The notes under the pieces are model-generated. The model was not told the DNA's origin. It saw nothing but the letters and a program-made list of their open reading frames with translations, and did no database searches. The position numbers and the translations under genes are program-made. From contig CALSPN010000024.1 in NCBI GenBank assembly GCA_943788245.1, positions 1 to 64,000 of the forward strand: DNA of 64,000 nucleotides, written 5' to 3'. Positions 1 to 64,000 of the stretch are shown here, piece after piece (position 1 is the first letter of the stretch; each line of letters starts with the position of its first letter). The DNA comes from an uncultured Verrucomicrobiae bacterium (GTDB taxonomy: Bacteria; Verrucomicrobiota; Verrucomicrobiia; Limisphaerales; AAA164-E04).

Positions 1-129
1 CTGTTCAGTGATACTGACGGTGATCTGAGACTCAAGAGGCGATAGCAGACGAGGATTGTCTATCAATGCCTGAAGCCGTATGTTACTGACAATCACACCC
101 GGGTCTACAAGCCCGAATGAGTCCAGGCA

Positions 130-1743
130 ATGTCCCGGATTCTCATGATTGCCATGAAAAAAAAAGTATCAGTCTCAACTCATAATGGATTTCTAGGATT
201 CGTAGAACGAACCGGTAATCGACTTCCGGATCCGGTGTTCATATTTGCCTTTCTGATTGGGATTTTGCTGGTGATCTCCGTGCTCTGCGAATGGGGGGGC
301 GTTTCCGCTGCCCATCCGACCAAACTGACGGAAGATGGCTCTGCGCCGTTGGTCCTGACTGCAAAGAGTCTGTTTTCGGCGGAGAATATTCAAAAGATCT
401 GGGTGGAAATGCCCAAGACATTCACGCATTTCCACCCTCTCGGCTACGTTTTGGTAGTGATGCTGGGTGCCGGAGTCGCGGAACGATCCGGGCTTTTCGC
501 GAGCGGAATCAAATCCGCGATGCGTCATGCGCCCAAGGGGCTCCTCACCCCAACCGTTGCTCTGGTTGCCATGCTTTCAAACCATGCTGCTGATGCCGGC
601 TACGTTGTGGTGATTCCACTGGCCGCCATCATTTTTGCCGCTGCCGGGCGACACCCGCTTGCCGGGATAGCTGCAGCTTTTGCCGGGGTCTCCGGTGGAT
701 TTTCGGCCAATTTCACCCCGGGGCAGCTTGATGCCCTGTTGTTTGGCATCACTGAGGCGGCAGTCGAGGGCGCACAGCTTGAATCGGGCTGGTCGATGAA
801 CATTGCTGGCAACTGGTTCTTCATCGCGGCCTTGTTGGTGATCTACCTGCCGGTGATCTGGTATGTCACCGACAAAGTCATCGAGCCTCCGCTTGGTAAG
901 TGGATCCCGGGCGGGGCGCACAAGGAATCCTTCGGCAAGGAGGATAAACCCCTGACCGAGGGGCAGATGAAAGGTCTGCGTCGAGCGGGTCTCGCCGTTC
1001 TCGGCGTCGCGTTGCTTTGGCTGGGAATGACTTTTGGTCCAGGTACTCCTTTGTTGAATGATGGTCCGGGCACAGAAGGCCAAGCCTGGTATGTCACTGC
1101 AACCCCGTTTTTCAAATCTCTCGTTGGTGGATTCATGATTCTCTTTCTGGCTGCGGGCTGGTGCTATGGATCGGCAGCTGGTACCATCAAATCGAGTGAT
1201 GATCTGGTCCGCATGATGACGGATTCGATGAAGGACATGGGGTATTACCTTGTCCTATCTTTTGCGGCAGCGCATTTCGTGGCGATGTTCAATTGGTCGA
1301 ATCTCGGTATGATTTCCGCTGTGCATGGAGCCGGAGCGATCAAGTCGAGCGGCCTACCATTGCCCGTCGTTCTGGGATTGATTGTGTTGTTTTCGGCCGT
1401 GCTGAATTTGTTTGTAGGCTCTGCGAGCGCAAAGTGGGCCTTGCTCGCACCGGTCCTGGTCCCCATGCTCATGCTGTTGGGCGTCAGCCCGGAGGGCGCA
1501 ACCGCCGCCTATCGGGTGGGGGACAGCGCAACCAATATCATTTCGCCCCTCATGGTGTATTTCCCGCTTGTCTTGATCTTTGCCCGGCGCTGGCAGGGGG
1601 GTTTTGGAATCGGATCACTGACCGCGATGATGATTCCTTATTCGATCTGGATGTTGATCACCGGTGTAGTTCTGATGATTCTCTGGATCGTGCTTGGGAT
1701 CCACCTTGGCCCTGGTGCTCCTATTGGAATCCAACTTCCGTGA
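130..1743 (+). CDS. AbgT-family transporter
   Basis: Inner-membrane transporter of the AbgT (p-aminobenzoyl-glutamate) family, whose studied members import p-aminobenzoyl-glutamate or export sulfonamides by proton antiport. The 537-residue length is normal for the family and the protein is hydrophobic throughout. Characteristic segments are the early 'GNRLPDPVFIFAFLIG' stretch, a central 'SNHAADAGYVVVIPLAAI' followed by 'GGFSANFTPGQLDALLFG', and a late 'VGDSATNIISPLMVYFPLV'. These match the conserved hairpin and substrate-site regions of the family. Two starts are possible: ATG 130, or ATG 154, which begins the lysine-rich 'MKKKVS' typical of an inner-membrane N-terminus. Neither has a strong ribosome binding site. 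The gene stands alone and is intact. The true substrate cannot be read from the sequence. Confidence 0.93.
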   Translation: MSRILMIAMKKKVSVSTHNGFLGFVERTGNRLPDPVFIFAFLIGILLVISVLCEWGGVSAAHPTKLTEDGSAPLVLTAKSLFSAENIQKIWVEMPKTFTHFHPLGYVLVVMLGAGVAERSGLFASGIKSAMRHAPKGLLTPTVALVAMLSNHAADAGYVVVIPLAAIIFAAAGRHPLAGIAAAFAGVSGGFSANFTPGQLDALLFGITEAAVEGAQLESGWSMNIAGNWFFIAALLVIYLPVIWYVTDKVIEPPLGKWIPGGAHKESFGKEDKPLTEGQMKGLRRAGLAVLGVALLWLGMTFGPGTPLLNDGPGTEGQAWYVTATPFFKSLVGGFMILFLAAGWCYGSAAGTIKSSDDLVRMMTDSMKDMGYYLVLSFAAAHFVAMFNWSNLGMISAVHGAGAIKSSGLPLPVVLGLIVLFSAVLNLFVGSASAKWALLAPVLVPMLMLLGVSPEGATAAYRVGDSATNIISPLMVYFPLVLIFARRWQGGFGIGSLTAMMIPYSIWMLITGVVLMILWIVLGIHLGPGAPIGIQLP

Positions 1744-2012
1744 TGAACTTTTCGGGATGATGCTAGATTGAAGGCGCCCTGTTGATTCACAGACACGCTG
1801 GTTTTGCTTCTGTAATCAGAAGAGACATGTTCCAATCATATTGAAATTCCTGTTCATGAATTCTTCATGAGATCAATTGCTGGAGACTGTCATTATCCCA
1901 GACGGCATCCACTAGCATACGTCTTGAAATTGAAGTTTGAATGAATCATACATAATTTGCTAAACTTTGAAGAAACCCAAGGAAAACTAACTGACTCGTG
2001 TAACAGAAGTTC

Positions 2013-4362
2013 ATGCATCTCAAAATTAAAAGCGTTCATTGGCTCATGAATATCGTATGCACCACATTATGCTGGATTGCTACTTATTCAGGCAAAGCAA
2101 ACGGTTTTTCCGAGGGGCAAGTTCGGTATTTCGAATCCAAGATACGCCCCTTGTTGATTGATCGCTGCTACGATTGTCATAGTGCGGCATCGCAACGTCA
2201 GGAGGCTGGCCTTCGCTTGGATTCAAGGGATCATCTTATCGAGGGGGGTAAATCCGGGGCAGCTCTTGTCCCCGGAGCGCCCGAAGAAAGCCTCTTGCTG
2301 CAGATCTTTTCAGCCAGTTCTGAAAGGGAAGTGCATCCTGCAATTTTCCCAGCACTAACTGGTCAGGAGATGGCCTTGCTGCGCCGTTGGATTGAAGACG
2401 AGGCAGCATGGCCTACGACCAAGAAGCGTAAGCGTGCAACAGGTGCTTATGACTGGGAACAGGAAAAACGCCATTGGGCTTATCGCCCCATCGAAAAGCC
2501 GGAGTCGCCCTTACCGCCCAATTCTTCGTTTCGTATAAAGAACCCGATTGATTTGTTCGTGGTCGCGCGTCTGGATCAGGCGGGATTACCTCAGGCTGAA
2601 CCTGCGAGGGCAGAGATATTTGTCCGACGAGCCTTTCTAGACTTGATTGGATTGCCGCCATCTGCTTCCGAATTAGCTCATTGGAGTGAACAGCTGGAGA
2701 ACGGGCCAAAAGCATCTTTGGACGACGGCGCGGTGGCAAGAATGATTGACGCGTTATTAGCCCGTCCGCAATACGGTGAACGTTGGGCGCGCCACTGGCT
2801 TGACGTAGCCAGATATAGCGAAATTGGAGGTTGGACACAGGACGGAAGATCGAATCCCATGGGGTTCCATTATCGAGATTGGGTGATCAGAGCCTTCAAT
2901 GAAGACATGCCATTTTCAGCATTTATTCGTCATCAAATAGCAGGTGATCATCTGGATTCCAGGGCTGCCGTTGGCACTGGCTTTCTCGCCTTGGGCCCCA
3001 ATTATACGTCGGATGGAGGCGATCCGGAAAGCATTGCGCAAGCCAAAGGTGAAACCCTTGATGATCGAGTGGATACATTCTCAAGGGGCTTGCTTGGATT
3101 GACCGTTTCTTGCTCGCGTTGTCATGATCACAAATTCGATGCCATTCCAATTGAGGATTACTATTCCATAGCGGGGGTGTTCAACAATACGAGGGAAGGG
3201 GAGACTCCACTGGTGGATGCATCCTCAGTGCGCGCCTTCGAAGAGGGGCAGAAACGCATCCGTGAATTTGACGCTCGACTCAAGGAGCGGCGCAAGGCTG
3301 CAAAAGGCCTCGAAGGCCCTGCAGGCGAAAAAGCAAAAGATGAAATCACGGAGATGGAAGAGGCGTTCAAACGTGTGAAGGCAGAGGCTCCAGCCAAATA
3401 CGCATACGCCCATACCTTGCACGACACCGACGACAAGGATATGCATGTGGCCTTGCGGGGGAACCTACTCAAGAAAGGAGATCTGGCGCCAAGGCGCTTC
3501 CTTCGCATTCTTGCCGGTGAAGATCGTCAACATTTCGACCGAGGAAGCGGTCGCGCTCAACTGGCTGAAGCGGTTGCTGATCTTTCGAATCCACTTTCAA
3601 ATCGTGTTTTTGTGAACCGTGTGTGGATGCATCATTTTGGACGCGCTCTTGTAAGAACACCTGACAACTTTGGGAAACTGGGACAAAAACCTACGCATCC
3701 CATGCTTCTGGACTGGGTAGCAGCGCATTTTGTCGAGTCCGGCGGTTCGCTCAAACAATTGCACCGTCTGATCATGACTTCAGCCACTTATCGGTCCAGC
3801 AGTCGATTCGTCGAACTTTGTTTCAGCGTGGATGCGGATAACCGGCTTTTATGGCGCATGGATCCCCGGCGAATGGACGTGGAAACCTGGAGGGATTCTT
3901 TACTCACGGTGACGGGAGAACTGGATCTCATTCAAGGGGGGCCATCGGTGAACAATATTGCTTCGAGCCATCGACGCACACTTTACGCCAGGATCAGTCG
4001 TAACGATCCCACTGAATCTGATAAATTCCTCAGATTATTCGATTTTCCCAATTCCTCGAGGTACGGCCGCGAAACGCACGCGCAATGTGATTCCTCAGCA
4101 ATACTTGTTCATGCTCAACAGTCCATTCATGGTGGATCGAGCCAAGGCCCTGACCAAGCGTGTGGAAGCGGATTTCGAAAAAAATACAGGTAGTGTTGAT
4201 GCCGTTTACAGGCTTATCCACGGCAGGTCTCCGAGTGAAGAGGAAACCCGGGCTGCCGAGACTTTCTTGGATCAGTCCGATGGCAATCAGTCTGATCTGT
4301 CTCCCTGGGAGTTGTATTGTCAGGCGTTGCTTGCATCCAATGAATTCATGTATATCCGATGA
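2013..4362 (+). CDS. Planctomycete-type cytochrome c / DUF1549 / DUF1553 (PSD1-like) protein, one frameshift
   Basis: Exported protein of about 780 residues. A signal segment (residues ~10-30) is followed by a PSC1-type cytochrome domain with heme motif 'CYDCH' near residue 53, then DUF1549 ('FVVARLDQAGLPQAEPAR', 'FLDLIGLPP') and DUF1553 ('RPQYGERWARHWLDVARYSE', 'NRVFVNRVWMHHFGRALV'). The frame breaks at 4052-4053: removing one T of 'aattcc' restores 'FDFPNPRGTAAKRT', and the new frame runs on through 'VIPQQYLFMLNSPFMVDRA' to a stop at 4362. These proteins almost always precede a DUF1501 gene, as here (21 bp gap). Biochemical function is undefined; a periplasmic redox or glycan-catabolic role is inferred from the heme site and the neighbours. 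ATG 2013 gives the signal peptide directly. Confidence 0.88.
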
Positions 4363-4383
4363 TCTTTTGAAAAGAACTGTCCT

Positions 4384-5806
4384 ATGAACTTACATCATGA
4401 TCTTTACAACGGTCTCACTCGACGAGAAGCACTGCATCGCCTGGGAGCTGGTTTTGGGGGGCTGGGGCTGGCGCAAATGATAGGGGCCACCAATGGGAAA
4501 ACCGAAGTGGCACGATCTCCATTGGAACCCAAAGCGCCTCATTTCGCTCCCAAGGCCAAACATGTGATTCAGCTATTCATGCCCGGGGGGCCTTCTCAGG
4601 TGGATACTTTTGATTACAAACCCTTAATTGCAAAGCATGCCGGAGAACGCCCCGACATTGTCAATCGAAAGACACTTCGCAATACCAAGAATGGACTGCT
4701 GCCTTCGCCGTTCGCGTTCAATCAACATGGCCGCTGCGGAAAATGGGTCAGTGAGATCTTTCCCCGCACCGCCGAGTGTGTGGATGACTTATGTTTTATT
4801 CATTCCATGCATACGGATATTCCCTGAGCATGCGGGTGCGATGATGATGTTTAATCTGGGACACCTTCAACCGAGTCGGCCCAGTCTTGGTTCCTGGCTC
4901 TGCTACGGGCTGGGAAGCGAAAATCAGGAACTACCGGGCCTGGTAGCCATGAGTCCTCGCGCCAAACCCCGCGGTAAAGCCGCACACTGGGGGAATTCTT
5001 TTTTACCGGGGGCCTACTCGGGGGTTTATGCCAACATCGCGGAAATGACACCTGACCGCATCCTCAACCACTTGAAAAATCCGCATCTTTCAAGGAGTGA
5101 ACAGAGGCGTCAGGCAGATTTATTAAGCCAGTTGAACCACCTGGACCTCCAGAGGCAGGTGCAGGATCAGCAACTGGATTCCAGCATTCAGGCCATGGAG
5201 ATGGCGTTTCAGATGCAGTTTGCGGTTCCCGACGTGTTCGATACCACCAGAGAAACCTCCGCAACCAAGGATCTCTATGGGGAATCCGAGTTTGCAAAAG
5301 GATGTCTGATCGCCAGACGTTTAGTGGAAAGGGGGGTGAGAATGGTACAGATTTCGCATTCGATTGATGGCTATGACATTGCCTGGGATACCGGACATGG
5401 AAATATCCACCACCACCGTGACTTGGCGAATAAATGTGATCAAGGGATCGCTGCTTTGATCCGCGATCTCAAGCATCGAGGTTTGCTTGATGAAACTCTG
5501 GTGATCTGGGGAGGTGAATTTGGGCGAGCGCCAACGTCTGAAGGAACCAAGGGCCGCGACCATGACCATTATGGATTTACCGTCTGGATGGCTGGAGGCG
5601 GCGTTAAACCAGGATTCCACATATGGTGCGACGGATGAATTTGGCTGTTCCGCTGCAGATAACCCAGTGCATGTGCATGACCTGCACGCCACCATTCTGC
5701 ATCTCATGGGGGCTGGATCACGAAAAAACTGACTTACCGCTATTCTGGACGTGACTATCGTTTAACGGATGTGCATGGCCATGTCCTGCACGACATCATT
5801 GCCTAG
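4384..5806 (+). pseudogene. DUF1501 (sulfatase-fold) Tat-exported protein, four frameshifts
   Basis: DUF1501 proteins have an alkaline-phosphatase/sulfatase-like fold and are encoded beside PSD1-like cytochromes, as here. The N-terminus has a twin-arginine signal ('LTRREALHRLGAGFGG'), so export by Tat is expected. Conserved segments are 'HVIQLFMPGGPSQVDTFDYK', 'HTDIPEHAGAMMMFNLG', '[16 protein letters not shown]' and '[19 protein letters not shown]'. The frame shifts by +1 four times: in the C run at ~4822-4824, at TT 5615-5616, in the G run 5708-5712 and in the A run 5723-5728. Deleting one base each time gives a continuous ~470-residue protein ending '...[14 protein letters not shown]' at TAG 5804-5806. 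All four are single-base insertions, mostly in homopolymers, so sequencing error is as likely as true inactivation. Confidence 0.85.
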
Positions 5807-5932
5807 AACCTTTTGTCGGTCGTTGACGTAAGTTTTGGGAGCAGTCTTGTGCCAGGCAAAGGGCTTGCATGTGCCGATCCATCGCTCCGCTTTGAACTCT
5901 GCGGGGATCTTCGGTATTCAACGAGCTGCTTT

Positions 5933-5956
5933 GGGCTCACGCGCTATTGCGAGCCC
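5933..5956. terminator. possible bidirectional hairpin between convergent genes
   Basis: The 191-bp gap between the convergent DUF1501 and DUF1080 genes holds an inverted repeat: GGGCT/AGCCC plus CGC/GCG with a CA bulge and a six-base loop. There is no clear T run on either side, so this is only a plausible shared terminator. Confidence 0.3.
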
Positions 5957-5997
5957 TTGTGGATTTGAGGGAAGCAAGTGGGGCAGCGCACAGCGCC

Positions 5998-6728
5998 TCA
6001 TTCTGTTTTAATATGATCCAATATTTTGAGTTCAATATCCTTGAAATGTACGATCATATCAGGGTCATGCAGTTGAAACTGAATCATGCCTGACTTGAGT
6101 CTGCGGCTTTCCGGAAGGTGTTCCTCAAATTGTGCAGCAGGTTTCCCATTGATGGAGAATTGAAATTGGTTTCCGCGAACGATCACATGAACAGTATTCC
6201 AATCGTTTTTCTTGATGTCCCTCCACCTGAACGGCACCTTTGAGAGATGAAATAGCAGGGGAATCATCTTCCCTGATGATCAGCTTATCACCTCGAAAGC
6301 ATCGGTGCTCGATGCGTCCAGGTGTATGGAAATCCCAAGCTCCAAGCACCTTGCCACCGATCCCTGCATGGCCAAGGTCCACATGATATGCTTGATAATC
6401 GCGTTTGCCAGTGGGGTCTTTTACTGCTCGGATGTTGACTCCACTGTTTCCCTCACCCGGAAACCGATACGAAAACTTCAGTTCGAAATCGGCAATATCA
6501 CGGTTGCCGTCATAGATGAGATAACAGCGCCCCTTTTTACCTTCACCAACGATATAATCATCACGAACATACCATGCCTCCGAGGCCTGTGGGAAACTTG
6601 GAGGACCAACCCTCCAGTGTTTTGCCGTTGAAGATTCGCAAAAACTCGCCTTCTGAAGCGTTCGCGTTTGTTTGATCAACGTTGAAGTAGAATAACGTCC
6701 ATACGAGGATCATCCAGTGGAGTTTCAT
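5998..6728 (-). pseudogene. DUF1080 / 3-keto-disaccharide hydrolase-like secreted protein, two frameshifts
   Basis: Concanavalin-like DUF1080 proteins are annotated as 3-keto-disaccharide hydrolases. ATG 6728 begins a secretion signal ('MKLHWMILVWTLFYF'), followed by the family hallmark 'LRIFNGKTLEGW'. Two single-base insertions then break the frame: the first near 6600, in 'tttccc', before 'YIVGEGKKGRCYLIYDGN'; the second at about 6240-6265, before 'WNTVHVIVRGNQFQFSING'. The later segments 'GEGNSGVNIRAV', 'YQAYHVDLG' and 'GKPAAQF' are all family-typical. The TGA stop is at 5998-6000. It lies 60 bp downstream of the SGNH/PVC dehydrogenase gene on the same strand and is probably the last gene of that operon. 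A second, intact DUF1080 gene lies at 31.4 kb. Confidence 0.82.
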
Positions 6729-6788
6729 CGTCAATCCTGTGGATTGCTGGGTTTGCCCTTGCTGGGGAGTGGCCTAAATTGAGATGCA

Positions 6789-9700
6789 TCATTGGGTTCC
6801 TAGTTGTGTCAGGTAATGTACGAGATGGGCAAGTTCCTTTTCGCTGAGATCATCGGTGAGACCTTGCGGCATCAAACTCCTGAGTTTTTTTGATGTACGG
6901 ATTTCTTCTTGATGGATTTGGATGAGTTTGGTGGAAAACAGTGTCTTGTAAAACGAGTAACCCCTGTTCTGGACGTTGAAAGCGCGGTTCGATCGTATCC
7001 TATGAAGATACGATCGTCCTTGGTGTTTATTTCAACCGGTGTGTAACCTTCCTTGATCTGGCGCTCAGGCCAGAGAAGTTCTTCGATGATTCTTTTCTGC
7101 AGAGAGGGGTGGAGCCAATGGTTGTAAGCTCGGGGCCAACCAAGCCTCCCATACCACTGACCTGATGGCATGCGTTGCAAGCTAACTGTGAAAATAGTCT
7201 TTGGCCTATTTGAGTATTGCCCTCCCGGCGGGCTTTGCCAGCCAGGCTCTGAATAAAAGACGCATCGTAAGCTCTCTCTTTATCCGTTTCTATCGACGCT
7301 TGATTCAATGCCGCCAGAAGCTCTGGATCAGGGTTTCCCGAGGCATAGAGAATCCGTTGCAAATGCTTTGCGGCGGCAGCACTTATCGGGTTTTTACGAA
7401 GGGCCTCTGCAAGTGCATGGGATCCTCCCGCTTTATGAGTCAACGAGGCCAGGATGTTTGAGGCGTATGATTCCAAGATTGTTTCTTTTACCAGATAGTC
7501 TGCTGCAGCTTCTGCAGCGGAGGGTAAATCGAATTTCGCAAGGGACATGATGGCCTGCGAGCGAAGCATGGGCTTTGCATCCTTTTCTTGCAAGATCGAT
7601 GAGTTTATTGCGGTTCCCAGCTGTATCAAGGTCCCCCATTGCTCTCAAAGCTGCCACCCGAAGCTCGGGGTCGTAGTCTTCTCTGGTGGCGATCTCGACG
7701 ACGATTCCGGATGCATCCTTGAATCCTGCGAGGCCAATCAGTTTCAATGCGGGTATTCCAATCCTTTTATCCGTGTGGAGCGCCAGGTCCTTCAGTACTT
7801 GCAGGTTCTTTTCCGGTAACGCTGCTGGATTGGTTTCAAGAATTTGAGCCAGTGCCTCCAAAATAACAGCATGAGACACGCTATCGTATTGTTTGTTTCG
7901 CATGTGCCGATCTGGATGGATTCCATATTGATAAAAATCCTTCGGATCTCCATTGGCTAGAATTGAAATAATCGCATTACGGTTTGCTGCCTTATTCAAT
8001 GCGCCTGCATCAACCATGCTCCTCAGACTGCTGACAGCATCCCTGTCCTTGATTTCATTCAGGATAAAAGCCAGATGAGCAGGTTTTGTGAATTGGGATT
8101 CGCCTTGTTTGAAAGCGGGTAACCAAACGGGCAGCAGTCGATGAATGGTTTGTTTCAATGCATAATCAATCCATTGATCCACAGGGTGATCGGTCGCTTC
8201 CACCGCGACCTGCATGGAGCGCGGTGATAAGATAGCAGAGCATGCCACGATGGCTTCCAATCTGACACGGCCCTCAATGTCATGGACAGATTCGGAAAGA
8301 AGTTCCAGCGGCGCATCCATTCGATCATGCCAACCGCCCGATCAGTTTTGTCGCAGCAGCGCGGATTCGCATATCCGATGACCTCAACAGCTTGCGGAGC
8401 AGGGTGGGACGCACGGTTTCAATGGAGGCAAAGGACATCAGCGCTTCGTAGAGCAGGGGGGCATGATGCGGTTTTTTGTGATCCAGAGTGCGAACCCATG
8501 CATCAAGTGCTGCTGTGACCTCTGAGACCGGGTGACCGGTGAGCGCGCGTTTCGCCTGATAACGTGTCCATGAATCTGGAGCTTTTAACCCTTGAATGGT
8601 TTCACTGATCGGCGCTGTCAGGAGGTCTGCTGGCCTTCCTGACTTTTTTTGTTTCCTGGGATCTGCGATGGAGATACGCCAGATCCGACCGTGTGCCTTG
8701 TCTCGAGTTGGATCTCGGAAAGCATCATCTTGATGACAGGTGATCGGGTTATACCAATCGACCACGTAGACAGCGCCATCTGGCCCCTCCTTGACATCAA
8801 CCGGTCTGAAATTACGGTGACTTGAGTTAAGCAGCGGTTCCTCCCAGGTAAGAGCAAAGCCAGAACCTTGATCGGATATGGAAAAGCGGCTTACCCGATT
8901 CGCCTTGTAATCTCCAATCGCAAAAGTTCCAACGCATGTGGGCAGGTAAACTCTCGCTGCCAAGGTAACCAATCCCGCAATAGCCTCCGGGATTGCCGAT
9001 TCTCGGGAACTTGCGTCGATGAGTTGTCGGCACTTGAGCAGGAGCCAGCCAACTTACTCCTCCAGCGCCGTCTACCCCGAAGCTCTGACCCCAAGGATCG
9101 AAGTCGATTCCCCAGGGATTGCCAGGTCCCATATGAGCTTCAAGGAACGGCACAAGCTGAAGTCTAAGCGGGCGCAGTTTAAAGTATCCTGCATTGAATA
9201 AAGCGCTGGTGCCCCAAGGCGTTTCCACTCGTGACTCACACCCGTCCCCATGGCCAAAATACAGTTGGCCATCCGGACTCCAGATGAAGGAGTTTATCGT
9301 CTGATGTGAATCTCCGTCACCAAAACCACTCAGGAGTAACCCTTCGCTGGTCGGCCTGACCGTCACCGTCGGTATCTTTGAGGAAAAGTATCTCCGTGTT
9401 TTGTCCGACATAAATGCCTCCATGCCCCCATTCGATACCAGTTGGAATATTCAAGCCATCCGCAAACACGGTCGAGGTGTCTGCGACCCCGTTGCGATCC
9501 TTGTCCTCCAGAACAATGATTTTATCGTTGGGAAGATCGCCGGGGAAAACGTGGGGGTAGGTAGTGGTGGTGGTGACATACATGCGCCCTGATGGATCCC
9601 AGCGCACGTTCAGAGGGGATGTGAGTCCTTGTTGCTCGGAAGCGAAAAGATTGATGCTGAAGCCTTCCGGTAGCGTAAACGCTGCCAGCTCCTTTTCGAT

Positions 9701-10720
9701 ATTCGCTTGAGGATCCCCATGCAAGATTTCCTTTGGAGGACGATTTGGCCCCGGATCGGTGCCATGTATTGCGATGTGCTGGATGCGCTCTTCAGCTTCT
9801 GCGATCATCCGTGGCAAGGTCAGCCATTCTTCACGCAATGAAATAGGACCTTTAGTAAACTGTCGCCTGGCGTCATCACCAAACAATAATTTCCAGTTGG
9901 TCGGGCGCCAGTAGTTGAGCCAAAGTCGATGCTTTTCAATGACCGCATTTCTCAGGGGATGGAGCGCATCATGTGAATGGGAGTCGATGCCAAGCTGATC
10001 GGCGATCTGTCTTGCAATGATCGGGTGCGCTTCGGGGCTGATGTGTCGTCCATTGGATGTTGCATTGCTGGTTGCCTGATGAAAAAGGTCTACCAGGAAC
10101 ACACGATGTTTTTTGGCCAGCTGACGGATGACATTTACATACTGACTCAAGATTTCGTTTTGCTGCGCAAGGTTTGGCAGATGAGGGTTGTCAGAGCTCT
10201 CGAATGGGGTGGGAGTCAGCAGGGCAACCCTGCGGCCATCCTTCAACCACGATTGAATGAGTGTTGAGTAAGCTTCTGAAAATGCCGCCAGTGCTTCAAG
10301 ACCCTCTAATGATTCCGATTGGCCAAATTGGGAAATAATCATGCTGGCCCCAATCCGCTTCAACTGATTGTTCAAATCCCCCAGTCCTCCGTCCTGATCG
10401 AAATGCGCTCGTTTGCGCCATCGTTCGATCACCGTTCCCTGTCGGAATACCGTATCCGCTTCCCATGCCAGATCTCGGAACTGGGGGGATGATTGCACAA
10501 AATGTTCGCTCAGGATGGATTCCAGATAACCTGCCTTCTGTAGATAAACCATATTGGCACCACCTAGAAAGGCGACTACTTCATTTCGCTCCAATCGAAA
10601 GGGTCTTTGGGCATGAACCTGAGCGCTGCCGAACAATAAGCAGGTCAGCCAGACGAGACAGATAGACTTGAAAGTTTTTTTGTTCATCGCGCTGCCATTG
10701 ATGCCATTTGCATCACTCAT
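6789..10720 (-). pseudogene. SGNH-like + PVC-type dehydrogenase + HEAT + cytochrome c protein, about six frameshifts
   Basis: Reconstructed exported protein of ~1,300 residues. Order: signal peptide (from ATG 10687, or ATG 10720 with 11 extra residues), an SGNH/GDSL-like domain ('NEVVAFLGGANMVYLQKAG', '...DLFHQATSNATSNGRHISP'), a PVC-type dehydrogenase propeller ('FTLPEGFSINLFASEQ', 'NPWGIDFDPWGQSF', 'EGPDGAVYVVDWYNP'), HEAT repeats, and a heme site 'CNACHQVSGMGGLVGPEL'. The C-terminus '...MPQGLTDDLSEKELAHLVHY' ends at TGA 6789-6791. Frame changes fall near 9340, 8890, 8320, 7640, 7110 and 6985. The first four are +1; the last two are +2 or -1. Motifs survive on both sides of every break. The family is thought to oxidise sugars or alcohols in the periplasm and pass electrons to the attached heme. 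The substrate is unknown. Confidence 0.82.
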
Positions 10721-10734
10721 CGATTCAGAGGGAC

Positions 10735-12069
10735 TTATTTATTCGTGATACAGTAAACGGAGGAGGCGGTTCGAATAAAGAGTTTACCTTGTGCCATGGA
10801 GGGAGTGGCAATGCACAACTCATCCAAGTCGTTTGTTTCAATTATTTCAAATTCGGGGCCAGCTTTTAGAACGAATGTTTTCCCACTTTCAGCAAGGCCA
10901 AAGAGTTTACCATTATAGGCCCAGGGAGATGCCGTAAAACTTGTGTAAAGCGGAAATCGTGTGCGGTCGTAAATTTCTTCCCCGGTAAGGGCGTGGTGAC
11001 AGGTCATCATGCCCTGATCAAGGAGCGTATAATAATACTCTCCATAAACGATTGGGGTTGTGTTGTAGGGGCCCAGTTTTGGATGATGCCACTCAATAAA
11101 AGCACCTTTCCTTTGATTTTCATCAATACTGATGTCGCCACTGGCCCCGCTTTGGATAACCCAGACCGGTCGGCGTCGATCCTGAAAATATCCGGATGTC
11201 ACATAAAGTAATCCATTCGCTGCAAAGGGTGAAGGGATGGTCAGAACAGACATCCGGCCGTCCATCGACCAGAGGACGTTTCCATTCAAATCATAGGAGC
11301 GAATACGCTTTCTGCCTGCAGTGACTACCTCAGTGCGCAACTCATTTTTCCAGATAAAAGGAGTAGCCCAGGTGGTCTTTTCCTCTCTGGGTGTGCGCCA
11401 GCGCTGCTTGCCGGTTTTGCTGTCCAAGGCGGTGATGAAAGAGGATTTGGCATTGTCATATTGAATGATTACCTGATTCTCATGTACCACAGGCGACGCA
11501 GCCGCCCCATAGTCTCGCATGGTTTCTTCCGGATGAATCAGAGATTCCCAGAGTGGTGTTCCGTTGTGATCGAAACAGTACAGTCCAAGATCTCCAAACA
11601 GTGCATAAAGACGTTCGCCATCAACACAGGGGGTTTCCGATGCATAGGTGTTTTTCGGGTGACGTCCCACAGGTGGAGTGCCCTTGTGTACCTCACGCTT
11701 CCAAAGTGTTTGACCTGTGTTGATATCCAGGCAGTAAACCAGCCAGCGATGCATGCCGCCCGGTATTTCCTTTCGACCTTCGCCGTTATAAAGACCGGGC
11801 TTGGGTTTTTCAAACTGTCCATCACTGGCGACGGTTGTAAGGAATACTTTGTCACCCCAAATGACCGGGCTGGACCAGCCCAGGCCGGGAATGTCCGATT
11901 TCCAGAGAATGTTTTCCGTCTTACTCCACTTCGTGGGCAGTCGGGGATCGTTATCAACAACTCCGTCTGCATTGGGTCCGCGAAATCTTGACCAGTTTTC
12001 TTGAGCATATAAATCTGAGCATAATACTAAGATGAATATCAGGGAAAGATGGGTGCCTCTTGCTTTCAT
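10735..12069 (-). CDS. PQQ-binding-like beta-propeller repeat protein (secreted)
   Basis: Intact 444-residue protein with a cleavable signal (residues 1-22, ending '...CSDLYAQ'). The opening 'ENWSRFRGPNADGVV' and 'LPTKWSKTENILWKSDIPG' are the standard start of the PVC group of PQQ-like propellers related to BamB. Repeats with 'G.....YCLDINTGQTLWKREV' and 'ALDSKTGKQRWRTPRE' follow. Such proteins may bind PQQ or act as non-catalytic scaffolds; no catalytic residues can be assigned. It starts 88 bp after a sulfatase and ends 14 bp before the first possible start of the SGNH/PVC dehydrogenase, so the three genes probably form one operon. A redox-partner or scaffold role is inferred from that context. 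Confidence 0.9.
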   Translation of the reverse strand: MKARGTHLSLIFILVLCSDLYAQENWSRFRGPNADGVVDNDPRLPTKWSKTENILWKSDIPGLGWSSPVIWGDKVFLTTVASDGQFEKPKPGLYNGEGRKEIPGGMHRWLVYCLDINTGQTLWKREVHKGTPPVGRHPKNTYASETPCVDGERLYALFGDLGLYCFDHNGTPLWESLIHPEETMRDYGAAASPVVHENQVIIQYDNAKSSFITALDSKTGKQRWRTPREEKTTWATPFIWKNELRTEVVTAGRKRIRSYDLNGNVLWSMDGRMSVLTIPSPFAANGLLYVTSGYFQDRRRPVWVIQSGASGDISIDENQRKGAFIEWHHPKLGPYNTTPIVYGEYYYTLLDQGMMTCHHALTGEEIYDRTRFPLYTSFTASPWAYNGKLFGLAESGKTFVLKAGPEFEIIETNDLDELCIATPSMAQGKLFIRTASSVYCITNK

Positions 12070-12157
12070 AATGGGATCAGATCTTTTTTATCTAAACATG
12101 AAAATCACTTGATTGACAATCAAAGACTTGCGGGATGAAACAGATTTAAGTTTTTGT

Positions 12158-13660
12158 CTATTGATTTGACGCAGGAAGAGAAGTGGCGCTCACGCTGGCA
12201 CGCCAATCGATTAATGCCTGATGTAATCTGGATGTCATGGCGACTTCAGATTCGGCCAGATTGGTTGTTTCACCTGGGTCTTTGTGCAGTGAATAAAGCT
12301 GGAGATAGCCGCTTTCCAGATGTTCGATTAGCTTCCAAGGGCCAGATCGTATGGCGCTTGCCGAGACACCTCCCAGAAAATGAGGTCGTTCCAATGGGTA
12401 GTGCCAGGCAATATAATCTCTGGAAATAAGCTGTTGCGGGTTTTTCCAGGTATCGAGTAAGGATATTCCGTCAAAAATCTCCCCTGAAGGTTTCCTGATG
12501 CTGGCGGCATCCAGTAGTGTCGGGTAAAAGTCGGTGTTTTGTGTTGGCTGATTGCACGTTACTCCAGCTGGAATCAATGCTGGCCAGCGTACAATCAAAG
12601 GCACTCTGATACCTCCTTCGTAGAGTTCACTTTTTCCACCCCTGAGTGGTGTGTTTGAAGTCACATTGGTCTCGCCTCCATTGTCACTTGTGAAGATTAA
12701 AATCGTGTTCTTTGTCAGATCAAGCTCCTCAAGCTTCTCCATCAACATCCCTACGCCTTTATCAATCGATTCCAGCATCGCAGCCAGATGTGGGTTATGG
12801 TCCCCTGCCCAATGATGTTCTGGATCGCCTCTTCCCAGCCCCTTGTCTTCACATAAATAGCAGCGGTTGCGAGTGGATTTCCCCGGTGCATGCTTTGCCT
12901 TGTATTTCTCCACCAAATCCGGACGACCGTTCAGTATCGTGTGGGGCGCGTAATGGCTGAGCAGCAGGAAAAAGGGCTCGTTACGATGTTGCTGCACGAA
13001 ATCAACCGCTTCAACATTCAGTCGATCGGTGAGGTATTCTTCCTTTCCGAGCCGGTTGTCGGGAATGTCAATCCAAGGTATGGGTTGATCGCGGAAGACG
13101 TAGGGCCAGAAATTTGCACCGTTGCCAACACTTTTGATTTCTCCTCCGAAGTCCCAGTCAAATCCATGATCCCCTGGGCGTATTTCTCTTGCCGCGCCAT
13201 GGTAGGTGTATCCGGTGAGATGCCATTTACCAATCATACCAGTCGCATAGCCATGTTCATTCAATGATTCCGGGAGAGTCATGTATGAAGTTTCCAGTGC
13301 GTTGATTGAATCCGGGCGTAAAAAATCGAGGATGCCAATGCGTGCCGGGTGCTTGCCTGTAAGGAGTGCGGCGCGATATGGAGAGCATACAGGTGCAGCC
13401 GCGTAAGCGTCGGTGAACCGCATTCCATCCTGAGAGAGACGATTGAGGTTCGGTGTTTCATTGAATGGATTGCCGTAACATTCCAGTTCAGACCAACCAA
13501 GGTCATCGGCAAGAATGAAAATGATATTAGGTGGTTGATCCTCGGGAACGGCCATCGTCGCCAACGCAGATTCAATCAGGATATTCAGTAGACAGATTTC
13601 AACCAGAAGAAGGCATATTCTGGTTGTGACTTCATGACGGTTGATTAAAGTTTTATCCAT
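12158..13660 (-). CDS. Formylglycine-dependent sulfatase (S1 family, type I)
   Basis: Intact 500-residue secreted sulfatase. A signal segment spans residues ~14-36, then the S1 N-terminal metal motif 'PPNIIFILADDLGWSELECY' appears, supplying the Asp pair for calcium. The maturation motif 'APVCSPYRAALLTGK' (C-x-P-x-R) carries the cysteine converted to formylglycine. Other active-site segments are 'GKWHLTG', 'HYAPHTIL' and 'FTSDNGGETNVTSNTPLRGG'. The C-terminal 'SGPWKLIEHLESGYLQLYSL' and 'DPGETTNLAE' are family-typical. It is the first gene of the operon running to the DUF1080 gene at 6 kb, and it is divergent from the esterase at 13.7 kb. The expected activity is removal of sulfate from a carbohydrate; the exact substrate cannot be determined. 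Confidence 0.95.
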   Translation of the reverse strand: MDKTLINRHEVTTRICLLLVEICLLNILIESALATMAVPEDQPPNIIFILADDLGWSELECYGNPFNETPNLNRLSQDGMRFTDAYAAAPVCSPYRAALLTGKHPARIGILDFLRPDSINALETSYMTLPESLNEHGYATGMIGKWHLTGYTYHGAAREIRPGDHGFDWDFGGEIKSVGNGANFWPYVFRDQPIPWIDIPDNRLGKEEYLTDRLNVEAVDFVQQHRNEPFFLLLSHYAPHTILNGRPDLVEKYKAKHAPGKSTRNRCYLCEDKGLGRGDPEHHWAGDHNPHLAAMLESIDKGVGMLMEKLEELDLTKNTILIFTSDNGGETNVTSNTPLRGGKSELYEGGIRVPLIVRWPALIPAGVTCNQPTQNTDFYPTLLDAASIRKPSGEIFDGISLLDTWKNPQQLISRDYIAWHYPLERPHFLGGVSASAIRSGPWKLIEHLESGYLQLYSLHKDPGETTNLAESEVAMTSRLHQALIDWRASVSATSLPASNQ

Positions 13661-13723
13661 GGTGACACCCTTGACCGATCGTATTCCTGTTATGGACTTT
13701 ATCTTAAGATTTCAAAGTTAATA

Positions 13724-14548
13724 TTGATCGGGAATCTTTTTTCTTGCGGTGATGTACTTCTTGGGCAGACAGCTGAAACCGGTGAAACCCAAATTCATGT
13801 TCATTCGCTGGAATCACCTCATCAAGCACATAAGACATCACTCCGGATTTTGCTGCCTGATGATTTTGATTCATCAAAACGTTACCCGACGCTGTTTGTC
13901 CTTCCTGTACACGAAGACGGACTTCTCAAGCATGGCGACGGACTCATGGAGTTGCATGCATTAAATGTTCACAACCAGTATGAAATCATATGTGCTTCCC
14001 CGTCGTTCACTTCGAAACCCTGGTATATCGATCACGATGAAAACCCTGACAAGCAGGATGAAAGTCATCTTATGAGAACGGTGATTCCATTTATTGAAGC
14101 TCATTATCCGGTCCGGGTAGACCGAGAAGGACGGTATTTGATTGGTTTCAGTAAATCGGGCAGGGGGGCGGTCAGCCTGCTGTTACGTCATCCAAAGACG
14201 TTCCACAAGGTTGCTGCCTGGGATCCTGGGATTCGCATAGACATGGGGCCTTACGGAGAGGGTTACGATCTGGAATCGCGTCTGCATGAGCGTTTCGGAA
14301 GTCCCGCGAATTTTCAAGTCTACCGACTTTCCAATCTATTGAAAACCCGAGGGAAAGATCTGGGGAACAAAGCTCGCTTGTTTTATTTCAATTGCGATGG
14401 TGTCGTAAGAACTTCGGGAGGAGCGCAACTCCATGCGCTGATGGTTCAAGAAGGTATTCCTCACCGCTACGTCATGGAACCACCGCGGGACCACCGATGG
14501 GATAGCGGGTGGATACCCGAGGCGATTTCATTCTTATTTGATCATTGA
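13724..14548 (+). CDS. Putative esterase (alpha/beta hydrolase, esterase D / CE1-like)
   Basis: Alpha/beta hydrolase of ~275 residues. The core 'SLRILLPDDFDSSKRYPTLF' is the usual first strand region. The nucleophile elbow is 'LIGFSKSGRGAVSLLLRH' (G-x-S-x-S-G), and a late 'PPRDHRWDSGWIPEAISFL' offers the catalytic His. Such enzymes hydrolyse ester decorations on glycans. No ATG lies in frame near the beginning: the given start is TTG 13724, and the frame is open back to at least ~13660. ATG 13692 is in another frame and would join this one if a base were extra near 13715, giving a signal-like N-terminus ('...KLILIGNLF'). The start is therefore uncertain. The gene is divergent from the sulfatase at 13660 and convergent with the one ending at 14630. 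Confidence 0.8.
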   Translation: MIGNLFSCGDVLLGQTAETGETQIHVHSLESPHQAHKTSLRILLPDDFDSSKRYPTLFVLPVHEDGLLKHGDGLMELHALNVHNQYEIICASPSFTSKPWYIDHDENPDKQDESHLMRTVIPFIEAHYPVRVDREGRYLIGFSKSGRGAVSLLLRHPKTFHKVAAWDPGIRIDMGPYGEGYDLESRLHERFGSPANFQVYRLSNLLKTRGKDLGNKARLFYFNCDGVVRTSGGAQLHALMVQEGIPHRYVMEPPRDHRWDSGWIPEAISFLFDH

Positions 14549-14629
14549 AAAAGCGATATCCTTCCATTCGAAGGAGTCAGACGCGACTTCAAGGAAGGAG
14601 AGACCGTTTTGCCAATGATTTTTTTCAGA

Positions 14630-16229
14630 CTAAATCCCGGACAGAGGATCGTAATCTGGGTTGAGTTGATTCATTTGTGCGTCCACATCTTTTCGCCAGG
14701 CTCGTAGTTTTGCCCTTAGCTCAGCGACTTTTTCAGGCATGCGCTCGGCAAGATTCTGCTGCTCCCCGATGTCTTTGCGTAAATTAAAAAGTTGCACATT
14801 ATAATTTTCGAAATATTCGATCAGTTTGAAATCACCGCTTCGAATCGCACCCGCTGGAGGCTGCATTCCGTGATTGCTGTAGTGGGGGAAATGCCAGTAA
14901 ATGGCATCGCGATCCAATGATTGCTGACCTGTTAAGAGGGGGGCAATGCTCACGCCATCCTGATGTTGTTCCGGTGCCAAAGGTAATCCTGCCATCTCCA
15001 AGATGGATGGATAAAAGTCGGTGCTGATGATCGGTTCCTCAGACACCATTCCCTTGTTGCCTGCTCCCGGCCATTTGACGATACAGGGTACGCGCACTCC
15101 TCCCTCATAAAGCCAGCCTTTGGCGCCGCGCAATGGCAAGACTGAAGTGGAAAAAGCGATGTCGAGTTGATCCTCAGAAACTTTTCGTTTTGGATTCCCG
15201 ACGTTCATGCCTGCCATCCCTCCGTTATCTGCCGAGAAATTAACAATCGTGTTGTCTTCAAGTCCCCAGTTCTTGAGCGCATTTAGAATACGACCAAAGC
15301 TCTGATCAACCGCTTCGACCATGCCTGCAAACTGGGTATTATCCTGATATTGTTTTATTTTGACGGTGCTTTGAGGCAATACCCCGTAGCCATTCCAGTC
15401 CTCTTGATCGATTAATTCGTCCAGATGATCACGACTGAGAGGCTCATGTGCATCCGGATTTCCCTCGAGCACATATGGTTGTTTACCTTTAACTGGGTTT
15501 GCTTTTAATTTTGATTCATATTTCTCAACCAAATCAGGGCGGCCGTGAATCGGGTCATGAACGGCGAAGTGGGCCAGGTAGAGGAAGAATGGTTGGTCCT
15601 TATTGTTTTCAATAAAACCCAAGGCTTCATCCGTCAGTCGATCTGTCAGATATTCACCATCGGGTGCGTCCTCAAGCCCTTCCAACCCATACGGAGCGTA
15701 GAAAGTTCGATTGGGCGCTCCACCGTTCCAATGACGGGGAACATGCCAATCGAAACCGTGTTTGTCCGGAGTGGAGGGCGCTTTTCCCAAGTGCCATTTC
15801 CCAACGGCCCCGGTCGCATAGCCATGGCTGCGCAACGTTTCAGCGAGGGTAACTTCTTCAAATGGCAGGAACTGTCCAGTCTTTACATTGAGGTATTGCT
15901 GAAAAGGAAAATCTCCCCTTCCACGAATCCAATCTGTCATTTTTGTTACGGGCCGGATATTTTCCGGTCAGAATACTGGAGCGAGTCGGCGAACAAACAT
16001 GGCAGGCTGCGTAGGCATTATTAAACCTTCACACCATCCCATGGCAAAGCTGTCTATGTTTGGGGTTTCATAAAAGTTACTTCCATAACAACCCAGATCG
16101 GTCCAACCCAGGTCAATCGACCAGGAAGAAAACGATGTTGGGGGGAGAGTCTGGGTTTTCCTGACTTTGGATGAGACAGGTAGTCAGGGCGATGAAGGCC
16201 CAGATAAGTGCGGGATGCGTGAATTTCAT
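14630..16229 (-). pseudogene. Formylglycine-dependent sulfatase, four frameshifts near the N-terminus
   Basis: Reconstructed ~530-residue secreted sulfatase. ATG 16229 opens a signal peptide ('[18 protein letters not shown]'), then '[20 protein letters not shown]' with the metal Asp pair. The maturation site reads '[20 protein letters not shown]', so C-x-P-x-R is intact. Four single-base insertions (near 16116, 16040, 16025 and 15942) break only the first ~100 codons; from ~15940 to the stop at 14630 the frame is clean. Downstream motifs include 'GKWHLGKAPSTPDKHGFDW', 'HFAVHDPIHGRPDLVEKYES', 'FSADNGGMAG' and 'LPLRGAKGWLYEGGVRVPC'. A downstream-only reading would lack the active-site cysteine. 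It follows a small broken gene and another sulfatase on the same strand. Confidence 0.88.
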
Positions 16230-16278
16230 AGCATATTTCCTCTTACTCTTTGGTTACATACCACATAATAGTTACTGA

Positions 16279-16672
16279 TTACTGCTTGTGGACCACCAAA
16301 TCAGATCTGAAGTGCAACGGGTCCTTTTTGAACTGTGCCGTGATAATGACTCAGGTAACAGCTGACCTGGTTGTTGTTCAAGGCGGCGCTTCCCCTATTG
16401 GAAGGTTCGGTATTGGGGCTGTCAATCCTTCGAAGCCAGCGCCTGAGACTAAAGTCTTTTTCACTGTCTTCGGCCACTTCCAAGCATCCAGTAACCGCTC
16501 TTCTCCTGTCCTGCTGCAATCTCACCTTGCTGAATCTGTAAATACAGCCAGCCATTCAAACCTTCCTGATCTGCATGGGGTTTCATGTTCACTAACAATG
16601 ATGGCGTTGGGTCCGGGCCATCATGGATGTCAGGGTAAGCAAAAAGGCGAGGATCGTTTTGAAGATGGTCAT
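16279..16672 (-). pseudogene. Small secreted protein of unknown family, frame broken
   Basis: Between two sulfatases, ATG 16672 opens a clear signal-peptide-like stretch ('MTIFKTILAFLLTLTSMMA') 30 bp after the upstream sulfatase stop, then hits a stop after ~26 codons. Protein-like segments continue in the other two frames: 'RLLDAWKWPKTVKKTL', 'GFEGLTAPIPNLPIGEAPP' and a terminal 'QFKKDPLHFRSDLVVHKQ' ending at TAA 16279-16281. This suggests a ~130-residue exported protein interrupted by several indels. No family is recognised. The order of the segments and the number of breaks are uncertain. Confidence 0.35.
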
Positions 16673-16702
16673 AAAAACGCGAGACTTGTTCAGTCCTTCT
16701 TT

Positions 16703-18195
16703 TCAGCGACTTTCCAGCCGAGCGTTGAGATGCTCCCATAATAGGGATAGTGATTCCCACCCTACCTTTCCACCCACAACTCGTGGATCACGTGTTTTCT
16801 TCAAATGGTCAAATAATTGGCGTCGTCTGGCATGTTGAATCGTGGAATATTCAATCAACCCTGCCACATTTGCCAATTGTTCTGGATCCTTTTTCAAATC
16901 GTAGAGTTCTTCTGCAGGTCGCATCCCGAAACTGAGTTCTGCCAAATGCGCGATACCGTGTTCCATGCGACTCTCCATCATGAATGACTTGGTTGGCGAC
17001 GTATCTATCTCACCAAAAGGAATGGAACGGGCGCACACACGGGGGTCGGGTGACCCCGAAGGGCCATCGGCCTGGCTCGAAATTATAGATATAAAGGTAG
17101 TCCTGAGTTCTGACAGCCCTGCAGGGATACCCCTTACCACCCTCTCGGCATCCGTCGTGTCGCTCCATGGCAATGTAGGCGGCATCGCGATCATTCATTT
17201 TTTTGACCGGAAAATATTTTCATCAAGCTGTTGGCCGTCATCATACTGGGAACATCTGCTCCGGCTGCCTCAATAAATGTCGGTGCGAGATCGCTCAAAT
17301 TAACAAAATCCTTCACATCACGGCCCGAGATTGCGAATACCTCTCGGCCACCTGATAGCCAGAGGGACCCTTGATCCCCAGTCATAAAGACTGGCTTTGG
17401 CGCGAGGGGAAGGGCATGCCATGATCGCTGGTAACGACCACAATCGTGTTGTCAAGATGTCCTCGTTTTTCCAGAGAGGCGATGGCCCTCTCTACCATCA
17501 AATCAAAGTGCTCAACCTCAACGTAATAGTCCAGGATTGTCGCTTCTCACGATGGTATTGTCAGGGAAAATCGAAGGGACAATAACCTTGGCCGGATCTT
17601 TTCCGGTTCGTTTTCCAGATCCGTTTTCATAGGCACGATGTGGTTCACTTGTGCCCAGCCAGAAGCAGAAAGGTGCTTCCTTTTCCACTGCGTCAAGGAA
17701 ATCATCAAAGTTACCTGCATAGTCAGTATTTCGGATGGCCTTGAAGGGCGGCTGCAAGTTTCGTTTGGCATATGGTGTTCCTGCCGGATTCTCACTGCGA
17801 CCACCGGGGGAGAGTTTGCCTGGGCTCCACCCTTTCCCGGTATATCCTGTTTTGTAACCTGCTTTCTGCAACTCGCCTGTATAGGTCGCGAATTTGGCCG
17901 GGAGAGTGCTGTGGATGTTGCCCGCTTCCTCCAGTCGCCAAATGGGTTGCCCGGTCAGGATGGCACTGCGTGAAGGACCGCATGTTGGAGCATCACAAAA
18001 GGAATGAACAAAGCGAAGGCCTTCTCTGGCCACTCGGTCAAAAGCAGGCGTTCGAACCACTGGATCCCCATTGGCACCTGTATGCGCCCATGATTGATCA
18101 TCCGAAATGCAAATCAATATGTTAGGGCGCTCGTCGGCGCGCACAATGTGACAACAAATCAACCAAATGCAGGCAATGTTCCAAAGCTTCATCAT
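16703..18195 (-). pseudogene. Formylglycine-dependent sulfatase (N-sulfoglucosamine sulfohydrolase-like), five frameshifts
   Basis: Reconstructed ~495-residue secreted sulfatase. A short signal (residues 1-20) is followed by 'RPNILICISDDQSWAHTGA' and the maturation motif 'DAPTCGPSRSAILTGQ' (C-x-P-x-R). The 'GPSRSA' variant and the 'GKGWSPG' stretch resemble heparan N-sulfatase-like enzymes; that sub-family call is an inference. Later segments are '[10 protein letters not shown]', 'VNLSDLAPTFIEAAG' and 'EELYDLKKDPEQLANVAG'. The frame shifts +1 at about 17535, 17409, 17325, 17197 and 17050. Each can be read as a single inserted base. Its ATG (18195) overlaps the stop of the upstream DUF6807/dehydrogenase gene as ATGA, indicating translational coupling. 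Confidence 0.87.
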
Positions 18196-21100
18196 TCAAT
18201 AGGATGCTTTGTTTTCAGATAACCGATGAGGTCACGCGCTTGTTGGTCGGAGAGCGCATCAAGCATGCCTTCGGGCATCATGGACAATGGGGAAGTTTCC
18301 CGGGAAAGGATCTCCGCTTTGGGAATGACAAGATCCTGACCTACTATTCGAAGCGTGATGCGTTGATTGTCTTCAAGGTAAATATTGCCTGCGTATGTGC
18401 GTCCATCTCGTGTATTGATGGTAACCAGTTTGTAGGAATCAGCGACCTCCATATTCGGATCGATCATGTTGGTGAGGATATATTCGAGATCAGCCCGGTT
18501 CGAGCCGGTGAGTTCAGGGCCAATTTCACCACCCTCTCCATAAAGCTTGTGGCAGCTTGCGCAGACAGCGGAGAACAGAGCCTTCCCGTTTGTCAGGTCC
18601 GCTCCCGCCATGTATGCGTCGGTGAGCAGGAATTTGTAACGATCCATCGCCAGTTGTTTGTCCTTGGTCATGGATTCCATGGAACCCCACCAGTCGATGA
18701 ACGAAGGTCCCAGGACGCGTCTTAATTGGCGGGCAATCACACTCGATATATCACTGCGGGGAATCTTTTCTTTTTTTAATGTGGCCAGCAGATAGCTGCC
18801 TGTATTACGTCGAGTCGCGAGGGTTTGCAAAGCCGCAGATTTTTCCTCATCTGTATATTCAGAATAGTTATCTACAATTTTTTTGGCGATGGCCCCGTTC
18901 CTATAAACGGCAAGAGACCTTAAGGCGGTCAAGCGCAGATTCTTGTTGTCCAGCGCGGCAAAAATCGCGTCAAATGCCGGAGGGAAACTTTCCTGGCCGA
19001 AGATCTTCAATATTTCTATCCTCCGATCAGTGGGGGTGGAGGGATTGACCAATTCAGCCAGTTGAGTTGCTCCTGCCTGAGCATTACCAAACAATTGGCC
19101 CACTTGCAGGCCCAGCCTTTTCAGTGCTTCATCTTTCAGTAATTCTGATTCGATATCCTTCCAGCCCCTTGGAGGTGTCAGGTCGTGCTGCCCAAGCAGA
19201 CTGTCCCGCATTCCTTCCAGATACTGCCTGCGAACTTCAGATGATCTGGTCAGCGCCATCGCGCTGACGACTTCGTTCAACAGTTGCCCGGCAGTTGCTC
19301 TTCGGACAATAAAGCGTGTTAACATGGGGATCTTGCTTTCACTTGCGAGCTGTAATGCGCGGCTTGGATCCTTTGTGACATGCGGTTCTATTCCGAACCA
19401 AATCATTTTGGGTATGTTGTGGTCCTCTGCATCCTCGCCTCTGGTCAATAAACCAGTGGCGATCTTCCAGCTGCTTGCTTCAGGAACGCGCTGCAGTGCT
19501 GAAGCAAGGTAGAGGCGAACGATGGGCGAAGAATCTTTCCTTGCCATGGAGACGAATTTTTCAAGGGCTGTATCACTCGGGTGCATGTCTTCACAGAGTA
19601 ATTGGATGGCCCATGCTCGAATATATTCGTGTTCACTTGCCAGAAGGTCGATCAGGTTTTCATGCGTGACCCCGCCAGTTACATGCAAGGCCCACAAGGC
19701 TCTTAATTTCCGGCCCGAATCCGACTGGTTTTCAAGGTGTTTTACAAGCTGTAAGTGAGTTTCCTTGTTGACCGCTCCCTTGCTGGCCCGCTCATGCAGG
19801 ATCCCCCGAGCCCTCCGCACATTACCAGTCATTCTTGTGGAACTGTAAATTGACCAGTTCCTGGTTGGTTAAATCCCTTAAATTGAAATGAGTGGGGTAA
19901 GGCGTCTCTGGTGGAGCGAGACGGAAAACACGACCCGTGTCCTTGTCGTGTACTTTATTCCCACAAATATCTCCATCATGCCAATCGAGCATGTAGACGG
20001 CACCATCCGGTCCAATTTCCAGACTAAAACCGATCCATTGCGGATCATTTGCCAGCACTGTATCTTCGTAATGTTTCGCAATAAAACCGGAGCCATTGTG
20101 TACCAAACTGTCCGCCAGGAGAGCATGCTCGTGAATATTGGCCATGAAAAATTTGTTGTGATATTTCTCTGGAAGCAGGTCCGCTAAATAAATGCGGGCT
20201 CCTCCATGGGCTGAGCGGTGTCGATGATCCACAATTGTCTGTATATCAGAATACACATGAGGATGAATATGTAATCCACCCTGCCGATGAAAAAAACCGC
20301 CCTGCACCACATGGAAGGCATGAGGGATCACACAGGCTGAAATGAATGCCTGACCGTTGTCATCAAAATCCAAACCCCATGGGTTACTGAAACCATGCGC
20401 TACGATTTCGAAGCGGTCTTTGATTGGGTGATAACGAAAGACGCCTCCATCGATGAACTGACCATCGACAACCTCTTGGCTGGTTGGAAATGGATCCCCC
20501 TTTTTAAATACGCGCCCGCCATCGACAGGCTTGCCTACGGTGGATGGTGTGGCAAACCCCTGACAGCCGTAAAGCCATCCATCCGGGCCCCAGATAAAAC
20601 TGTTTAAAACTTCATGGCGATCTCGAATACCCCAGCCAGTCAATCGAATCTCAATTTCTTCATCGGCCTGATCATTCCCATCACGATCAGGAACAAACAT
20701 CAGATTGGGTGGTGCCCCCAGCCAGAGCCCCTCAAAACCAACCGCAATGGCGGAAGGAAAGGGAACCCCTTCAAGAAAAATCTTTTTCGTGTCCATTTTG
20801 CCGTCACCGTCAATATCTTCAAGAATCAGGATGCGGCTCTTGCCGTCATTCGAGAAGCCCGAGCGCCTTGTTTCATAGTCCCGGTTTTCAGCGATCCACA
20901 GTCGTCCCCGATCATCATAGCAAAATGCCATTGGCTGCGTGATTTGTGGTTCAGAAGTCACCAGGCTGACTTCGAGACCCTCTGCCGTTGTCATCTTTTC
21001 AATCGCTTGCTCACCGGTCAGGAATTTGGCTTCCTTGGCCTCTGCTCGGGCCTGCAACCATGCCGCAAAATCGTAATTTTGTCCGGAGTAAGCTTTCCAT

Positions 21101-21964
21101 TGCTCATTGAGTCGAACGTCGTTCATTTGCCCGGTATACACAACGAACTGATGCTTGTATGTTTTGCTCTCGCCGGCCGGTATGGTCCAATCCCCGAGAA
21201 TCGCTTCGGATGGGCCGGCCCCCAATTGCCCGTCGACACGCCAGGGGGTGGGGTAGGCGTCATTTGATGGGTGGTCAAAGACGGCAATATGACCCCAGTC
21301 TTCGGGAGTGCGCCCATCGATTTGCATTCCAATATTCACCCAGGAAGATCGTTTCTGTTCCGCTCTTTGATTTTTCTGTCGTGCGCTGTTTTCGACTTCA
21401 CCTTCCTTGCCCTGTAGCCATGGCATACGCACAAAGAGACCTCCATATTTGTATTCTGAAATGGTCACTTCCGTGTGTGCCGTGCCTGTCCAGACGAGGT
21501 CAACCAGGGTACTCATTACCCGTATCTCTCATGGACCAGACTTGAGATTCCTCCATCATGGATTCACCTTCTTCATCCAGTAGATGGTAAATTGTTTCCC
21601 ACTGCACTACCTCGCCTTCACCTGCCAGTATTTCTGCTTTTTGTAGTTGCCAATAGCCATTGGATGGGTTGTGAAAAAAATCACGCCCGTTGACGCGGGT
21701 AAATCCCCAGTAGACGCCTGTTTGATGCTTATGATGTCCCGGGCTGTATTGAGTCAAAACACCATTGCCGTCGGGTGCCACAATCGGATGCAGATAAGGC
21801 CGATGATCCGAACGAGCGTTCTGCACCAGGAGCGGCTTTTGGCTGTTCAACCGCTGTACGGAAATGGTCTGGGCCTCCTGATCTTGTACCAGCCTCAAGG
21901 AGGCTGCATGACAGGAGACGACTAAGGAAACTTGTAATAAAAAATAAAGAGTACGTTGATGCAT
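18192..21964 (-). pseudogene. DUF6807 + PVC-type dehydrogenase + HEAT + cytochrome c fusion, two frameshifts
   Basis: Reconstructed ~1,255-residue exported protein. ATG 21964 starts a signal peptide ('MHQRTLYFLLQVSLVVSC'). DUF6807 (PmoA-like) follows with 'PGHHKHQTGVYWGFTRVNG' and 'YPTPWRVDGQLGAGP'. Next is the PVC-type dehydrogenase propeller ('EGLEVSLVTSEPQITQPMAF', 'FSNPWGLDFDDNGQAF', 'GPDGAVYMLDWHDGD'), then HEAT-like repeats, and a C-terminal cytochrome with 'CASCHKLYGEGGEIGPELTG'. Single-base insertions near 21510 and 19825 split it into three frames. The last two pieces are long and clean (564 and 546 codons). The layout predicts a periplasmic redox enzyme with built-in heme. It is translationally coupled to a sulfatase, which suggests a sulfated-glycan substrate. 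Confidence 0.86.
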
Positions 21965-22336
21965 AGATTTGGACACACGTTCAAGGGATATGATCATATT
22001 GTTTTTGGAATGTTTCAGAGTCCAGTAAAATAAACATGAGAAATAATACACTCATTCCACTAAATTCTTGCCGCCTGAGAAAACAACATCGGACAACACC
22101 TATCCCACTTCCACTCCAAGAAGAGTCATATGTGAATGAATCGTGAAGCATCAGGGGGGGATGCTGGCAGGCAAGTCTGCAATCTCAGCTCACATCGCAC
22201 CCTGGAATCCTGCCATGTCCCATTTGGCAGGAGCAATGACTCGGATAGTTTCTCCAATGTGGCCGCGGCTGTCTTGTTGACGCGCTTGTCTCGAGAGATT
22301 CGACCGCTCTTGAGTAAGCAATCGTGACTCTGGCGA
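21965..22336. other. 372-bp non-coding stretch
   Basis: This separates the start of the DUF6807 fusion from the end of the SnoaL-like gene, both on the minus strand, and should hold the promoter of the DUF6807/sulfatase operon. A short open minus-strand stretch around 22200-22280 has no start and no recognisable product. I see nothing further. Confidence 0.5.
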
Positions 22337-22804
22337 CTATGATGAGACGCCGCGGTGGTGTTTGACTCGAACGATTTTCCTCAGAGTCCTTGTAGCCATT
22401 CCCATCAGGGGGAATTCCTCGTAAACTCCCTTCGATGCATCCCAATAATCCTGTTGCAGGATTACTTTTCCCGAGTGATTGAACCGAAGCATGGTGATTC
22501 CTGGGAGTTTTCGAGATTTCCCGCGAAACTCGTAGGACATTTCCCAATGAATGAAGGATGTGGGATCGCCCGCTGCCTGGTCCATTGTTCTGAAGGTGAT
22601 TTGCTTGAGCTGTTTGAACAGGTCTCGATAAACCGTCTCCATTTGCCCCAGCCCGCTGGCCTCATTGACAGGGTCCGCGAAATGAACCGCTTCATCGTAA
22701 ATATCACCCAAACGTTCACAGGACGATTCGTCCATGGTCTGCAGAAAATGGACAAAGGAATCCAGAGGTTTACTGCTTGCTGATTGCATGTAGTCAACAT
22801 GCAA
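22337..22804 (-). CDS. SnoaL-like / NTF2-fold protein
   Basis: 155-residue protein of the nuclear-transport-factor-2 fold. The signatures are 'LGDIYDEAVHFADPVNEASG' in the first third and the C-terminal 'ILQQDYWDASKGVYEEFP' followed by 'MGMATRTLRKIVRVKHH', the typical ending of the SnoaL-like subgroup often found beside short-chain dehydrogenases. No such dehydrogenase is seen here. The protein is cytoplasmic, with no signal. ATG 22804 or ATG 22789 can both serve as start. Function is unknown: the fold serves as isomerase, hydrolase or plain binding domain, and no catalytic residues can be assigned with confidence. Confidence 0.75.
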   Translation of the reverse strand: MHVDYMQSASSKPLDSFVHFLQTMDESSCERLGDIYDEAVHFADPVNEASGLGQMETVYRDLFKQLKQITFRTMDQAAGDPTSFIHWEMSYEFRGKSRKLPGITMLRFNHSGKVILQQDYWDASKGVYEEFPLMGMATRTLRKIVRVKHHRGVSS

Positions 22805-22984
22805 TACACCTGCTCCAAAGCAAGGACTGATTGAGTGGCCCGCGTTTCAAAGAAAAAACTCGACCATCTGTCATTCGATTCTTCTCTGGTAATTGGCATG
22901 GCCCATGGCGAGAGTCCCCTGTCGATGGAGGCCCTACCGACTCGAAAAAACGAAACACCCTCATTTAAAAACAACCTGTGCCCT

Positions 22985-25900
22985 CTACTCGCGTACCAGT
23001 GGTTCCATTTCAAACCGAATGAACTGGCGGGCGAAGGGCGAGGCGTCAAGCGTTGCACGGTAAACGATTAAACCCATCCCGGCTCCAAGATTGGTTCTTC
23101 CCGCATATTCAACGTCCTCAGTCCACGCTTTCAAGTCGTGTGAAATCAAAGGTATCGTTAAAAAGTCATCAGCTCCAAGTCGATGCTCAAAGGCAATGGT
23201 TAAATAATTGCCGTCTGACTGGAGGGATTCTAACTTAATATCAAATGCAGAGGATGGATCAGGGATATCAGGATCGCTGCCCAAAACATATTCGAGCAAC
23301 TCCGTTCGGCCGTCTTTGTCTCGATCGCCATCCAAGCCTACTAATGCATGCTCTGCCATCCAGCTCAGTAGACGGATAGCGTCGTCTCCACCCGGATTGC
23401 CTCCGGAATCAGCACTGGTTCGCCAACTCTCAGGGGATGTTGGGTCGCTTATCCAAGGCGTCATCAATACCAATGAATAACTGTCTCCATCCGCGTCCTC
23501 AGGCCAGGGAGCTTCGTCGCTCCATTCGAAGGAGGCAATCTCACGTTGGCTTGCATCGGACAAAGTCAAGCGTTCTCCGGAGTTTGAAAGTCTGTTACTC
23601 TCAGCGGAATGGAAATTGCCGATCTTCTGGAGAGTGCTCCCATATCGTGTTTCAAATGCCTTGGAGTTCCCGGCGACGACGATTCGTTGTCCTGGCTCGA
23701 GCGCTAACGATGGCAGCGCAAAGCGAATCCCAGAGGTGAAGGCTGTGCCTGTCAAGTCCACGTGCGTTCGATCGCTGATATTAGTCAGTTCGACAAACTC
23801 GAATGACTCCCCGTCAAAGATGCCTTCTGCACGCTCCCGTTCCGAGGGATCAGCAGGGTGATACATGACTTCGGTAATAGCCAGGTTTTCCATGCTGGCA
23901 AGCGCGGACAATCCGGTTCCAATGATACGCACCGAGTCGGTTCCCAGAGACTTACCTGCGCGATCGAAAGCTGAGAGTGAAATGATGTTCTCGCCCGGGT
24001 CGATGGGAACCTGCACTCGCCAGGTTGTTTCGTTGACCCAATCCATTGGTAATAAAGCGCCACTCGCCGAGCGGATTTCATGCAGGTCAACCCATCCACG
24101 GCCTTGTATGGATGCGACCTTTTCGGGCGAACTGACGTTGTCAGCCGTCGTGATCCTGTAGTTCGTCGGCGCAATGATGCGATTGACCTCATTCACGGCG
24201 GTGCTGCGACGAGTATTGATATAGGAAAGAAACCGAGTGAGATCTTCACTGGGGAGGAAACAGGAGTAGTGTTCGGCCCACTCCGTCATGTAATCCACGT
24301 TGAAAGTACTTTCCACAATATCCCAGACGTGTCCGTAGAACGCTCGCTTATTTTTCGGGCTGGCTGAAATCAATCGATTCAGATCCGTGTTTGGCGTGAG
24401 GCTCGAACTTGCATTTCGATTGAAGGTAAAATCCATATCCCAGGGAAAAAGTAACGCTTTTCCGTCTGAAGGCCTGATGTAGATGATTGCATTGTGGCGG
24501 GCTCCACTCGAGTAATTATCACCGATACCAAACAAGGATTGAATGGCAAATGATCGCAACCATTGGTCAACGTCCAGTAGTCGATCCATCTCCTCCTGAT
24601 AGGTTCGACCCGATTGCCCCATCGCCGTCAGTACGTCAATCAAGGGTCCGTAATCGTCCGCATCGCGGTTGTTCTCCACCAGCCAGTGCCAGCGATAAAG
24701 CTCCTTGTTGCTACCGCCCAGATTGCGCACAGGCACTCCGTGTGTTCCTCCGTCCTGCGTCAGCTTCAACCCTTCAAAACCGCCCGTTGTTTCTCGAAGT
24801 GTGTAGATTAATTCGTATTCGAACATCGCACCATCGCTACCGTTGATGAACTGGTTGTCCAGATACTCCGCGTCGTATCGAGACTTCAGCAGCATGGCTG
24901 AGCCGGTATGCTGCGATCGAGGGGCAATCACTCGTATCAGATCATCATACATGCCGGGAATGTTTCCGGCGTGATTGATCGCGTGCTTGACCATGATTTC
25001 CTTTTGACTGAACTGGTCACCTGCACCCGATCGATCAACGGCCACCGTCCGATGTGCCCCCAGAAAGGGTTGATCTGCGGGAAAGCGTAAAAGGAAACCC
25101 GCCCGAACATTCTTTGCGCGGCCATGCTCACTTCCCTTGAGCCGCACGCCGCAGTTGTAATAGACTTCACGTTCGTCGACAATAATTGTACATCCGAGAC
25201 GATCGTTACTCATGACGTTGGTGCGGCGGTGGAGCTTTCCGGTGTCGGCGTCGGTCATGACAATCCGGAGATTCATTGGTTGACAGGCGCCGAGGTCAAG
25301 ATCGGCTTGACCATCATTGTATGGCACGATGGCTCTGGACGTGCTTCCTCCCTCAGGGTGAGTCGTTGTCATGCCGAGATGATCCGTCGCTTCGACGTAG
25401 AATTGTATCTTTGCGCCAAATGCTTGCGACGGTATTTTTCCTGACCATTCCCCTGCGTCAGATAAGCGCATTGATGTCATCTGAAACGGGTCTCCATTGA
25501 CCGCATGGAATAATTGAACGGATGCTACGCCGTCGGGGTCACCTGTCTTGACAAAAACATGGACGGATTCACCTTCGACGGGAATGGCTGGTTCATGGCG
25601 AAGATCACTGAAAGTTGGCCCGGCATTCGATACACGGGCGGAATTGAGCCGGCCTGGTGTGCCCCCATCTTGTGGTGCATCCAAAATAGTCGTTCGGGCG
25701 AGTCGGTTGAAATAGAGTCGTGTATTGAGTTGGTTTGAACCACCCAGCCATTTGGCTCTAAAACTGATTTTATAATCCCTGTTGGATGAGATGGAAACAA
25801 ATGAACGGCCTGACTTCAGTGTTGTCTCCGCGTGATTGCTCATATGCTCTGTGGCACCGGACGCTCGGACCCACAAAACACGATTATTCGGATCCTGCGG

Positions 25901-28900
25901 ATCATCGATCACTTCATAGTTACTGTGGTTTCCCAGCATTCGCCATCGCGTTGCATCTCCACTGTTGAAATGCCCGTTCTGAATCAGTTCCGTATTCGCA
26001 CCCTCTGGATCCTGACGTACGCTGATATCGTCTATCAGGAACTCACCTGCATCCAATAGTCCGAAAATGAATTCGTGATAGATGGTGGGATCGTTGGGGC
26101 TCTGCGTTGCTCGGCCCTGGTAGGTATAAGTACGCCAGGGTCCTTCGACTTTACCCGGATGCCAGGCCCCGGGGAGGTGGTTTTCAGATCGAGGATCCGC
26201 CAATTCAAGACTGGAGCCTCCTCCATCTGCCATCGCTGGCCAGGGTGCATCGTCGAGATAGTACAGTTCATCCGCCGGATTGCCGTAGGCGTCGCTCAGT
26301 CGCAGTCGCTCTCCACGGCGAGAGAGCGATCCGCTCCACTGACCAATCACAGGGATGGCAGGATAGGCTTCAGCAAACGCATGCGCATCTCCAGCCACGA
26401 TGGAATATTCGTTCGGAGCCAGAACCGTTCCCGATGGGAATTCAAATCGCACCCCGTCGTCAAAAACCCATTTGCTCATGTCCACTGAGACATCCCCTTG
26501 ATTCCATACCTCGATCCATTGATTGTCTGACCGGCGGAATGGCAGGCCTGGAATCGCTGGAACAATTTCCTCGACTGCGTTGAGCGTCAACCCAAAGACC
26601 ACATCGCTGCTGTTCAAAGATGTTTGATGTACCTCTACTGATATTTGATTTGATCCGACATGCAGCAGCTCCGCTGGGATGGAAACAGCTGATGAGAGAG
26701 TGGCTTCCCCTCCACGCATCGCCAGCGTGTCATGATCGACTTTACCATCGGACATGCCATATCGAAAAACCTCTGTCCCATTCAGATAAAAAACCGCTCC
26801 GTCGTCGATTAAATGAATCATCTCGATCTCCGTAAGAACCGCCAGCTGTTCCTGAGTCACATCAAACTCGGTTTGAAAATAGTGGGTGACAACGAATGGA
26901 TCATTCAGTGATGGGCGAGTGAGCAAGGTGTCCACGGGATATGGCAACGATCCCGTCTCCCAGGCGATCAATCCTCTCCCTTTTTTCCAGTCGCCGCTCA
27001 AGGAATGCCTGCGGGATGCCCAATCAGAGCCTGGGTCACGGCCAGATTCGTTGACCAGCCAGTCTGCCCCCCATCCCACAAGTGGTGTGATATCTACCGT
27101 TTCCGGGACGCCCGGGGTTGCTACCAGTGGCCGAGGATGGTACATGATTTCATTGATCACAATATTCGAATGAAACTCGAAAATATTTGCACTTCCGAAT
27201 GTTGCCTCAGAGGGGTAGAGCCATCGTCCGTCATGCTGGGAGGATCGTCCTCGAAGTCGGTCTGTGACTTTGACGGAATCCAGTAACAAGCCGCGAACAG
27301 TATCCACTAGAAAAAGCCGGTCACCGAGCGTCGGACGAAAATTCAGCTCTTGTTCGGAAAGAGAATGCCAGGCATCTGAAGACAGACTCGAAATGTTCGA
27401 GAGTTCCTTGATGCTTCCACTCGATGAACGAATCTCCAGGCCCTTGAATTCACCCGTTATGCTGGATCGATTGACCATCTCTGCTTGGAAAGAGGGGTCA
27501 GATGCAGCGCTGATTTCGTTGAAAGCGATGCTCACTGCTTCGCTGGTGTTCACCGGTGCTGTGATTGTGTTCAGCGAAAGGCCGAATATCAGATTTTCAA
27601 GGTTTGCTTCCGACATATGGATTTCGGCGGAGAGGATGTTTTCACCAACACGCAGTGCACCTTCAGTAAGAAAATACGTCTGACTGAATGCGGGCTGGAG
27701 CACCACTTCGTTTGCCCTCGTTGCGTGATTGATTTCCTCCGTCGGTAAATTGGCACGATGGATTTCAATTCCATTCAGATAGAGTACAACACCGTCTGCA
27801 GCCAAGACACGGAATGAAGCCGTCGTTCGATCCGGGGCTCCGGTGAATGTGAATCGTTTTCGGAAGTAGGCGGTGGAACTGTCGCCGGTCAGTTTTGTGC
27901 CGAGGCCTCCTACGCCTCCCGTGGTCGTCGGTGCGGTATTGGGTTTGAGCGTCTCATCTGCCAGGCCCTGGATCGATTCCGAGGGCAGGGCTGTTTTCCA
28001 GATTGCCACATCGTCCAGTCGTCCTTTCCATGATTCTCGGTCCTGATCTCCACCAAAATACAAGGGCTGAGGATGGTTCAAGCCGCTGGAAATAACTTGC
28101 ACTCCCATGGAAATGCCGTTTCGAAAATAAGTCAATCGAGGTCCTTGTTTCGTCACCGCATGGTGCGCCCAGACATTCACAGGGAAATCGGGGTAGTCAA
28201 TATCTTCACTGGATGAGGAGCGATGAAATTCGAATGCGGCGCTCGTGAATTTGATGAACTCTCTGGGGGAAAAATCCGCTCCATCTGGATTGTATCGGTT
28301 GCCGATGATCACATTGACGTTTCCCGGTTTCATGGAATAGGCCCAGAATGACCAGGTGAAATCATTTTCCAGGGTAATCTGTGGAACACTGATTCCGGTG
28401 GTTACGTAATCATTGATGCCGTCAAATTCCAGCACAGGTCCACGCTCTGAGTCCGTGACCCAACTGGGTCCGTTGCGCAAGCGACCGTCGATATCACCCG
28501 CCAGATTTCGGGCCCGGATTCCGCTGCTTGCGTCGAGGGGCCAATACGCGGATGGGCCTCCACCCACAGAACCTGTCCATTCTTTTCCTGCATGAAAGGC
28601 ACCAGCTCCTTCTGTCCAATCCTGATCATCAAAATCGGACTCCCGCCAGCGAGTTGGTGGCGGATCCGATTCCGTGAGGAATCTCCATCTGGAGTCCAGC
28701 GAAACCAGATTGAACTCTGAGGGAGAAGATTCGAGTGTTCGAACATTTGGCTGTCCGGGTGTGCCGCCCAGTTCCAGACTCGCCCGCCAGTTCCGTGGAC
28801 CTCCTTCAGCTGTGTTCTCTTTTCTTTTTGCCAGAGTTGCGCCGGAACCGTCCGCTCCGACCGGCCAGTCGCCGTCGTCCTGATAATCGATGCGATCCAT

Positions 28901-29317
28901 GATGCGTCCACTGTTGTTTTCCAGGCGAATCGAGTCGCCACCATTATCCAGACGGCCGGTAAAAGCTGTTGGGTGGACATCTTTTCCTTTCAGGTCTGGA
29001 TGCAGGGGGACAGCGGCCACCAGGAGCAATCCGCGGCCCTCAATGCCAGTTCCTTCTTCAAATAGGAGCTCAATTCCTCCTGCCAATTTCCAGCCGGACA
29101 GATCGACCTTTACGCCCATGAGATTCCGTAATTCAATCCACTCGACTCCTTCAGCAGCAGGATGATATTGCACTTCGTTAAAGACGACGACCGAATCCGC
29201 CGAAGCCATCGCACGATGCATCGATACTGCAAAACAGAGACAGGTGATACTCATCCTCATCCATGCCAGCAGGCTGGACTTCAGAGGGGCGATGCGTTTT
29301 CCCGTTTTGGTTTTCAT
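22985..29317 (-). CDS. Giant secreted LTD / LamG / CotH-kinase protein (~2,110 aa)
   Basis: An intact reading frame of 6.3 kb. ATG 29317 is preferred over ATG 29380 because it starts the signal ('MKTKTGKRIAPLKSSLLAW') and has a GGCGAGAT-like site just upstream. Approximate domains counted from 29380 are: lamin-tail (LTD) 65-190 ('VVFNEVQYHPAAEGVEWIEL'), LamG/concanavalin 275-480 ('AYWPLDASSGIRARNLAGDI'), a second LTD ~735-1010, CotH kinase-like ~1330-1720 ('CGVRLKGSEHGRAKN', 'ALLFPWDMDFTFNRN'), and a third LTD ~1830-1960. A calcium-loop-like 'GDRDKDGRTELLEYVLGSDP' lies near the end. CotH proteins are atypical kinases that can phosphorylate secreted protein partners. This architecture is widespread in Verrucomicrobiota. 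A cell-surface or matrix role is likely, and the substrate is unknown. Confidence 0.9.
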   Translation of the reverse strand: MKTKTGKRIAPLKSSLLAWMRMSITCLCFAVSMHRAMASADSVVVFNEVQYHPAAEGVEWIELRNLMGVKVDLSGWKLAGGIELLFEEGTGIEGRGLLLVAAVPLHPDLKGKDVHPTAFTGRLDNGGDSIRLENNSGRIMDRIDYQDDGDWPVGADGSGATLAKRKENTAEGGPRNWRASLELGGTPGQPNVRTLESSPSEFNLVSLDSRWRFLTESDPPPTRWRESDFDDQDWTEGAGAFHAGKEWTGSVGGGPSAYWPLDASSGIRARNLAGDIDGRLRNGPSWVTDSERGPVLEFDGINDYVTTGISVPQITLENDFTWSFWAYSMKPGNVNVIIGNRYNPDGADFSPREFIKFTSAAFEFHRSSSSEDIDYPDFPVNVWAHHAVTKQGPRLTYFRNGISMGVQVISSGLNHPQPLYFGGDQDRESWKGRLDDVAIWKTALPSESIQGLADETLKPNTAPTTTGGVGGLGTKLTGDSSTAYFRKRFTFTGAPDRTTASFRVLAADGVVLYLNGIEIHRANLPTEEINHATRANEVVLQPAFSQTYFLTEGALRVGENILSAEIHMSEANLENLIFGLSLNTITAPVNTSEAVSIAFNEISAASDPSFQAEMVNRSSITGEFKGLEIRSSSGSIKELSNISSLSSDAWHSLSEQELNFRPTLGDRLFLVDTVRGLLLDSVKVTDRLRGRSSQHDGRWLYPSEATFGSANIFEFHSNIVINEIMYHPRPLVATPGVPETVDITPLVGWGADWLVNESGRDPGSDWASRRHSLSGDWKKGRGLIAWETGSLPYPVDTLLTRPSLNDPFVVTHYFQTEFDVTQEQLAVLTEIEMIHLIDDGAVFYLNGTEVFRYGMSDGKVDHDTLAMRGGEATLSSAVSIPAELLHVGSNQISVEVHQTSLNSSDVVFGLTLNAVEEIVPAIPGLPFRRSDNQWIEVWNQGDVSVDMSKWVFDDGVRFEFPSGTVLAPNEYSIVAGDAHAFAEAYPAIPVIGQWSGSLSRRGERLRLSDAYGNPADELYYLDDAPWPAMADGGGSSLELADPRSENHLPGAWHPGKVEGPWRTYTYQGRATQSPNDPTIYHEFIFGLLDAGEFLIDDISVRQDPEGANTELIQNGHFNSGDATRWRMLGNHSNYEVIDDPQDPNNRVLWVRASGATEHMSNHAETTLKSGRSFVSISSNRDYKISFRAKWLGGSNQLNTRLYFNRLARTTILDAPQDGGTPGRLNSARVSNAGPTFSDLRHEPAIPVEGESVHVFVKTGDPDGVASVQLFHAVNGDPFQMTSMRLSDAGEWSGKIPSQAFGAKIQFYVEATDHLGMTTTHPEGGSTSRAIVPYNDGQADLDLGACQPMNLRIVMTDADTGKLHRRTNVMSNDRLGCTIIVDEREVYYNCGVRLKGSEHGRAKNVRAGFLLRFPADQPFLGAHRTVAVDRSGAGDQFSQKEIMVKHAINHAGNIPGMYDDLIRVIAPRSQHTGSAMLLKSRYDAEYLDNQFINGSDGAMFEYELIYTLRETTGGFEGLKLTQDGGTHGVPVRNLGGSNKELYRWHWLVENNRDADDYGPLIDVLTAMGQSGRTYQEEMDRLLDVDQWLRSFAIQSLFGIGDNYSSGARHNAIIYIRPSDGKALLFPWDMDFTFNRNASSSLTPNTDLNRLISASPKNKRAFYGHVWDIVESTFNVDYMTEWAEHYSCFLPSEDLTRFLSYINTRRSTAVNEVNRIIAPTNYRITTADNVSSPEKVASIQGRGWVDLHEIRSASGALLPMDWVNETTWRVQVPIDPGENIISLSAFDRAGKSLGTDSVRIIGTGLSALASMENLAITEVMYHPADPSERERAEGIFDGESFEFVELTNISDRTHVDLTGTAFTSGIRFALPSLALEPGQRIVVAGNSKAFETRYGSTLQKIGNFHSAESNRLSNSGERLTLSDASQREIASFEWSDEAPWPEDADGDSYSLVLMTPWISDPTSPESWRTSADSGGNPGGDDAIRLLSWMAEHALVGLDGDRDKDGRTELLEYVLGSDPDIPDPSSAFDIKLESLQSDGNYLTIAFEHRLGADDFLTIPLISHDLKAWTEDVEYAGRTNLGAGMGLIVYRATLDASPFARQFIRFEMEPLVRE

Positions 29318-29380
29318 ATGATCTCGCCGTTTACCTGCGTCCTGAGTATTGACGCTACCATGTGTGAATATGGGTTCCAT

Positions 29381-30042
29381 TGCTCAAAAATGCGATTACT
29401 CATTCAATTTCGATTCTGCGTGTCTGATCCGGATCTTTCTGAGAAGAAAGATATACATTTTTTTGAGTAAAAAGAGTTGTTTTTCCATCCGTTCTGCATG
29501 GCATGATTACGAATACACAAAACGAATTTAAACACTCGTTGGATTCGCCAGTAGCAGCAAGGGTAGCTCCAAGTACACCTCTGTTTCTCGAGCAGTGCGC
29601 ACAAGCAAGATTGATTCCTGCCCATAAGCGAGGTCATGTATTCACAAGGTTTTAATTTTGTCGTTTCTTGAAGATGCTTGCACCAACTTTCTGGATGTTA
29701 CAGATACCTGTTTCACAGGTATTTTTACAATTGAATTGTCCAAAGGATGCAGTTGTGTGTTTCACTCGACGTTGAATCCTCCCCTAATTCTGGGGTTGGA
29801 TGCCTCGCTCAGTTGATTGATGCATGCTTTCAATATTCATAGGGGGCAGGCAATCAGAGCCCTGTGCATAACTGAGAAAACAGCACAAAGGGAGACTACT
29901 GGTAGTCGTCTGCATTCATTGAACTGGAACGAGATCTTTCCGAGTAGGTCATGGATCAGGAAAGGAGACCCCGCTATTCATGAGAAGGAGGTGTCATCCA
30001 AAAGAGTATCTATCAACACCTTTATTCCTCCCGTCCAAGGCA
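29381..30042. other. 662-bp non-coding stretch
   Basis: Upstream of the giant CotH gene and downstream of the small exported-protein gene. It contains a 7-bp inverted repeat ATACCTG/CAGGTAT at 29704-29722 followed by TTTTT on the plus strand, with no plus-strand gene before it. Open frames here show no recognisable product. Confidence 0.45.
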
Positions 30043-30447
30043 TCAATTACGATTGACTCGCTTCAATAAGTCGTAGGTCTTTTGAGCATTCTTATCGCCA
30101 TTCTCAATCGCATAAATCAACTCTTCCTCCAGATTCACAAGGGAATCCCGAACCGCCATGCCTTCTTTTGCCGATCCAACTTCACCGGAAAGCTTGATCT
30201 CCTGAAGCGAAATCAAGGCCGTACGATACTTCTTTTTGTGCATCGCATTTGAAGCTTCCTTGGCGTGCTTTTTCAAATTATTGCTGGACTCGTCAAAAGC
30301 GTCGCTCAAATGATCTGCAGCGCCATCCACGCTGTCGCTTGTGCGCCATCCCTCATCCTTCTCCCCCATGCCGCACCCCATCCACAAGACGCACACACCG
30401 GTCAGTATATAAAAGTTGATTGCCTTAAGTGTCTCTGCTCTTTTCAT
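30043..30447 (-). CDS. Small exported (possible lipoprotein) protein
   Basis: 134-residue protein with an N-terminal hydrophobic segment 'INFYILTGVCVLWMGCGMG'. The Cys after Gly suggests a lipoprotein, although Met and Trp at -2 and -3 are not the usual lipobox residues. The mature part is charged and helical ('DESSNNLKKHAKEASNAMHK', 'YRTALISLQEIKLSG') with a C-terminal 'YDLLKRVNRN'. It starts 40 bp after the pilin-like gene on the same strand and is probably co-transcribed with it. No family with known function is recognised. Confidence 0.65.
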   Translation of the reverse strand: MKRAETLKAINFYILTGVCVLWMGCGMGEKDEGWRTSDSVDGAADHLSDAFDESSNNLKKHAKEASNAMHKKKYRTALISLQEIKLSGEVGSAKEGMAVRDSLVNLEEELIYAIENGDKNAQKTYDLLKRVNRN

Positions 30448-30487
30448 ATGCTGGGTTTATGAAATCGTATGCTTTGTTGAATTGCGG

Positions 30488-31249
30488 TCAGTCACCGTTC
30501 GAGGAGGCAGGATTGCACCAGAAACGACCAGGCCTATTGCCGCGAAATCCGCCGATACCGGCTTCCTCGTAATAATTGCTGAATTTCCAATATTCCACAT
30601 GACCGCCAAACATCGCCAGATTGGCACCACTGTTGTGTCTTTCCGTGACGCCCTCGTTCGGGCGACTAGCTACATTGTCCCAGTTGGAAGGTAATTTCTC
30701 ATCCGCCTCCCAATACAGTAAATTTTCTCCATTGAATTGATCCATCTTGAAGCTTCCCCACTTCACGCCATTGGGGGAGGTGCCATACGCGGTGACCGCT
30801 CCATTCATCACATAGCTGGAAACTTGCATTTCACGTTGTTTGAACAGAGTGGTATTTGTGCGGTCCAACGGGCACCAGTAGATCTGTCCTGTTGGAATGT
30901 AGTTCCATAGCTGCCCCAAGCGCACATCGTGCTCCGGGTTCTGCCCTCGCTTGCGGGTGTAAAGCCAATTGGCGACGTCGTAGGTGCCGCTACTCCACGA
31001 GCTGTATGGCAGGTAATCTTCGGCATCGGTGACATACATGTGGGTAGCGAGGAGAATCTGTTTTTGATTGCTGAGGCATTTGGTTCGATGCGCCTTTTCC
31101 TTGGCTTTGCTCAAAGCGGGTAGCAGCATGCCGGCAAGAATAGCGATGATGGCAATCACCACCAGAAGCTCAATCAAAGTGAAAGCGCGCAAGAACCATT
31201 GGGTTCCTGATCGCATACCAAAACGAATGGGGCTCAAGGAATTCTTCAT
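30488..31249 (-). CDS. Type IV pilin-like protein with prepilin N-terminal cleavage/methylation domain
   Basis: 253-residue pseudopilin-like protein. The helix '[20 protein letters not shown]' followed by '[16 protein letters not shown]' is the form seen in Verrucomicrobiota, Lentisphaerota and Planctomycetota. The residue before the cleavage site is Ala ('RAFTLIE') instead of the usual Gly. The C-terminal part has '[10 protein letters not shown]', '[12 protein letters not shown]' and '[20 protein letters not shown]', the DUF1559-like ending shared by these expanded families. They are numerous per genome and usually lie outside pilus operons, as here. Function is unknown; surface or secretion-related roles are proposed. 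ATG 31249 gives a 22-residue leader before the cleavage site. Confidence 0.88.
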
Positions 31250-31373
31250 GGGATTTTAAAATCATGGTTTAAACCGCATTTTTTTCAAGGTTTATTTCTT
31301 CATTTTACTTCGCCTGGATAAAGGCTTTCTCCATCTGGTAGATCTTTGAAATATTGCGATGCATTGAAAGTCT

Positions 31374-31411
31374 AAAAAAAACGCCGGGACAGATAAGTTT
31401 CTGTCCCGGCG
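31374..31411 (-). terminator. Rho-independent terminator of the intact DUF1080 gene
   Basis: A perfect 11-bp stem, CGCCGGGACAG / CTGTCCCGGCG (31382-31392 and 31401-31411), with an 8-base loop. On the minus strand it is followed at once by eight T residues (complement of 31374-31381). It lies 21 bp after the stop of the DUF1080 gene ending at 31433. Confidence 0.93.
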
Positions 31412-31432
31412 ATTAACAATAATGTCTTTTAC

Positions 31433-32098
31433 TTAAAGTGTCTTGATACGCAGATTACGCCAGCGAACTTCGAAAGGGCCGCGATTACCCACTCCGTGGA
31501 CCTGAAGACCGATGATGCCTTCTGGATGCGTCCTGTAGATTTCCTCGTCGACTAACCTGGTGATCTTTTGGCCGTTGATCCAGGTCTCTATCACGGGGCC
31601 TTTGGCGACGATTCGGTAGTGGTTCCATTCGCCGTCCTTGTAGTGTTTGTGCGGCTTGAGATCTATCTTGGGTGTGCGCCATCCTCCGGCGGCCTCTCCA
31701 TAGATGTAGCCAGATTCGGCGCCTTTTGGGCCACTGTGTTCGATTTCCACCTGCGGGCCGTTTACGCGCCCGCCAAACTCCGTTCCCCTCAGCTTTGAAC
31801 GGATCTGGCAGCCAGAGTTCAAATCGGCGTCGCAGTTCACTTCGAACTCGAGTTCGAAATCGCCGTAGAGATTCTTCGTGCAAAGAAAGGTATTCGGACT
31901 GCCTTTTTCGGTCTTGCCGACGATCATGCCATCTTCGACACGGTAATCCGCTTTGCCGCTCTTGATTTCCCAGCCTGCGAGATCCTTGCCATTGAACAAA
32001 GATAACCAGCCGATTTTTTTTGCGTCTTGAGCATTTCCAACAACAATGCACCCAAGTGCCACTCCGGCGATTAGAAGCTGCCTTAAGCTTTTTTTCAT
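31433..32098 (-). CDS. DUF1080 / 3-keto-disaccharide hydrolase-like secreted protein
   Basis: Intact 221-residue protein: signal peptide (residues 1-23, 'MKKSLRQLLIAGVALGC...NAQ'), then the DUF1080 jelly-roll with 'WLSLFNGKDLAGWEIKSG', 'YGDFELEFEVNCDADLNSG', 'GPQVEIEHSGPKGAESGYIY' and 'GEWNHYRIVAKGPVIETWIN'. The family is annotated as hydrolysing 3-keto-glycosides produced by sugar 3-dehydrogenases. That fits the Gfo/Idh/MocA genes 1-5 kb away. It is preceded by a SnoaL-like gene (32 bp gap) on the same strand and ends in a strong terminator. It is probably periplasmic. Unlike the copy at 6 kb, its frame is clean. Confidence 0.9.
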   Translation of the reverse strand: MKKSLRQLLIAGVALGCIVVGNAQDAKKIGWLSLFNGKDLAGWEIKSGKADYRVEDGMIVGKTEKGSPNTFLCTKNLYGDFELEFEVNCDADLNSGCQIRSKLRGTEFGGRVNGPQVEIEHSGPKGAESGYIYGEAAGGWRTPKIDLKPHKHYKDGEWNHYRIVAKGPVIETWINGQKITRLVDEEIYRTHPEGIIGLQVHGVGNRGPFEVRWRNLRIKTL

Positions 32099-32130
32099 AA
32101 TTTTAGCTATGGAAGAAATATGGTATTGAG

Positions 32131-32496
32131 TTACTCCGGCATTGCTGAGGAATGGTGTTCTATAATGAGCCAGCGTTGACCGGTCCAGCGATACACATAT
32201 GTAAACCTCGCCTGCACGGAGTTGCCGTCCTTGAAAGTAAAAGTGTAGACACCTGAATTGATTGCAATATCACCAAAGGTACGTACGTTCGACTCATCTA
32301 TTTTTCCCTGCGGACCTTTAGCCAGGAAATGGACAAAATAGTCCTCAATTTCCTCATGGTTGTGTCGTACTTTATTGGAGACTGTTGGCAAAAGAATGGC
32401 GTTGGTCTCATAAAGTGCGGATACATTTTTCGGGTTCCCTGTTTGCAGGGCACTATTCCATTCGTCAAAAAGTTTGGTAATGATATTTTCGCTCAT
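32131..32496 (-). CDS. SgcJ/EcaC-type SnoaL-like (CaMKII-association-like, DUF4440) protein
   Basis: 121-residue NTF2-fold protein. 'LFDEWNSALQTGNPKNVSAL' and 'YETNAILLPTVSNKVRHNHE' at the start and 'ARFTYVYRWTGQRWLIIEHH' with the closing 'SSAMPE' match the SgcJ/EcaC family, related to the CaMKII association domain. There is no signal peptide. It lies directly upstream of the intact DUF1080 gene with a 32-bp gap, so the two are likely co-transcribed. No enzymatic activity is established for this family. Confidence 0.82.
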   Translation of the reverse strand: MSENIITKLFDEWNSALQTGNPKNVSALYETNAILLPTVSNKVRHNHEEIEDYFVHFLAKGPQGKIDESNVRTFGDIAINSGVYTFTFKDGNSVQARFTYVYRWTGQRWLIIEHHSSAMPE

Positions 32497-32912
32497 CTTA
32501 TCTTAATGGTTTTTAAGTTTTTTCAATTATGTTTGGTTTGTCAAAAAACAGTCGGAATCAAAAAATTCAAATCGACTCAATTAGAGTACAACTTACTCAT
32601 TTGCTGATTTTTTTCAATGGTATATTTCAAGAAGGTTTTCTGGATGTTATTTGTCATGAGAGGCTAAGCTCTCTCATGATTCCTTCGGTTTTTCTCATCG
32701 TTCCAACATCAGTGATGTGTCGTCGCACTGAAAGACCAGGCCCATTCATGGGTAACAATTATCGGCGTTATCTTTTGCCGTTCCCCTCGCTGAGATCATG
32801 ATCATGCCATTAACATGGGCAGGTCATAAGAGAGATTAATATCCCGAATGTTTACCCGCAAGCGCCGGCGAGCTTTACTGACCTTGATAAGACGCGAAGG
32901 AACATAGCAGAT
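32497..32912. other. 416-bp non-coding stretch with a perfect inverted repeat
   Basis: Lies between the minus-strand Gfo/Idh gene (end 32913) and the SnoaL-like gene (start 32496). It holds a perfect 9-bp inverted repeat, TCATGAGAG / CTCTCATGA, at 32654-32662 and 32671-32679, about 160 bp before the SnoaL-like start. On the minus strand no T run follows, so an operator or mRNA leader structure is as likely as a terminator. Confidence 0.5.
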
Positions 32913-34031
32913 TCACACTTGTTTCCATTTCCCCTCAAGGGCAGAAAGATTGGCGGCATCAGTAAATTGTTGAGCGAGTAACCCGTCTTCCAGATTGGGG
33001 TATTTCTTATCGCTCTTGCTTCCTTCAAGAATCGGCTTCAATGCAGGGAAGACATATGAACTGAATCGATTTTTAAAACCAAAAGACGGAGGTAATTCAT
33101 GGCGTGTTTCCAGTTGATTATTTGCTTTTGTCATGATGAGTTTTCCTGAATAGCGATCTGCACTCAGGGAAGCAATGGTTCCGTGCAGTTCCAGTTCGGG
33201 AGCAAGGAATTTCCGCATATGGCTGGTGTGTGATAAAACAAAAAGACCAGTTGCTCGATTTGAAAACTCACAACTAATGGAAGCATAATCAAAATTTCCT
33301 CCCCGCTTGCGCGCTACTTCATTTTCCCTGGCCGATTGACCTTTTTCGATCGCTTCTCTGAGGTTGATAGCTCCCAGGTCAGGTTTGTCAGGAGTCAATG
33401 TTTCACCATGCGCAAGGACCTTCGTGGCTTCTGCATTGATAATCCAGCGAACCACATCATAGGCATGCGATCCGACGTCTGCAATGGTGCCTGCTGAAGA
33501 AATTTTGGGATCATCCCGCCAGGTCAGTGGCATGTCATCAGGCCGCGGATTATGCCAGCGGAAAACCGTCGATCGTATTTCACCTAATTCACCAGCATTG
33601 ACGATTTCCCTGGCCAGCCTGAATACATCGACATACCGCGTCCAGAATGGAACGAAATGTCCGAGTGGAGGTGTCGATTCACGATAGGCTTCCCACATTT
33701 TCTCTGCTTCTCCTGTATGCATGCCAATTGGTTTTTCACAAAGCACATGCTTGCCTTCTTTTGCACAAGCGATGATCGCTTCGTGATGTAGCACGTCGGG
33801 TGTGGCTACAATGACCATATTGACATCCGGATGAGTGACGACCTCCCGCCAGTTGTGAGTGATGCAGGAAGCTCCGTCTTTCTTTGCCGCCGCTTCCAGT
33901 AAATCCCTCCGTCGCGCGCACAGTGCAATGATTCGAGCCTCTTTACAGGCTTTGATTTCCTCGCGATAAGGTGTTCCGATAAATCCTGTCGCCCCCAGGA
34001 CACCGACCTTAAATATGGTTTCAGGCATCAA
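32913..34031 (-). CDS. Gfo/Idh/MocA-family oxidoreductase
   Basis: Intact 372-residue cytoplasmic NAD(P)-dependent sugar dehydrogenase-like protein. The Rossmann fingerprint is 'FKVGVLGATGFIGTPYREE', and the catalytic lysine motif is present as 'GKHVLCEKPIGMHTGEAE'. A later 'AGTIADVGSHAYDVVRWIIN' carries the conserved Asp and His (D-x-G-x-H) of the active site. The family oxidises or epimerises cyclitols and sugars, including at C3 of glycosides. It is divergent from the MFS/Gfo-Idh operon (101-bp shared promoter region), which suggests one sugar-catabolic unit. The substrate is not deducible. Confidence 0.92.
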   Translation of the reverse strand: MMPETIFKVGVLGATGFIGTPYREEIKACKEARIIALCARRRDLLEAAAKKDGASCITHNWREVVTHPDVNMVIVATPDVLHHEAIIACAKEGKHVLCEKPIGMHTGEAEKMWEAYRESTPPLGHFVPFWTRYVDVFRLAREIVNAGELGEIRSTVFRWHNPRPDDMPLTWRDDPKISSAGTIADVGSHAYDVVRWIINAEATKVLAHGETLTPDKPDLGAINLREAIEKGQSARENEVARKRGGNFDYASISCEFSNRATGLFVLSHTSHMRKFLAPELELHGTIASLSADRYSGKLIMTKANNQLETRHELPPSFGFKNRFSSYVFPALKPILEGSKSDKKYPNLEDGLLAQQFTDAANLSALEGKWKQV

Positions 34032-34132
34032 GACATCATAAGAAAGTAAAGCGATTTACGCAATTCTCTTGGGCCAGAAAGTGAGTTTCCTTTTGACTGG
34101 CCACACATGATTTCTTTGATCAGACTTTTGAC

Positions 34133-35491
34133 ATGTCCAACCACATTTCCACACAAGAATTATCTGATTCTTTATCTCGCCGGGCGCAAATAGGTGTTAC
34201 ATTGGCTGCTTTTTCAGCGTGGTTTTTTGGGGGTATGCAGATTTTGTTGACTAACCTCGGCATGCGGGCCGCCTCATTGGATTTAATGGGGCGCCAAGGC
34301 ATGCTGGATTTTGGTTCCTTCACGGATCTGAATCGACGCGCTGGTGAACTTGTTGGATCCGAACTGGCGCAGCTCAACGCATGGAATGCTATGGCGTCTC
34401 AATGGTATGCCTGGTTCCAATGTGCTTTCCTGTTCGGTGCCGCGGTTGGCGGTTATCTTTTTGGGAAACTTGGAGATCGTTATGGAAGAACTAAATTACT
34501 GGGAATATCTATCCTCTGGTTTGCAGGTTTTACCGGCCTCGCCTGGTTTGCTCAAAGTCCGCACCAACTCCTTTTCCTCAGATTTCTTGCATGTCTGGGG
34601 ATTGGAGGAGCCTGGCCAAATGGTGTTGCACTTGTTTCAGAGGTGTGGCCCAACAAGTTTCGACCAGCATTGGCAAGCGCCATTGGCATGGCGGGTAATC
34701 TCGGGATCTTTGCCATGTCTTCCATGGCTGCCATCCATGCTGTTACCCCAGACTCCTGGCGTTGGGTGATGCTGGTAAATACGGTTCCAGTCCTGCTTGG
34801 GCTGGGCGTTCTTTTGTTGCTTCCCGAATCACCCGCCTGGAAGAAGCAATCATCACAGCAAACTGGAGTGCAATCCGAATCTTCTCCTTCTGTTTTCAAG
34901 GGAGAACATTTGAGATGCGTTTTCATTGGAATCGGATTAGCCACTATTCCACTTATCGGAGGATGGGGCAGCGCCAATTGGATGATGCCATGGGCAGATG
35001 AAATCGGTTCTCAGATTGGGAAAGAGGATCTCAAAGCCCACATTGGGATGGCCCGTTCCCTGACGAGCATCTTTGGAAGTTTTTTTGCAGGGATGTTGGC
35101 GGTTTGGATGGGAAGGCGACGCATGTATTTCCTCATCAGTCTTGGCGCCTTGCTCACTGCTCAATATGCGTTTTGGATGACAGTTCCCGGCGATTTTAGC
35201 TTTCTCGTCGGTGCGGCTTTTCTGGGATTGTTCAACGGGTTTTATTTCGGATGGCTCCCGTTTTTTTTACCGGAACTTTTTCCTACCAGCATTCGTTCCA
35301 CTGGAATTGGTGTCAGCTTCAATTTTGGTCGTATCTTGACCGCACTGACCATCTTTGCCACTGGAGCATTGATGACTGCTTTTGAAAGCGATTATGCTCG
35401 TATTGGCCGTATCACCAGTCTGATATTCCTATTTGGCATGGTTTTGGTATCGTTTGCACCAGACACGAGTCGACGTGATATGATGCACTAG
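34133..35491 (+). CDS. MFS transporter (sugar-porter-like)
   Basis: Intact 452-residue protein with about 12 hydrophobic segments. Major-facilitator signatures are 'GGYLFGKLGDRYGRTKLLGI' between helices 2 and 3 (G-x-x-x-D-R-x-G-R), 'LLLPESPAWKKQ' after helix 6, and 'AVWMGRRRMYFLISLGALLT' in the second half. 'FLPELFPTSIRSTGIGVSFN' resembles the P-E-x-x-P-x-x-x-R stretch of sugar porters. It heads an operon with two Gfo/Idh-like genes starting 3 bp after its stop, so it probably imports the sugar or sugar derivative they process. Specificity is unknown. Confidence 0.92.
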   Translation: MSNHISTQELSDSLSRRAQIGVTLAAFSAWFFGGMQILLTNLGMRAASLDLMGRQGMLDFGSFTDLNRRAGELVGSELAQLNAWNAMASQWYAWFQCAFLFGAAVGGYLFGKLGDRYGRTKLLGISILWFAGFTGLAWFAQSPHQLLFLRFLACLGIGGAWPNGVALVSEVWPNKFRPALASAIGMAGNLGIFAMSSMAAIHAVTPDSWRWVMLVNTVPVLLGLGVLLLLPESPAWKKQSSQQTGVQSESSPSVFKGEHLRCVFIGIGLATIPLIGGWGSANWMMPWADEIGSQIGKEDLKAHIGMARSLTSIFGSFFAGMLAVWMGRRRMYFLISLGALLTAQYAFWMTVPGDFSFLVGAAFLGLFNGFYFGWLPFFLPELFPTSIRSTGIGVSFNFGRILTALTIFATGALMTAFESDYARIGRITSLIFLFGMVLVSFAPDTSRRDMMH

Positions 35492-35494
35492 CGA

Positions 35495-36265
35495 ATGATG
35501 TTCAAAATTGAAATACAACTGGAACCGAAGCGTAAATCCCTCTATGAAGAAGCGATACGCCGCCTTCGATGCATTGATGTGTGCAACGACGCTGATACTG
35601 TCCCTGATGCAAGAATCGTTGGGCCAGAGAATGCGATTTCAAATCTGGGTGTTCCCTGCCTGGTTGATCAACCGGAAAAGATCGACATTCATATGTTAGC
35701 GTCTTTGATGAAATCAGACAGTCACATAATGCCTGCTCATGCTTTGCGATTCAGCTCCAGGGTTAAACCCATTGACGAAGCGTTGCGTGCCGGTAAGTTG
35801 GGGAAACCAGGGTTGATGCGGCTTCACTACTGGACAACAGAAGATGTCTCGTTGAGGCAAGCCATGTTTGGGCCAATAGATCTGGCTCGCTGGTTTTTCC
35901 AAGATGAACCCAGCATGCGCCAATGGGTTGAGGCGAAGCATTCGCTCCTCTGCCATCTTCAATTCCCCAGCGACGGAATGGCTCTCATGAATGTTTCAAA
36001 TCCTTTTGAAGGGGAAGTCGCTTACGAAAGTGTCCAATTGATTGGGTCAACCGGTGCTGCCTATGGAGATGATCATCACAATACCCATCTGCATTTCCGG
36101 AAAAACAGCGTTTCCGCACGTATACAACATAATAACATCATGCATGGATTGATGGGGCTTGTTAGTGAGTTTGTAGATGGAATTTTAAACGCCAGGGAAT
36201 GGAATGTTTCTTTGAAAGATACATTACGGATTCATGAGCTGCTGGAGGAGCTTGTTGATGGCTGA
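35495..36265 (+). CDS. Degenerate Gfo/Idh/MocA-like protein lacking Rossmann and catalytic-lysine motifs
   Basis: 256-residue protein. Residues ~78-130 ('AHALRFSSRVKPIDEALRAG', 'KLGKPGLMRLHYWTTED') and the C-terminal sheet match the Gfo/Idh/MocA substrate domain. The first ~65 residues have no G-x-G-x-x-G dinucleotide site, and where E-K-P is expected it reads 'GVPCLVDQPEKI', with Gln in place of the catalytic Lys. The length is ~100 residues short of the family norm. It is probably not an active dehydrogenase and may be a partner subunit or regulator of the next gene. It starts 3 bp after the MFS stop and overlaps the following Gfo/Idh start by 8 bp. No frameshift that would restore a nucleotide-binding domain was noticed upstream. 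Confidence 0.72.
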   Translation: MMFKIEIQLEPKRKSLYEEAIRRLRCIDVCNDADTVPDARIVGPENAISNLGVPCLVDQPEKIDIHMLASLMKSDSHIMPAHALRFSSRVKPIDEALRAGKLGKPGLMRLHYWTTEDVSLRQAMFGPIDLARWFFQDEPSMRQWVEAKHSLLCHLQFPSDGMALMNVSNPFEGEVAYESVQLIGSTGAAYGDDHHNTHLHFRKNSVSARIQHNNIMHGLMGLVSEFVDGILNAREWNVSLKDTLRIHELLEELVDG

Positions 36266-37367
36266 TCCAGGAAAAAAAACATATCGAGTATTGGTCTTGA
36301 GTGTGATCAAGCACGCTTATCTGCCTGACGCAGTCGCTGCACACCCCAGGTTTGCATTGGTGGCGGTAGCGGATGATGCCCTCAGGCCCGAATGGACGCA
36401 TGAACGTAATCAGAATTACGCCGATCTGCATGGGATTCCTTATTGCAGGGACGTAGAGCAGGGTCTCAAAAATTTTGATTGTGACATCGCCGTCATCAGT
36501 TCTGAAGCTGAACGGCATTGTGACTTGGCCATGCGCGCCGTCAAGGCAGGCCTACACATCATTGTCGATAAACCTCTTTCACCCGATGTGCAAGAGTGCG
36601 AATCCCTATCCGAACTTATGAAGCAAAGCGGAATGAAGGGATTGGTATGGAATCGGAACTTCCTTCCCGCATTGATTGAAGCTCGATTGGCCCTGCGCGA
36701 AGGGGCGATCGGAGATTTGGTAGCGGTTCATTGTGATTTTTATTTTTCAAAAGACGCAGGACCTCCCAAAGAGACTGAAACGATGGGCAGCCCTCCCATC
36801 GATTGGCTAGATCGCCAATTGGAAGCTCATGCCGATGGTTCCGACGGTGGTGTCGGCACTCAGCCCATGGGTGAACTTCAGATTGAAGGCATATACCCCC
36901 TGGCTTATATTTACTCCTTATGTTCATCGCCCTTCGAGCGTGTTACTGCCAGCACGGCGACCCATTTTCATCAGGCCAATGTTGATAACCAAGTTGATGA
37001 TCTGGCTGCCCTGTCTTTTGTTTTGGAAAATGGAGTAATCGGTTCTCTCGCCATTGGTCGTATCGGGGCTGCCAGTCATCCTGATATTGGAGAAATCAAG
37101 CTGCACCTGATCGGGACAAAGGGAGCCTTGGTGGTAAGTGAGGCCCGACCTGAGGTTGGTCTATACTACAAAGACCAGCCAAAAAATGAATTCAAAAATA
37201 TAAGGATTGATAATGATAATGATTTTCTTCTCATGGATGCCTTTGCCGATGCCCTTGATTGTGGCACTGAATTGCCTCTTGATATTGAGACTGCCTGCAA
37301 TATTGCACGAATAATTGATGCTGCTCAAATATCAGCAAACGAAGGAAGGGAAGTTAAAATATCCTGA
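36258..37367 (+). CDS. Gfo/Idh/MocA-family oxidoreductase
   Basis: 369 residues from ATG 36258, chosen because GGAGGA lies 8 bp upstream and the 8-bp overlap with the previous stop suggests coupling; the in-frame start at 36234 is less likely. The catalytic lysine motif is 'GLHIIVDKPLSPDVQECES'. The N-terminal strand 'YRVLVLSVIKHAYLPDAVAA' departs from the classic G-x-G-x-x-G. 'GGVGTQPMGELQIEGIYPLA' fills the active-site region. It is the third gene of the MFS operon. Together with its degenerate neighbour it may form a hetero-oligomeric dehydrogenase; that pairing is an inference. Confidence 0.87.
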   Translation: MADPGKKTYRVLVLSVIKHAYLPDAVAAHPRFALVAVADDALRPEWTHERNQNYADLHGIPYCRDVEQGLKNFDCDIAVISSEAERHCDLAMRAVKAGLHIIVDKPLSPDVQECESLSELMKQSGMKGLVWNRNFLPALIEARLALREGAIGDLVAVHCDFYFSKDAGPPKETETMGSPPIDWLDRQLEAHADGSDGGVGTQPMGELQIEGIYPLAYIYSLCSSPFERVTASTATHFHQANVDNQVDDLAALSFVLENGVIGSLAIGRIGAASHPDIGEIKLHLIGTKGALVVSEARPEVGLYYKDQPKNEFKNIRIDNDNDFLLMDAFADALDCGTELPLDIETACNIARIIDAAQISANEGREVKIS

Positions 37368-37644
37368 TGACCGCTATTGGTCCCAGACTACATTCCACTT
37401 CGGGCAATACTGTTTTTTGAACTCTCATTGTATCCTTGAAAGCTGCTCTCCCGGACGTGCGTTACCCATGATGCCATGGTTTTCCTTCAATGATCCTTAT
37501 TCAAGATCGCGGTGCCCTGTGAGATCATCTGCGATGGTTGATGAATCTGCATGCGGGGAAGGGTGGTAGTCAACCTTCATGAGTTTGAATGACAGAAATG
37601 CCACTGTGTGAATGTTATGGGGTAAAAGGGCGAATGGCTGCAGA

Positions 37645-38064
37645 TCAGTTTTCTGCTCGCATGGCTTCCTCAATGAGCAGAATAAGCTTTTTGAGCCCAT
37701 TCATTTCGTAAGCGCCTCCGTCTATGTGAAACACCACTTTGTTTCCTGCGGAAAATAACTGTAGTGATACGATTTCTGCATTGACTGTGATTCGAAGTTC
37801 CCCAAGGACGGCCCAGTCGATTTCAGATCGATGCGGTGTGGGTTTTTCGAGAAGAGTAAGTAGTCTCGAATGAAAGGAGGGCGGTAGTTCGAAGGCAGGG
37901 ATATCCGCCCCTTTGTCCGGACGATTGTAACGTGTTGCCGTGATCGCACTTGCTTCTTCAATTGGGATATGAATTCCTTTTTGAATGAAATGGAAGCAAC
38001 CGCTGAGGCACAGGTGCAGCATCGCAATTCCTGCTGCCATCCATGTTCGTATCTGCCTTTTCAT
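37645..38064 (-). CDS. Small lipoprotein
   Basis: 139-residue lipoprotein: 'GIAMLHLCLSGCFHFI' has a good lipobox (L-S-G-C) after a hydrophobic stretch starting with 'MKRQIRTW'. The C-terminal half, 'VNAEIVSLQLFSAGNKVVFH' and 'GLKKLILLIEEAMRAEN', looks like a small alpha/beta domain. No known family is recognised. It is convergent with the Gfo/Idh operon (277-bp gap) and transcribed alone. Confidence 0.62.
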   Translation of the reverse strand: MKRQIRTWMAAGIAMLHLCLSGCFHFIQKGIHIPIEEASAITATRYNRPDKGADIPAFELPPSFHSRLLTLLEKPTPHRSEIDWAVLGELRITVNAEIVSLQLFSAGNKVVFHIDGGAYEMNGLKKLILLIEEAMRAEN

Positions 38065-38385
38065 AGATTGTTGACTCCTTCAATCAATGGCACCAAAAGT
38101 CCAAGTCTTCGATCCCTTGACCGCTTTGCTTATCCGCACACAACGCAAGCCCGGCTGGTTGCCGCGAGCGTGGGAGATTTTGATGACCATTTCAGTCTGT
38201 CTGTTGCAGATCCCGTGACTCGTTGGTTTGCAGATGGTAGTCGAGCAAACACGTCAGGAGATTTATCTTCCTGGCACGAGTTCAGCTTAATTCCCTGCCA
38301 ACTTTCTCAAGGCAAATCAGCATGCACCGATTGATCGTTCGCAAATTTTCTCAAGGTTTGACTTCTTTTTTTTCGTGGCGGACAA
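38065..38385. other. 321-bp gap
   Basis: Between the lipoprotein start and the end of a sulfatase. A plus-strand open stretch (to 38334, beginning inside the lipoprotein gene) translates to soluble-looking but unrecognised sequence. No hairpin or repeat stands out. Confidence 0.4.
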
Positions 38386-39858
38386 TCAACGATCTGGATG
38401 CTTACCCCACTCATATCTTCTGCTGGGATCAAAGTCTGGATTTGGTGTTGGCATTTGTGCCTTGGTATCCGCCTGCCATTTTCTCAGAGCTCTTTTTAAT
38501 GCGTCGAATTTCACTGGGTAGCTAAATTTGAGATCGGTCATTTCATTGACATCATATTTGAGATTATAAAGCTCGAAGTTGCCGTTCACCAGATTTTCAA
38601 CGATCTTCCAATCACCTTTTCGAAGGGCCGACATCGGCTGCTCGTGATGGTATACTGGATAATGGGTGAAAATTTCGCGTTCGAGATCGGATTTGTTCTG
38701 GGTCAGGGCAGGGAGCATGGAGATTCCATCCAGTGTTTGCTGCCCGGGTTTGGCTCCCTGAACCAAGTCCAGAAAAGTTGGGAAAAAATCGACACTTGAA
38801 ACAAGGGCCTTGGACGTGGAACCCGTACGGATCTCGTTTGGCCATCGAACGATTAATGGTACCCGAATACCGCCTTCATAAAGGGTGCCTTTACCCGCTC
38901 TTAAAGGGGTGTTCGTAGTGGCAATGTATCTCAGTGGATGTCCATCTGGGTATGCATTCCGACTATTGCCTCCCAGCAATGGAATGTTGTCGAATCGATT
39001 ATCGACACCTCCATTGTCAGAGTAAAAAATGAACAGCGTTTCCTCCTGGAGGCCTTCTGCATCCAAAACCTCCATCAGTCTGCCCACACTTCGATCCACA
39101 TGCTCGATCATCGCGGCGTAGACGGCATTGCAGGTATAATCTGGATCCCTTTTCTTTTCCATGTATTTGTCAATCAGATCGTGGTCAGCATCCAATTGCA
39201 CGTGTACGTCATAGTGTGAAATAAAAAGGAAAAACGGTTCATCACGATGTGCCTTGATAAACTCCACGCCCATTCTTGTCAGCGCGTCACTCAGACGCTC
39301 TCCTTGCTGTGTTTTATATCCCGGTCTGAATTTCGGTTTGTAGAATCCGCCGCCTGCATAAACATGTGCTTCATCGTAACCACGAGCGTTGGGTGAATGC
39401 TCCTTACTGTTCCCCAGATGCCATTTTCCGAAATATCCAGTCTTGTAGCCGGCAGAATGCATCACATTTCCCAGTGTGGTGATGTGATTCGGCATGAATT
39501 GTACTCGGTGCTTTGGCACGATCACCTCTTCATGAGGACGCCAGTGTCCTGGTATAAAATCGAAAATCCCCACTCTGGCTGGGTATTGGCCTGACTGAAT
39601 GCTTGCTCGTGTAGCAGAACAGACGGGTGCTGCGTATGCGTTATGAAACAACATCCCTTCTGTTGCCAGACGATCAATATTCGGCGCCTCATTAAATCGA
39701 TTGCCATAAACAGGCAAATCCCTTCCACCAAGATCATCAATCAGGATGAATACGACGTTGGGTTGATCCGTTTTGGCCTCTACATGGGTGGCTCTGCAGA
39801 GAAAGAGAGCTACAAGGGTGATCGCTGCAATCTGTCTGTTCATGAGATCTTTATACAT
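38386..39858 (-). CDS. Formylglycine-dependent sulfatase (C-x-A-x-R variant)
   Basis: Intact 490-residue secreted sulfatase; ATG 39858 or ATG 39843 both precede the signal. The metal site is 'QPNVVFILIDDLGGRDLPVY'. The maturation motif is 'APVCSATRASIQSGQYPARV', i.e. C-x-A-x-R, an accepted variant of C-x-P-x-R. Further active-site segments are 'GYFGKWHLGNSKEHSPNARG', 'FISHYDVHVQLDADHDL' and 'YSDNGGVDNRFDN'. It is the only sulfatase of the window outside the 6-22 kb block. It lies 146 bp downstream of a broken esterase gene on the same strand, consistent with combined deacylation and desulfation of a glycan. Confidence 0.94.
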   Translation of the reverse strand: MYKDLMNRQIAAITLVALFLCRATHVEAKTDQPNVVFILIDDLGGRDLPVYGNRFNEAPNIDRLATEGMLFHNAYAAPVCSATRASIQSGQYPARVGIFDFIPGHWRPHEEVIVPKHRVQFMPNHITTLGNVMHSAGYKTGYFGKWHLGNSKEHSPNARGYDEAHVYAGGGFYKPKFRPGYKTQQGERLSDALTRMGVEFIKAHRDEPFFLFISHYDVHVQLDADHDLIDKYMEKKRDPDYTCNAVYAAMIEHVDRSVGRLMEVLDAEGLQEETLFIFYSDNGGVDNRFDNIPLLGGNSRNAYPDGHPLRYIATTNTPLRAGKGTLYEGGIRVPLIVRWPNEIRTGSTSKALVSSVDFFPTFLDLVQGAKPGQQTLDGISMLPALTQNKSDLEREIFTHYPVYHHEQPMSALRKGDWKIVENLVNGNFELYNLKYDVNEMTDLKFSYPVKFDALKRALRKWQADTKAQMPTPNPDFDPSRRYEWGKHPDR

Positions 39859-40004
39859 ATGACGGGCAGGATTGGGAGTCGAAAAGTTGATGGTTTTCCA
39901 AATTACTGTAAATTTGCATTCATTAATAAGGGGAAATCATTCATGAACATGGGATTGAAATCCTTGCCCTGGGGCTCTTTGAGCGCATGTAAACCTCACG
40001 GATT

Positions 40005-41056
40005 TTATTGCGGCACTACGGTTTTTTCAGTCTTTAAAAATCTCATTAGTTGATCCTCAGTGACTGTTCGCGTGGCTCCGTGACCTTCCTGATTCACTTT
40101 ATAATGAACCACGTCCCCATTCAGGTAGCTGAAGATTTCAAGACCACCAGTCTTGCTGCTTGGATGCGTCTTTTTTTCTCCCATGTAACCCATTTCCCTG
40201 GCCCAGAGGTATATTGATTCCTCGGCAGCAACGAACTTCAATTTACCGTCATTGGCTGGAATAAATTTTGAAGGGCCACCATGGTAGGGGACTAGCTTGT
40301 CCTCGGTGCCTGAAATATTCATCAAACGTTTGCCTTTCATGGGTGTGGCCACTGCGTGGTATTGATTTTGATCACCCTTGGCTTTGAAATGTTTACCATC
40401 ATACTGCCATGCATTCAGCTGGCTGACCCCTGTGATGTAGTTTCGAATGTGAGGTAAACTGGTTTCGATTGCTATCTGGTTGACCAGAGCAGCTCCGTTC
40501 GAATTTCCCATGATGCTGAAGTCGTCAGGAGCCACGTTCTTAAATGTAGCCAGCCTCTGCACTATGGATTCGATAAACCCCAGGTCATCCGCCTTTGAAC
40601 GTTCAGAAACTATATTCCAACTCTCCCGGTAGCCCTGGGCGAACACCAGGATATAATGCATGACCATTTTTTCATGACGTCGCATGAACCCTGCATTGCA
40701 GACATTGCGTTTCCACCATTACCATGCAGGAAAATGAACACAGGAAATCTCTTGTGTTTGTCTGGGGATTCCAAAGTTCGGGACTCGGGGACATTTACAT
40801 GGTATGGGCGTCGATATTTTTTTTCCTGCGACCACGATTGGGTGACAAAATACTTGCCGGAGGTCAACATCTTCTGATGATTTTCAATGAAAGCTGATCT
40901 CTCCTCTGGCGTCGGTTCTGCAACTGTGCTTCGCAAATTTTCAGACAGGCGGGATGGTTGTCGCTCTGCAGCGAGTGATTCATTGCTGTTCTGTGCATTT
41001 GCCAATGCCAGAAGTGAAAACCATGTGATAAAGGGAATATATCTCAATCGATTCAT
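40005..41056 (-). CDS. Secreted alpha/beta-hydrolase esterase (PHB-depolymerase/LpqC-like), one frameshift
   Basis: Reconstructed ~350-residue protein with a signal at residues 1-21 ('MNRLRYIPFITWFSLLALAN'). 'RFPVFIFLHGNGGNAMSAMQ' is the oxyanion-hole region (H-G-N-G-G). The frame then changes near 40685; unlike most breaks in the window this one is equivalent to a missing base, and inserting a T gives 'MQGFMRRHEKMVMHYILVF'. After it come the nucleophile elbow 'FSIMGNSNGAALVNQ' (G-N-S-N-G), the acid region 'NISGTEDKLVPYHGG' and the His 'VNQEGHGATRTVTEDQ'. Probable ester hydrolase on a polymer or glycan. 172 bp follow the upstream carboxylesterase gene. Confidence 0.82.
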
Positions 41057-41228
41057 AAACTTTCTAAATCTGTAAGCTATGTTTCGCTGTCCGATCGTCA
41101 GTCAAATCTTTATAACTCAGTTACCACGGCACTTGTTTGGTTGATACCCACAGGTTGGCCTGCAAGCTGGTCGACTCGTTGCCATATCATAGCCGTCTTC
41201 AGTGGGGGCAGCGTTTTGTTGACGCCTC

Positions 41229-42776
41229 TCACTTCCGTCGCTCTTTCAGAACCTGATCGATCAAATCGCAGGCTTCTTTGCGTAAAGCACTCTCTACCGT
41301 GATCCTTTGATCCATCACCAGATGTTGGTCTGTGCTGCGCGTGTAAGAGGGCCATGCCGGCTGATGATCAATATTTGGATTGCCGGATTTGGCGAATTGC
41401 ACCCAGTAATCCATGAATGCTTCTGAAAGCCTTCTGTCCTCAGGTTTTGGCTCTTCCAAATTGCCAAATACATATCCAATTTCGGCAGCATGAGCTGCCC
41501 CCATCCAACCCCACACAGGTTTGGTGAAGTGATACATCCATACCGGATTGCCATGTTGACTCATTGCTCTTGCAAATTCCCGTGATGGTTGCACAAACCA
41601 GGTGTCCGTGATCATTTGAACACCCACCTTATAGAGTTCGTCTTTGGATGCTGGGGCATAAAACTCAGCGATTTTTTTACCAGACTCGCCAAACTGTTCC
41701 AACATCGTGATCTGGTAATTGTCCAAGGTGCCTCCAAAGGGTTTGCTGGGCCCAAACATCGTTCCTTCATCTCGATTGGTTCCAATAATGATGGGGATAT
41801 CGTGTTGCTCGCCGGCGGCGTAGATCAAATGGGGTGCCTTGGGGAATACCCAACCATCCATCACTACGGGCCAGCGCTTCTTCATCTTCGCTGAAATTTC
41901 TTCCCCCGGTATGGCTCGCAGCTTTGCTAACACATTTGGGACTGGCGTTTTGAATAACTTTTGAACTTCCTGATTCCCCATGGATTCAGCGGGAGGCCCG
42001 TTTTCGTTTTCATTTTTCAGATCGCGAAAAATACTCGGATCGAGCCAGGGGCTTTGCAGGATCGCGCGATGAAACAGTCCTTTGGAAAGTGGTGTTGCTG
42101 TCAGTAGATAAACACTGGTTCCACCCGCCGATTCACCGAAAATGGTGACATTGTCAGGGTTCCCGCCAAAGTTTGAAATATTGTCCCTTACCCACTTCAA
42201 TGCCTCGATCTGGTCCAGAATCGCATAATTACCTGATGAATCGTGTGGTGACTCCGCTGATAATTCCGGATGCGTCATGAATCCGAGGGCTCCCAGCCGG
42301 TAATTGATCGTGACCACGACGACACCCCTTTGGGCAAGTTGTGTCCCGTTGTAGCCAGCCTTGTGCCCAGACCCCTGTGTGAAACCTCCTCCATGTATCC
42401 AAAACATGACCGGGTATTTTTCAACGTCACGCTTACGTGGCGTCCACACGTTTAAATACAAGCAATCCTCGCTTTGATTAGCATTTTTTCGTTTGCCACG
42501 CTGCAATGATTGAGGAGCAAATTGATCACAAACACGGACAGAAGACCATTTAGCGGGTGGCTGTGGGGGATGCCAGCGCAGATCTCCTACCGGAGGCGCT
42601 GCGTAAGGGATTCCCTTGAAAACTTCCACCGATTCATCGCGCGACTCTGTTCCCTGCACCGGGCCATGTTGCGTGAGGACAGCATCGGACGCGGTGACAC
42701 TGAAACTGATGAGTGCAATACAGCAGGCAGACAAGCAAATGAATTTTCGATATTGCATGTGAGCATCATAAGGCAA
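41229..42776 (-). CDS. Type B carboxylesterase (secreted)
   Basis: Intact 515-residue carboxylesterase/lipase family protein. ATG 42758 ('MQYRKFICLSACC') gives the signal directly; ATG 42776 is six codons longer. Diagnostic motifs are 'EVFKGIPYAAPPVGDLRWHP', 'EDCLYLNVWTP', the oxyanion hole 'WIHGGGFTQGSG' and the nucleophile 'VTIFGESAGGTSVYLL' (G-E-S-A-G). The catalytic His region is 'WGWMGAAHAAEIGYVFGN'. It cleaves carboxylic esters. With the neighbouring esterase and the acetylesterase-like fusion it forms a group of deacylating enzymes. Confidence 0.93.
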   Translation of the reverse strand: MPYDAHMQYRKFICLSACCIALISFSVTASDAVLTQHGPVQGTESRDESVEVFKGIPYAAPPVGDLRWHPPQPPAKWSSVRVCDQFAPQSLQRGKRKNANQSEDCLYLNVWTPRKRDVEKYPVMFWIHGGGFTQGSGHKAGYNGTQLAQRGVVVVTINYRLGALGFMTHPELSAESPHDSSGNYAILDQIEALKWVRDNISNFGGNPDNVTIFGESAGGTSVYLLTATPLSKGLFHRAILQSPWLDPSIFRDLKNENENGPPAESMGNQEVQKLFKTPVPNVLAKLRAIPGEEISAKMKKRWPVVMDGWVFPKAPHLIYAAGEQHDIPIIIGTNRDEGTMFGPSKPFGGTLDNYQITMLEQFGESGKKIAEFYAPASKDELYKVGVQMITDTWFVQPSREFARAMSQHGNPVWMYHFTKPVWGWMGAAHAAEIGYVFGNLEEPKPEDRRLSEAFMDYWVQFAKSGNPNIDHQPAWPSYTRSTDQHLVMDQRITVESALRKEACDLIDQVLKERRK

Positions 42777-42873
42777 GGTTCTGGAATAAACAATAACACC
42801 GATGCCTCAAGCCGACTCCTCACGCGCTGGTTGACGCAATGATTCTTTCCTGTGTGATCATTCTCGTATCCAG

Positions 42874-45297
42874 TTACTCGTTCAAAGAGATCAGTGCAGG
42901 CTTATCCGTCGAGGTCTCGATTGTCTTGATGGTTTCCCTGACAAGCTTTGCCTTTCCTCGACTCAGGTGGCGTGGGTAGTTCTTTTCCCCTTGATCAAAA
43001 TGAATGGCGGCGGCCTTTAATTGGGGCAGAATACGTCTTCCGTGTGTGCCATAGGATTTGAGCATTTCCATTACTTTGACGATGCGTTTTTCGCTGGCAT
43101 GCGCTTTTTGATTGAGGGCGTAATCTACCAGCAGTTCAATCCCCTCGTTGATTCTGTGCTTCGCAAAGAGTTCAAGCCCGCTCATGCGGATTTCGCTTGC
43201 GAACATGATGCCGCTGGGTGCCTTTTCGGCAATTGCCTGGTGGATAGCCGGGAGTAAGGGTTTGATTTCATCAAAGCCGAGGTTCTGGTAAACCGATGCA
43301 AAACTCCCTCGTGCGCGACCATCCTGATTTTGTAAACCGACACGAACGGCTTGCATGAGTAATTCTCGATCGACCCCTTTGAGTGATCGTCCGACCAGTC
43401 CACCGCGCCGGTTGAAAAGAGCAAAGGCAAGATAGCGGTGTTCCATCCCCCTTGGGTCCTTTTCAGGATCTCTCATCGCAAAACGTTTGAGCATGTCCGG
43501 AATGGCAATCTTTGCGGAGTCACCGATTCCAGCGAGGGCCTCGGCCGCAAGGATGCGCAGCCAGAGGTCATCTGCCTGCAGCGCGTTCAATAGGACCGAC
43601 ACTCGCGCAGTTTCATTCGTTTTTGAGGTAAGGCTCCCAAGTGCTTCAACGGCTCCATATCGGGAATCAAGAGTGGAGGATTTCAATAGTTTCAGGAGAA
43701 TTGGTATGAAGTCACCGTCTCGCCTTCCCAGCTCCCGGGCCGAACGCTTGCGAACCGCGGGCGACCAGCTGGACAGACCTGCGAGCAATTCCTTCTTGCT
43801 CCGGTGCTCATAACGGTAGCGATCCATTTCCCTGCCTGAAAGTCCGCTGCGTGTCGAAAAGTAATCCCTCCCAGCCGTAATCACCTCCTCGGATTCGGAT
43901 GCCGTCAAGGCCGGGACCGCGGACGGTTTCTTGCCGGTGATGTAAAGGCTTTTCATGGGTAAGGCATACGTCAGGAGGTAGGTTCCGGTATTATCCCAGT
44001 GTGTGTATTTATCATGCTCTTCTTCTCCGACGGGGGATCCCTGATACCGGAAGCTTCCGTCCCATCCGCGGGCGAGGTCGTAATACCATGCCTGTTCGCA
44101 CCAGTAAGCGCCGGTGCTCAGGGGACCACATCGTGCCACAGCGGGCATCGCCCACAGGATATTGAAGAAATTACCGGTATGCCCTCGTTCCCGCTCGTCG
44201 TAGGCCGCCATGCTCATTCTGGTGAAGAAGGTTGCTGCCTCGCGATCGCCGAGCAGATCGAAGAGTATGGCTGCCATGGAACATTTGCCATTGTCCTCAT
44301 GACCTGGCCAGGGGATGTGGTCGCCGTAAGGAATGGCACCCTTGTTCACATACCAACGCAGGAAACCGGCCGACCTGGTGATCGCAATATTCAGGTCGGG
44401 GTGGTGGACCCCGGCTTCACGTGCCAGGACCATGGAGATCGTCAAAGGAATACCGGGTGAGTTCATGCAACCGTATCCGCCAACTCTGCCGTCGGGCATT
44501 GCGAAGCGGTGTCCCCATGTGCCCACCAGACTCTGACCGCGGGCAGATTCCAGAGCCAGACGCTCGAGCCCGGGCATGACTGATGGATCCTTGGTTGACA
44601 TGGCATACTCAGCGAGGAACATGATCGCATACCCATAGTGCCAGGTCGCAAAGGCACCGACTCGATAATTGGCTACCTTTTTGGCATAGTCAGAAAGTAA
44701 GCTGCGGTACTCCGGCCTGCCACTGGCCAGCAGGGCAAGTGCATTGATACTGTTGGGAATCGATACCTTGTCCAATCCCATTCGCGCGATTGACTCGCAC
44801 CCGCGCTCGAAGATCTTCGCAGATTTCCGGCAGTGATAAGGGGCCGTGGAACTGTAGGTTCCCAGAACGGGAATCTTGAGGCTGACCTGTTCGGTTTCAC
44901 CTGCCCGCCATCGGGTGAGTTGGAGCATGCCTTCTGAACTTTCCTGCTCTGCCTGCATCACGGCGCTTGCAAACTGTATCCTTGCATCCCCTTTGAATGG
45001 CGTTTCTCCGACACCCACGATCACGTCATCCACTTCAAGGATTCCATCGGCAGGCGAACCCTTTGCCACTGTGGTGATCAGGATCTGGCGAGCATCTGCG
45101 GTGTGTTTCCATGCATGCATCCACCCCCGCGCGCCGGTAGGACCAAGTGTCCAGTCATGACTGCCATCGGGCTTGCCACCATGGGTGAAATCCGGGATGA
45201 CTGTTTTTGCATTCGCTCCGCTAATCGGAAATATTGAGACGGATAGGAACCATGCCGCAGCAGCGAAGATCATGCTGGCTAATTGCTTTAAATTCAT
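42874..45297 (-). CDS. DUF6288-type protein with PDZ domain and HEAT repeats
   Basis: Intact 807-residue exported protein. A signal (to about residue 30) is followed by 'VIPDFTHGGKPDGSHDWTLG' and 'PTGARGWMHAWK', then a PDZ-like loop 'TTVAKGSPADGILEVDDVIV'. A middle region of toroid-like helices carries 'FATWHYGYAIMFLAEYAM', 'HRFAMPDGRVGGYGCMN' and 'GHTGNFFNILWAMPAVARCG'. The last ~300 residues are HEAT-like ('SRYGAVEALGSLTSKTN', 'WLRILAAEALAGIGDSAKI'). These proteins occur in Planctomycetota and Verrucomicrobiota and have no known function. The middle part recalls alpha/alpha barrels of glycan enzymes, but no catalytic acid pair can be assigned. It is followed on the same strand by the carboxylesterase (97 bp). 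Confidence 0.83.
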   Translation of the reverse strand: MNLKQLASMIFAAAAWFLSVSIFPISGANAKTVIPDFTHGGKPDGSHDWTLGPTGARGWMHAWKHTADARQILITTVAKGSPADGILEVDDVIVGVGETPFKGDARIQFASAVMQAEQESSEGMLQLTRWRAGETEQVSLKIPVLGTYSSTAPYHCRKSAKIFERGCESIARMGLDKVSIPNSINALALLASGRPEYRSLLSDYAKKVANYRVGAFATWHYGYAIMFLAEYAMSTKDPSVMPGLERLALESARGQSLVGTWGHRFAMPDGRVGGYGCMNSPGIPLTISMVLAREAGVHHPDLNIAITRSAGFLRWYVNKGAIPYGDHIPWPGHEDNGKCSMAAILFDLLGDREAATFFTRMSMAAYDERERGHTGNFFNILWAMPAVARCGPLSTGAYWCEQAWYYDLARGWDGSFRYQGSPVGEEEHDKYTHWDNTGTYLLTYALPMKSLYITGKKPSAVPALTASESEEVITAGRDYFSTRSGLSGREMDRYRYEHRSKKELLAGLSSWSPAVRKRSARELGRRDGDFIPILLKLLKSSTLDSRYGAVEALGSLTSKTNETARVSVLLNALQADDLWLRILAAEALAGIGDSAKIAIPDMLKRFAMRDPEKDPRGMEHRYLAFALFNRRGGLVGRSLKGVDRELLMQAVRVGLQNQDGRARGSFASVYQNLGFDEIKPLLPAIHQAIAEKAPSGIMFASEIRMSGLELFAKHRINEGIELLVDYALNQKAHASEKRIVKVMEMLKSYGTHGRRILPQLKAAAIHFDQGEKNYPRHLSRGKAKLVRETIKTIETSTDKPALISLNE

Positions 45298-45412
45298 TAT
45301 CTGAGAGGGGTTTGTTTTCTAGTCTCTGATTGCAATCCTAAGCCACTCAGGATGACAAACAAGGATATCAATCGAAGGAATCAGTTGAGCTGTTGCTGGA
45401 GGTTCAGGGACA

Positions 45413-47095
45413 CTAATTCTCAATGAGTTCTATTGTAGCCCTTGCCAGTGCGTCACCGATCAGAAAATAACTTTCGGCGTTCCCGAACCAGTGGTGTCCG
45501 TGTGTGGTATTGGGTGACCGTTCCTTGGGGCGCGCAAAGGCGGTTGTTTTTACAAAAACGGCATTTTCTATGCGTGCTGTTCCGTTGCGTTGGGCTTGTC
45601 GGAAATCAGCCATATTCCCGTCCCTTTGGACAGGGCCGCCGTTGCCGAGTTCTCCGACAATAAACGGTAGTTGCGGCATACCCAACTCAGAGCGAAGATC
45701 CAAGGCAAGGTTGACCAGATGATCTGCATAATGAGTGATGGCGTCGCTTGCCACCATGTCATTCCAACCCTGCATCCAGATAAAGCCTGCAAGCTCGTAA
45801 TCGTCATGTTTGAGGTCTTCAAGTGCCGCATGGATTTCTTTAATCATTTTTGTGTAATACGGACCGACAGGTCCTCCCGAACTCGGCGGGCGGAAATCAG
45901 CATGCAGACTCTTGCCTCCCCATGCCGTTTTGATCAGCAAAACCGGTTCATCGAAATAGTCTCCAACAACATGGCCAAACTGAAGCTCCGGGCCGATGTG
46001 ACTATTACCGCCGTATCCTGTGTAGCCGATGGTCAGGTTTCCCTTACGCTGCTTTCCCTGGGATTTGAAGGATATCTGGACGTCCTCTCGAGAGGTCCAG
46101 TTTCTTTTTTCGTCTTTCAGATGTCGCATTTTTTCGGCGCTGCTGGAATGCTTCATGGACCATTCCAGATTACCCTTGCCACCGTTGTAAAACTCAGGAT
46201 GGTTCATCGTGACAACGCCCTGACCTTCCATGTTGGATTGCCCTGCGAGGATAAAGACCTTGGTTGGAACCTTGCGGACACTTTTTCCGTGGGGTATGTC
46301 CGAGACAGACGAAGCAGGGTTCGTGCTGAGTTCAGATGGATGCCCGGGATCGGTTTGGGGCCGAAGTCGCAGAATGACAGGAGTTCCGACATCGGGCAGT
46401 TTGTCACCTGCGACGTTCCAATACAGTTCCGTATTCACCTGGCTGTGGAGGCCGGGCAGGCAAAGCACTTCATCGCCGAAGGTTGAAATTGATATCACGT
46501 TTCCACTCCTGTCAGCCATGTAATGGTTAGGGCTGTTATTGTCAGTGGAACGTAAAATCGAACCAGCGAACAGGAATGTATTCGTTGAGAATATTTCTCC
46601 ATCCTCCTGCGTTATAAACTCGTTGATTGGTTTCTCAACCGGTTTGGCAGAGTCCTCATTATCGAACACAAGAAACACATCAACAGGGGCTCCGGATGGA
46701 GGCACATCCATCCAAACATTTTCCTCATCGTCGACTGGTTTTCTTTGTGCCGGGGAGCCCGCCTCGGCGCCCAGAAGGAGAAGTGCCGTATGAATATGTT
46801 TAGCTGTGCTGTCAACGGCAACAATCGATTCATGCTCCTTGGAGGCTTTTGTACAGGCGATCAACTCGAGCACTCCTTTTTTTAAACAGATGTAGGCATC
46901 AACGTCCACGCACCACTCCTCAAGGTTGATGCTTATGCCCTGTAATTCAGGAAGGTCGAACTGAGAGAGAGGTATCGGATTAGGAATGGAGCCGGAGGAT
47001 TGACCGCCATCTCCTGTTTGACTGGTTGCAGCTGTCGTCAGAAACGGGACGCCTGTTATCAGGAGTAAAAGTAGGGATTGAAAATAAGATTTCAT
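45413..47095 (-). CDS. YdjY domain fused to a sialate O-acetylesterase-like (SGNH) domain
   Basis: Intact 560-residue exported protein. After a signal (1-23) comes a YdjY-type domain: 'ICLKKGVLELIACTKASKEH' and 'STAKHIHTALLLLGAEAGSP'. From residue ~285 the SASA/SGNH domain begins with the nucleophile block 'KVFILAGQSNMEGQGVVT' (G-Q-S-N), then 'PVLLIKTAWGGKSLHADFRP', 'GFIWMQGWNDMVAS' and the terminal His block 'HGHHWFGNAESYFLIGDALA'. SASA enzymes remove O-acetyl groups from sugars. The partner YdjY domain has no known activity. The two stretches lie in one uninterrupted frame, so the fusion is real in this sequence. Confidence 0.87.
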   Translation of the reverse strand: MKSYFQSLLLLLITGVPFLTTAATSQTGDGGQSSGSIPNPIPLSQFDLPELQGISINLEEWCVDVDAYICLKKGVLELIACTKASKEHESIVAVDSTAKHIHTALLLLGAEAGSPAQRKPVDDEENVWMDVPPSGAPVDVFLVFDNEDSAKPVEKPINEFITQEDGEIFSTNTFLFAGSILRSTDNNSPNHYMADRSGNVISISTFGDEVLCLPGLHSQVNTELYWNVAGDKLPDVGTPVILRLRPQTDPGHPSELSTNPASSVSDIPHGKSVRKVPTKVFILAGQSNMEGQGVVTMNHPEFYNGGKGNLEWSMKHSSSAEKMRHLKDEKRNWTSREDVQISFKSQGKQRKGNLTIGYTGYGGNSHIGPELQFGHVVGDYFDEPVLLIKTAWGGKSLHADFRPPSSGGPVGPYYTKMIKEIHAALEDLKHDDYELAGFIWMQGWNDMVASDAITHYADHLVNLALDLRSELGMPQLPFIVGELGNGGPVQRDGNMADFRQAQRNGTARIENAVFVKTTAFARPKERSPNTTHGHHWFGNAESYFLIGDALARATIELIEN

Positions 47096-47631
47096 AAGTA
47101 ATATCGCCTCTTTGCCGGTATAGAATGACAGGAAAGGGAGCCCGCGACGAGACTAGAACTAGAGACCTTTTGTTCCCGACAATCGATCGCACTTGACCTG
47201 TGAGCCCCTTGGATCGAAGCGATCGCTTTCCTTTCCATGATAGGCTGGGCAGTAACAAGGGTGCATCCGTAATTGTCCATGAATTCAGGTCAATTTGATC
47301 CGCAAAGTCAATTCATGTTTTGGTTTTAGCTCAAGTTGATCCATCCAAAAATTTGTGAAAAGGAAGGTGAACAACTTGCGGAATGAAAGTCTTCTTGCCA
47401 GCTTCGCTCGCTTCGCAGGAGTGCGTATCCCTGGTCTGAATTTTGATCCATTGCTCGGGTGTTGGGTAATGGGTTTGTTTTTTGTTTGAACAATACCCTG
47501 CCTCCATAAACCGAGCAGGGGGCCTAGCTGGATTTGGTCATTTTTCTCTCGGTGCGTGGCATAAATACCGAAGCACCTTGGATATGGGAAAAGGCACGGG
47601 TAGAAGTCCCTCGTCAAGTCTGATCTACTTC
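47096..47631. other. 536-bp non-coding stretch
   Basis: Lies between the TPR-thioredoxin gene end and the YdjY-SASA start, both minus strand. A loose hairpin CCCTG...CAGGG with an inner CTC/GAG pair sits near 47506-47530, with no T run on the minus strand. No coding sequence or RNA gene is recognised. Confidence 0.45.
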
Positions 47632-50148
47632 CTATCTCTCTAATTCCGGCCGGCCACCATGGCTGCTGGCGAGTCTGTCTGCCGATGTGACTGGAAGTTG
47701 GAGCAAGCGCTTTGCTTCCTTCAAAAGAAAATCGGGATTGTTGAAAGGTTCGTAACTGATGTCCTGCCAACGGACCAAGCCGTCACCATCGATCAAAAAC
47801 GTGCCATGCAATGGTTGATTTTCAAAATCGTCGAACGCCCGGTAGGTCTTGAAGATTCTTAGATCGGCGCCAGAAACAAGCGGGAATGGGAATTCACCTT
47901 GAACTTGTGTGTTTTCGAGGAAATGCTTCAAGTCCTTTACCACCGGAATCTCTGCCAGGTCTTCCAGCTTAAAACTGTCAACCGACCTCTTCAGTTTCTT
48001 GACTTCGTCGGTGCTGATGGCGACCAGTGAAATTCCGGCGTCGATGAAGTCTTTTGTTCTGGGGGCGAAATTGGTGAGCTGCTCGACGCAATGCAGGCAA
48101 CTTTGGCCAAGGTAAAAGATCACCACGACGGGTCGGCCTCGGAATTGCTTCAGGCCTATCGATTCCCCGCTGGCATTTGGTAAGTTCCAATCTGGCGCTG
48201 ATGTAGGTGTGTAGCCCAGCGGACCAATGCTGTCCAGCGATGGACGTATGCCGACGTCATGGGAAAGCTGCCTATCGATTCGCCAATCGGATGGGAAATC
48301 AATAGCGGAGGCTATCTCCGAAAGTCGCTGAAACGGGGCATGCGTCAAGTCGTCGATGTCCCCGGAAATTTCGCGCAATTTGGCGAATGCTTCGCTCGCT
48401 TCTTTTTCCTTACCAATGCGGAAGAGAACGTCGATCTGGTTGGCCAATGGTATGACCTCGTTCTTTGCCGACTCGACCGCTTCTCCAGCCAGACGCTCTG
48501 CTTCCTCGTGATCTCCCGCGCGCAGGTAGAGTCTGGCGAGTCGATCCTTTGCGACGCCGCTGACTTGACCGAGCAGAGTCTTGGACGTTTCGGTCGTTCC
48601 CACCAATAACCCTGCGTATGCGTTCAGTTCAGCGACCGCGTTGTTGAGCGACTTGATCCGGTTGTTGAACTTTTTTCCAGCGGCAGCTTTGGCCTTATCG
48701 ATCTCGGCCGCCGGTTTCTTAGCTTCCTTGGCTTTTTTTGCTGCTTCGTTTTGGGTCTCAGTTTGTTCATTTTGCGCTTGGACCAATCGTCCCTGCAACT
48801 CCACAAGCTGGGCCAGAAGCTGGGGTGAGTCGCCTTTTTCGAAGTAAGCGACACCCAAAGCGCGGATGCGTTTGTCCTGTTCCGGTTTCAGATTCGTCGG
48901 TTCCAGATACATGGTCTCGCTGAGATGAATCAGCTCGTCCCACATTTCGAAACGCTGGAGCACTTGGAACATTCGGGTCCGTCCATACGAGGCGCTGCGT
49001 CCCCGCCTTGAAGCAGTATTGTATTTTGGGTGCCGTGGATGTTCGATCAGATTGGCGGCGATCGCCAGTGCGTCACGTGATCGGCCGATGTTGATCAGAT
49101 TGCGCGTCATCCATTCCTGATTGTGCGCATAGTTGTGGATCTGGTCGGGCATCACGCGATCACGCATCATGTGAGCGTGATCGGCTCGTGAGGATGCTTC
49201 CTGTTGCCAGACGGCGTCACTGTATCTCTTCAATCGGGAATAGATATGCCCGGGCATGTGCCACAGATGAGCGATGCTGGGGCCTGACTGCCCGCCTCGC
49301 GCAGCGGATTCCAGTGCGCGCTCGGGTTTTTCACGGTCCCATAGGTGAATTCGGTAATGATGCGCAGGGTGTATTGGGTTCAGGGCAAATACCTGATCCA
49401 GAATCGCATCGACCGCCTGGTGACTGGCAATGGGAAGATCCCCCTTGAACTGATATAGCCGCACGACCAAGAACGCTTTTGCCTCGATGTCATCGGGATG
49501 CTCGTGAATAATTTTCTCCAGGTTGCGGATATATTTTTGCTTGGCAGTCTTGGCGTCTTTTTTCTTTGATTTCAAATACTCGTCCAGACCGGCTATCCAG
49601 AGTTGTTCACGTTTGCTAATACTCTCTTTTCGTTTTACAGCCTCCTTGATGAAACCGATCGCCCGTTTTTCGTTCTCGAAATTTGCCATCGCCATCCCCC
49701 AGTAAGCCATCGCACATTCTGGATCCAGCATGGCCACCTGTCGGAAAGATCTTTCGGCCTCGAAATACCAGAAACCGTGCAACTGACCGATGCCTTGATT
49801 GAAGAATTGCTGGGCAAGTGCGTCATCCGTGGAGACATCAAAAGTCACGTTGGCTGTGCCTCCCATCAGATACGCCTTCTGGCGGGGACCTTCGTTGAAA
49901 GCCTCGCCGTGAAACGAGTGTCCTTCGATAACTCCCTCGGCAGCGCCTGTTTCTGCCGTCGATTCGTCTTTGGGTTTGTCTTGCGCTTTTTGAATATCCT
50001 CTGCTGAGACGTGTTGGGTATGCAGTGTTGCAGTGAGGATGAGCATGAACGGGATGAAGGCAGCAGCCCTGACCATGACAGGACGCGTCCATGGCTCAAT
50101 GCCTGCAGTGGTTGTTTTTTTCAAAAAGCTTCTCATTTCATTTATCAT
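47632..50148 (-). CDS. TPR-repeat protein with C-terminal thioredoxin/peroxiredoxin-like domain
   Basis: Intact 838-residue exported protein. A signal (about residues 25-50) is followed by 'FFNQGIGQLHGFWYFEAERS' and 'VAMLDPECAMAYWGMAMANF', the TPR signature of this PVC family. Further helical repeats and a charged coiled-coil stretch ('AKKAKEAKKPAAEIDKAKAA') occupy residues ~130-600. The last ~180 residues are AhpC/TSA-like: 'APDWNLPNASGESIGLKQF', 'GRPVVVIFYLGQSCLHCVEQ' with a C-x-x-C pair, and 'HGTFLIDGDGLVRWQDIS'. The domain suggests periplasmic thiol chemistry coupled to a protein-binding TPR scaffold. It is a single gene. Confidence 0.87.
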   Translation of the reverse strand: MINEMRSFLKKTTTAGIEPWTRPVMVRAAAFIPFMLILTATLHTQHVSAEDIQKAQDKPKDESTAETGAAEGVIEGHSFHGEAFNEGPRQKAYLMGGTANVTFDVSTDDALAQQFFNQGIGQLHGFWYFEAERSFRQVAMLDPECAMAYWGMAMANFENEKRAIGFIKEAVKRKESISKREQLWIAGLDEYLKSKKKDAKTAKQKYIRNLEKIIHEHPDDIEAKAFLVVRLYQFKGDLPIASHQAVDAILDQVFALNPIHPAHHYRIHLWDREKPERALESAARGGQSGPSIAHLWHMPGHIYSRLKRYSDAVWQQEASSRADHAHMMRDRVMPDQIHNYAHNQEWMTRNLINIGRSRDALAIAANLIEHPRHPKYNTASRRGRSASYGRTRMFQVLQRFEMWDELIHLSETMYLEPTNLKPEQDKRIRALGVAYFEKGDSPQLLAQLVELQGRLVQAQNEQTETQNEAAKKAKEAKKPAAEIDKAKAAAGKKFNNRIKSLNNAVAELNAYAGLLVGTTETSKTLLGQVSGVAKDRLARLYLRAGDHEEAERLAGEAVESAKNEVIPLANQIDVLFRIGKEKEASEAFAKLREISGDIDDLTHAPFQRLSEIASAIDFPSDWRIDRQLSHDVGIRPSLDSIGPLGYTPTSAPDWNLPNASGESIGLKQFRGRPVVVIFYLGQSCLHCVEQLTNFAPRTKDFIDAGISLVAISTDEVKKLKRSVDSFKLEDLAEIPVVKDLKHFLENTQVQGEFPFPLVSGADLRIFKTYRAFDDFENQPLHGTFLIDGDGLVRWQDISYEPFNNPDFLLKEAKRLLQLPVTSADRLASSHGGRPELER

Positions 50149-50391
50149 TGACTCGCTGTGGTGCAGGAAAATTCGATCCTTTCTTTTTCGAGCTACTTGT
50201 CAAGAACACAAACACGGCATCTCTCGAAAATAAGGGACTGATTTATCAATTGTGCATTCGAGCCACATGCTCGACAAAGTCTGGTTCGTCATTCAAATTT
50301 GTTGGTGGCTCGATACACAGTAAATAATACGCAAGCAGAGTAAAAGTCATTACTTAATGAGCTATTTTTAACAATCAACGGTAAAAAACGC

Positions 50392-51495
50392 GTGCCAACT
50401 CTACAGGATATCCGGTTCCTTCTCCAAGGTAACCTCGATGGTTTCCAACAGTCTCTTGAAGTGAAAAAAATAAATCAAACTCAAATCCACCATCTCACGT
50501 GTGAGCATCCCTTCAAACCAACATGTGGAAAACCCCGCTTATTGAATTGGAAAAGTGTTGTTTTATTTTTTTGGGGTGGGCTTTTCCTATGTCACTCTCC
50601 TTCTTTGTCTCAGGAAGTTGGTCAACCTTTCTCTGTCATTGCCTATCTACCTGAATATCGCATCAGTAATCTGCAGCCCAATCAACTGGAATGCGTCACT
50701 GAACTCATCTATTTTGGCGTGGAGCCCCCGGCGGACGGCATACTACCCCATCAACCGATCCAACCTGAGACATTGGCGAAGCTCCATCAACTGCAAGAAA
50801 AATCCGGATGTCCCATGCTCCTTTCAGTCGGCGGTTGGGGACGATCTCAGCATTTTCCCGCGCTGGTATCGAATGTCTCCGCGCGGAAGCGTTTTATCAG
50901 ATCATTAAAAAACCTTTGCCTTTCCCATCACTTTTCAGGTGTCGACTTCGATTGGGAACATCCCAAAGGCAACAAGGCAATGGATGCGTATGCCGCCTTG
51001 TTAAAAGAGACAAGAGCCTCATTTCACGCGCAGGGTCTGAAGGTGACCCTTGCCCTAGCGTCCTGGCAGGATTTGGGAAACAAGGCCTACGAAGCTGTGG
51101 ATAGAGTGCATCTGATGTCTTACGATCACAATTATCCACAGGCTACCTTTGAAAAATCTGTTTCAGACGTGAAAGATCTGATAATAAATGGGTGCCCTCC
51201 CGAAAAAATTGCATTGGGAATACCCTTCTATGGACGCGACAGAAACCGCCAGGCAATGACCTATCGCGAGCTGGCTGCCAATGCAGATTTGGATCCTGCC
51301 CTCAATGAAATCCATGGTTATGCCTTCAATGGCCGCGATACACTCACTCAAAAAATGAACTATGCGCTTCAGGCCAAACTCCAAGGCATCATGATCTGGG
51401 AGATTGGGCAGGATTCGTTCGACGCTACCACATCACTGCTGCAAAGCATCTGCAGTCAGGTCCAATCAATAAAACCAGCAAGTTCAGAAAAATGA
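50392..51495 (+). CDS. Glycoside hydrolase family 18 (chitinase-like) protein
   Basis: 367-residue GH18-type protein. The catalytic block is 'FSGVDFDWEHPKGNKAMDAY' (D-x-D-x-E), preceded by the S-x-G-G strand 'CPMLLSVGGWGRSQHFPAL' and followed by 'VDRVHLMSYDHNY' and 'KIALGIPFYGRDRNRQAM'; a terminal 'LQGIMIWEIGQDS' supplies the conserved Trp. Family members hydrolyse chitin or related N-acetylglucosamine polymers. The frame begins with GTG 50392 and no ATG lies before the hydrophobic segment at residues ~53-74. The real start may be a later TTG or GTG, which would put a normal signal peptide at the N-terminus. The gene stands alone. Confidence 0.9.
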   Translation: MPTLQDIRFLLQGNLDGFQQSLEVKKINQTQIHHLTCEHPFKPTCGKPRLLNWKSVVLFFWGGLFLCHSPSLSQEVGQPFSVIAYLPEYRISNLQPNQLECVTELIYFGVEPPADGILPHQPIQPETLAKLHQLQEKSGCPMLLSVGGWGRSQHFPALVSNVSARKRFIRSLKNLCLSHHFSGVDFDWEHPKGNKAMDAYAALLKETRASFHAQGLKVTLALASWQDLGNKAYEAVDRVHLMSYDHNYPQATFEKSVSDVKDLIINGCPPEKIALGIPFYGRDRNRQAMTYRELAANADLDPALNEIHGYAFNGRDTLTQKMNYALQAKLQGIMIWEIGQDSFDATTSLLQSICSQVQSIKPASSEK

Positions 51496-51718
51496 ATCAA
51501 CTCATGCCGCTTTCTTTTTTTGCTGTGAATACAAGTTGCGCGCTTCATGGAATTTACTTCGCAGCTTCTTTCCATTTCAGTTGCATAGTCCTGCCGCCAA
51601 TGCAGGAGGCACCGCGCGAAAAACTGACCAAAACCGCGATCCAGCATTTACGGTGGCACAAAACCATGAGCTATTGTTTTTGTTACCCTTGTACATTATG
51701 ATTTTATTAGTCTGGAAC

Positions 51719-51741
51719 CCCTGGAGATAGTGTCTCCAGGG
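51719..51741 (+). terminator. Hairpin, possible terminator
   Basis: A perfect 9-bp stem CCCTGGAGA / TCTCCAGGG with a 5-base loop, followed by TTGTTT. It lies about 220 bp after the GH18 stop on the plus strand, so assignment to that gene is tentative. Confidence 0.5.
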
Positions 51742-51802
51742 TTGTTTCGATTCAATGGATGGCATCATTCAGCTGTTTTTCCAGCCAGTGATGGGTGGTG
51801 TT

Positions 51803-52072
51803 TCAACAGATGGATGAGATTCGGGAGGTGGCTGATTTGTTGACACCTTTTGCACTCATGCGGACCCAATGATCGAACTCGGATATGCGGTCGTGAATCC
51901 GGTAATGGGGAGTGCCGGTCGTGGAAGAAAATGTGGTGCGACAACTCCCGACATCGATGCCTCCCGCGTCTTCTCGCTTTGCTTTGTGAATGACCTTCCA
52001 ACAGTGCAGTGGGTGATAGCCAAACTGCTCAACCAGCTCATCGATTAATCGGCTTTTCCCCTTTTTTTCCAC
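51803..52072 (-). mobile_element. Transposase/integrase N-terminal remnant
   Basis: An ~89-codon minus-strand frame opens with 'KGKSRLIDELVEQFGYHPLH' and 'CWKVIHKAKRE'. This resembles the helix-turn-helix start of integrase-type transposases ('...LLDEFCxxTGYHRKxAIRLL'). The rest of a transposase is missing and no terminal inverted repeats are visible. It appears to be a decayed fragment. It sits just left of the GC-rich cupin gene. Confidence 0.45.
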
Positions 52073-52333
52073 TCCTCAATAACGTTGTCGGAGCCTGGGA
52101 AAGATCTCTTCTCGAATCTTTTGACTTATTGATTTCCCTTCATCTTGCCGAGCGCATTCTTTTTGAGTCAAAAGGTGACTTGCAAATCAGAGCCATTCAC
52201 TCTTGCCACTCCCTTTCTCAATCTTTACAGTTGCAAATCCCAATCGAGCTTATGCGGTCCCTGGCCTGCCTCGTTGTGTTTTACCAGATTGAAAATCTCG
52301 TAATTTCTCCCACTTACCCAAGATTAATTGCCC

Positions 52334-53664
52334 ATGGCTGCTTCGACGTCAATTCTCCCGGATAAACTGCACGAGTACCCTCAACAAGATGTGATCGACG
52401 GATCCGGCGCAGGATCGGATTCGATTCTCGATGATTGCCTCAACAAACACGGTGGAGTGTTGCAACTTCTGCATCGTTACGCCGGCCGGACATTTTGTAC
52501 GCCAGGGAAACGAATTCGCCTGGATGCGCAGTCCTACTATCCGGACTACATGAACGGGACTGGGCTCGATGAGCTCTGGATGTGCTGCACCGTTCCCATC
52601 GTGACGGGAGTCATCGATACCCGCACGAACAAGGCACCATTTCGTGAAGGGGAATCGCACGTCCTCACACCGAACGGCCAGTTCATCTCGCTGCAGGATT
52701 TGATCGTCGCCAAACCGGAAGCTGTCATGGGTGAGAAGATGACGGCCTTTTCGAAATCCATGTTCGGCGATCCGACCTGGCCGATTGTGTCGAAGAAATT
52801 CGACAATCTGAATCCGATTCCACATCATCTTCACTGGGCAAAGTGGGAAGTCTACGACATCAATTCATTCGACAACCCCGGAGTCAGTCCGTCGCATTAT
52901 CACACCACGGCAATGGGGCTCTACCCGTTTGTGACGAAGGATCAGTTTCTTGCCTGCATGAAGCGCTTCGGACAGGGCGAGTATAACGGGGTCCGGCATT
53001 TGTCGCCGCACACGATGATGCACATTGATAATGGCTTCGTGATGCCGAACGGCGTGCTGCACTCGCCGACGGACCTCTGCACACACGAGCTGCACGTCAC
53101 GATGGACGAGCATTTCCTTGCCGAGGATCTGACGCTTGACGGACGTATCGGAGCAGCCGATGCGTTTTACGCATGCCGGGAAGAGGACTATCCGAAGGAC
53201 AGGCACCAAGACTGGGAGTTCCTGGTTGATACGTTCGACTTCGAAGCGAACCAGGATCCCGATTTCGTGCGGAAAAATGCGCGTCCGGCAATCACCGCTG
53301 AAGAATTCACAGGCGACGGAGTGGACGCAAAGTGGATTGTTTACGGTGATTTTCTTGGCGACCAGAAGTGCTCAATCCTCCGTCTCACTATGCGAGCCCG
53401 GCGGCAAGACGAATTTCTGCCCGGAGAGTCCCGCGCTGTTCCACACGAATGGCGGATGCGGCTCGTGTTGGAAAGCTCGAAGTGCGATATCATCAGGATA
53501 TGAAGCTTGGCGAAATCTATCCTGAGATTGGATTCATTACTCAGGCCGCACTTGACAGCGGCGGTGTCGAAATCGAGAACACGGGAACCGAACCGCTCGT
53601 GTTGACCTTCGACTTCCCGCAGCATGCGCATTCTCAAACACCTGGTGTTGTTGTTAAGAATTAG
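52334..53664 (+). pseudogene. Cupin-fold (mannose-6-phosphate-isomerase-like) protein, two frameshifts
   Basis: Reconstructed ~443-residue cytoplasmic protein from ATG 52334. The central 'PSHYHTTAMGLYPFVTKDQF' gives an H-x-H metal pair, followed by 'YNGVRHLSPHTMMHIDNGF', 'PNGVLHSPTDLCTHELHVTM' and a second sheet 'GKLEVRYHQDMKLGEIYPEI'. The fold is two cupin-like barrels as in type I phosphomannose isomerases, but no named enzyme is recognised. Two single-base insertions break the C-terminal part: C after 'actatg' near 53393, and T after 'tgcggc' near 53462. Removing them gives '...LTMEPGGKTNFCPESPALF' and '...GGCGRVGKLEV'. The gene is clearly GC-richer than its neighbours (53041-53100 is 40/60 G+C), suggesting transfer. 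Confidence 0.7.
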
Positions 53665-53682
53665 AGCGTTTTTGAAAACCGA

Positions 53683-53970
53683 TCAACACAGCCAATCATT
53701 AGTGGAAGCAAATGTTATCAGACGCACAAAGCGGGAGGTAATTTCATCATCACCTGCCAATGTGAGATGAGTTGCCCCAATGATTCCACTTTGGTAATTG
53801 ATTATGCTTTCCGTTGTCCGATCCAGATTACTGCGAAGAGGAAGGTGCTGGCGTGGCGTAATGTGAACAGGATTGGTTGATAGTCCGTATTCATTCCGGG
53901 ATATTTTCACCTCCCGTTTGCCCATGATTCTATTGTGGGAAGCTGAGGGGTAATATGAATTAGAAACCAA
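53683..53970 (-). CDS. Unrecognised small protein or gene remnant
   Basis: A 95-codon minus-strand frame with protein-like sequence ('NEYGLSTNPVHITPRQHLPL', 'INYQSGIIGATHLTLAGDDE') ending 'SRFVRLITFASTNDWLC'. The listed start is TTG 53970; ATG 53925 is internal. No family is recognised. It could be the C-terminus of a larger decayed gene, because the frame closes upstream at a stop near 53995. Confidence 0.3.
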   Translation of the reverse strand: MVSNSYYPSASHNRIMGKREVKISRNEYGLSTNPVHITPRQHLPLRSNLDRTTESIINYQSGIIGATHLTLAGDDEITSRFVRLITFASTNDWLC

Positions 53971-54065
53971 CTTATATACCCAGGCTGATCAGCCGTTTTG
54001 CAGTTGAGAACGGAATCACCACATTTTTCGCCAGTATAGCAAACCCGACTCAGCAAATCCCCGAT

Positions 54066-54986
54066 TCAGGAAAGGACTTTGCGAACATTGACGAGCAGGG
54101 CCTGTGTCCTTTTGATGCCCTCCATTTCAGGGATCTCTCTGCCCTCATACTCGATACCGACATAACCGCGGTATCCAGAATTGATGACGATCTTCATCAT
54201 CTTGTAATAGTCTGTGTGGGTATCATTGCCGTGTTTGTTAAAGTCGTAAGACTTGGCGCTCACGGCGAATGCGAAGGGCATTAGCTCTTCAACTCCCTTG
54301 TAATGGTCGTAAACTTCGTCATTTGAAATCCTGAAGTTTCCGAAGTCTGGCAGAGTTCCACAGTTTCGGAGGTTTACCCTGCGCATCACTGAAGCAAGCC
54401 AGGCTCCGTTCGACGAGAGTCCCCCGTGATTTTCCACAATCACGTTTAGACCATGGTCGGCTGCATAGGTGGAGAGGCGTGCAAGACCATCGGCGGCGAG
54501 TTTGATTTGCTCTCCGTAGTCGCCACTAGAACCAGCGTTCACACGGATCGAGTGGCATCCAAACGTCTTTGCTGCTTCGATCCACTTATAGTGATTTTCG
54601 ATAGCCTGAGTCCTTTTCCTGGCGGAGGGATCACCGATCATGCCCTCGTTGTCGCACATGATGAGAAGCTGTTTTACTCCATGATCATTGGCGCGTTTGT
54701 TGAGGTCGTTCATATAATCTTTATCGCTCACATGATCCGCCAGGAATTGGCTGCTGTATTCGATAGCTTCGATGTTGAAACTCTCCTTGGCTATCTTAGC
54801 AAAGTCCCTCGAATCCTTGTCGTTGTTTCGAAAGGCTCTATGTAGCGACCACTGTGCCAGTGAGATTTTGTAGGGCAGCTCGTTGCCGGGATGAGCTGCG
54901 AATAGTTTGCAAAGGCTGGCGGGGAATGCCAGGGCCAAGCCTGTCATACCACTAACTTTGGTGAAATCTCTTCTATTGATGGACAT
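54066..54986 (-). CDS. Tat-exported TIM-barrel sugar phosphate isomerase/epimerase-like protein
   Basis: Intact 306-residue protein from ATG 54986; an in-frame start 11 codons earlier (55019) would precede the Tat signal by more than usual. The N-terminus 'MSINRRDFTKVSGMTGLALA' is a twin-arginine signal. The AP-endonuclease-2-type barrel shows 'KISLAQWSLHRAF', 'RVNAGSSGDYGEQIK', 'LNVIVENHGGLSSNGAWLAS' with the metal Glu, and 'GYVGIEYEGREIPEMEGIKR'. Family members are isomerases or epimerases of inositols, keto-sugars and 3-keto-glycosides. Export to the periplasm fits chemistry on oligosaccharides outside the cytoplasm. It stands alone. Confidence 0.88.
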   Translation of the reverse strand: MSINRRDFTKVSGMTGLALAFPASLCKLFAAHPGNELPYKISLAQWSLHRAFRNNDKDSRDFAKIAKESFNIEAIEYSSQFLADHVSDKDYMNDLNKRANDHGVKQLLIMCDNEGMIGDPSARKRTQAIENHYKWIEAAKTFGCHSIRVNAGSSGDYGEQIKLAADGLARLSTYAADHGLNVIVENHGGLSSNGAWLASVMRRVNLRNCGTLPDFGNFRISNDEVYDHYKGVEELMPFAFAVSAKSYDFNKHGNDTHTDYYKMMKIVINSGYRGYVGIEYEGREIPEMEGIKRTQALLVNVRKVLS

Positions 54987-55019
54987 AGTTGTTGGCTGTT
55001 GGGTGGTTTCTATCAACAA

Positions 55020-55432
55020 TGAGTGGCGCTGCTTTTCGGGTCAATGGTTTCTTTACCCTTAGTTTCCGAGGGCGCACTGGCAATGCCGTGTTGACTTGGA
55101 GGGTGAATCCCCCGAGTAGCCCTTAACCGCGGGATCAGGCGAGTGCATCAGGGATTAAGCAACTAAATCATCACTACAAGAACATTGGAAATGCCTCCAC
55201 CCTGCAAAGTCTATCGAGACAAAAGCATGGAAGGAAAACCCAATTATTACTATCGGCAAGCAGCTTGTTTTCAAACTGATCTAATTTCCGAACACGGCGT
55301 CGTAGACTGGCATTTTCCTGAAACAGGAGAGGTTTCAAACCATTGACATCTTGTTAGTAGTGCTCAATGCTTTTTCCATATTAATGGTCAGGATTCTACC
55401 ACGAGCGACGTTTCACAAATTCTACTTGCACC
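55020..55432. other. 413-bp divergent promoter region
   Basis: Lies between the minus-strand isomerase gene and the plus-strand RND operon, so it must contain promoters for both. No open frame of note, no strong hairpin and no clear -35/-10 pair is recognised. Confidence 0.5.
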
Positions 55433-56731
55433 ATGTCATCATCGCAGCAGGAAAAACAGGATAAACCAGGTTCCCAGGTGGGACCGGCAGGGCTATTGCT
55501 ACGCGCGTCCATTCCAGTCGTCATCTTGATCACGGCCGTGGGTGGCTTCTTCCTTCTAGCCAAAAAAATGGACAAGGAGAAACCACCTCCTCCCAAGAAA
55601 CAGGTTCTGAGAACCCGCATTGTTGAACTGGAATTAAGAGACTACCCGGTTTCCTTGAAAACACATGGGAACGTTCAGCCGCACATTGAAATAACCATTC
55701 AACCACAGGTATCTGGATTGATCATCGAGCTCTCCCCCTCCTTCGAGGATGGAGCATTCTTCTCCCAGGGTGATGTGCTCATTCGATTGGATGCTGCCGA
55801 TTATGAAACTGCCTTGCAGAGCGCCGAAGCCCGGCTAATGGGAGCCAAAGCGAGCCTGGAACTCGCCAAGGCAAATCACGCGCGCAATGAAGAAGTCGTC
55901 AAAGAAAACCTGATTCCACAGACCGAGGCCGACTTGAGTGCTGCCAATTTGAAGCAAGCTGAAGCAGATGTTCAGTCCGCGGGCGCCCAGGTCGCTCGGG
56001 CAAAGCGTGACCTGGAACGCACCCGTATTCTGGCACCGTTTGATGGAAGGGTACGACAACGTCTGGTTGGGTTGGGCCAACTAGTTGGTGCTGGCACATC
56101 CCTGGGATCAATCTTTGCCGTCGACTATGCGGAAGTAAGATTACCCATATCCAGCAGGGAACTGCCTTTTGTCGATCTTCCCAGCTTACTTGAAGATCCT
56201 CCCGTTCCGGTTGTCCTTCACGATGCTTTGGACATGTATTCCGGAAAAACATGGCAGGCCCGCATCATCCGAACCGAAGGTGCTTTGAACGAGGATTCAC
56301 TCGAACTCTTTGCCATCGCGCGTGTGGATGATCCTTTTGCACGTTTGTCTGGAGACACTCCATTACGCATCGGACAACCTGTCACCGGCGTCATTCAGGG
56401 ACGTGTTCTCAAAGACGTATACGCTCTACCGCGTGTCGCAGTCCACGAACTAGATCAGATTAACCTGGTAAATGCCGCAGAACTCACTCTTTTTCGAAAG
56501 ACCATTGAAAAACTTTGGTCAGATGAAGAACACATTGTGGTACAGGATGCTTCGATTGAGAACGGAGCATGGCTGGCAACAACGCATTTGGTATATGCCC
56601 CAGATGGCACGAAGGTGGAGATCATTCCGGATATGAATGACACCACAATGTCGGCTGCCGAACCCAATGAAAACGAGAAAGCTGGAACCGATACCCAGAA
56701 AAAATCTTCCAACTCGGACGGAAAACCATGA
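55433..56731 (+). CDS. RND efflux periplasmic adaptor (HlyD/MFP family)
   Basis: Intact 432-residue membrane-fusion protein. One membrane anchor lies at residues ~24-43 ('RASIPVVILITAVGGFFLL'). The biotinyl-lipoyl halves are 'NVQPHIEITIQPQVSGLIIE' and 'KRDLERTRILAPFDGRVRQR' around a coiled-coil hairpin ('ARLMGAKASLELAKANHARN', 'NLKQAEADVQSAGAQVARAK'). The C-terminal beta barrel ends in a charged, probably disordered tail ('ENEKAGTDTQKKSSNSDGKP'). It bridges the inner-membrane pump encoded 14 bp downstream and an outer-membrane channel. No TolC-type channel gene is present in the window. Confidence 0.93.
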   Translation: MSSSQQEKQDKPGSQVGPAGLLLRASIPVVILITAVGGFFLLAKKMDKEKPPPPKKQVLRTRIVELELRDYPVSLKTHGNVQPHIEITIQPQVSGLIIELSPSFEDGAFFSQGDVLIRLDAADYETALQSAEARLMGAKASLELAKANHARNEEVVKENLIPQTEADLSAANLKQAEADVQSAGAQVARAKRDLERTRILAPFDGRVRQRLVGLGQLVGAGTSLGSIFAVDYAEVRLPISSRELPFVDLPSLLEDPPVPVVLHDALDMYSGKTWQARIIRTEGALNEDSLELFAIARVDDPFARLSGDTPLRIGQPVTGVIQGRVLKDVYALPRVAVHELDQINLVNAAELTLFRKTIEKLWSDEEHIVVQDASIENGAWLATTHLVYAPDGTKVEIIPDMNDTTMSAAEPNENEKAGTDTQKKSSNSDGKP

Positions 56732-56744
56732 GTAGGCTCAAGAT

Positions 56745-59700
56745 ATGATTCGATGGTTCACCAACAACGGTATTGCTGCCAATTTTCTCATGATTGGCAT
56801 TTTGCTGGCCGGATTTTACACAGCCTTCTACCGCATCCCGCTTGAAGTCACCCCTGCACTGAGCTGGGAAACGGTCATGATTGACATGCCTTACCGGGGT
56901 GCCACCGCCAAGGATGTGGAAAGAGCTATTCTGATCCCAGTCGAAGAATCTCTGGAAGGGGTGCAAGGCATCGAACATCTGCACGCCGACGGATCCAGGG
57001 GCAGAGCACGCTTTTACCTCCAAGCCAAACAAGGTGTGGATGTCCGCGTGTTGATGGATGATGTGAAAGCCCGTGTGGATGCCATCACAACCTTTCCCTC
57101 AGAAACGGAACGTCCACGGGTGTTCATTCCAGAGTCTGGAAATTATTACGAAGTATTGAGTGTTGCGGTGACGGGCAATCTGACTCCCACCGAACTCAGC
57201 AAGGTGGCCCGTCGCGTTCAGGAAGATCTTTTGGAATTACCCGGTATCAGTCGCGCCAATATTGAGGGCGGCCGCCGATTTGAAATCGCCATCGAAGCGG
57301 AGCCTGAAAAACTACTCGCCTATGATCTAACGTTTCAGGATCTCGCAGATGCCGTCCGCCGCTTTTCCATCGATCTCCCGGCGGGTGCCATCGATAGTGC
57401 CAGTGGTACGTTGACCATGCGCACGCGAGGTCAAGCCTACACGGGTGCTGATTTCTCACAGATTCCGGTGCGATCCATCAATGGTGCGGAGGTCATGCTG
57501 GGGGATGTTGCCAAAGTCATTGACGGTTTCGAAGAAGGTGACAAGCGTGTCGAATTCAATGGCAAACCGGCACTGTTTATTGAAGTCATGCGCACGGGGA
57601 ATGAAAGCGCCATCGATATTTCCAACAAAGTACGCGATTACGTCGACACCGCGTTAACCCGATTTCCTGAGGGCATCGATATGTTTGTCTGGGATGATGA
57701 ATCCTACGCCATTCGGGGCAGGCTCAACACACTCGTTTCGTCGCTTCTGCAAGGAAGCCTGCTGGTCGTCTTGACACTGGGTTTGTTTCTAAGACCTGCA
57801 CTGGCTTTTTGGATCATCCTCGGCATTCCAGTATCCTTCGCAGGTGGAGTTTTATTAATGCCCTGGTTCGGAGTCACCGCCAACGTGATGAGTCTGTTTG
57901 GCTATATCATTGTGGTCGGTGTGGTCGTCGATGACGCAATCGTCACCGGTGAAAACGTCTTTCAAAAAATGCAGTCCGGTTTATCTCCCCTGGAAGCCTC
58001 GGTCAAGGGAACCGAGGAAGTCACCGTTCCTGTCACATTTGGGATTTTGACGACCATCGTTGCGTTCATTCCTCTGCTCTATTTCGAAGGCACCTGGGGT
58101 GATTTCGCCAGACAAATTCCGCCGGTTGTCGCCCCCGTGCTTCTATTCTCGCTGTTAGAATCCAAGTTGATTCTACCAGCCCATCTCAAGCACCTGCGTA
58201 TCAAGCCTAGCACGAATGCCTTTTCAAGATTTCAAAGTCGTATTGCCGATGGACTGGAGCGGTTTGTGGAACGTGTCTATCAACCCACGCTGAAATGGGC
58301 GGTCCGACATCGTGTGTCGGTGCTGGCCTCTTTTGCTGCCATGGGATTATTAATGACCGGATATTGCATGGGAGGTCGAATGAGTTTCACCTCCTTCCCA
58401 TCCGTGGATCGACAACGCATCACCGCTATTCTGGATTTGCCCGATGACACACCCATTGAAATCACTGCCAAGTACATGGAACGCCTGTCGGCCGCACTGG
58501 ACCAGGTCAAAGGTGAATTCATTGATCCTGGCAACAACAAATCGTTGATCAAAAATGTAACGCGCGTCACGGGTGCTTATGGTTCGGGTGGTTCTTTTAA
58601 TAAATCGCGCTGTTACATATCTCTGGAAGTCATGGCACCGGAGGAACGCAGCGAGCCCGGTCCACGCAACAGTGAAATTGCCAATCGGTGGACCGAAGTG
58701 GTGGGTCCCATTCCTGAAGCGGAGACCTTTCGAGTATTCTCGGAGCAAACCATGAAAAGCAGACGCGAATATGATGACGAATATTTAAACCTCGAATTGC
58801 GAGGCCCGATGTCGGAGGAAAAAGCGGACGTCGCCGAACGGATCAAGGAACTGCTGGAGGGATACAATGGAATCACCACCGCCTGGGCTCGTGTGAATCG
58901 AGGTCAGAATGAATTGGAAGTCACCCTCAAACCCAGAGCTGGTGAACTGGGTCTCACCCAGGTCATGCTCGCTCGTCAGATCCGCCAGGCGTTTTACGGG
59001 GAAGAAGCTCAACGTGTTCAACGCGGTATCGATGACGTTCGTGTGATGGTTCGTCTTCCCAAGCAGGCACGTGAATCCTTGCATACACTGGATCAATTAA
59101 CCATCCGAACCCCACGAGGTGCAGACGTGCCTTTGTTCACAGTGGCAGATATTCAATTCAAAAAGGAACCCTCCTTCGTCGAACGCAATGACGGTGCGGA
59201 AATCATCCGTATCGGAGCCCAACCCGTCGACGAAACGGTTGATGTGGTACGCATCGCGAAGGAATTAAAACCTCGGATCAAAGAACTCTGCAGTGAAGGC
59301 GAAGATCTGTCCTTTCTGTTCATCGGATACGTGGCCGAAGCTGAGGAGGCTAAAAAGCGTACGCTGATCGGTGCCGTTGGATTGTTTTTCACCCTTTATG
59401 CCTTGCTCGCAATTCCTTTTAGATCAGTGGTTCAACCTTTCTTTGTTATGATTGCAGTTCCCTTCGGTGTGATCGGGGCATTGCTCGGCCATATCATCAT
59501 GGGACTGACGCCGTCTTACCTATCCGTCTTTGGCATGCTCGCGCTGGCAGGGGTGACGGTAAACGATTCACTGGTTCTGGTGGACTATATCAATCGATGC
59601 CGTAAGGAGGGATTAAGCCTGCCGGATGCCGCGCTCAAGGCAGGGGCACGCCGGTTTCGACCCATCATGTTGACATCATTGACAACCTTCGCAGGATTGC

Positions 59701-59894
59701 TTCCTTTAATGCTGGAACGCTCCTTACAGGCGCAATTCCTGATCCCAATGGCGGTCTCCCTGGGCTTCGGTGTGGTTTTCGCCACCACCATCACCCTCTT
59801 CCTGATTCCCTGCGCACTCTTAACCGCTGAAGATTTAGCCCTTGCTTGGCAACGCTTCAAGGTCTGGTATATGCAGCCATTCAACAACAGGTAG
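56745..59894 (+). CDS. RND-family efflux permease (AcrB/MMPL-like)
   Basis: Intact 1,049-residue inner-membrane pump, normal length. It begins 'MIRWFTNNGIAANFLMIGIL', contains two large periplasmic loops, and has the conserved helix-4 block 'GYIIVVGVVVDDAIVTGENV' with the Asp pair used for proton transfer. The second half repeats the fold ('FGMLALAGVTVNDSLVLVDY', 'RRFRPIMLTSLTTFAGLLPL'). It sits 14 bp after its adaptor, so they are co-transcribed. Substrates may include metabolites or antimicrobials and cannot be predicted. Confidence 0.95.
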   Translation: MIRWFTNNGIAANFLMIGILLAGFYTAFYRIPLEVTPALSWETVMIDMPYRGATAKDVERAILIPVEESLEGVQGIEHLHADGSRGRARFYLQAKQGVDVRVLMDDVKARVDAITTFPSETERPRVFIPESGNYYEVLSVAVTGNLTPTELSKVARRVQEDLLELPGISRANIEGGRRFEIAIEAEPEKLLAYDLTFQDLADAVRRFSIDLPAGAIDSASGTLTMRTRGQAYTGADFSQIPVRSINGAEVMLGDVAKVIDGFEEGDKRVEFNGKPALFIEVMRTGNESAIDISNKVRDYVDTALTRFPEGIDMFVWDDESYAIRGRLNTLVSSLLQGSLLVVLTLGLFLRPALAFWIILGIPVSFAGGVLLMPWFGVTANVMSLFGYIIVVGVVVDDAIVTGENVFQKMQSGLSPLEASVKGTEEVTVPVTFGILTTIVAFIPLLYFEGTWGDFARQIPPVVAPVLLFSLLESKLILPAHLKHLRIKPSTNAFSRFQSRIADGLERFVERVYQPTLKWAVRHRVSVLASFAAMGLLMTGYCMGGRMSFTSFPSVDRQRITAILDLPDDTPIEITAKYMERLSAALDQVKGEFIDPGNNKSLIKNVTRVTGAYGSGGSFNKSRCYISLEVMAPEERSEPGPRNSEIANRWTEVVGPIPEAETFRVFSEQTMKSRREYDDEYLNLELRGPMSEEKADVAERIKELLEGYNGITTAWARVNRGQNELEVTLKPRAGELGLTQVMLARQIRQAFYGEEAQRVQRGIDDVRVMVRLPKQARESLHTLDQLTIRTPRGADVPLFTVADIQFKKEPSFVERNDGAEIIRIGAQPVDETVDVVRIAKELKPRIKELCSEGEDLSFLFIGYVAEAEEAKKRTLIGAVGLFFTLYALLAIPFRSVVQPFFVMIAVPFGVIGALLGHIIMGLTPSYLSVFGMLALAGVTVNDSLVLVDYINRCRKEGLSLPDAALKAGARRFRPIMLTSLTTFAGLLPLMLERSLQAQFLIPMAVSLGFGVVFATTITLFLIPCALLTAEDLALAWQRFKVWYMQPFNNR

Positions 59895-59967
59895 GGATGC
59901 GCTGCCGCGCGTCCGCCAACACATTCGCACACCATCACAATTTCCCCTACATCCACAACACGCCCTC

Positions 59968-59987
59968 GGCCCTGCAGCAGCAGGGCC
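59968..59987 (+). terminator. Hairpin after the RND operon
   Basis: A perfect 8-bp stem GGCCCTGC / GCAGGGCC with tetraloop AGCA, 73 bp after the permease stop. No T run follows, so intrinsic termination is uncertain. Confidence 0.45.
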
Positions 59988-60211
59988 CTACCTGAGCCAT
60001 AGGCTCGTGCATTAGGATATACTAGTCGTTAGTTTCCTTCCCATTCACCACGAACCAACCTATGTGCCTGTCCATCATGGCAAACAGGTTGATGCGTACA
60101 CTGATCGGTGCTTCCGTCATCAACTGTGAATTCGGGTAGGTGAGCCCGATCAATCCATTGCTGTTTGCGGTATTGAGTCGAGTTTTCCCATCCAGATTAA
60201 TGCGACAAGAA

Positions 60212-60890
60212 CTAGGCGAACACATCACGGAATGGGAACCTCCGTTTTGCCAGTCCGGCTTGCATGGCTGGTGTGCGTAACACAGGGCCGAATTTCAAAG
60301 CCCGGTGGGGTCGAAGAAAGTTGTAATGACATCGAAGAATGTTCAATTGCTTTTCCAGGAATTCCTCAAACCGAGCGAAGCTGGTTGTTCGTCTGGTTAG
60401 ATATAAAGTGGATTGCCCGATCGTTAAATTAAGGCGTTCGGTGAAGGAGGTGTTAAGGGTTTCGGAATCTTCTGAATTGAGGAGTAATTTTTCAAAATCC
60501 CTTTTGTCTCCTATGATCATTCTACGTTCCACTTTGATGATGCGATCATTCCTTCGAGTTTTGATGACTTGGTCATAGAGACATTTGCCGAAGCACTTGC
60601 GAATGGCACGCTCATAGAATTTGTATCCATTGTTTGTGATTAGTGGAACACATTGTGAATCTGTTAGTTTGGATATCGATCGTATGACGGATTTGGTGTT
60701 CTCATAGTTCCTTGATCCAACGACTGTTCCCGGCTAAAACCGAGACCACACATCCATCGTTGTAAAGATCCATGAGGCATTCTTTTTCGTTCCTTTGAAT
60801 GTCCGGATTTCGTGACATTCACTATCCCTGGATGTTGCTTGGATTGAAGTGGCGGCAGGATCTGGCTGCTTTTCGCAGCCATCGATACCT
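60212..60890 (-). mobile_element. Degenerate insertion sequence transposase (IS1-like DDE type)
   Basis: A minus-strand frame can be read from about 60890 to 60212. It reads 'ECHEIRTFKGTKKNASWIFT', 'TMDVWSRF', stop, 'PGTVVGSRNYENTKSVIRSI', 'LITNNGYKFYERAIRKCFG', 'VIKTRRNDRIIKVERRMIIG', and then the diagnostic 'SEDSETLNTSFTERLNLTIG' and 'LRCHYNFLRPHRALKFGPVL'. The stop (TAG) replaces the Trp codon expected in 'SRxWPG'. No terminal inverted repeats were recognised, and the left part of the transposase is missing or scrambled. The element is inactive. Confidence 0.75.
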
Positions 60891-61049
60891 TGTATTCCAG
60901 CTCAAGGGACTGGCCACCGGGAATCGCAGATTTACAGGCACCCTCAAAACTCAAGCTGGCGGCTTGATCGAATTTTGGTTCGGGATGTTGCGGAAACGCC
61001 AGGCTGAGCTGGATACAGGGGGAACTTGAGAATCAGGCAGTGAATTGCC

Positions 61050-61739
61050 CTACAGGTCTTGCTTCCAAAGAATAAGATCGTTTGAAAGCTCATCCTTGTC
61101 ATCCTCATCACGAGGGAAGTATCCCTTCAGCTTCTGTCCGCAGAGCTGGATGCCCTCAGCCAGTCCTTTACCATATTTCCTGTCCTTGAACCCATCGATA
61201 ATGGCATCTTTGACCTCCTCAAAGTCTGCATTGCTGAATTGCTTGCTGATTGAAGAGTCTCCCATCACGTAGACCATGCGCTCAAAAGCGGAAATGAAAA
61301 TTAAGACGCCAGTGGCTTGCTGGGTGCTTCCGACCCGATGCATTTGAAATGCCTGTATGGCGCGTTCTTTGAGGCAAGCTTCCATTTCCGAACGACGGCA
61401 GAAAAGCCGTCTCAATCCCCAGAATCTGTTGGCCAGAAAAACCCCGGCAACGAAGGCCGCGATTAGCGTAAAGATGGTGGAGCCCAGACCGACTGCAAGC
61501 TCGGGTGTACTCGTATTTTGCCAGTCCCCGTCAAACGAAACATCCTGAAAACCGAACCATAACAAGCTCAAGGCAGCTAAGGCGATTGTGCAACCTGCTA
61601 GATCCTCAGCTCGATCGTATCGACCACTACTTTCCGTCACGACCGGTACGATTTCTGCCGAGGTATGCGATTCGGCCCTCGAGATGGTCTGCTTGATCAG
61701 TTCTTTTTCTTCAGAATTAAAGAATGTTTCGATATTCAT
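61050..61739 (-). CDS. TPM-domain membrane protein
   Basis: 229 residues from ATG 61739, 7 bp after the stop of the upstream TPM gene; longer in-frame starts would overlap that gene. The N-terminal 'ISRAESHTSAEIVPVVTESS' is the first TPM strand region. Two membrane segments follow ('LAGCTIALAALSLLWFGF', 'LGSTIFTLIAAFVAGVFL'), then the second TPM part 'RERAI'-like 'LKERAIQAFQMHRVGSTQQA' and 'GVLIFISAFERMVYVMGDSS'. TPM domains are implicated in photosystem repair in plants and in membrane-protein turnover with LemA in bacteria. No LemA gene is seen here. Confidence 0.83.
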   Translation of the reverse strand: MNIETFFNSEEKELIKQTISRAESHTSAEIVPVVTESSGRYDRAEDLAGCTIALAALSLLWFGFQDVSFDGDWQNTSTPELAVGLGSTIFTLIAAFVAGVFLANRFWGLRRLFCRRSEMEACLKERAIQAFQMHRVGSTQQATGVLIFISAFERMVYVMGDSSISKQFSNADFEEVKDAIIDGFKDRKYGKGLAEGIQLCGQKLKGYFPRDEDDKDELSNDLILWKQDL

Positions 61740-61746
61740 GATTTCA

Positions 61747-62586
61747 TTACCAGGAACCTGTTGCACCGCCACCACCGGAAAACCCGCCACCAAAACTTCC
61801 GCCACCAAACCCGCTTCCTCTGGAGTTGAATGATTGATAAATAATCCACCACATCAGTCCCAAAACAGCCGCCCAGAAAAGCCATGCCCAGCCGGAACTC
61901 CCTTTTCTACTCAGGGAAACCACCGTGAATATGGTCAAGATGACACCCAAAACAACCAGGCCATAATGCCAGAGAGGCCTCGGGGGAGGCTCAATTTTCT
62001 CTCCAAGAGCCATTTGTGCAAGAGCTTGTGTGCCGGCCGTGATCCCCCCCTCAAAATCGCCAGCCTTGAAGCGTGGGATGATGTGCTGACTCATTATGTC
62101 CCTGCAGAGGGCATCTTTTTGTCTTCCAAATCCAGCCCCTAGCTCGATGCGCGCTTTTCTGTCATCGACTGCGATCAGGAACAGGATGCCCTTGTTCCAC
62201 TCGACCTCTTCGGATCTGCCAATCCCAGCTCCCTCAACCCTGACCTTTTTATGACCGATGCCCCAATCGTCATAAAGGATGCGTGCATAGGTATCGATGG
62301 ACATATCCCCCGCACCATAATCACCGATGCTGCCAATGCTTGCAATGATGATCGGGACAGCCTTTTTCCTGAGAACCTCCCCCAGCTGCTTTTTGAGCTC
62401 TTCAGAGGCGGTCGCCGACAAGAGGCTGGCTTCATCCGTGATGAATTGCTTTTCGGCGGGTTTTTCGGGGAAGCGGATTTGTGCTCGCGATATCTCAGGC
62501 AACCCAAGCAGGAGGCAAAGGAAAAGAACGCATTTCAGAGATGCATTGTGCATTTGAGTCAAGTGAGCAGCCACGACAGGTTCCAT
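61747..62586 (-). CDS. TPM-domain protein with Gly/Ser-rich C-terminal tail
   Basis: 279 residues (ATG 62586; ATG 62553 would put the signal at the very N-terminus). Signal or anchor 'LKCVLFLCLLLGLPEISRA', then the TPM domain: 'FPEKPAEKQFITDEASLLSA', 'VEWNKGILFLIAVDDRKARI' and 'ELGAGFGRQKDALCRDIM'. Two membrane spans ('HYGLVVLGVILTIFTVVSL', 'AWLFWAAVLGLMWWIIYQSF') precede a tail rich in Gly, Phe and Ser ('SGFGGGSFGGGFSGGGGA'), typical of YgcG-like proteins. It is co-transcribed with the second TPM gene. The promoter must lie in the gap before tRNA-Asn. Confidence 0.9.
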   Translation of the reverse strand: MEPVVAAHLTQMHNASLKCVLFLCLLLGLPEISRAQIRFPEKPAEKQFITDEASLLSATASEELKKQLGEVLRKKAVPIIIASIGSIGDYGAGDMSIDTYARILYDDWGIGHKKVRVEGAGIGRSEEVEWNKGILFLIAVDDRKARIELGAGFGRQKDALCRDIMSQHIIPRFKAGDFEGGITAGTQALAQMALGEKIEPPPRPLWHYGLVVLGVILTIFTVVSLSRKGSSGWAWLFWAAVLGLMWWIIYQSFNSRGSGFGGGSFGGGFSGGGGATGSW

Positions 62587-62769
62587 ATCTAATCGAATTC
62601 TAAACCAGAGACTTCGACCCTTTCACACTACAAAAACAAGACTGCTTTGTAAACCTTACTGCATTGGATCGACCTTGGGTGCCTGGTTTCGGATTGTAGA
62701 TTCGGGGATAACAGTCGATTCCTTGACGGACGAAGCGTTCTGTACTTTTCACGAAAGCACAAAAGAAAA

Positions 62770-62844
62770 TGGCTCCAGAGGTTGGACTTGAACCAACAAC
62801 CGATCGGTTAACAGCCGATTGCTCTACCATTGAGCTACTCTGGA
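62770..62844 (-). tRNA. tRNA-Asn (anticodon GTT)
   Basis: 75-nt cloverleaf including an encoded CCA end. Acceptor TCCAGAG/CTCTGGA, discriminator G, D stem GCTC/GAGC, anticodon stem ATCGG/CCGAT with loop CTGTTAA (GTT), and T arm GTTGG-TTCAAGT-CCAAC. The spurious protein reading across this gene is discarded. Confidence 0.97.
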
Positions 62845-62946
62845 ACTCATAAGAGGTCGTGAATTTATGAATCACCGAAGGCTTCGTCAATAGCTTTTAG
62901 TGGTTTTTATCAAAAATTTTAAGATTGGGTCCAATACAGGGCGGAC

Positions 62947-63705
62947 TCAGGAGGTTTGAATGATCTCAATACCTTTTTTTCTCAATGTCTCCAGATATTG
63001 AACCGGTGCTTTGCGGTCGGTGATGATGGTGTCCACTTGATCGAGCTCACACAGAAAAGACACGGATTTCCTGCCAAATTTGGTATGGTCGAGGCAAAAG
63101 ATTACCTTTCGAGCTGCGCGTATCATTTCTTTTTGTATATCGATCAGCAGATTGTGCGAGTTCGTAATGCCCTCTTCTGTGATTCCGCCGGAACCCATGA
63201 CAGCGATATCTGTATTCATGCGCGAGAATGATTCGATGGCCAGTGGGCCTACCAGTACACCCAGGCGAGGATAGATGACTCCGCCGGAGAGAATGACTTC
63301 CACCATGCCGTTGGATGCGTAAAGATTGGCGACGGGAAGTGAGTTGGTGATGATTTGAGGCGATTTGCCTTCTATGTGTTTCGCTACATGATAGGCGGTT
63401 GTTCCTGCGTCGATAATGATGCTTTGGTTCGGTGGTATGCAGTCCGCGCAAGCTTTCCCTATATATTCCTTTTCATCAATTTCCCGTGTATCGCGCTCTG
63501 TGAAGATGAACTCCTGTGATTTGGGTTGGATCAAACGAGCACCTCCATGGGTTCGTTTGAGCTGTCCCCGAGATTCCAGCAAAGTGAGGTCCCGCCGAAC
63601 GGTGGAGACGGAGGCGTCGACCAACTCAGAAATCTCATCGAGTGATGAAAACTCCACATCCTGAAGGTAATCTGTGATTCGTTTTTGACGTTCTTCCGCT
63701 TGCAT
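62947..63705 (-). CDS. DeoR-family transcriptional regulator
   Basis: 252 residues from ATG 63705 ('MQAEERQKRITDYLQDV'); a longer start at 63792 adds an unrelated 29-residue tail. The N-terminal winged helix is 'LDEISELVDASVSTVRRDLT' followed by 'LLESRGQLKRTHGGARLI', the DeoR hallmark. The C-terminal sugar-phosphate-sensing domain has 'IIIDAGTTAYHVAKHIEG' and 'ITNSLPVANLY', then 'GVIYPRLGVLVGPLAIESFS'. DeoR proteins usually repress a neighbouring sugar-catabolic operon and respond to a phosphorylated sugar. Divergent from a gene that probably starts at 63979. Confidence 0.93.
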   Translation of the reverse strand: MQAEERQKRITDYLQDVEFSSLDEISELVDASVSTVRRDLTLLESRGQLKRTHGGARLIQPKSQEFIFTERDTREIDEKEYIGKACADCIPPNQSIIIDAGTTAYHVAKHIEGKSPQIITNSLPVANLYASNGMVEVILSGGVIYPRLGVLVGPLAIESFSRMNTDIAVMGSGGITEEGITNSHNLLIDIQKEMIRAARKVIFCLDHTKFGRKSVSFLCELDQVDTIITDRKAPVQYLETLRKKGIEIIQTS

Positions 63706-63931
63706 GTATTTGCTTGTGATATTGGTTACAGAGTGGGAACTCCCGTCGCTCATCGGGACAGCGGGCGGCCAACCCATATCAACTTGCCACACGATTGCGT
63801 CGAGGTCACCTCAAAACGGTCAAAATCTATCAAACAACTAAAAGACCAAGGTTTTCAGCCGTAATAAGCGCCAAAAGCTTCCAAAACAGGATAGATTGTG
63901 AAAGCTAATGGTAGAAAATGATAGATAGCAC

Positions 63932-63960
63932 TTGACATTTGTCTGGATTTGGAAGATTTT
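63932..63960 (+). promoter_or_regulatory. Candidate sigma-70-type promoter
   Basis: TTGACA at 63932-63937, a 17-bp spacer, then GATTTT at 63955-63960, which is a weak -10. It lies about 20 bp before the possible gene start at 63979 and within the intergenic region expected to bind the DeoR regulator. Confidence 0.3.
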
Positions 63961-63978
63961 GAGTTCTACAAACTTCAT

Positions 63979-64000
63979 ATGTCCAGTCCAACGTCCATTC
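63979..64000 (+). CDS. Possible start of a gene running off the right edge
   Basis: ATG 63979 begins 'MSSPTSI', open to the end of the window, with a promoter-like sequence just before it. It would be divergent from the DeoR gene, the usual arrangement for a DeoR target. Too short to identify. Confidence 0.25.

Follow-up and report, generated by a model that had tools for sequence, protein, structure and literature searches.

The window, i.e., the whole 64,000-nucleotide stretch of DNA analyzed here, which comes from a marine-type verrucomicrobial genome, carries between positions 31433 and 37367 a gene cluster (Table 1) in which a DUF1080 protein, two Gfo/Idh enzymes (GfoA and GfoB) and a major facilitator superfamily (MFS) transporter are encoded as described in an earlier note on this DNA, together with a reduced Gfo/Idh-fold protein (GfoT), which that note had taken for a degenerate third copy. 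The SnoaL/DUF4440-like protein of the cluster is 100% identical to its copy in G172, a genome of the same genus. Of the features that the earlier note had reported elsewhere in the window, the Tat-type isomerase-like protein at 54 kb was found (RRDF, AP_endonuc_2) and the second DUF1080 gene is indeed present at 6 kb, though spread over two frames. Promoter and terminator scans of the window gave site numbers not above those of shuffles, and a tRNA-Asn at 62.8 kb was the sole result of the Rfam and tRNA scans.

Table 1. Genes and other features of the window discussed in the text
Feature	Position	Strand	Remarks
Module-linked-subfamily DUF1080	6019-6646	-	one frame break in this assembly; tblastn pieces in two frames
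hemeX, secreted-type GDSL/DUF7133/HEAT/cytochrome-c protein	6801-10720	-	about six frame breaks
PQQ-type beta-propeller protein	10735-12069	-	hemeX neighbor
Terminator-like hairpin, 3' of the 31-kb DUF1080	31382-31411	-	12 pairs (9 G-C) plus T run; consensus scan
DUF1080 (31-kb copy)	31433-32098	-	PF06439, E 2.7e-47; signal peptide by eye
SnoaL/DUF4440-like small protein	32131-32496	-	absent from the earlier note
GfoA, complete Gfo/Idh/MocA dehydrogenase	32913-34031	-	
Divergent intergenic region GfoA/MFS	34032-34132		101 bp
MFS transporter	34133-35491	+	
GfoT, reduced Gfo/Idh-fold protein	35495-36265	+	
GfoB, Gfo/Idh enzyme	36258-37367 (start approximate)	+	ATG overlaps GfoT end by 8 bp

GfoA matches PF01408 and PF22725/PF02894 and has a GATGxIG loop, the lysine in CEKP and the motif DVGSHAYD. 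These features are well kept within the GfoA set ([DE]KP in 59/60, DxGSHA[YF]D in 56/60 and the glycine loop in 55/60). Levoglucosan dehydrogenase, DgpA and inositol dehydrogenase are the nearest characterized enzymes by sequence, and the best match in the PDB is 6a3f. It should be noted, however, that the best curated match, levoglucosan dehydrogenase, scores 123 bits against a cut-off of 650, and that the NCBIfam subfamilies closest to the MFS transporter, aromatic-acid/H+ and sialate/H+ symporters, are all far below their cut-offs as well. Since every family score is far below the NCBIfam equivalog cut-offs, the substrate is not readable from them, and its assignment on this basis was given up.

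Conservation of the gene set

GfoT and GfoB have an identical presence pattern, both being found in 17 of 196 order-level genomes. GfoA is present in 14 of these 17 genomes and in 2 of the 179 others, and an HpcH/HpaI-type aldolase in 17 of 17 and 12 of 179, respectively. The Fisher probability of the aldolase association is ~1e-16 by genome and ~1e-7 by genus, the one by genus being more reliable because the profiled genomes are related and the values thus overstate independence. In two genomes of the same family (G020 and G123, 94–95% complete) all four genes are missing together. Among 80 public loci, labeled Verrucomicrobiota, Planctomycetota, Latescibacteria, Poribacteria, Spirochaetes and Litorilinea MAG, at least 65 have GfoT directly 5' of GfoB and 45 have the aldolase linked. 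Other linked genes code for a GarR/threonate-dehydrogenase-like enzyme, UxuA and enolase-superfamily proteins, the MFS transporter can be substituted by SSF or ABC transporters, and in genus f2 a sulfatase gene follows 3–4 bp behind the aldolase. No dehydratase is constant in the gene set, and TIM-barrel (AP_endonuc_2-like) 3-keto lyases or hydratases do not occur in the recurrent clusters around the module, there being only single PF01261 cases nearby.

The earlier note does not include the aldolase, which is unlinked to the module in the window genus and whose copy in this genome is on a separate contig (G000:C14:44052-44861), where it adjoins an RraA-like protein (PF03328, 96 bits; cut-off 25).

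The grouping of GfoT, GfoB, GfoA and the aldolase exceeds chance. This does not hold for every neighbor. The genome has 25 DUF1080 loci and 35 Gfo/Idh genes, and a DUF1080 gene within 6 kb of a Gfo/Idh gene was seen 3 times where 2.6 were expected (P = 0.49), a chance frequency, for which reason such proximity was dismissed as evidence. A mere grouping of common PVC genes with no joint function is therefore an adequate description of the 31-kb DUF1080; for the other four genes, however, it is refuted by their near-identical phyletic distribution and recurrent adjacency, and as an explanation of the whole block it is extremely improbable.

GfoT and GfoB as a pair

GfoT has no Pfam or NCBIfam match of its own. 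Its gene is nevertheless intact and under purifying selection (dN/dS 0.18), and AlphaFold2 predicts with a pLDDT of 89.7 and a pTM of 0.87 (range 0.84–0.87) a structure whose top Foldseek matches are inositol-dehydrogenase-like (TMq ~0.75–0.85), indicating that the overall Gfo/Idh/MocA fold is retained. The nearest relatives by fold and profile belong to the IolG (inositol 2-dehydrogenase) family (3ezy, 4hkt), from which GfoT differs in lacking the catalytic lysine and histidine: the [DE]KP motif is found in only 1 of 82 GfoT sequences, and in the profile alignment with 4hkt/3ezy the EKP segment is absent and the histidine not conserved. Instead, GfoT has a conserved loop of its own with the near-invariant motif Y(A/G)DD(H/R/Q)xN, the first five positions of which are present in 78/82 sequences. 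In the window genus part of the N-terminal domain is lost. Predicted fold, selection, adjacency and co-distribution with GfoB together rule out a pseudogene, and what had been described as a degenerate copy is rather a conserved partner of GfoB. Natural fusions of the two proteins were considered too, but L075, L076 and L130, the long GfoB frames in question, are explained by read-through from upstream.

GfoB is itself unusual. The lysine of the DKP motif is kept (D102-K103-P104, invariant in A2), whereas the first loop reads S-V-(V/I)-K-H (SVVKH in the window) instead of GxGxxG, the canonical loop occurring in 1 of 95 sequences, and GELxxEGxYPL replaces the usual Asp/His motif. Altered motifs of this kind could mean that GfoB, together with GfoT, is no net dehydrogenase but a glycosidase, lyase or epimerase of the Gfo/Idh type operating via transient oxidation, as in GH109 or the oxidoreductive sulfoquinovosidase SqgA. 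The Foldseek matches of GfoT indeed include NAD-dependent glycoside hydrolases (8qc2, 8qc3, 8qc5, 8qc6 and 8qc8). These rank under the inositol dehydrogenases, however, and reflect a shared fold only, and the profile matches of GfoB in the PDB are ordinary oxidoreductases, which makes such an activity unlikely.

The Gfo/Idh fold can also serve regulation, as exemplified by the non-catalytic regulator Gal80p from yeast. GfoT, with its fold kept, its catalytic residues gone and a conserved loop potentially suited to ligand binding, might thus be a sensor or regulator rather than an enzyme subunit. Yet the fold search with GfoT revealed no DNA-binding domain, partner regulator genes near GfoT are not conserved, and the tight translational coupling of GfoT and GfoB suggests stoichiometric co-assembly, so that we regard a regulatory function as very unlikely.

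Since GfoT is conserved as the partner of GfoB, the two are probably an unrecognized two-part enzyme, of which GfoT is not debris. A more specific proposal, which we put forward tentatively and with the odds somewhat against it, is that the two are obligate subunits, that GfoT, dead or repurposed as a catalyst, lends the active site or the oligomer of GfoB its Y(A/G)DD(H/R/Q)xN loop, and that the pair belongs to a so far undescribed route of sugar catabolism that is widespread among marine Planctomycetota and Verrucomicrobiota. Neither a Gfo/Idh pseudo-subunit nor such a gene set was found in the literature, which is weak evidence of absence since "Gfo/Idh/MocA" is poorly searchable. If GfoT is a required subunit, the automatic labels "partial" and "degenerate" throw away half an enzyme.

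DUF1080 genes and the haem protein

The five-gene set of the earlier note, which had proposed to look for it in related genomes, recurs as listed only in G172. Outside the genus the orthologues of the 31-kb DUF1080 are unlinked to module genes; this gene and the SnoaL gene adjoin the module in the genus only and were rejected as members, the 31-kb DUF1080 being judged a bystander. The 6-kb copy is a different case. It is intact in G172, its pieces are 62–63% identical to a copy in genome G194 located directly downstream of GfoB, and its same-genus orthologue forms one clade (support 100/100) with those DUF1080s that, in other lineages, lie ~5 kb or less from GfoB. With two DUF1080 genes in one window, proximity alone had thus picked the wrong member of the Gfo cluster. 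A DUF1080 is near the module in only ~10/95 loci; in the several lineages in which a DUF1080 of the 6-kb subfamily is part of the gene set, it adjoins a secreted GDSL/DUF7133/cytochrome-c protein. The corresponding protein, hemeX, is encoded by a single frame of 1307 amino acids in G172, and the best 13 genomes of 88 matched in a hemeX search (>800 bits) all bear the module. In the window genus and in G194 hemeX is adjoined by the PQQ-type beta-propeller protein; the order of the genes is unchanged in G172 (L164), and the window protein and its counterpart in G194 (L027) are ~76% identical. The haem protein of genus f2 is encoded elsewhere and without a DUF1080.

In the characterized or proposed DUF1080 routes oxidation and cleavage share one compartment (PMC9007349). 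Inspected by eye, the 31-kb DUF1080 carries a signal peptide, which the Gfo proteins lack; an oxidation in the periplasm could come from the haem protein. A 3-keto-glycoside route would have to be reworded such that the haem/DUF7133 protein oxidizes the glycoside in the periplasm, a DUF1080 of the 6-kb type cleaves the resulting 3-keto-glycoside, and the keto sugar enters through the transporter to be reduced or oxidized further by the Gfo proteins. Besides the single DUF1080 clade and the best conservation of the haem protein only in module-bearing genomes, the resemblance of GfoA to levoglucosan dehydrogenase and DgpA, both acting at C3 of the sugar, is in favor of this, as is the action of BT2157 (a DUF1080 protein) and, by proposal, of CCNA_01705 on 3-keto-glycosides (PMC9007349). 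On the other hand, DUF1080 is near the module in a small part of the loci and missing beside the f2 haem protein, a 3-keto-sugar TIM-barrel lyase or hydratase is not constant, the DUF1080 and haem copies in the window are frame-broken, and the constant aldolase is left unexplained. We therefore consider this route rather doubtful. What stands of the oxidoreductive route suggested earlier is a conserved catabolic set of Gfo/Idh proteins and transporter with, in several lineages, a specific DUF1080 subfamily inside it, and with the f2 sulfatase behind the aldolase.

A proposed catabolic module and its relation to known pathways

The aldolase fits better with cleavage of a carbon skeleton than with cleavage of a glycosidic bond alone. 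We propose, with a probability of about one half, that the block is the window copy of a conserved catabolic module for a sugar or sugar acid, consisting of the transporter, GfoT-GfoB and GfoA, with the HpcH/HpaI-type aldolase encoded elsewhere. The transporter (MFS here) would import a small sugar or sugar acid, released in some lineages in the periplasm by sulfatases or by an optional front end of the haem/DUF7133 protein and its dedicated DUF1080. GfoA, with its complete active site, would then catalyze a first NAD(P)-dependent oxidation in the cytoplasm, GfoB as hetero-oligomer with GfoT a second redox or an elimination step, and the aldolase the cleavage of a 2-keto-4-hydroxy acid to pyruvate and an aldehyde, which in some lineages may be reduced by a tartronate-semialdehyde-reductase-like enzyme. 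Contact between GfoT and GfoB, the kind of substrate and the catabolic direction are, like these reactions, what we infer from the gene set. As no dehydratase is constant, there is a gap between the Gfo product and the aldolase substrate. Of the dozens of Gfo/Idh and DUF1080 genes that PVC bacteria carry, most have been given a role by guesswork; the present set, widely conserved and so far uncharacterized, has a strong phyletic signature in many marine MAGs and is compact enough to be tested as a unit.

Clustered Gfo/Idh-type dehydrogenases are shared with the levoglucosan operon lgdA-lgdB1-lgdB2-lgdC and with the puerarin and Agrobacterium O-glycoside operons. However, enzymes of the type of LgdB1/B2, a TIM-barrel 3-keto lyase and hydratase (PMC7676230; PMC10628242), are not constant here; the constant members are instead an HpaI-type aldolase together with a Gfo partner that is non-catalytic. 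With the LacABC plus DUF1080 and BT2157-type 3-keto-disaccharide routes the cluster has in common a signal-peptide DUF1080 next to sugar dehydrogenases, but here the Gfo proteins appear to be without signal peptide, and co-location of a DUF1080 is optional, the protein then belonging to a subfamily other than that of the 31-kb one. The GarL/YfaU/HpaI pyruvate aldolase pathways with their GarR-type reductases share the PF03328 aldolase and, in one genus, a tartronate-semialdehyde-reductase-like enzyme; they differ in that the module has three Gfo/Idh-fold proteins and no constant dehydratase, and its aldolase scores at most ~100 bits against equivalog cut-offs of ~370–440. Finally, the PV-BMC fucose/rhamnose pathway (PMC8857213) serves the use of sulfated sugars in the same phyla, Verrucomicrobiota and Planctomycetota, and resembles the proposed module in its aldehyde-yielding aldolase. 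It includes microcompartment shell genes, none of which were noticed among the neighbors of the module, and its aldolase is AraD-like.

The GfoT–GfoB pair

All the genes that the earlier note had named at 31.4–37.4 kb (DUF1080, two Gfo/Idh/MocA dehydrogenases, a third Gfo-like gene and an MFS transporter) are found there, on contig C24 of a 3.64-Mb draft genome (57 contigs, about 79% complete), together with a gene for a SnoaL/DUF4440 protein. The gene of the dehydrogenase GfoA (minus strand) diverges across a 101-bp gap from MFS-GfoT-GfoB (plus strand), and the last two of these share 8 bp, from the ATG of GfoB to the stop of GfoT. GfoA has the full set of usual Gfo/Idh motifs. GfoB retains the Lys of DKP, has SVVKH at the expected glycine-loop position and carries GELxxEGxYPL in place of the Asp/His motif common in many family members.

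Features of the window and their coordinates
Feature	Position	Strand	Remark
DUF1080 (6 kb) and haem protein, frame-broken	6019-10720	-	intact in G172, a same-genus genome (L164, L026)
2131-aa open frame	22985-29380	-	by eye resembles lamin-tail/CotH-type secreted protein
DUF1080 (31 kb)	31433-32098	-	
GfoA	32913-34031	-	
GfoT	35495-36265	+	
GfoB	36258-37367	+	
Esterase, split into 226 + 148 aa	40005-41056	-	intact in G172 (L164, L026)

The 2131-aa frame may be worth attention in itself.

The third Gfo-like protein, GfoT, had been called degenerate, a description that its conservation contradicts. Of 80 public loci retrieved with GfoB as query, at least 65 have GfoT as its direct 5′ neighbour, the two genes mostly overlapping or lying a few bases apart, and the loci lacking a GfoT call at this position are mostly contig ends or gene-calling problems. 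Within the order both proteins occur in the identical set of 17 of 196 genomes, and dN/dS of GfoT between the window and G172 is 0.18 (identity to relatives 89% in the genus, about 50% in the family and about 35% in the order). The predicted models of the window GfoT (pLDDT 89.7, pTM 0.87) and of a longer homologue (L034) match inositol-dehydrogenase-type Gfo/Idh structures; in the profile alignment with 4hkt and 3ezy the EKP segment is absent and the catalytic His not retained. A Y[AG]DD[HRQ] motif is present in 78 of 82 GfoT sequences and is followed in the L034 model by a loop of low confidence; such a loop might become ordered through a partner or ligand. A limited literature search brought up no description of a non-catalytic Gfo/Idh partner conserved in bacteria.

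Between the window (35495-37367) and G172 (L026), synonymous divergence reaches 0.28 in GfoT and 0.42 in GfoB but only 0.08–0.15 in GfoA, MFS, the 31-kb DUF1080 and the 38-kb sulfatase, which suggests that the GfoT-GfoB segment was recombined or replaced in one of the two species. At L099:6687-10086 one GfoT lies between two diverged GfoB copies. A locus labelled Alphaproteobacteria (L100) is near-identical in gene content to this poribacterial one, shares its unusual genes further downstream (c52-c54) and is probably a mis-binned poribacterial contig.

The conserved module and a candidate route

Most of the order loci read, and 45 of 80 public loci, have a linked gene for an HpcH/HpaI aldolase of one type (cluster c3); the aldolase is found in 17/17 GfoB genomes versus 12/179 others (Fisher test), and GfoA in 14/17 versus 2/179. 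G020 and G123, both near-complete and from the same family as the window, jointly lack GfoT, GfoB, GfoA and the aldolase. In the window's genome the aldolase gene is on another contig (C14), followed by that of an RraA-like protein; at L039/L077 an RraA-like gene lies about 1.5 kb from it. The transporter is of the MFS, SSF (L123) or ABC (L073) type. UxuA and enolase-superfamily proteins are encoded near some distant copies, and a tartronate-semialdehyde-reductase-like enzyme accompanies the module in another genus, f2. There (L031, L032, L034) a sulfatase gene follows the aldolase by 3–4 bp in a GfoT-GfoB-HpaI operon, the best hint of a substrate from a sulfated glycan. The GfoA frame of a Litorilinea-labelled MAG (L073:10088-11293) starts with an HpaI-aldolase-like piece (GVIAPYLERPGQVTQLRGATKMR), as if an aldolase had been deleted into GfoA.

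Four components (the transporter, one intact dehydrogenase, the coupled pair of an active and an inactive member, and the constant aldolase) are most simply read as a candidate route in which the substrate would be imported, oxidized by GfoA, acted on by GfoB/GfoT and finally subjected to aldol cleavage by the HpaI-type enzyme. The main gap in this route is that no dehydratase is a constant member of the module; that step could fall to GfoB/GfoT itself or to unlinked genes.

The two DUF1080 proteins and known systems

The earlier note had grouped the 31-kb DUF1080 with the Gfo/Idh genes. Their proximity is at chance level: with about 25 DUF1080 and 35 Gfo/Idh loci in the whole genome, random placement would put 2.6 DUF1080 loci at 6 kb or less from a Gfo/Idh gene, and three are observed (P = 0.49). 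Orthologues (54–63% identity) occur in twelve genomes outside the genus, those with neighbourhoods read; several lack the module, and the module-bearing ones have the two on different contigs. The 31-kb DUF1080, which adjoins the module in the window's genus only, is therefore a bystander.

The second DUF1080 noted at 6 kb is present, but its coding sequence is divided over two frames, as is, over several, that of the upstream GDSL/DUF7133/HEAT/cytochrome-c (haem) protein of about 1300 aa. The window and G172 are 96% identical across the 20 kb compared; these breaks and that in the esterase are likely draft-assembly indel errors and may alternatively reflect decay. In the same-family genome G194, GfoB is followed directly by genes for a 6-kb-type DUF1080, the haem protein and the PQQ-propeller protein. 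The 6-kb-type DUF1080s and those about 5 kb or less from GfoB in other lineages, collected with the G194 copy as query, form one clade (support 100/100) that excludes the 31-kb copy and the sampled paralogues of its own genome; an independent search started from the 31-kb copy turned up no member of any other DUF1080 subfamily at 5 kb or less from GfoB except in the window's genus. In 13 of 196 genomes, all 13 with the module, the haem protein exceeds 800 bits, a cut-off set post hoc with the gap already seen; the next genome (786 bits) is without the module. Genus f2 has its haem protein gene apart from the module and with no neighbouring DUF1080. A 3-keto-glycoside route is possible in lineages bearing the DUF1080/haem-protein pair and is the first rival to the aldol-cleavage reading.

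The module fully matches neither the Gfo-based deglycosylation operons for levoglucosan, puerarin and, in Agrobacterium, O-glycosides, whose Gfo enzymes are joined by lyases and hydratases of the TIM-barrel type (PMC7676230, PMC10628242), nor the known or proposed DUF1080 routes, in which a periplasmic DUF1080 protein is paired with a periplasmic dehydrogenase (PMC9007349).
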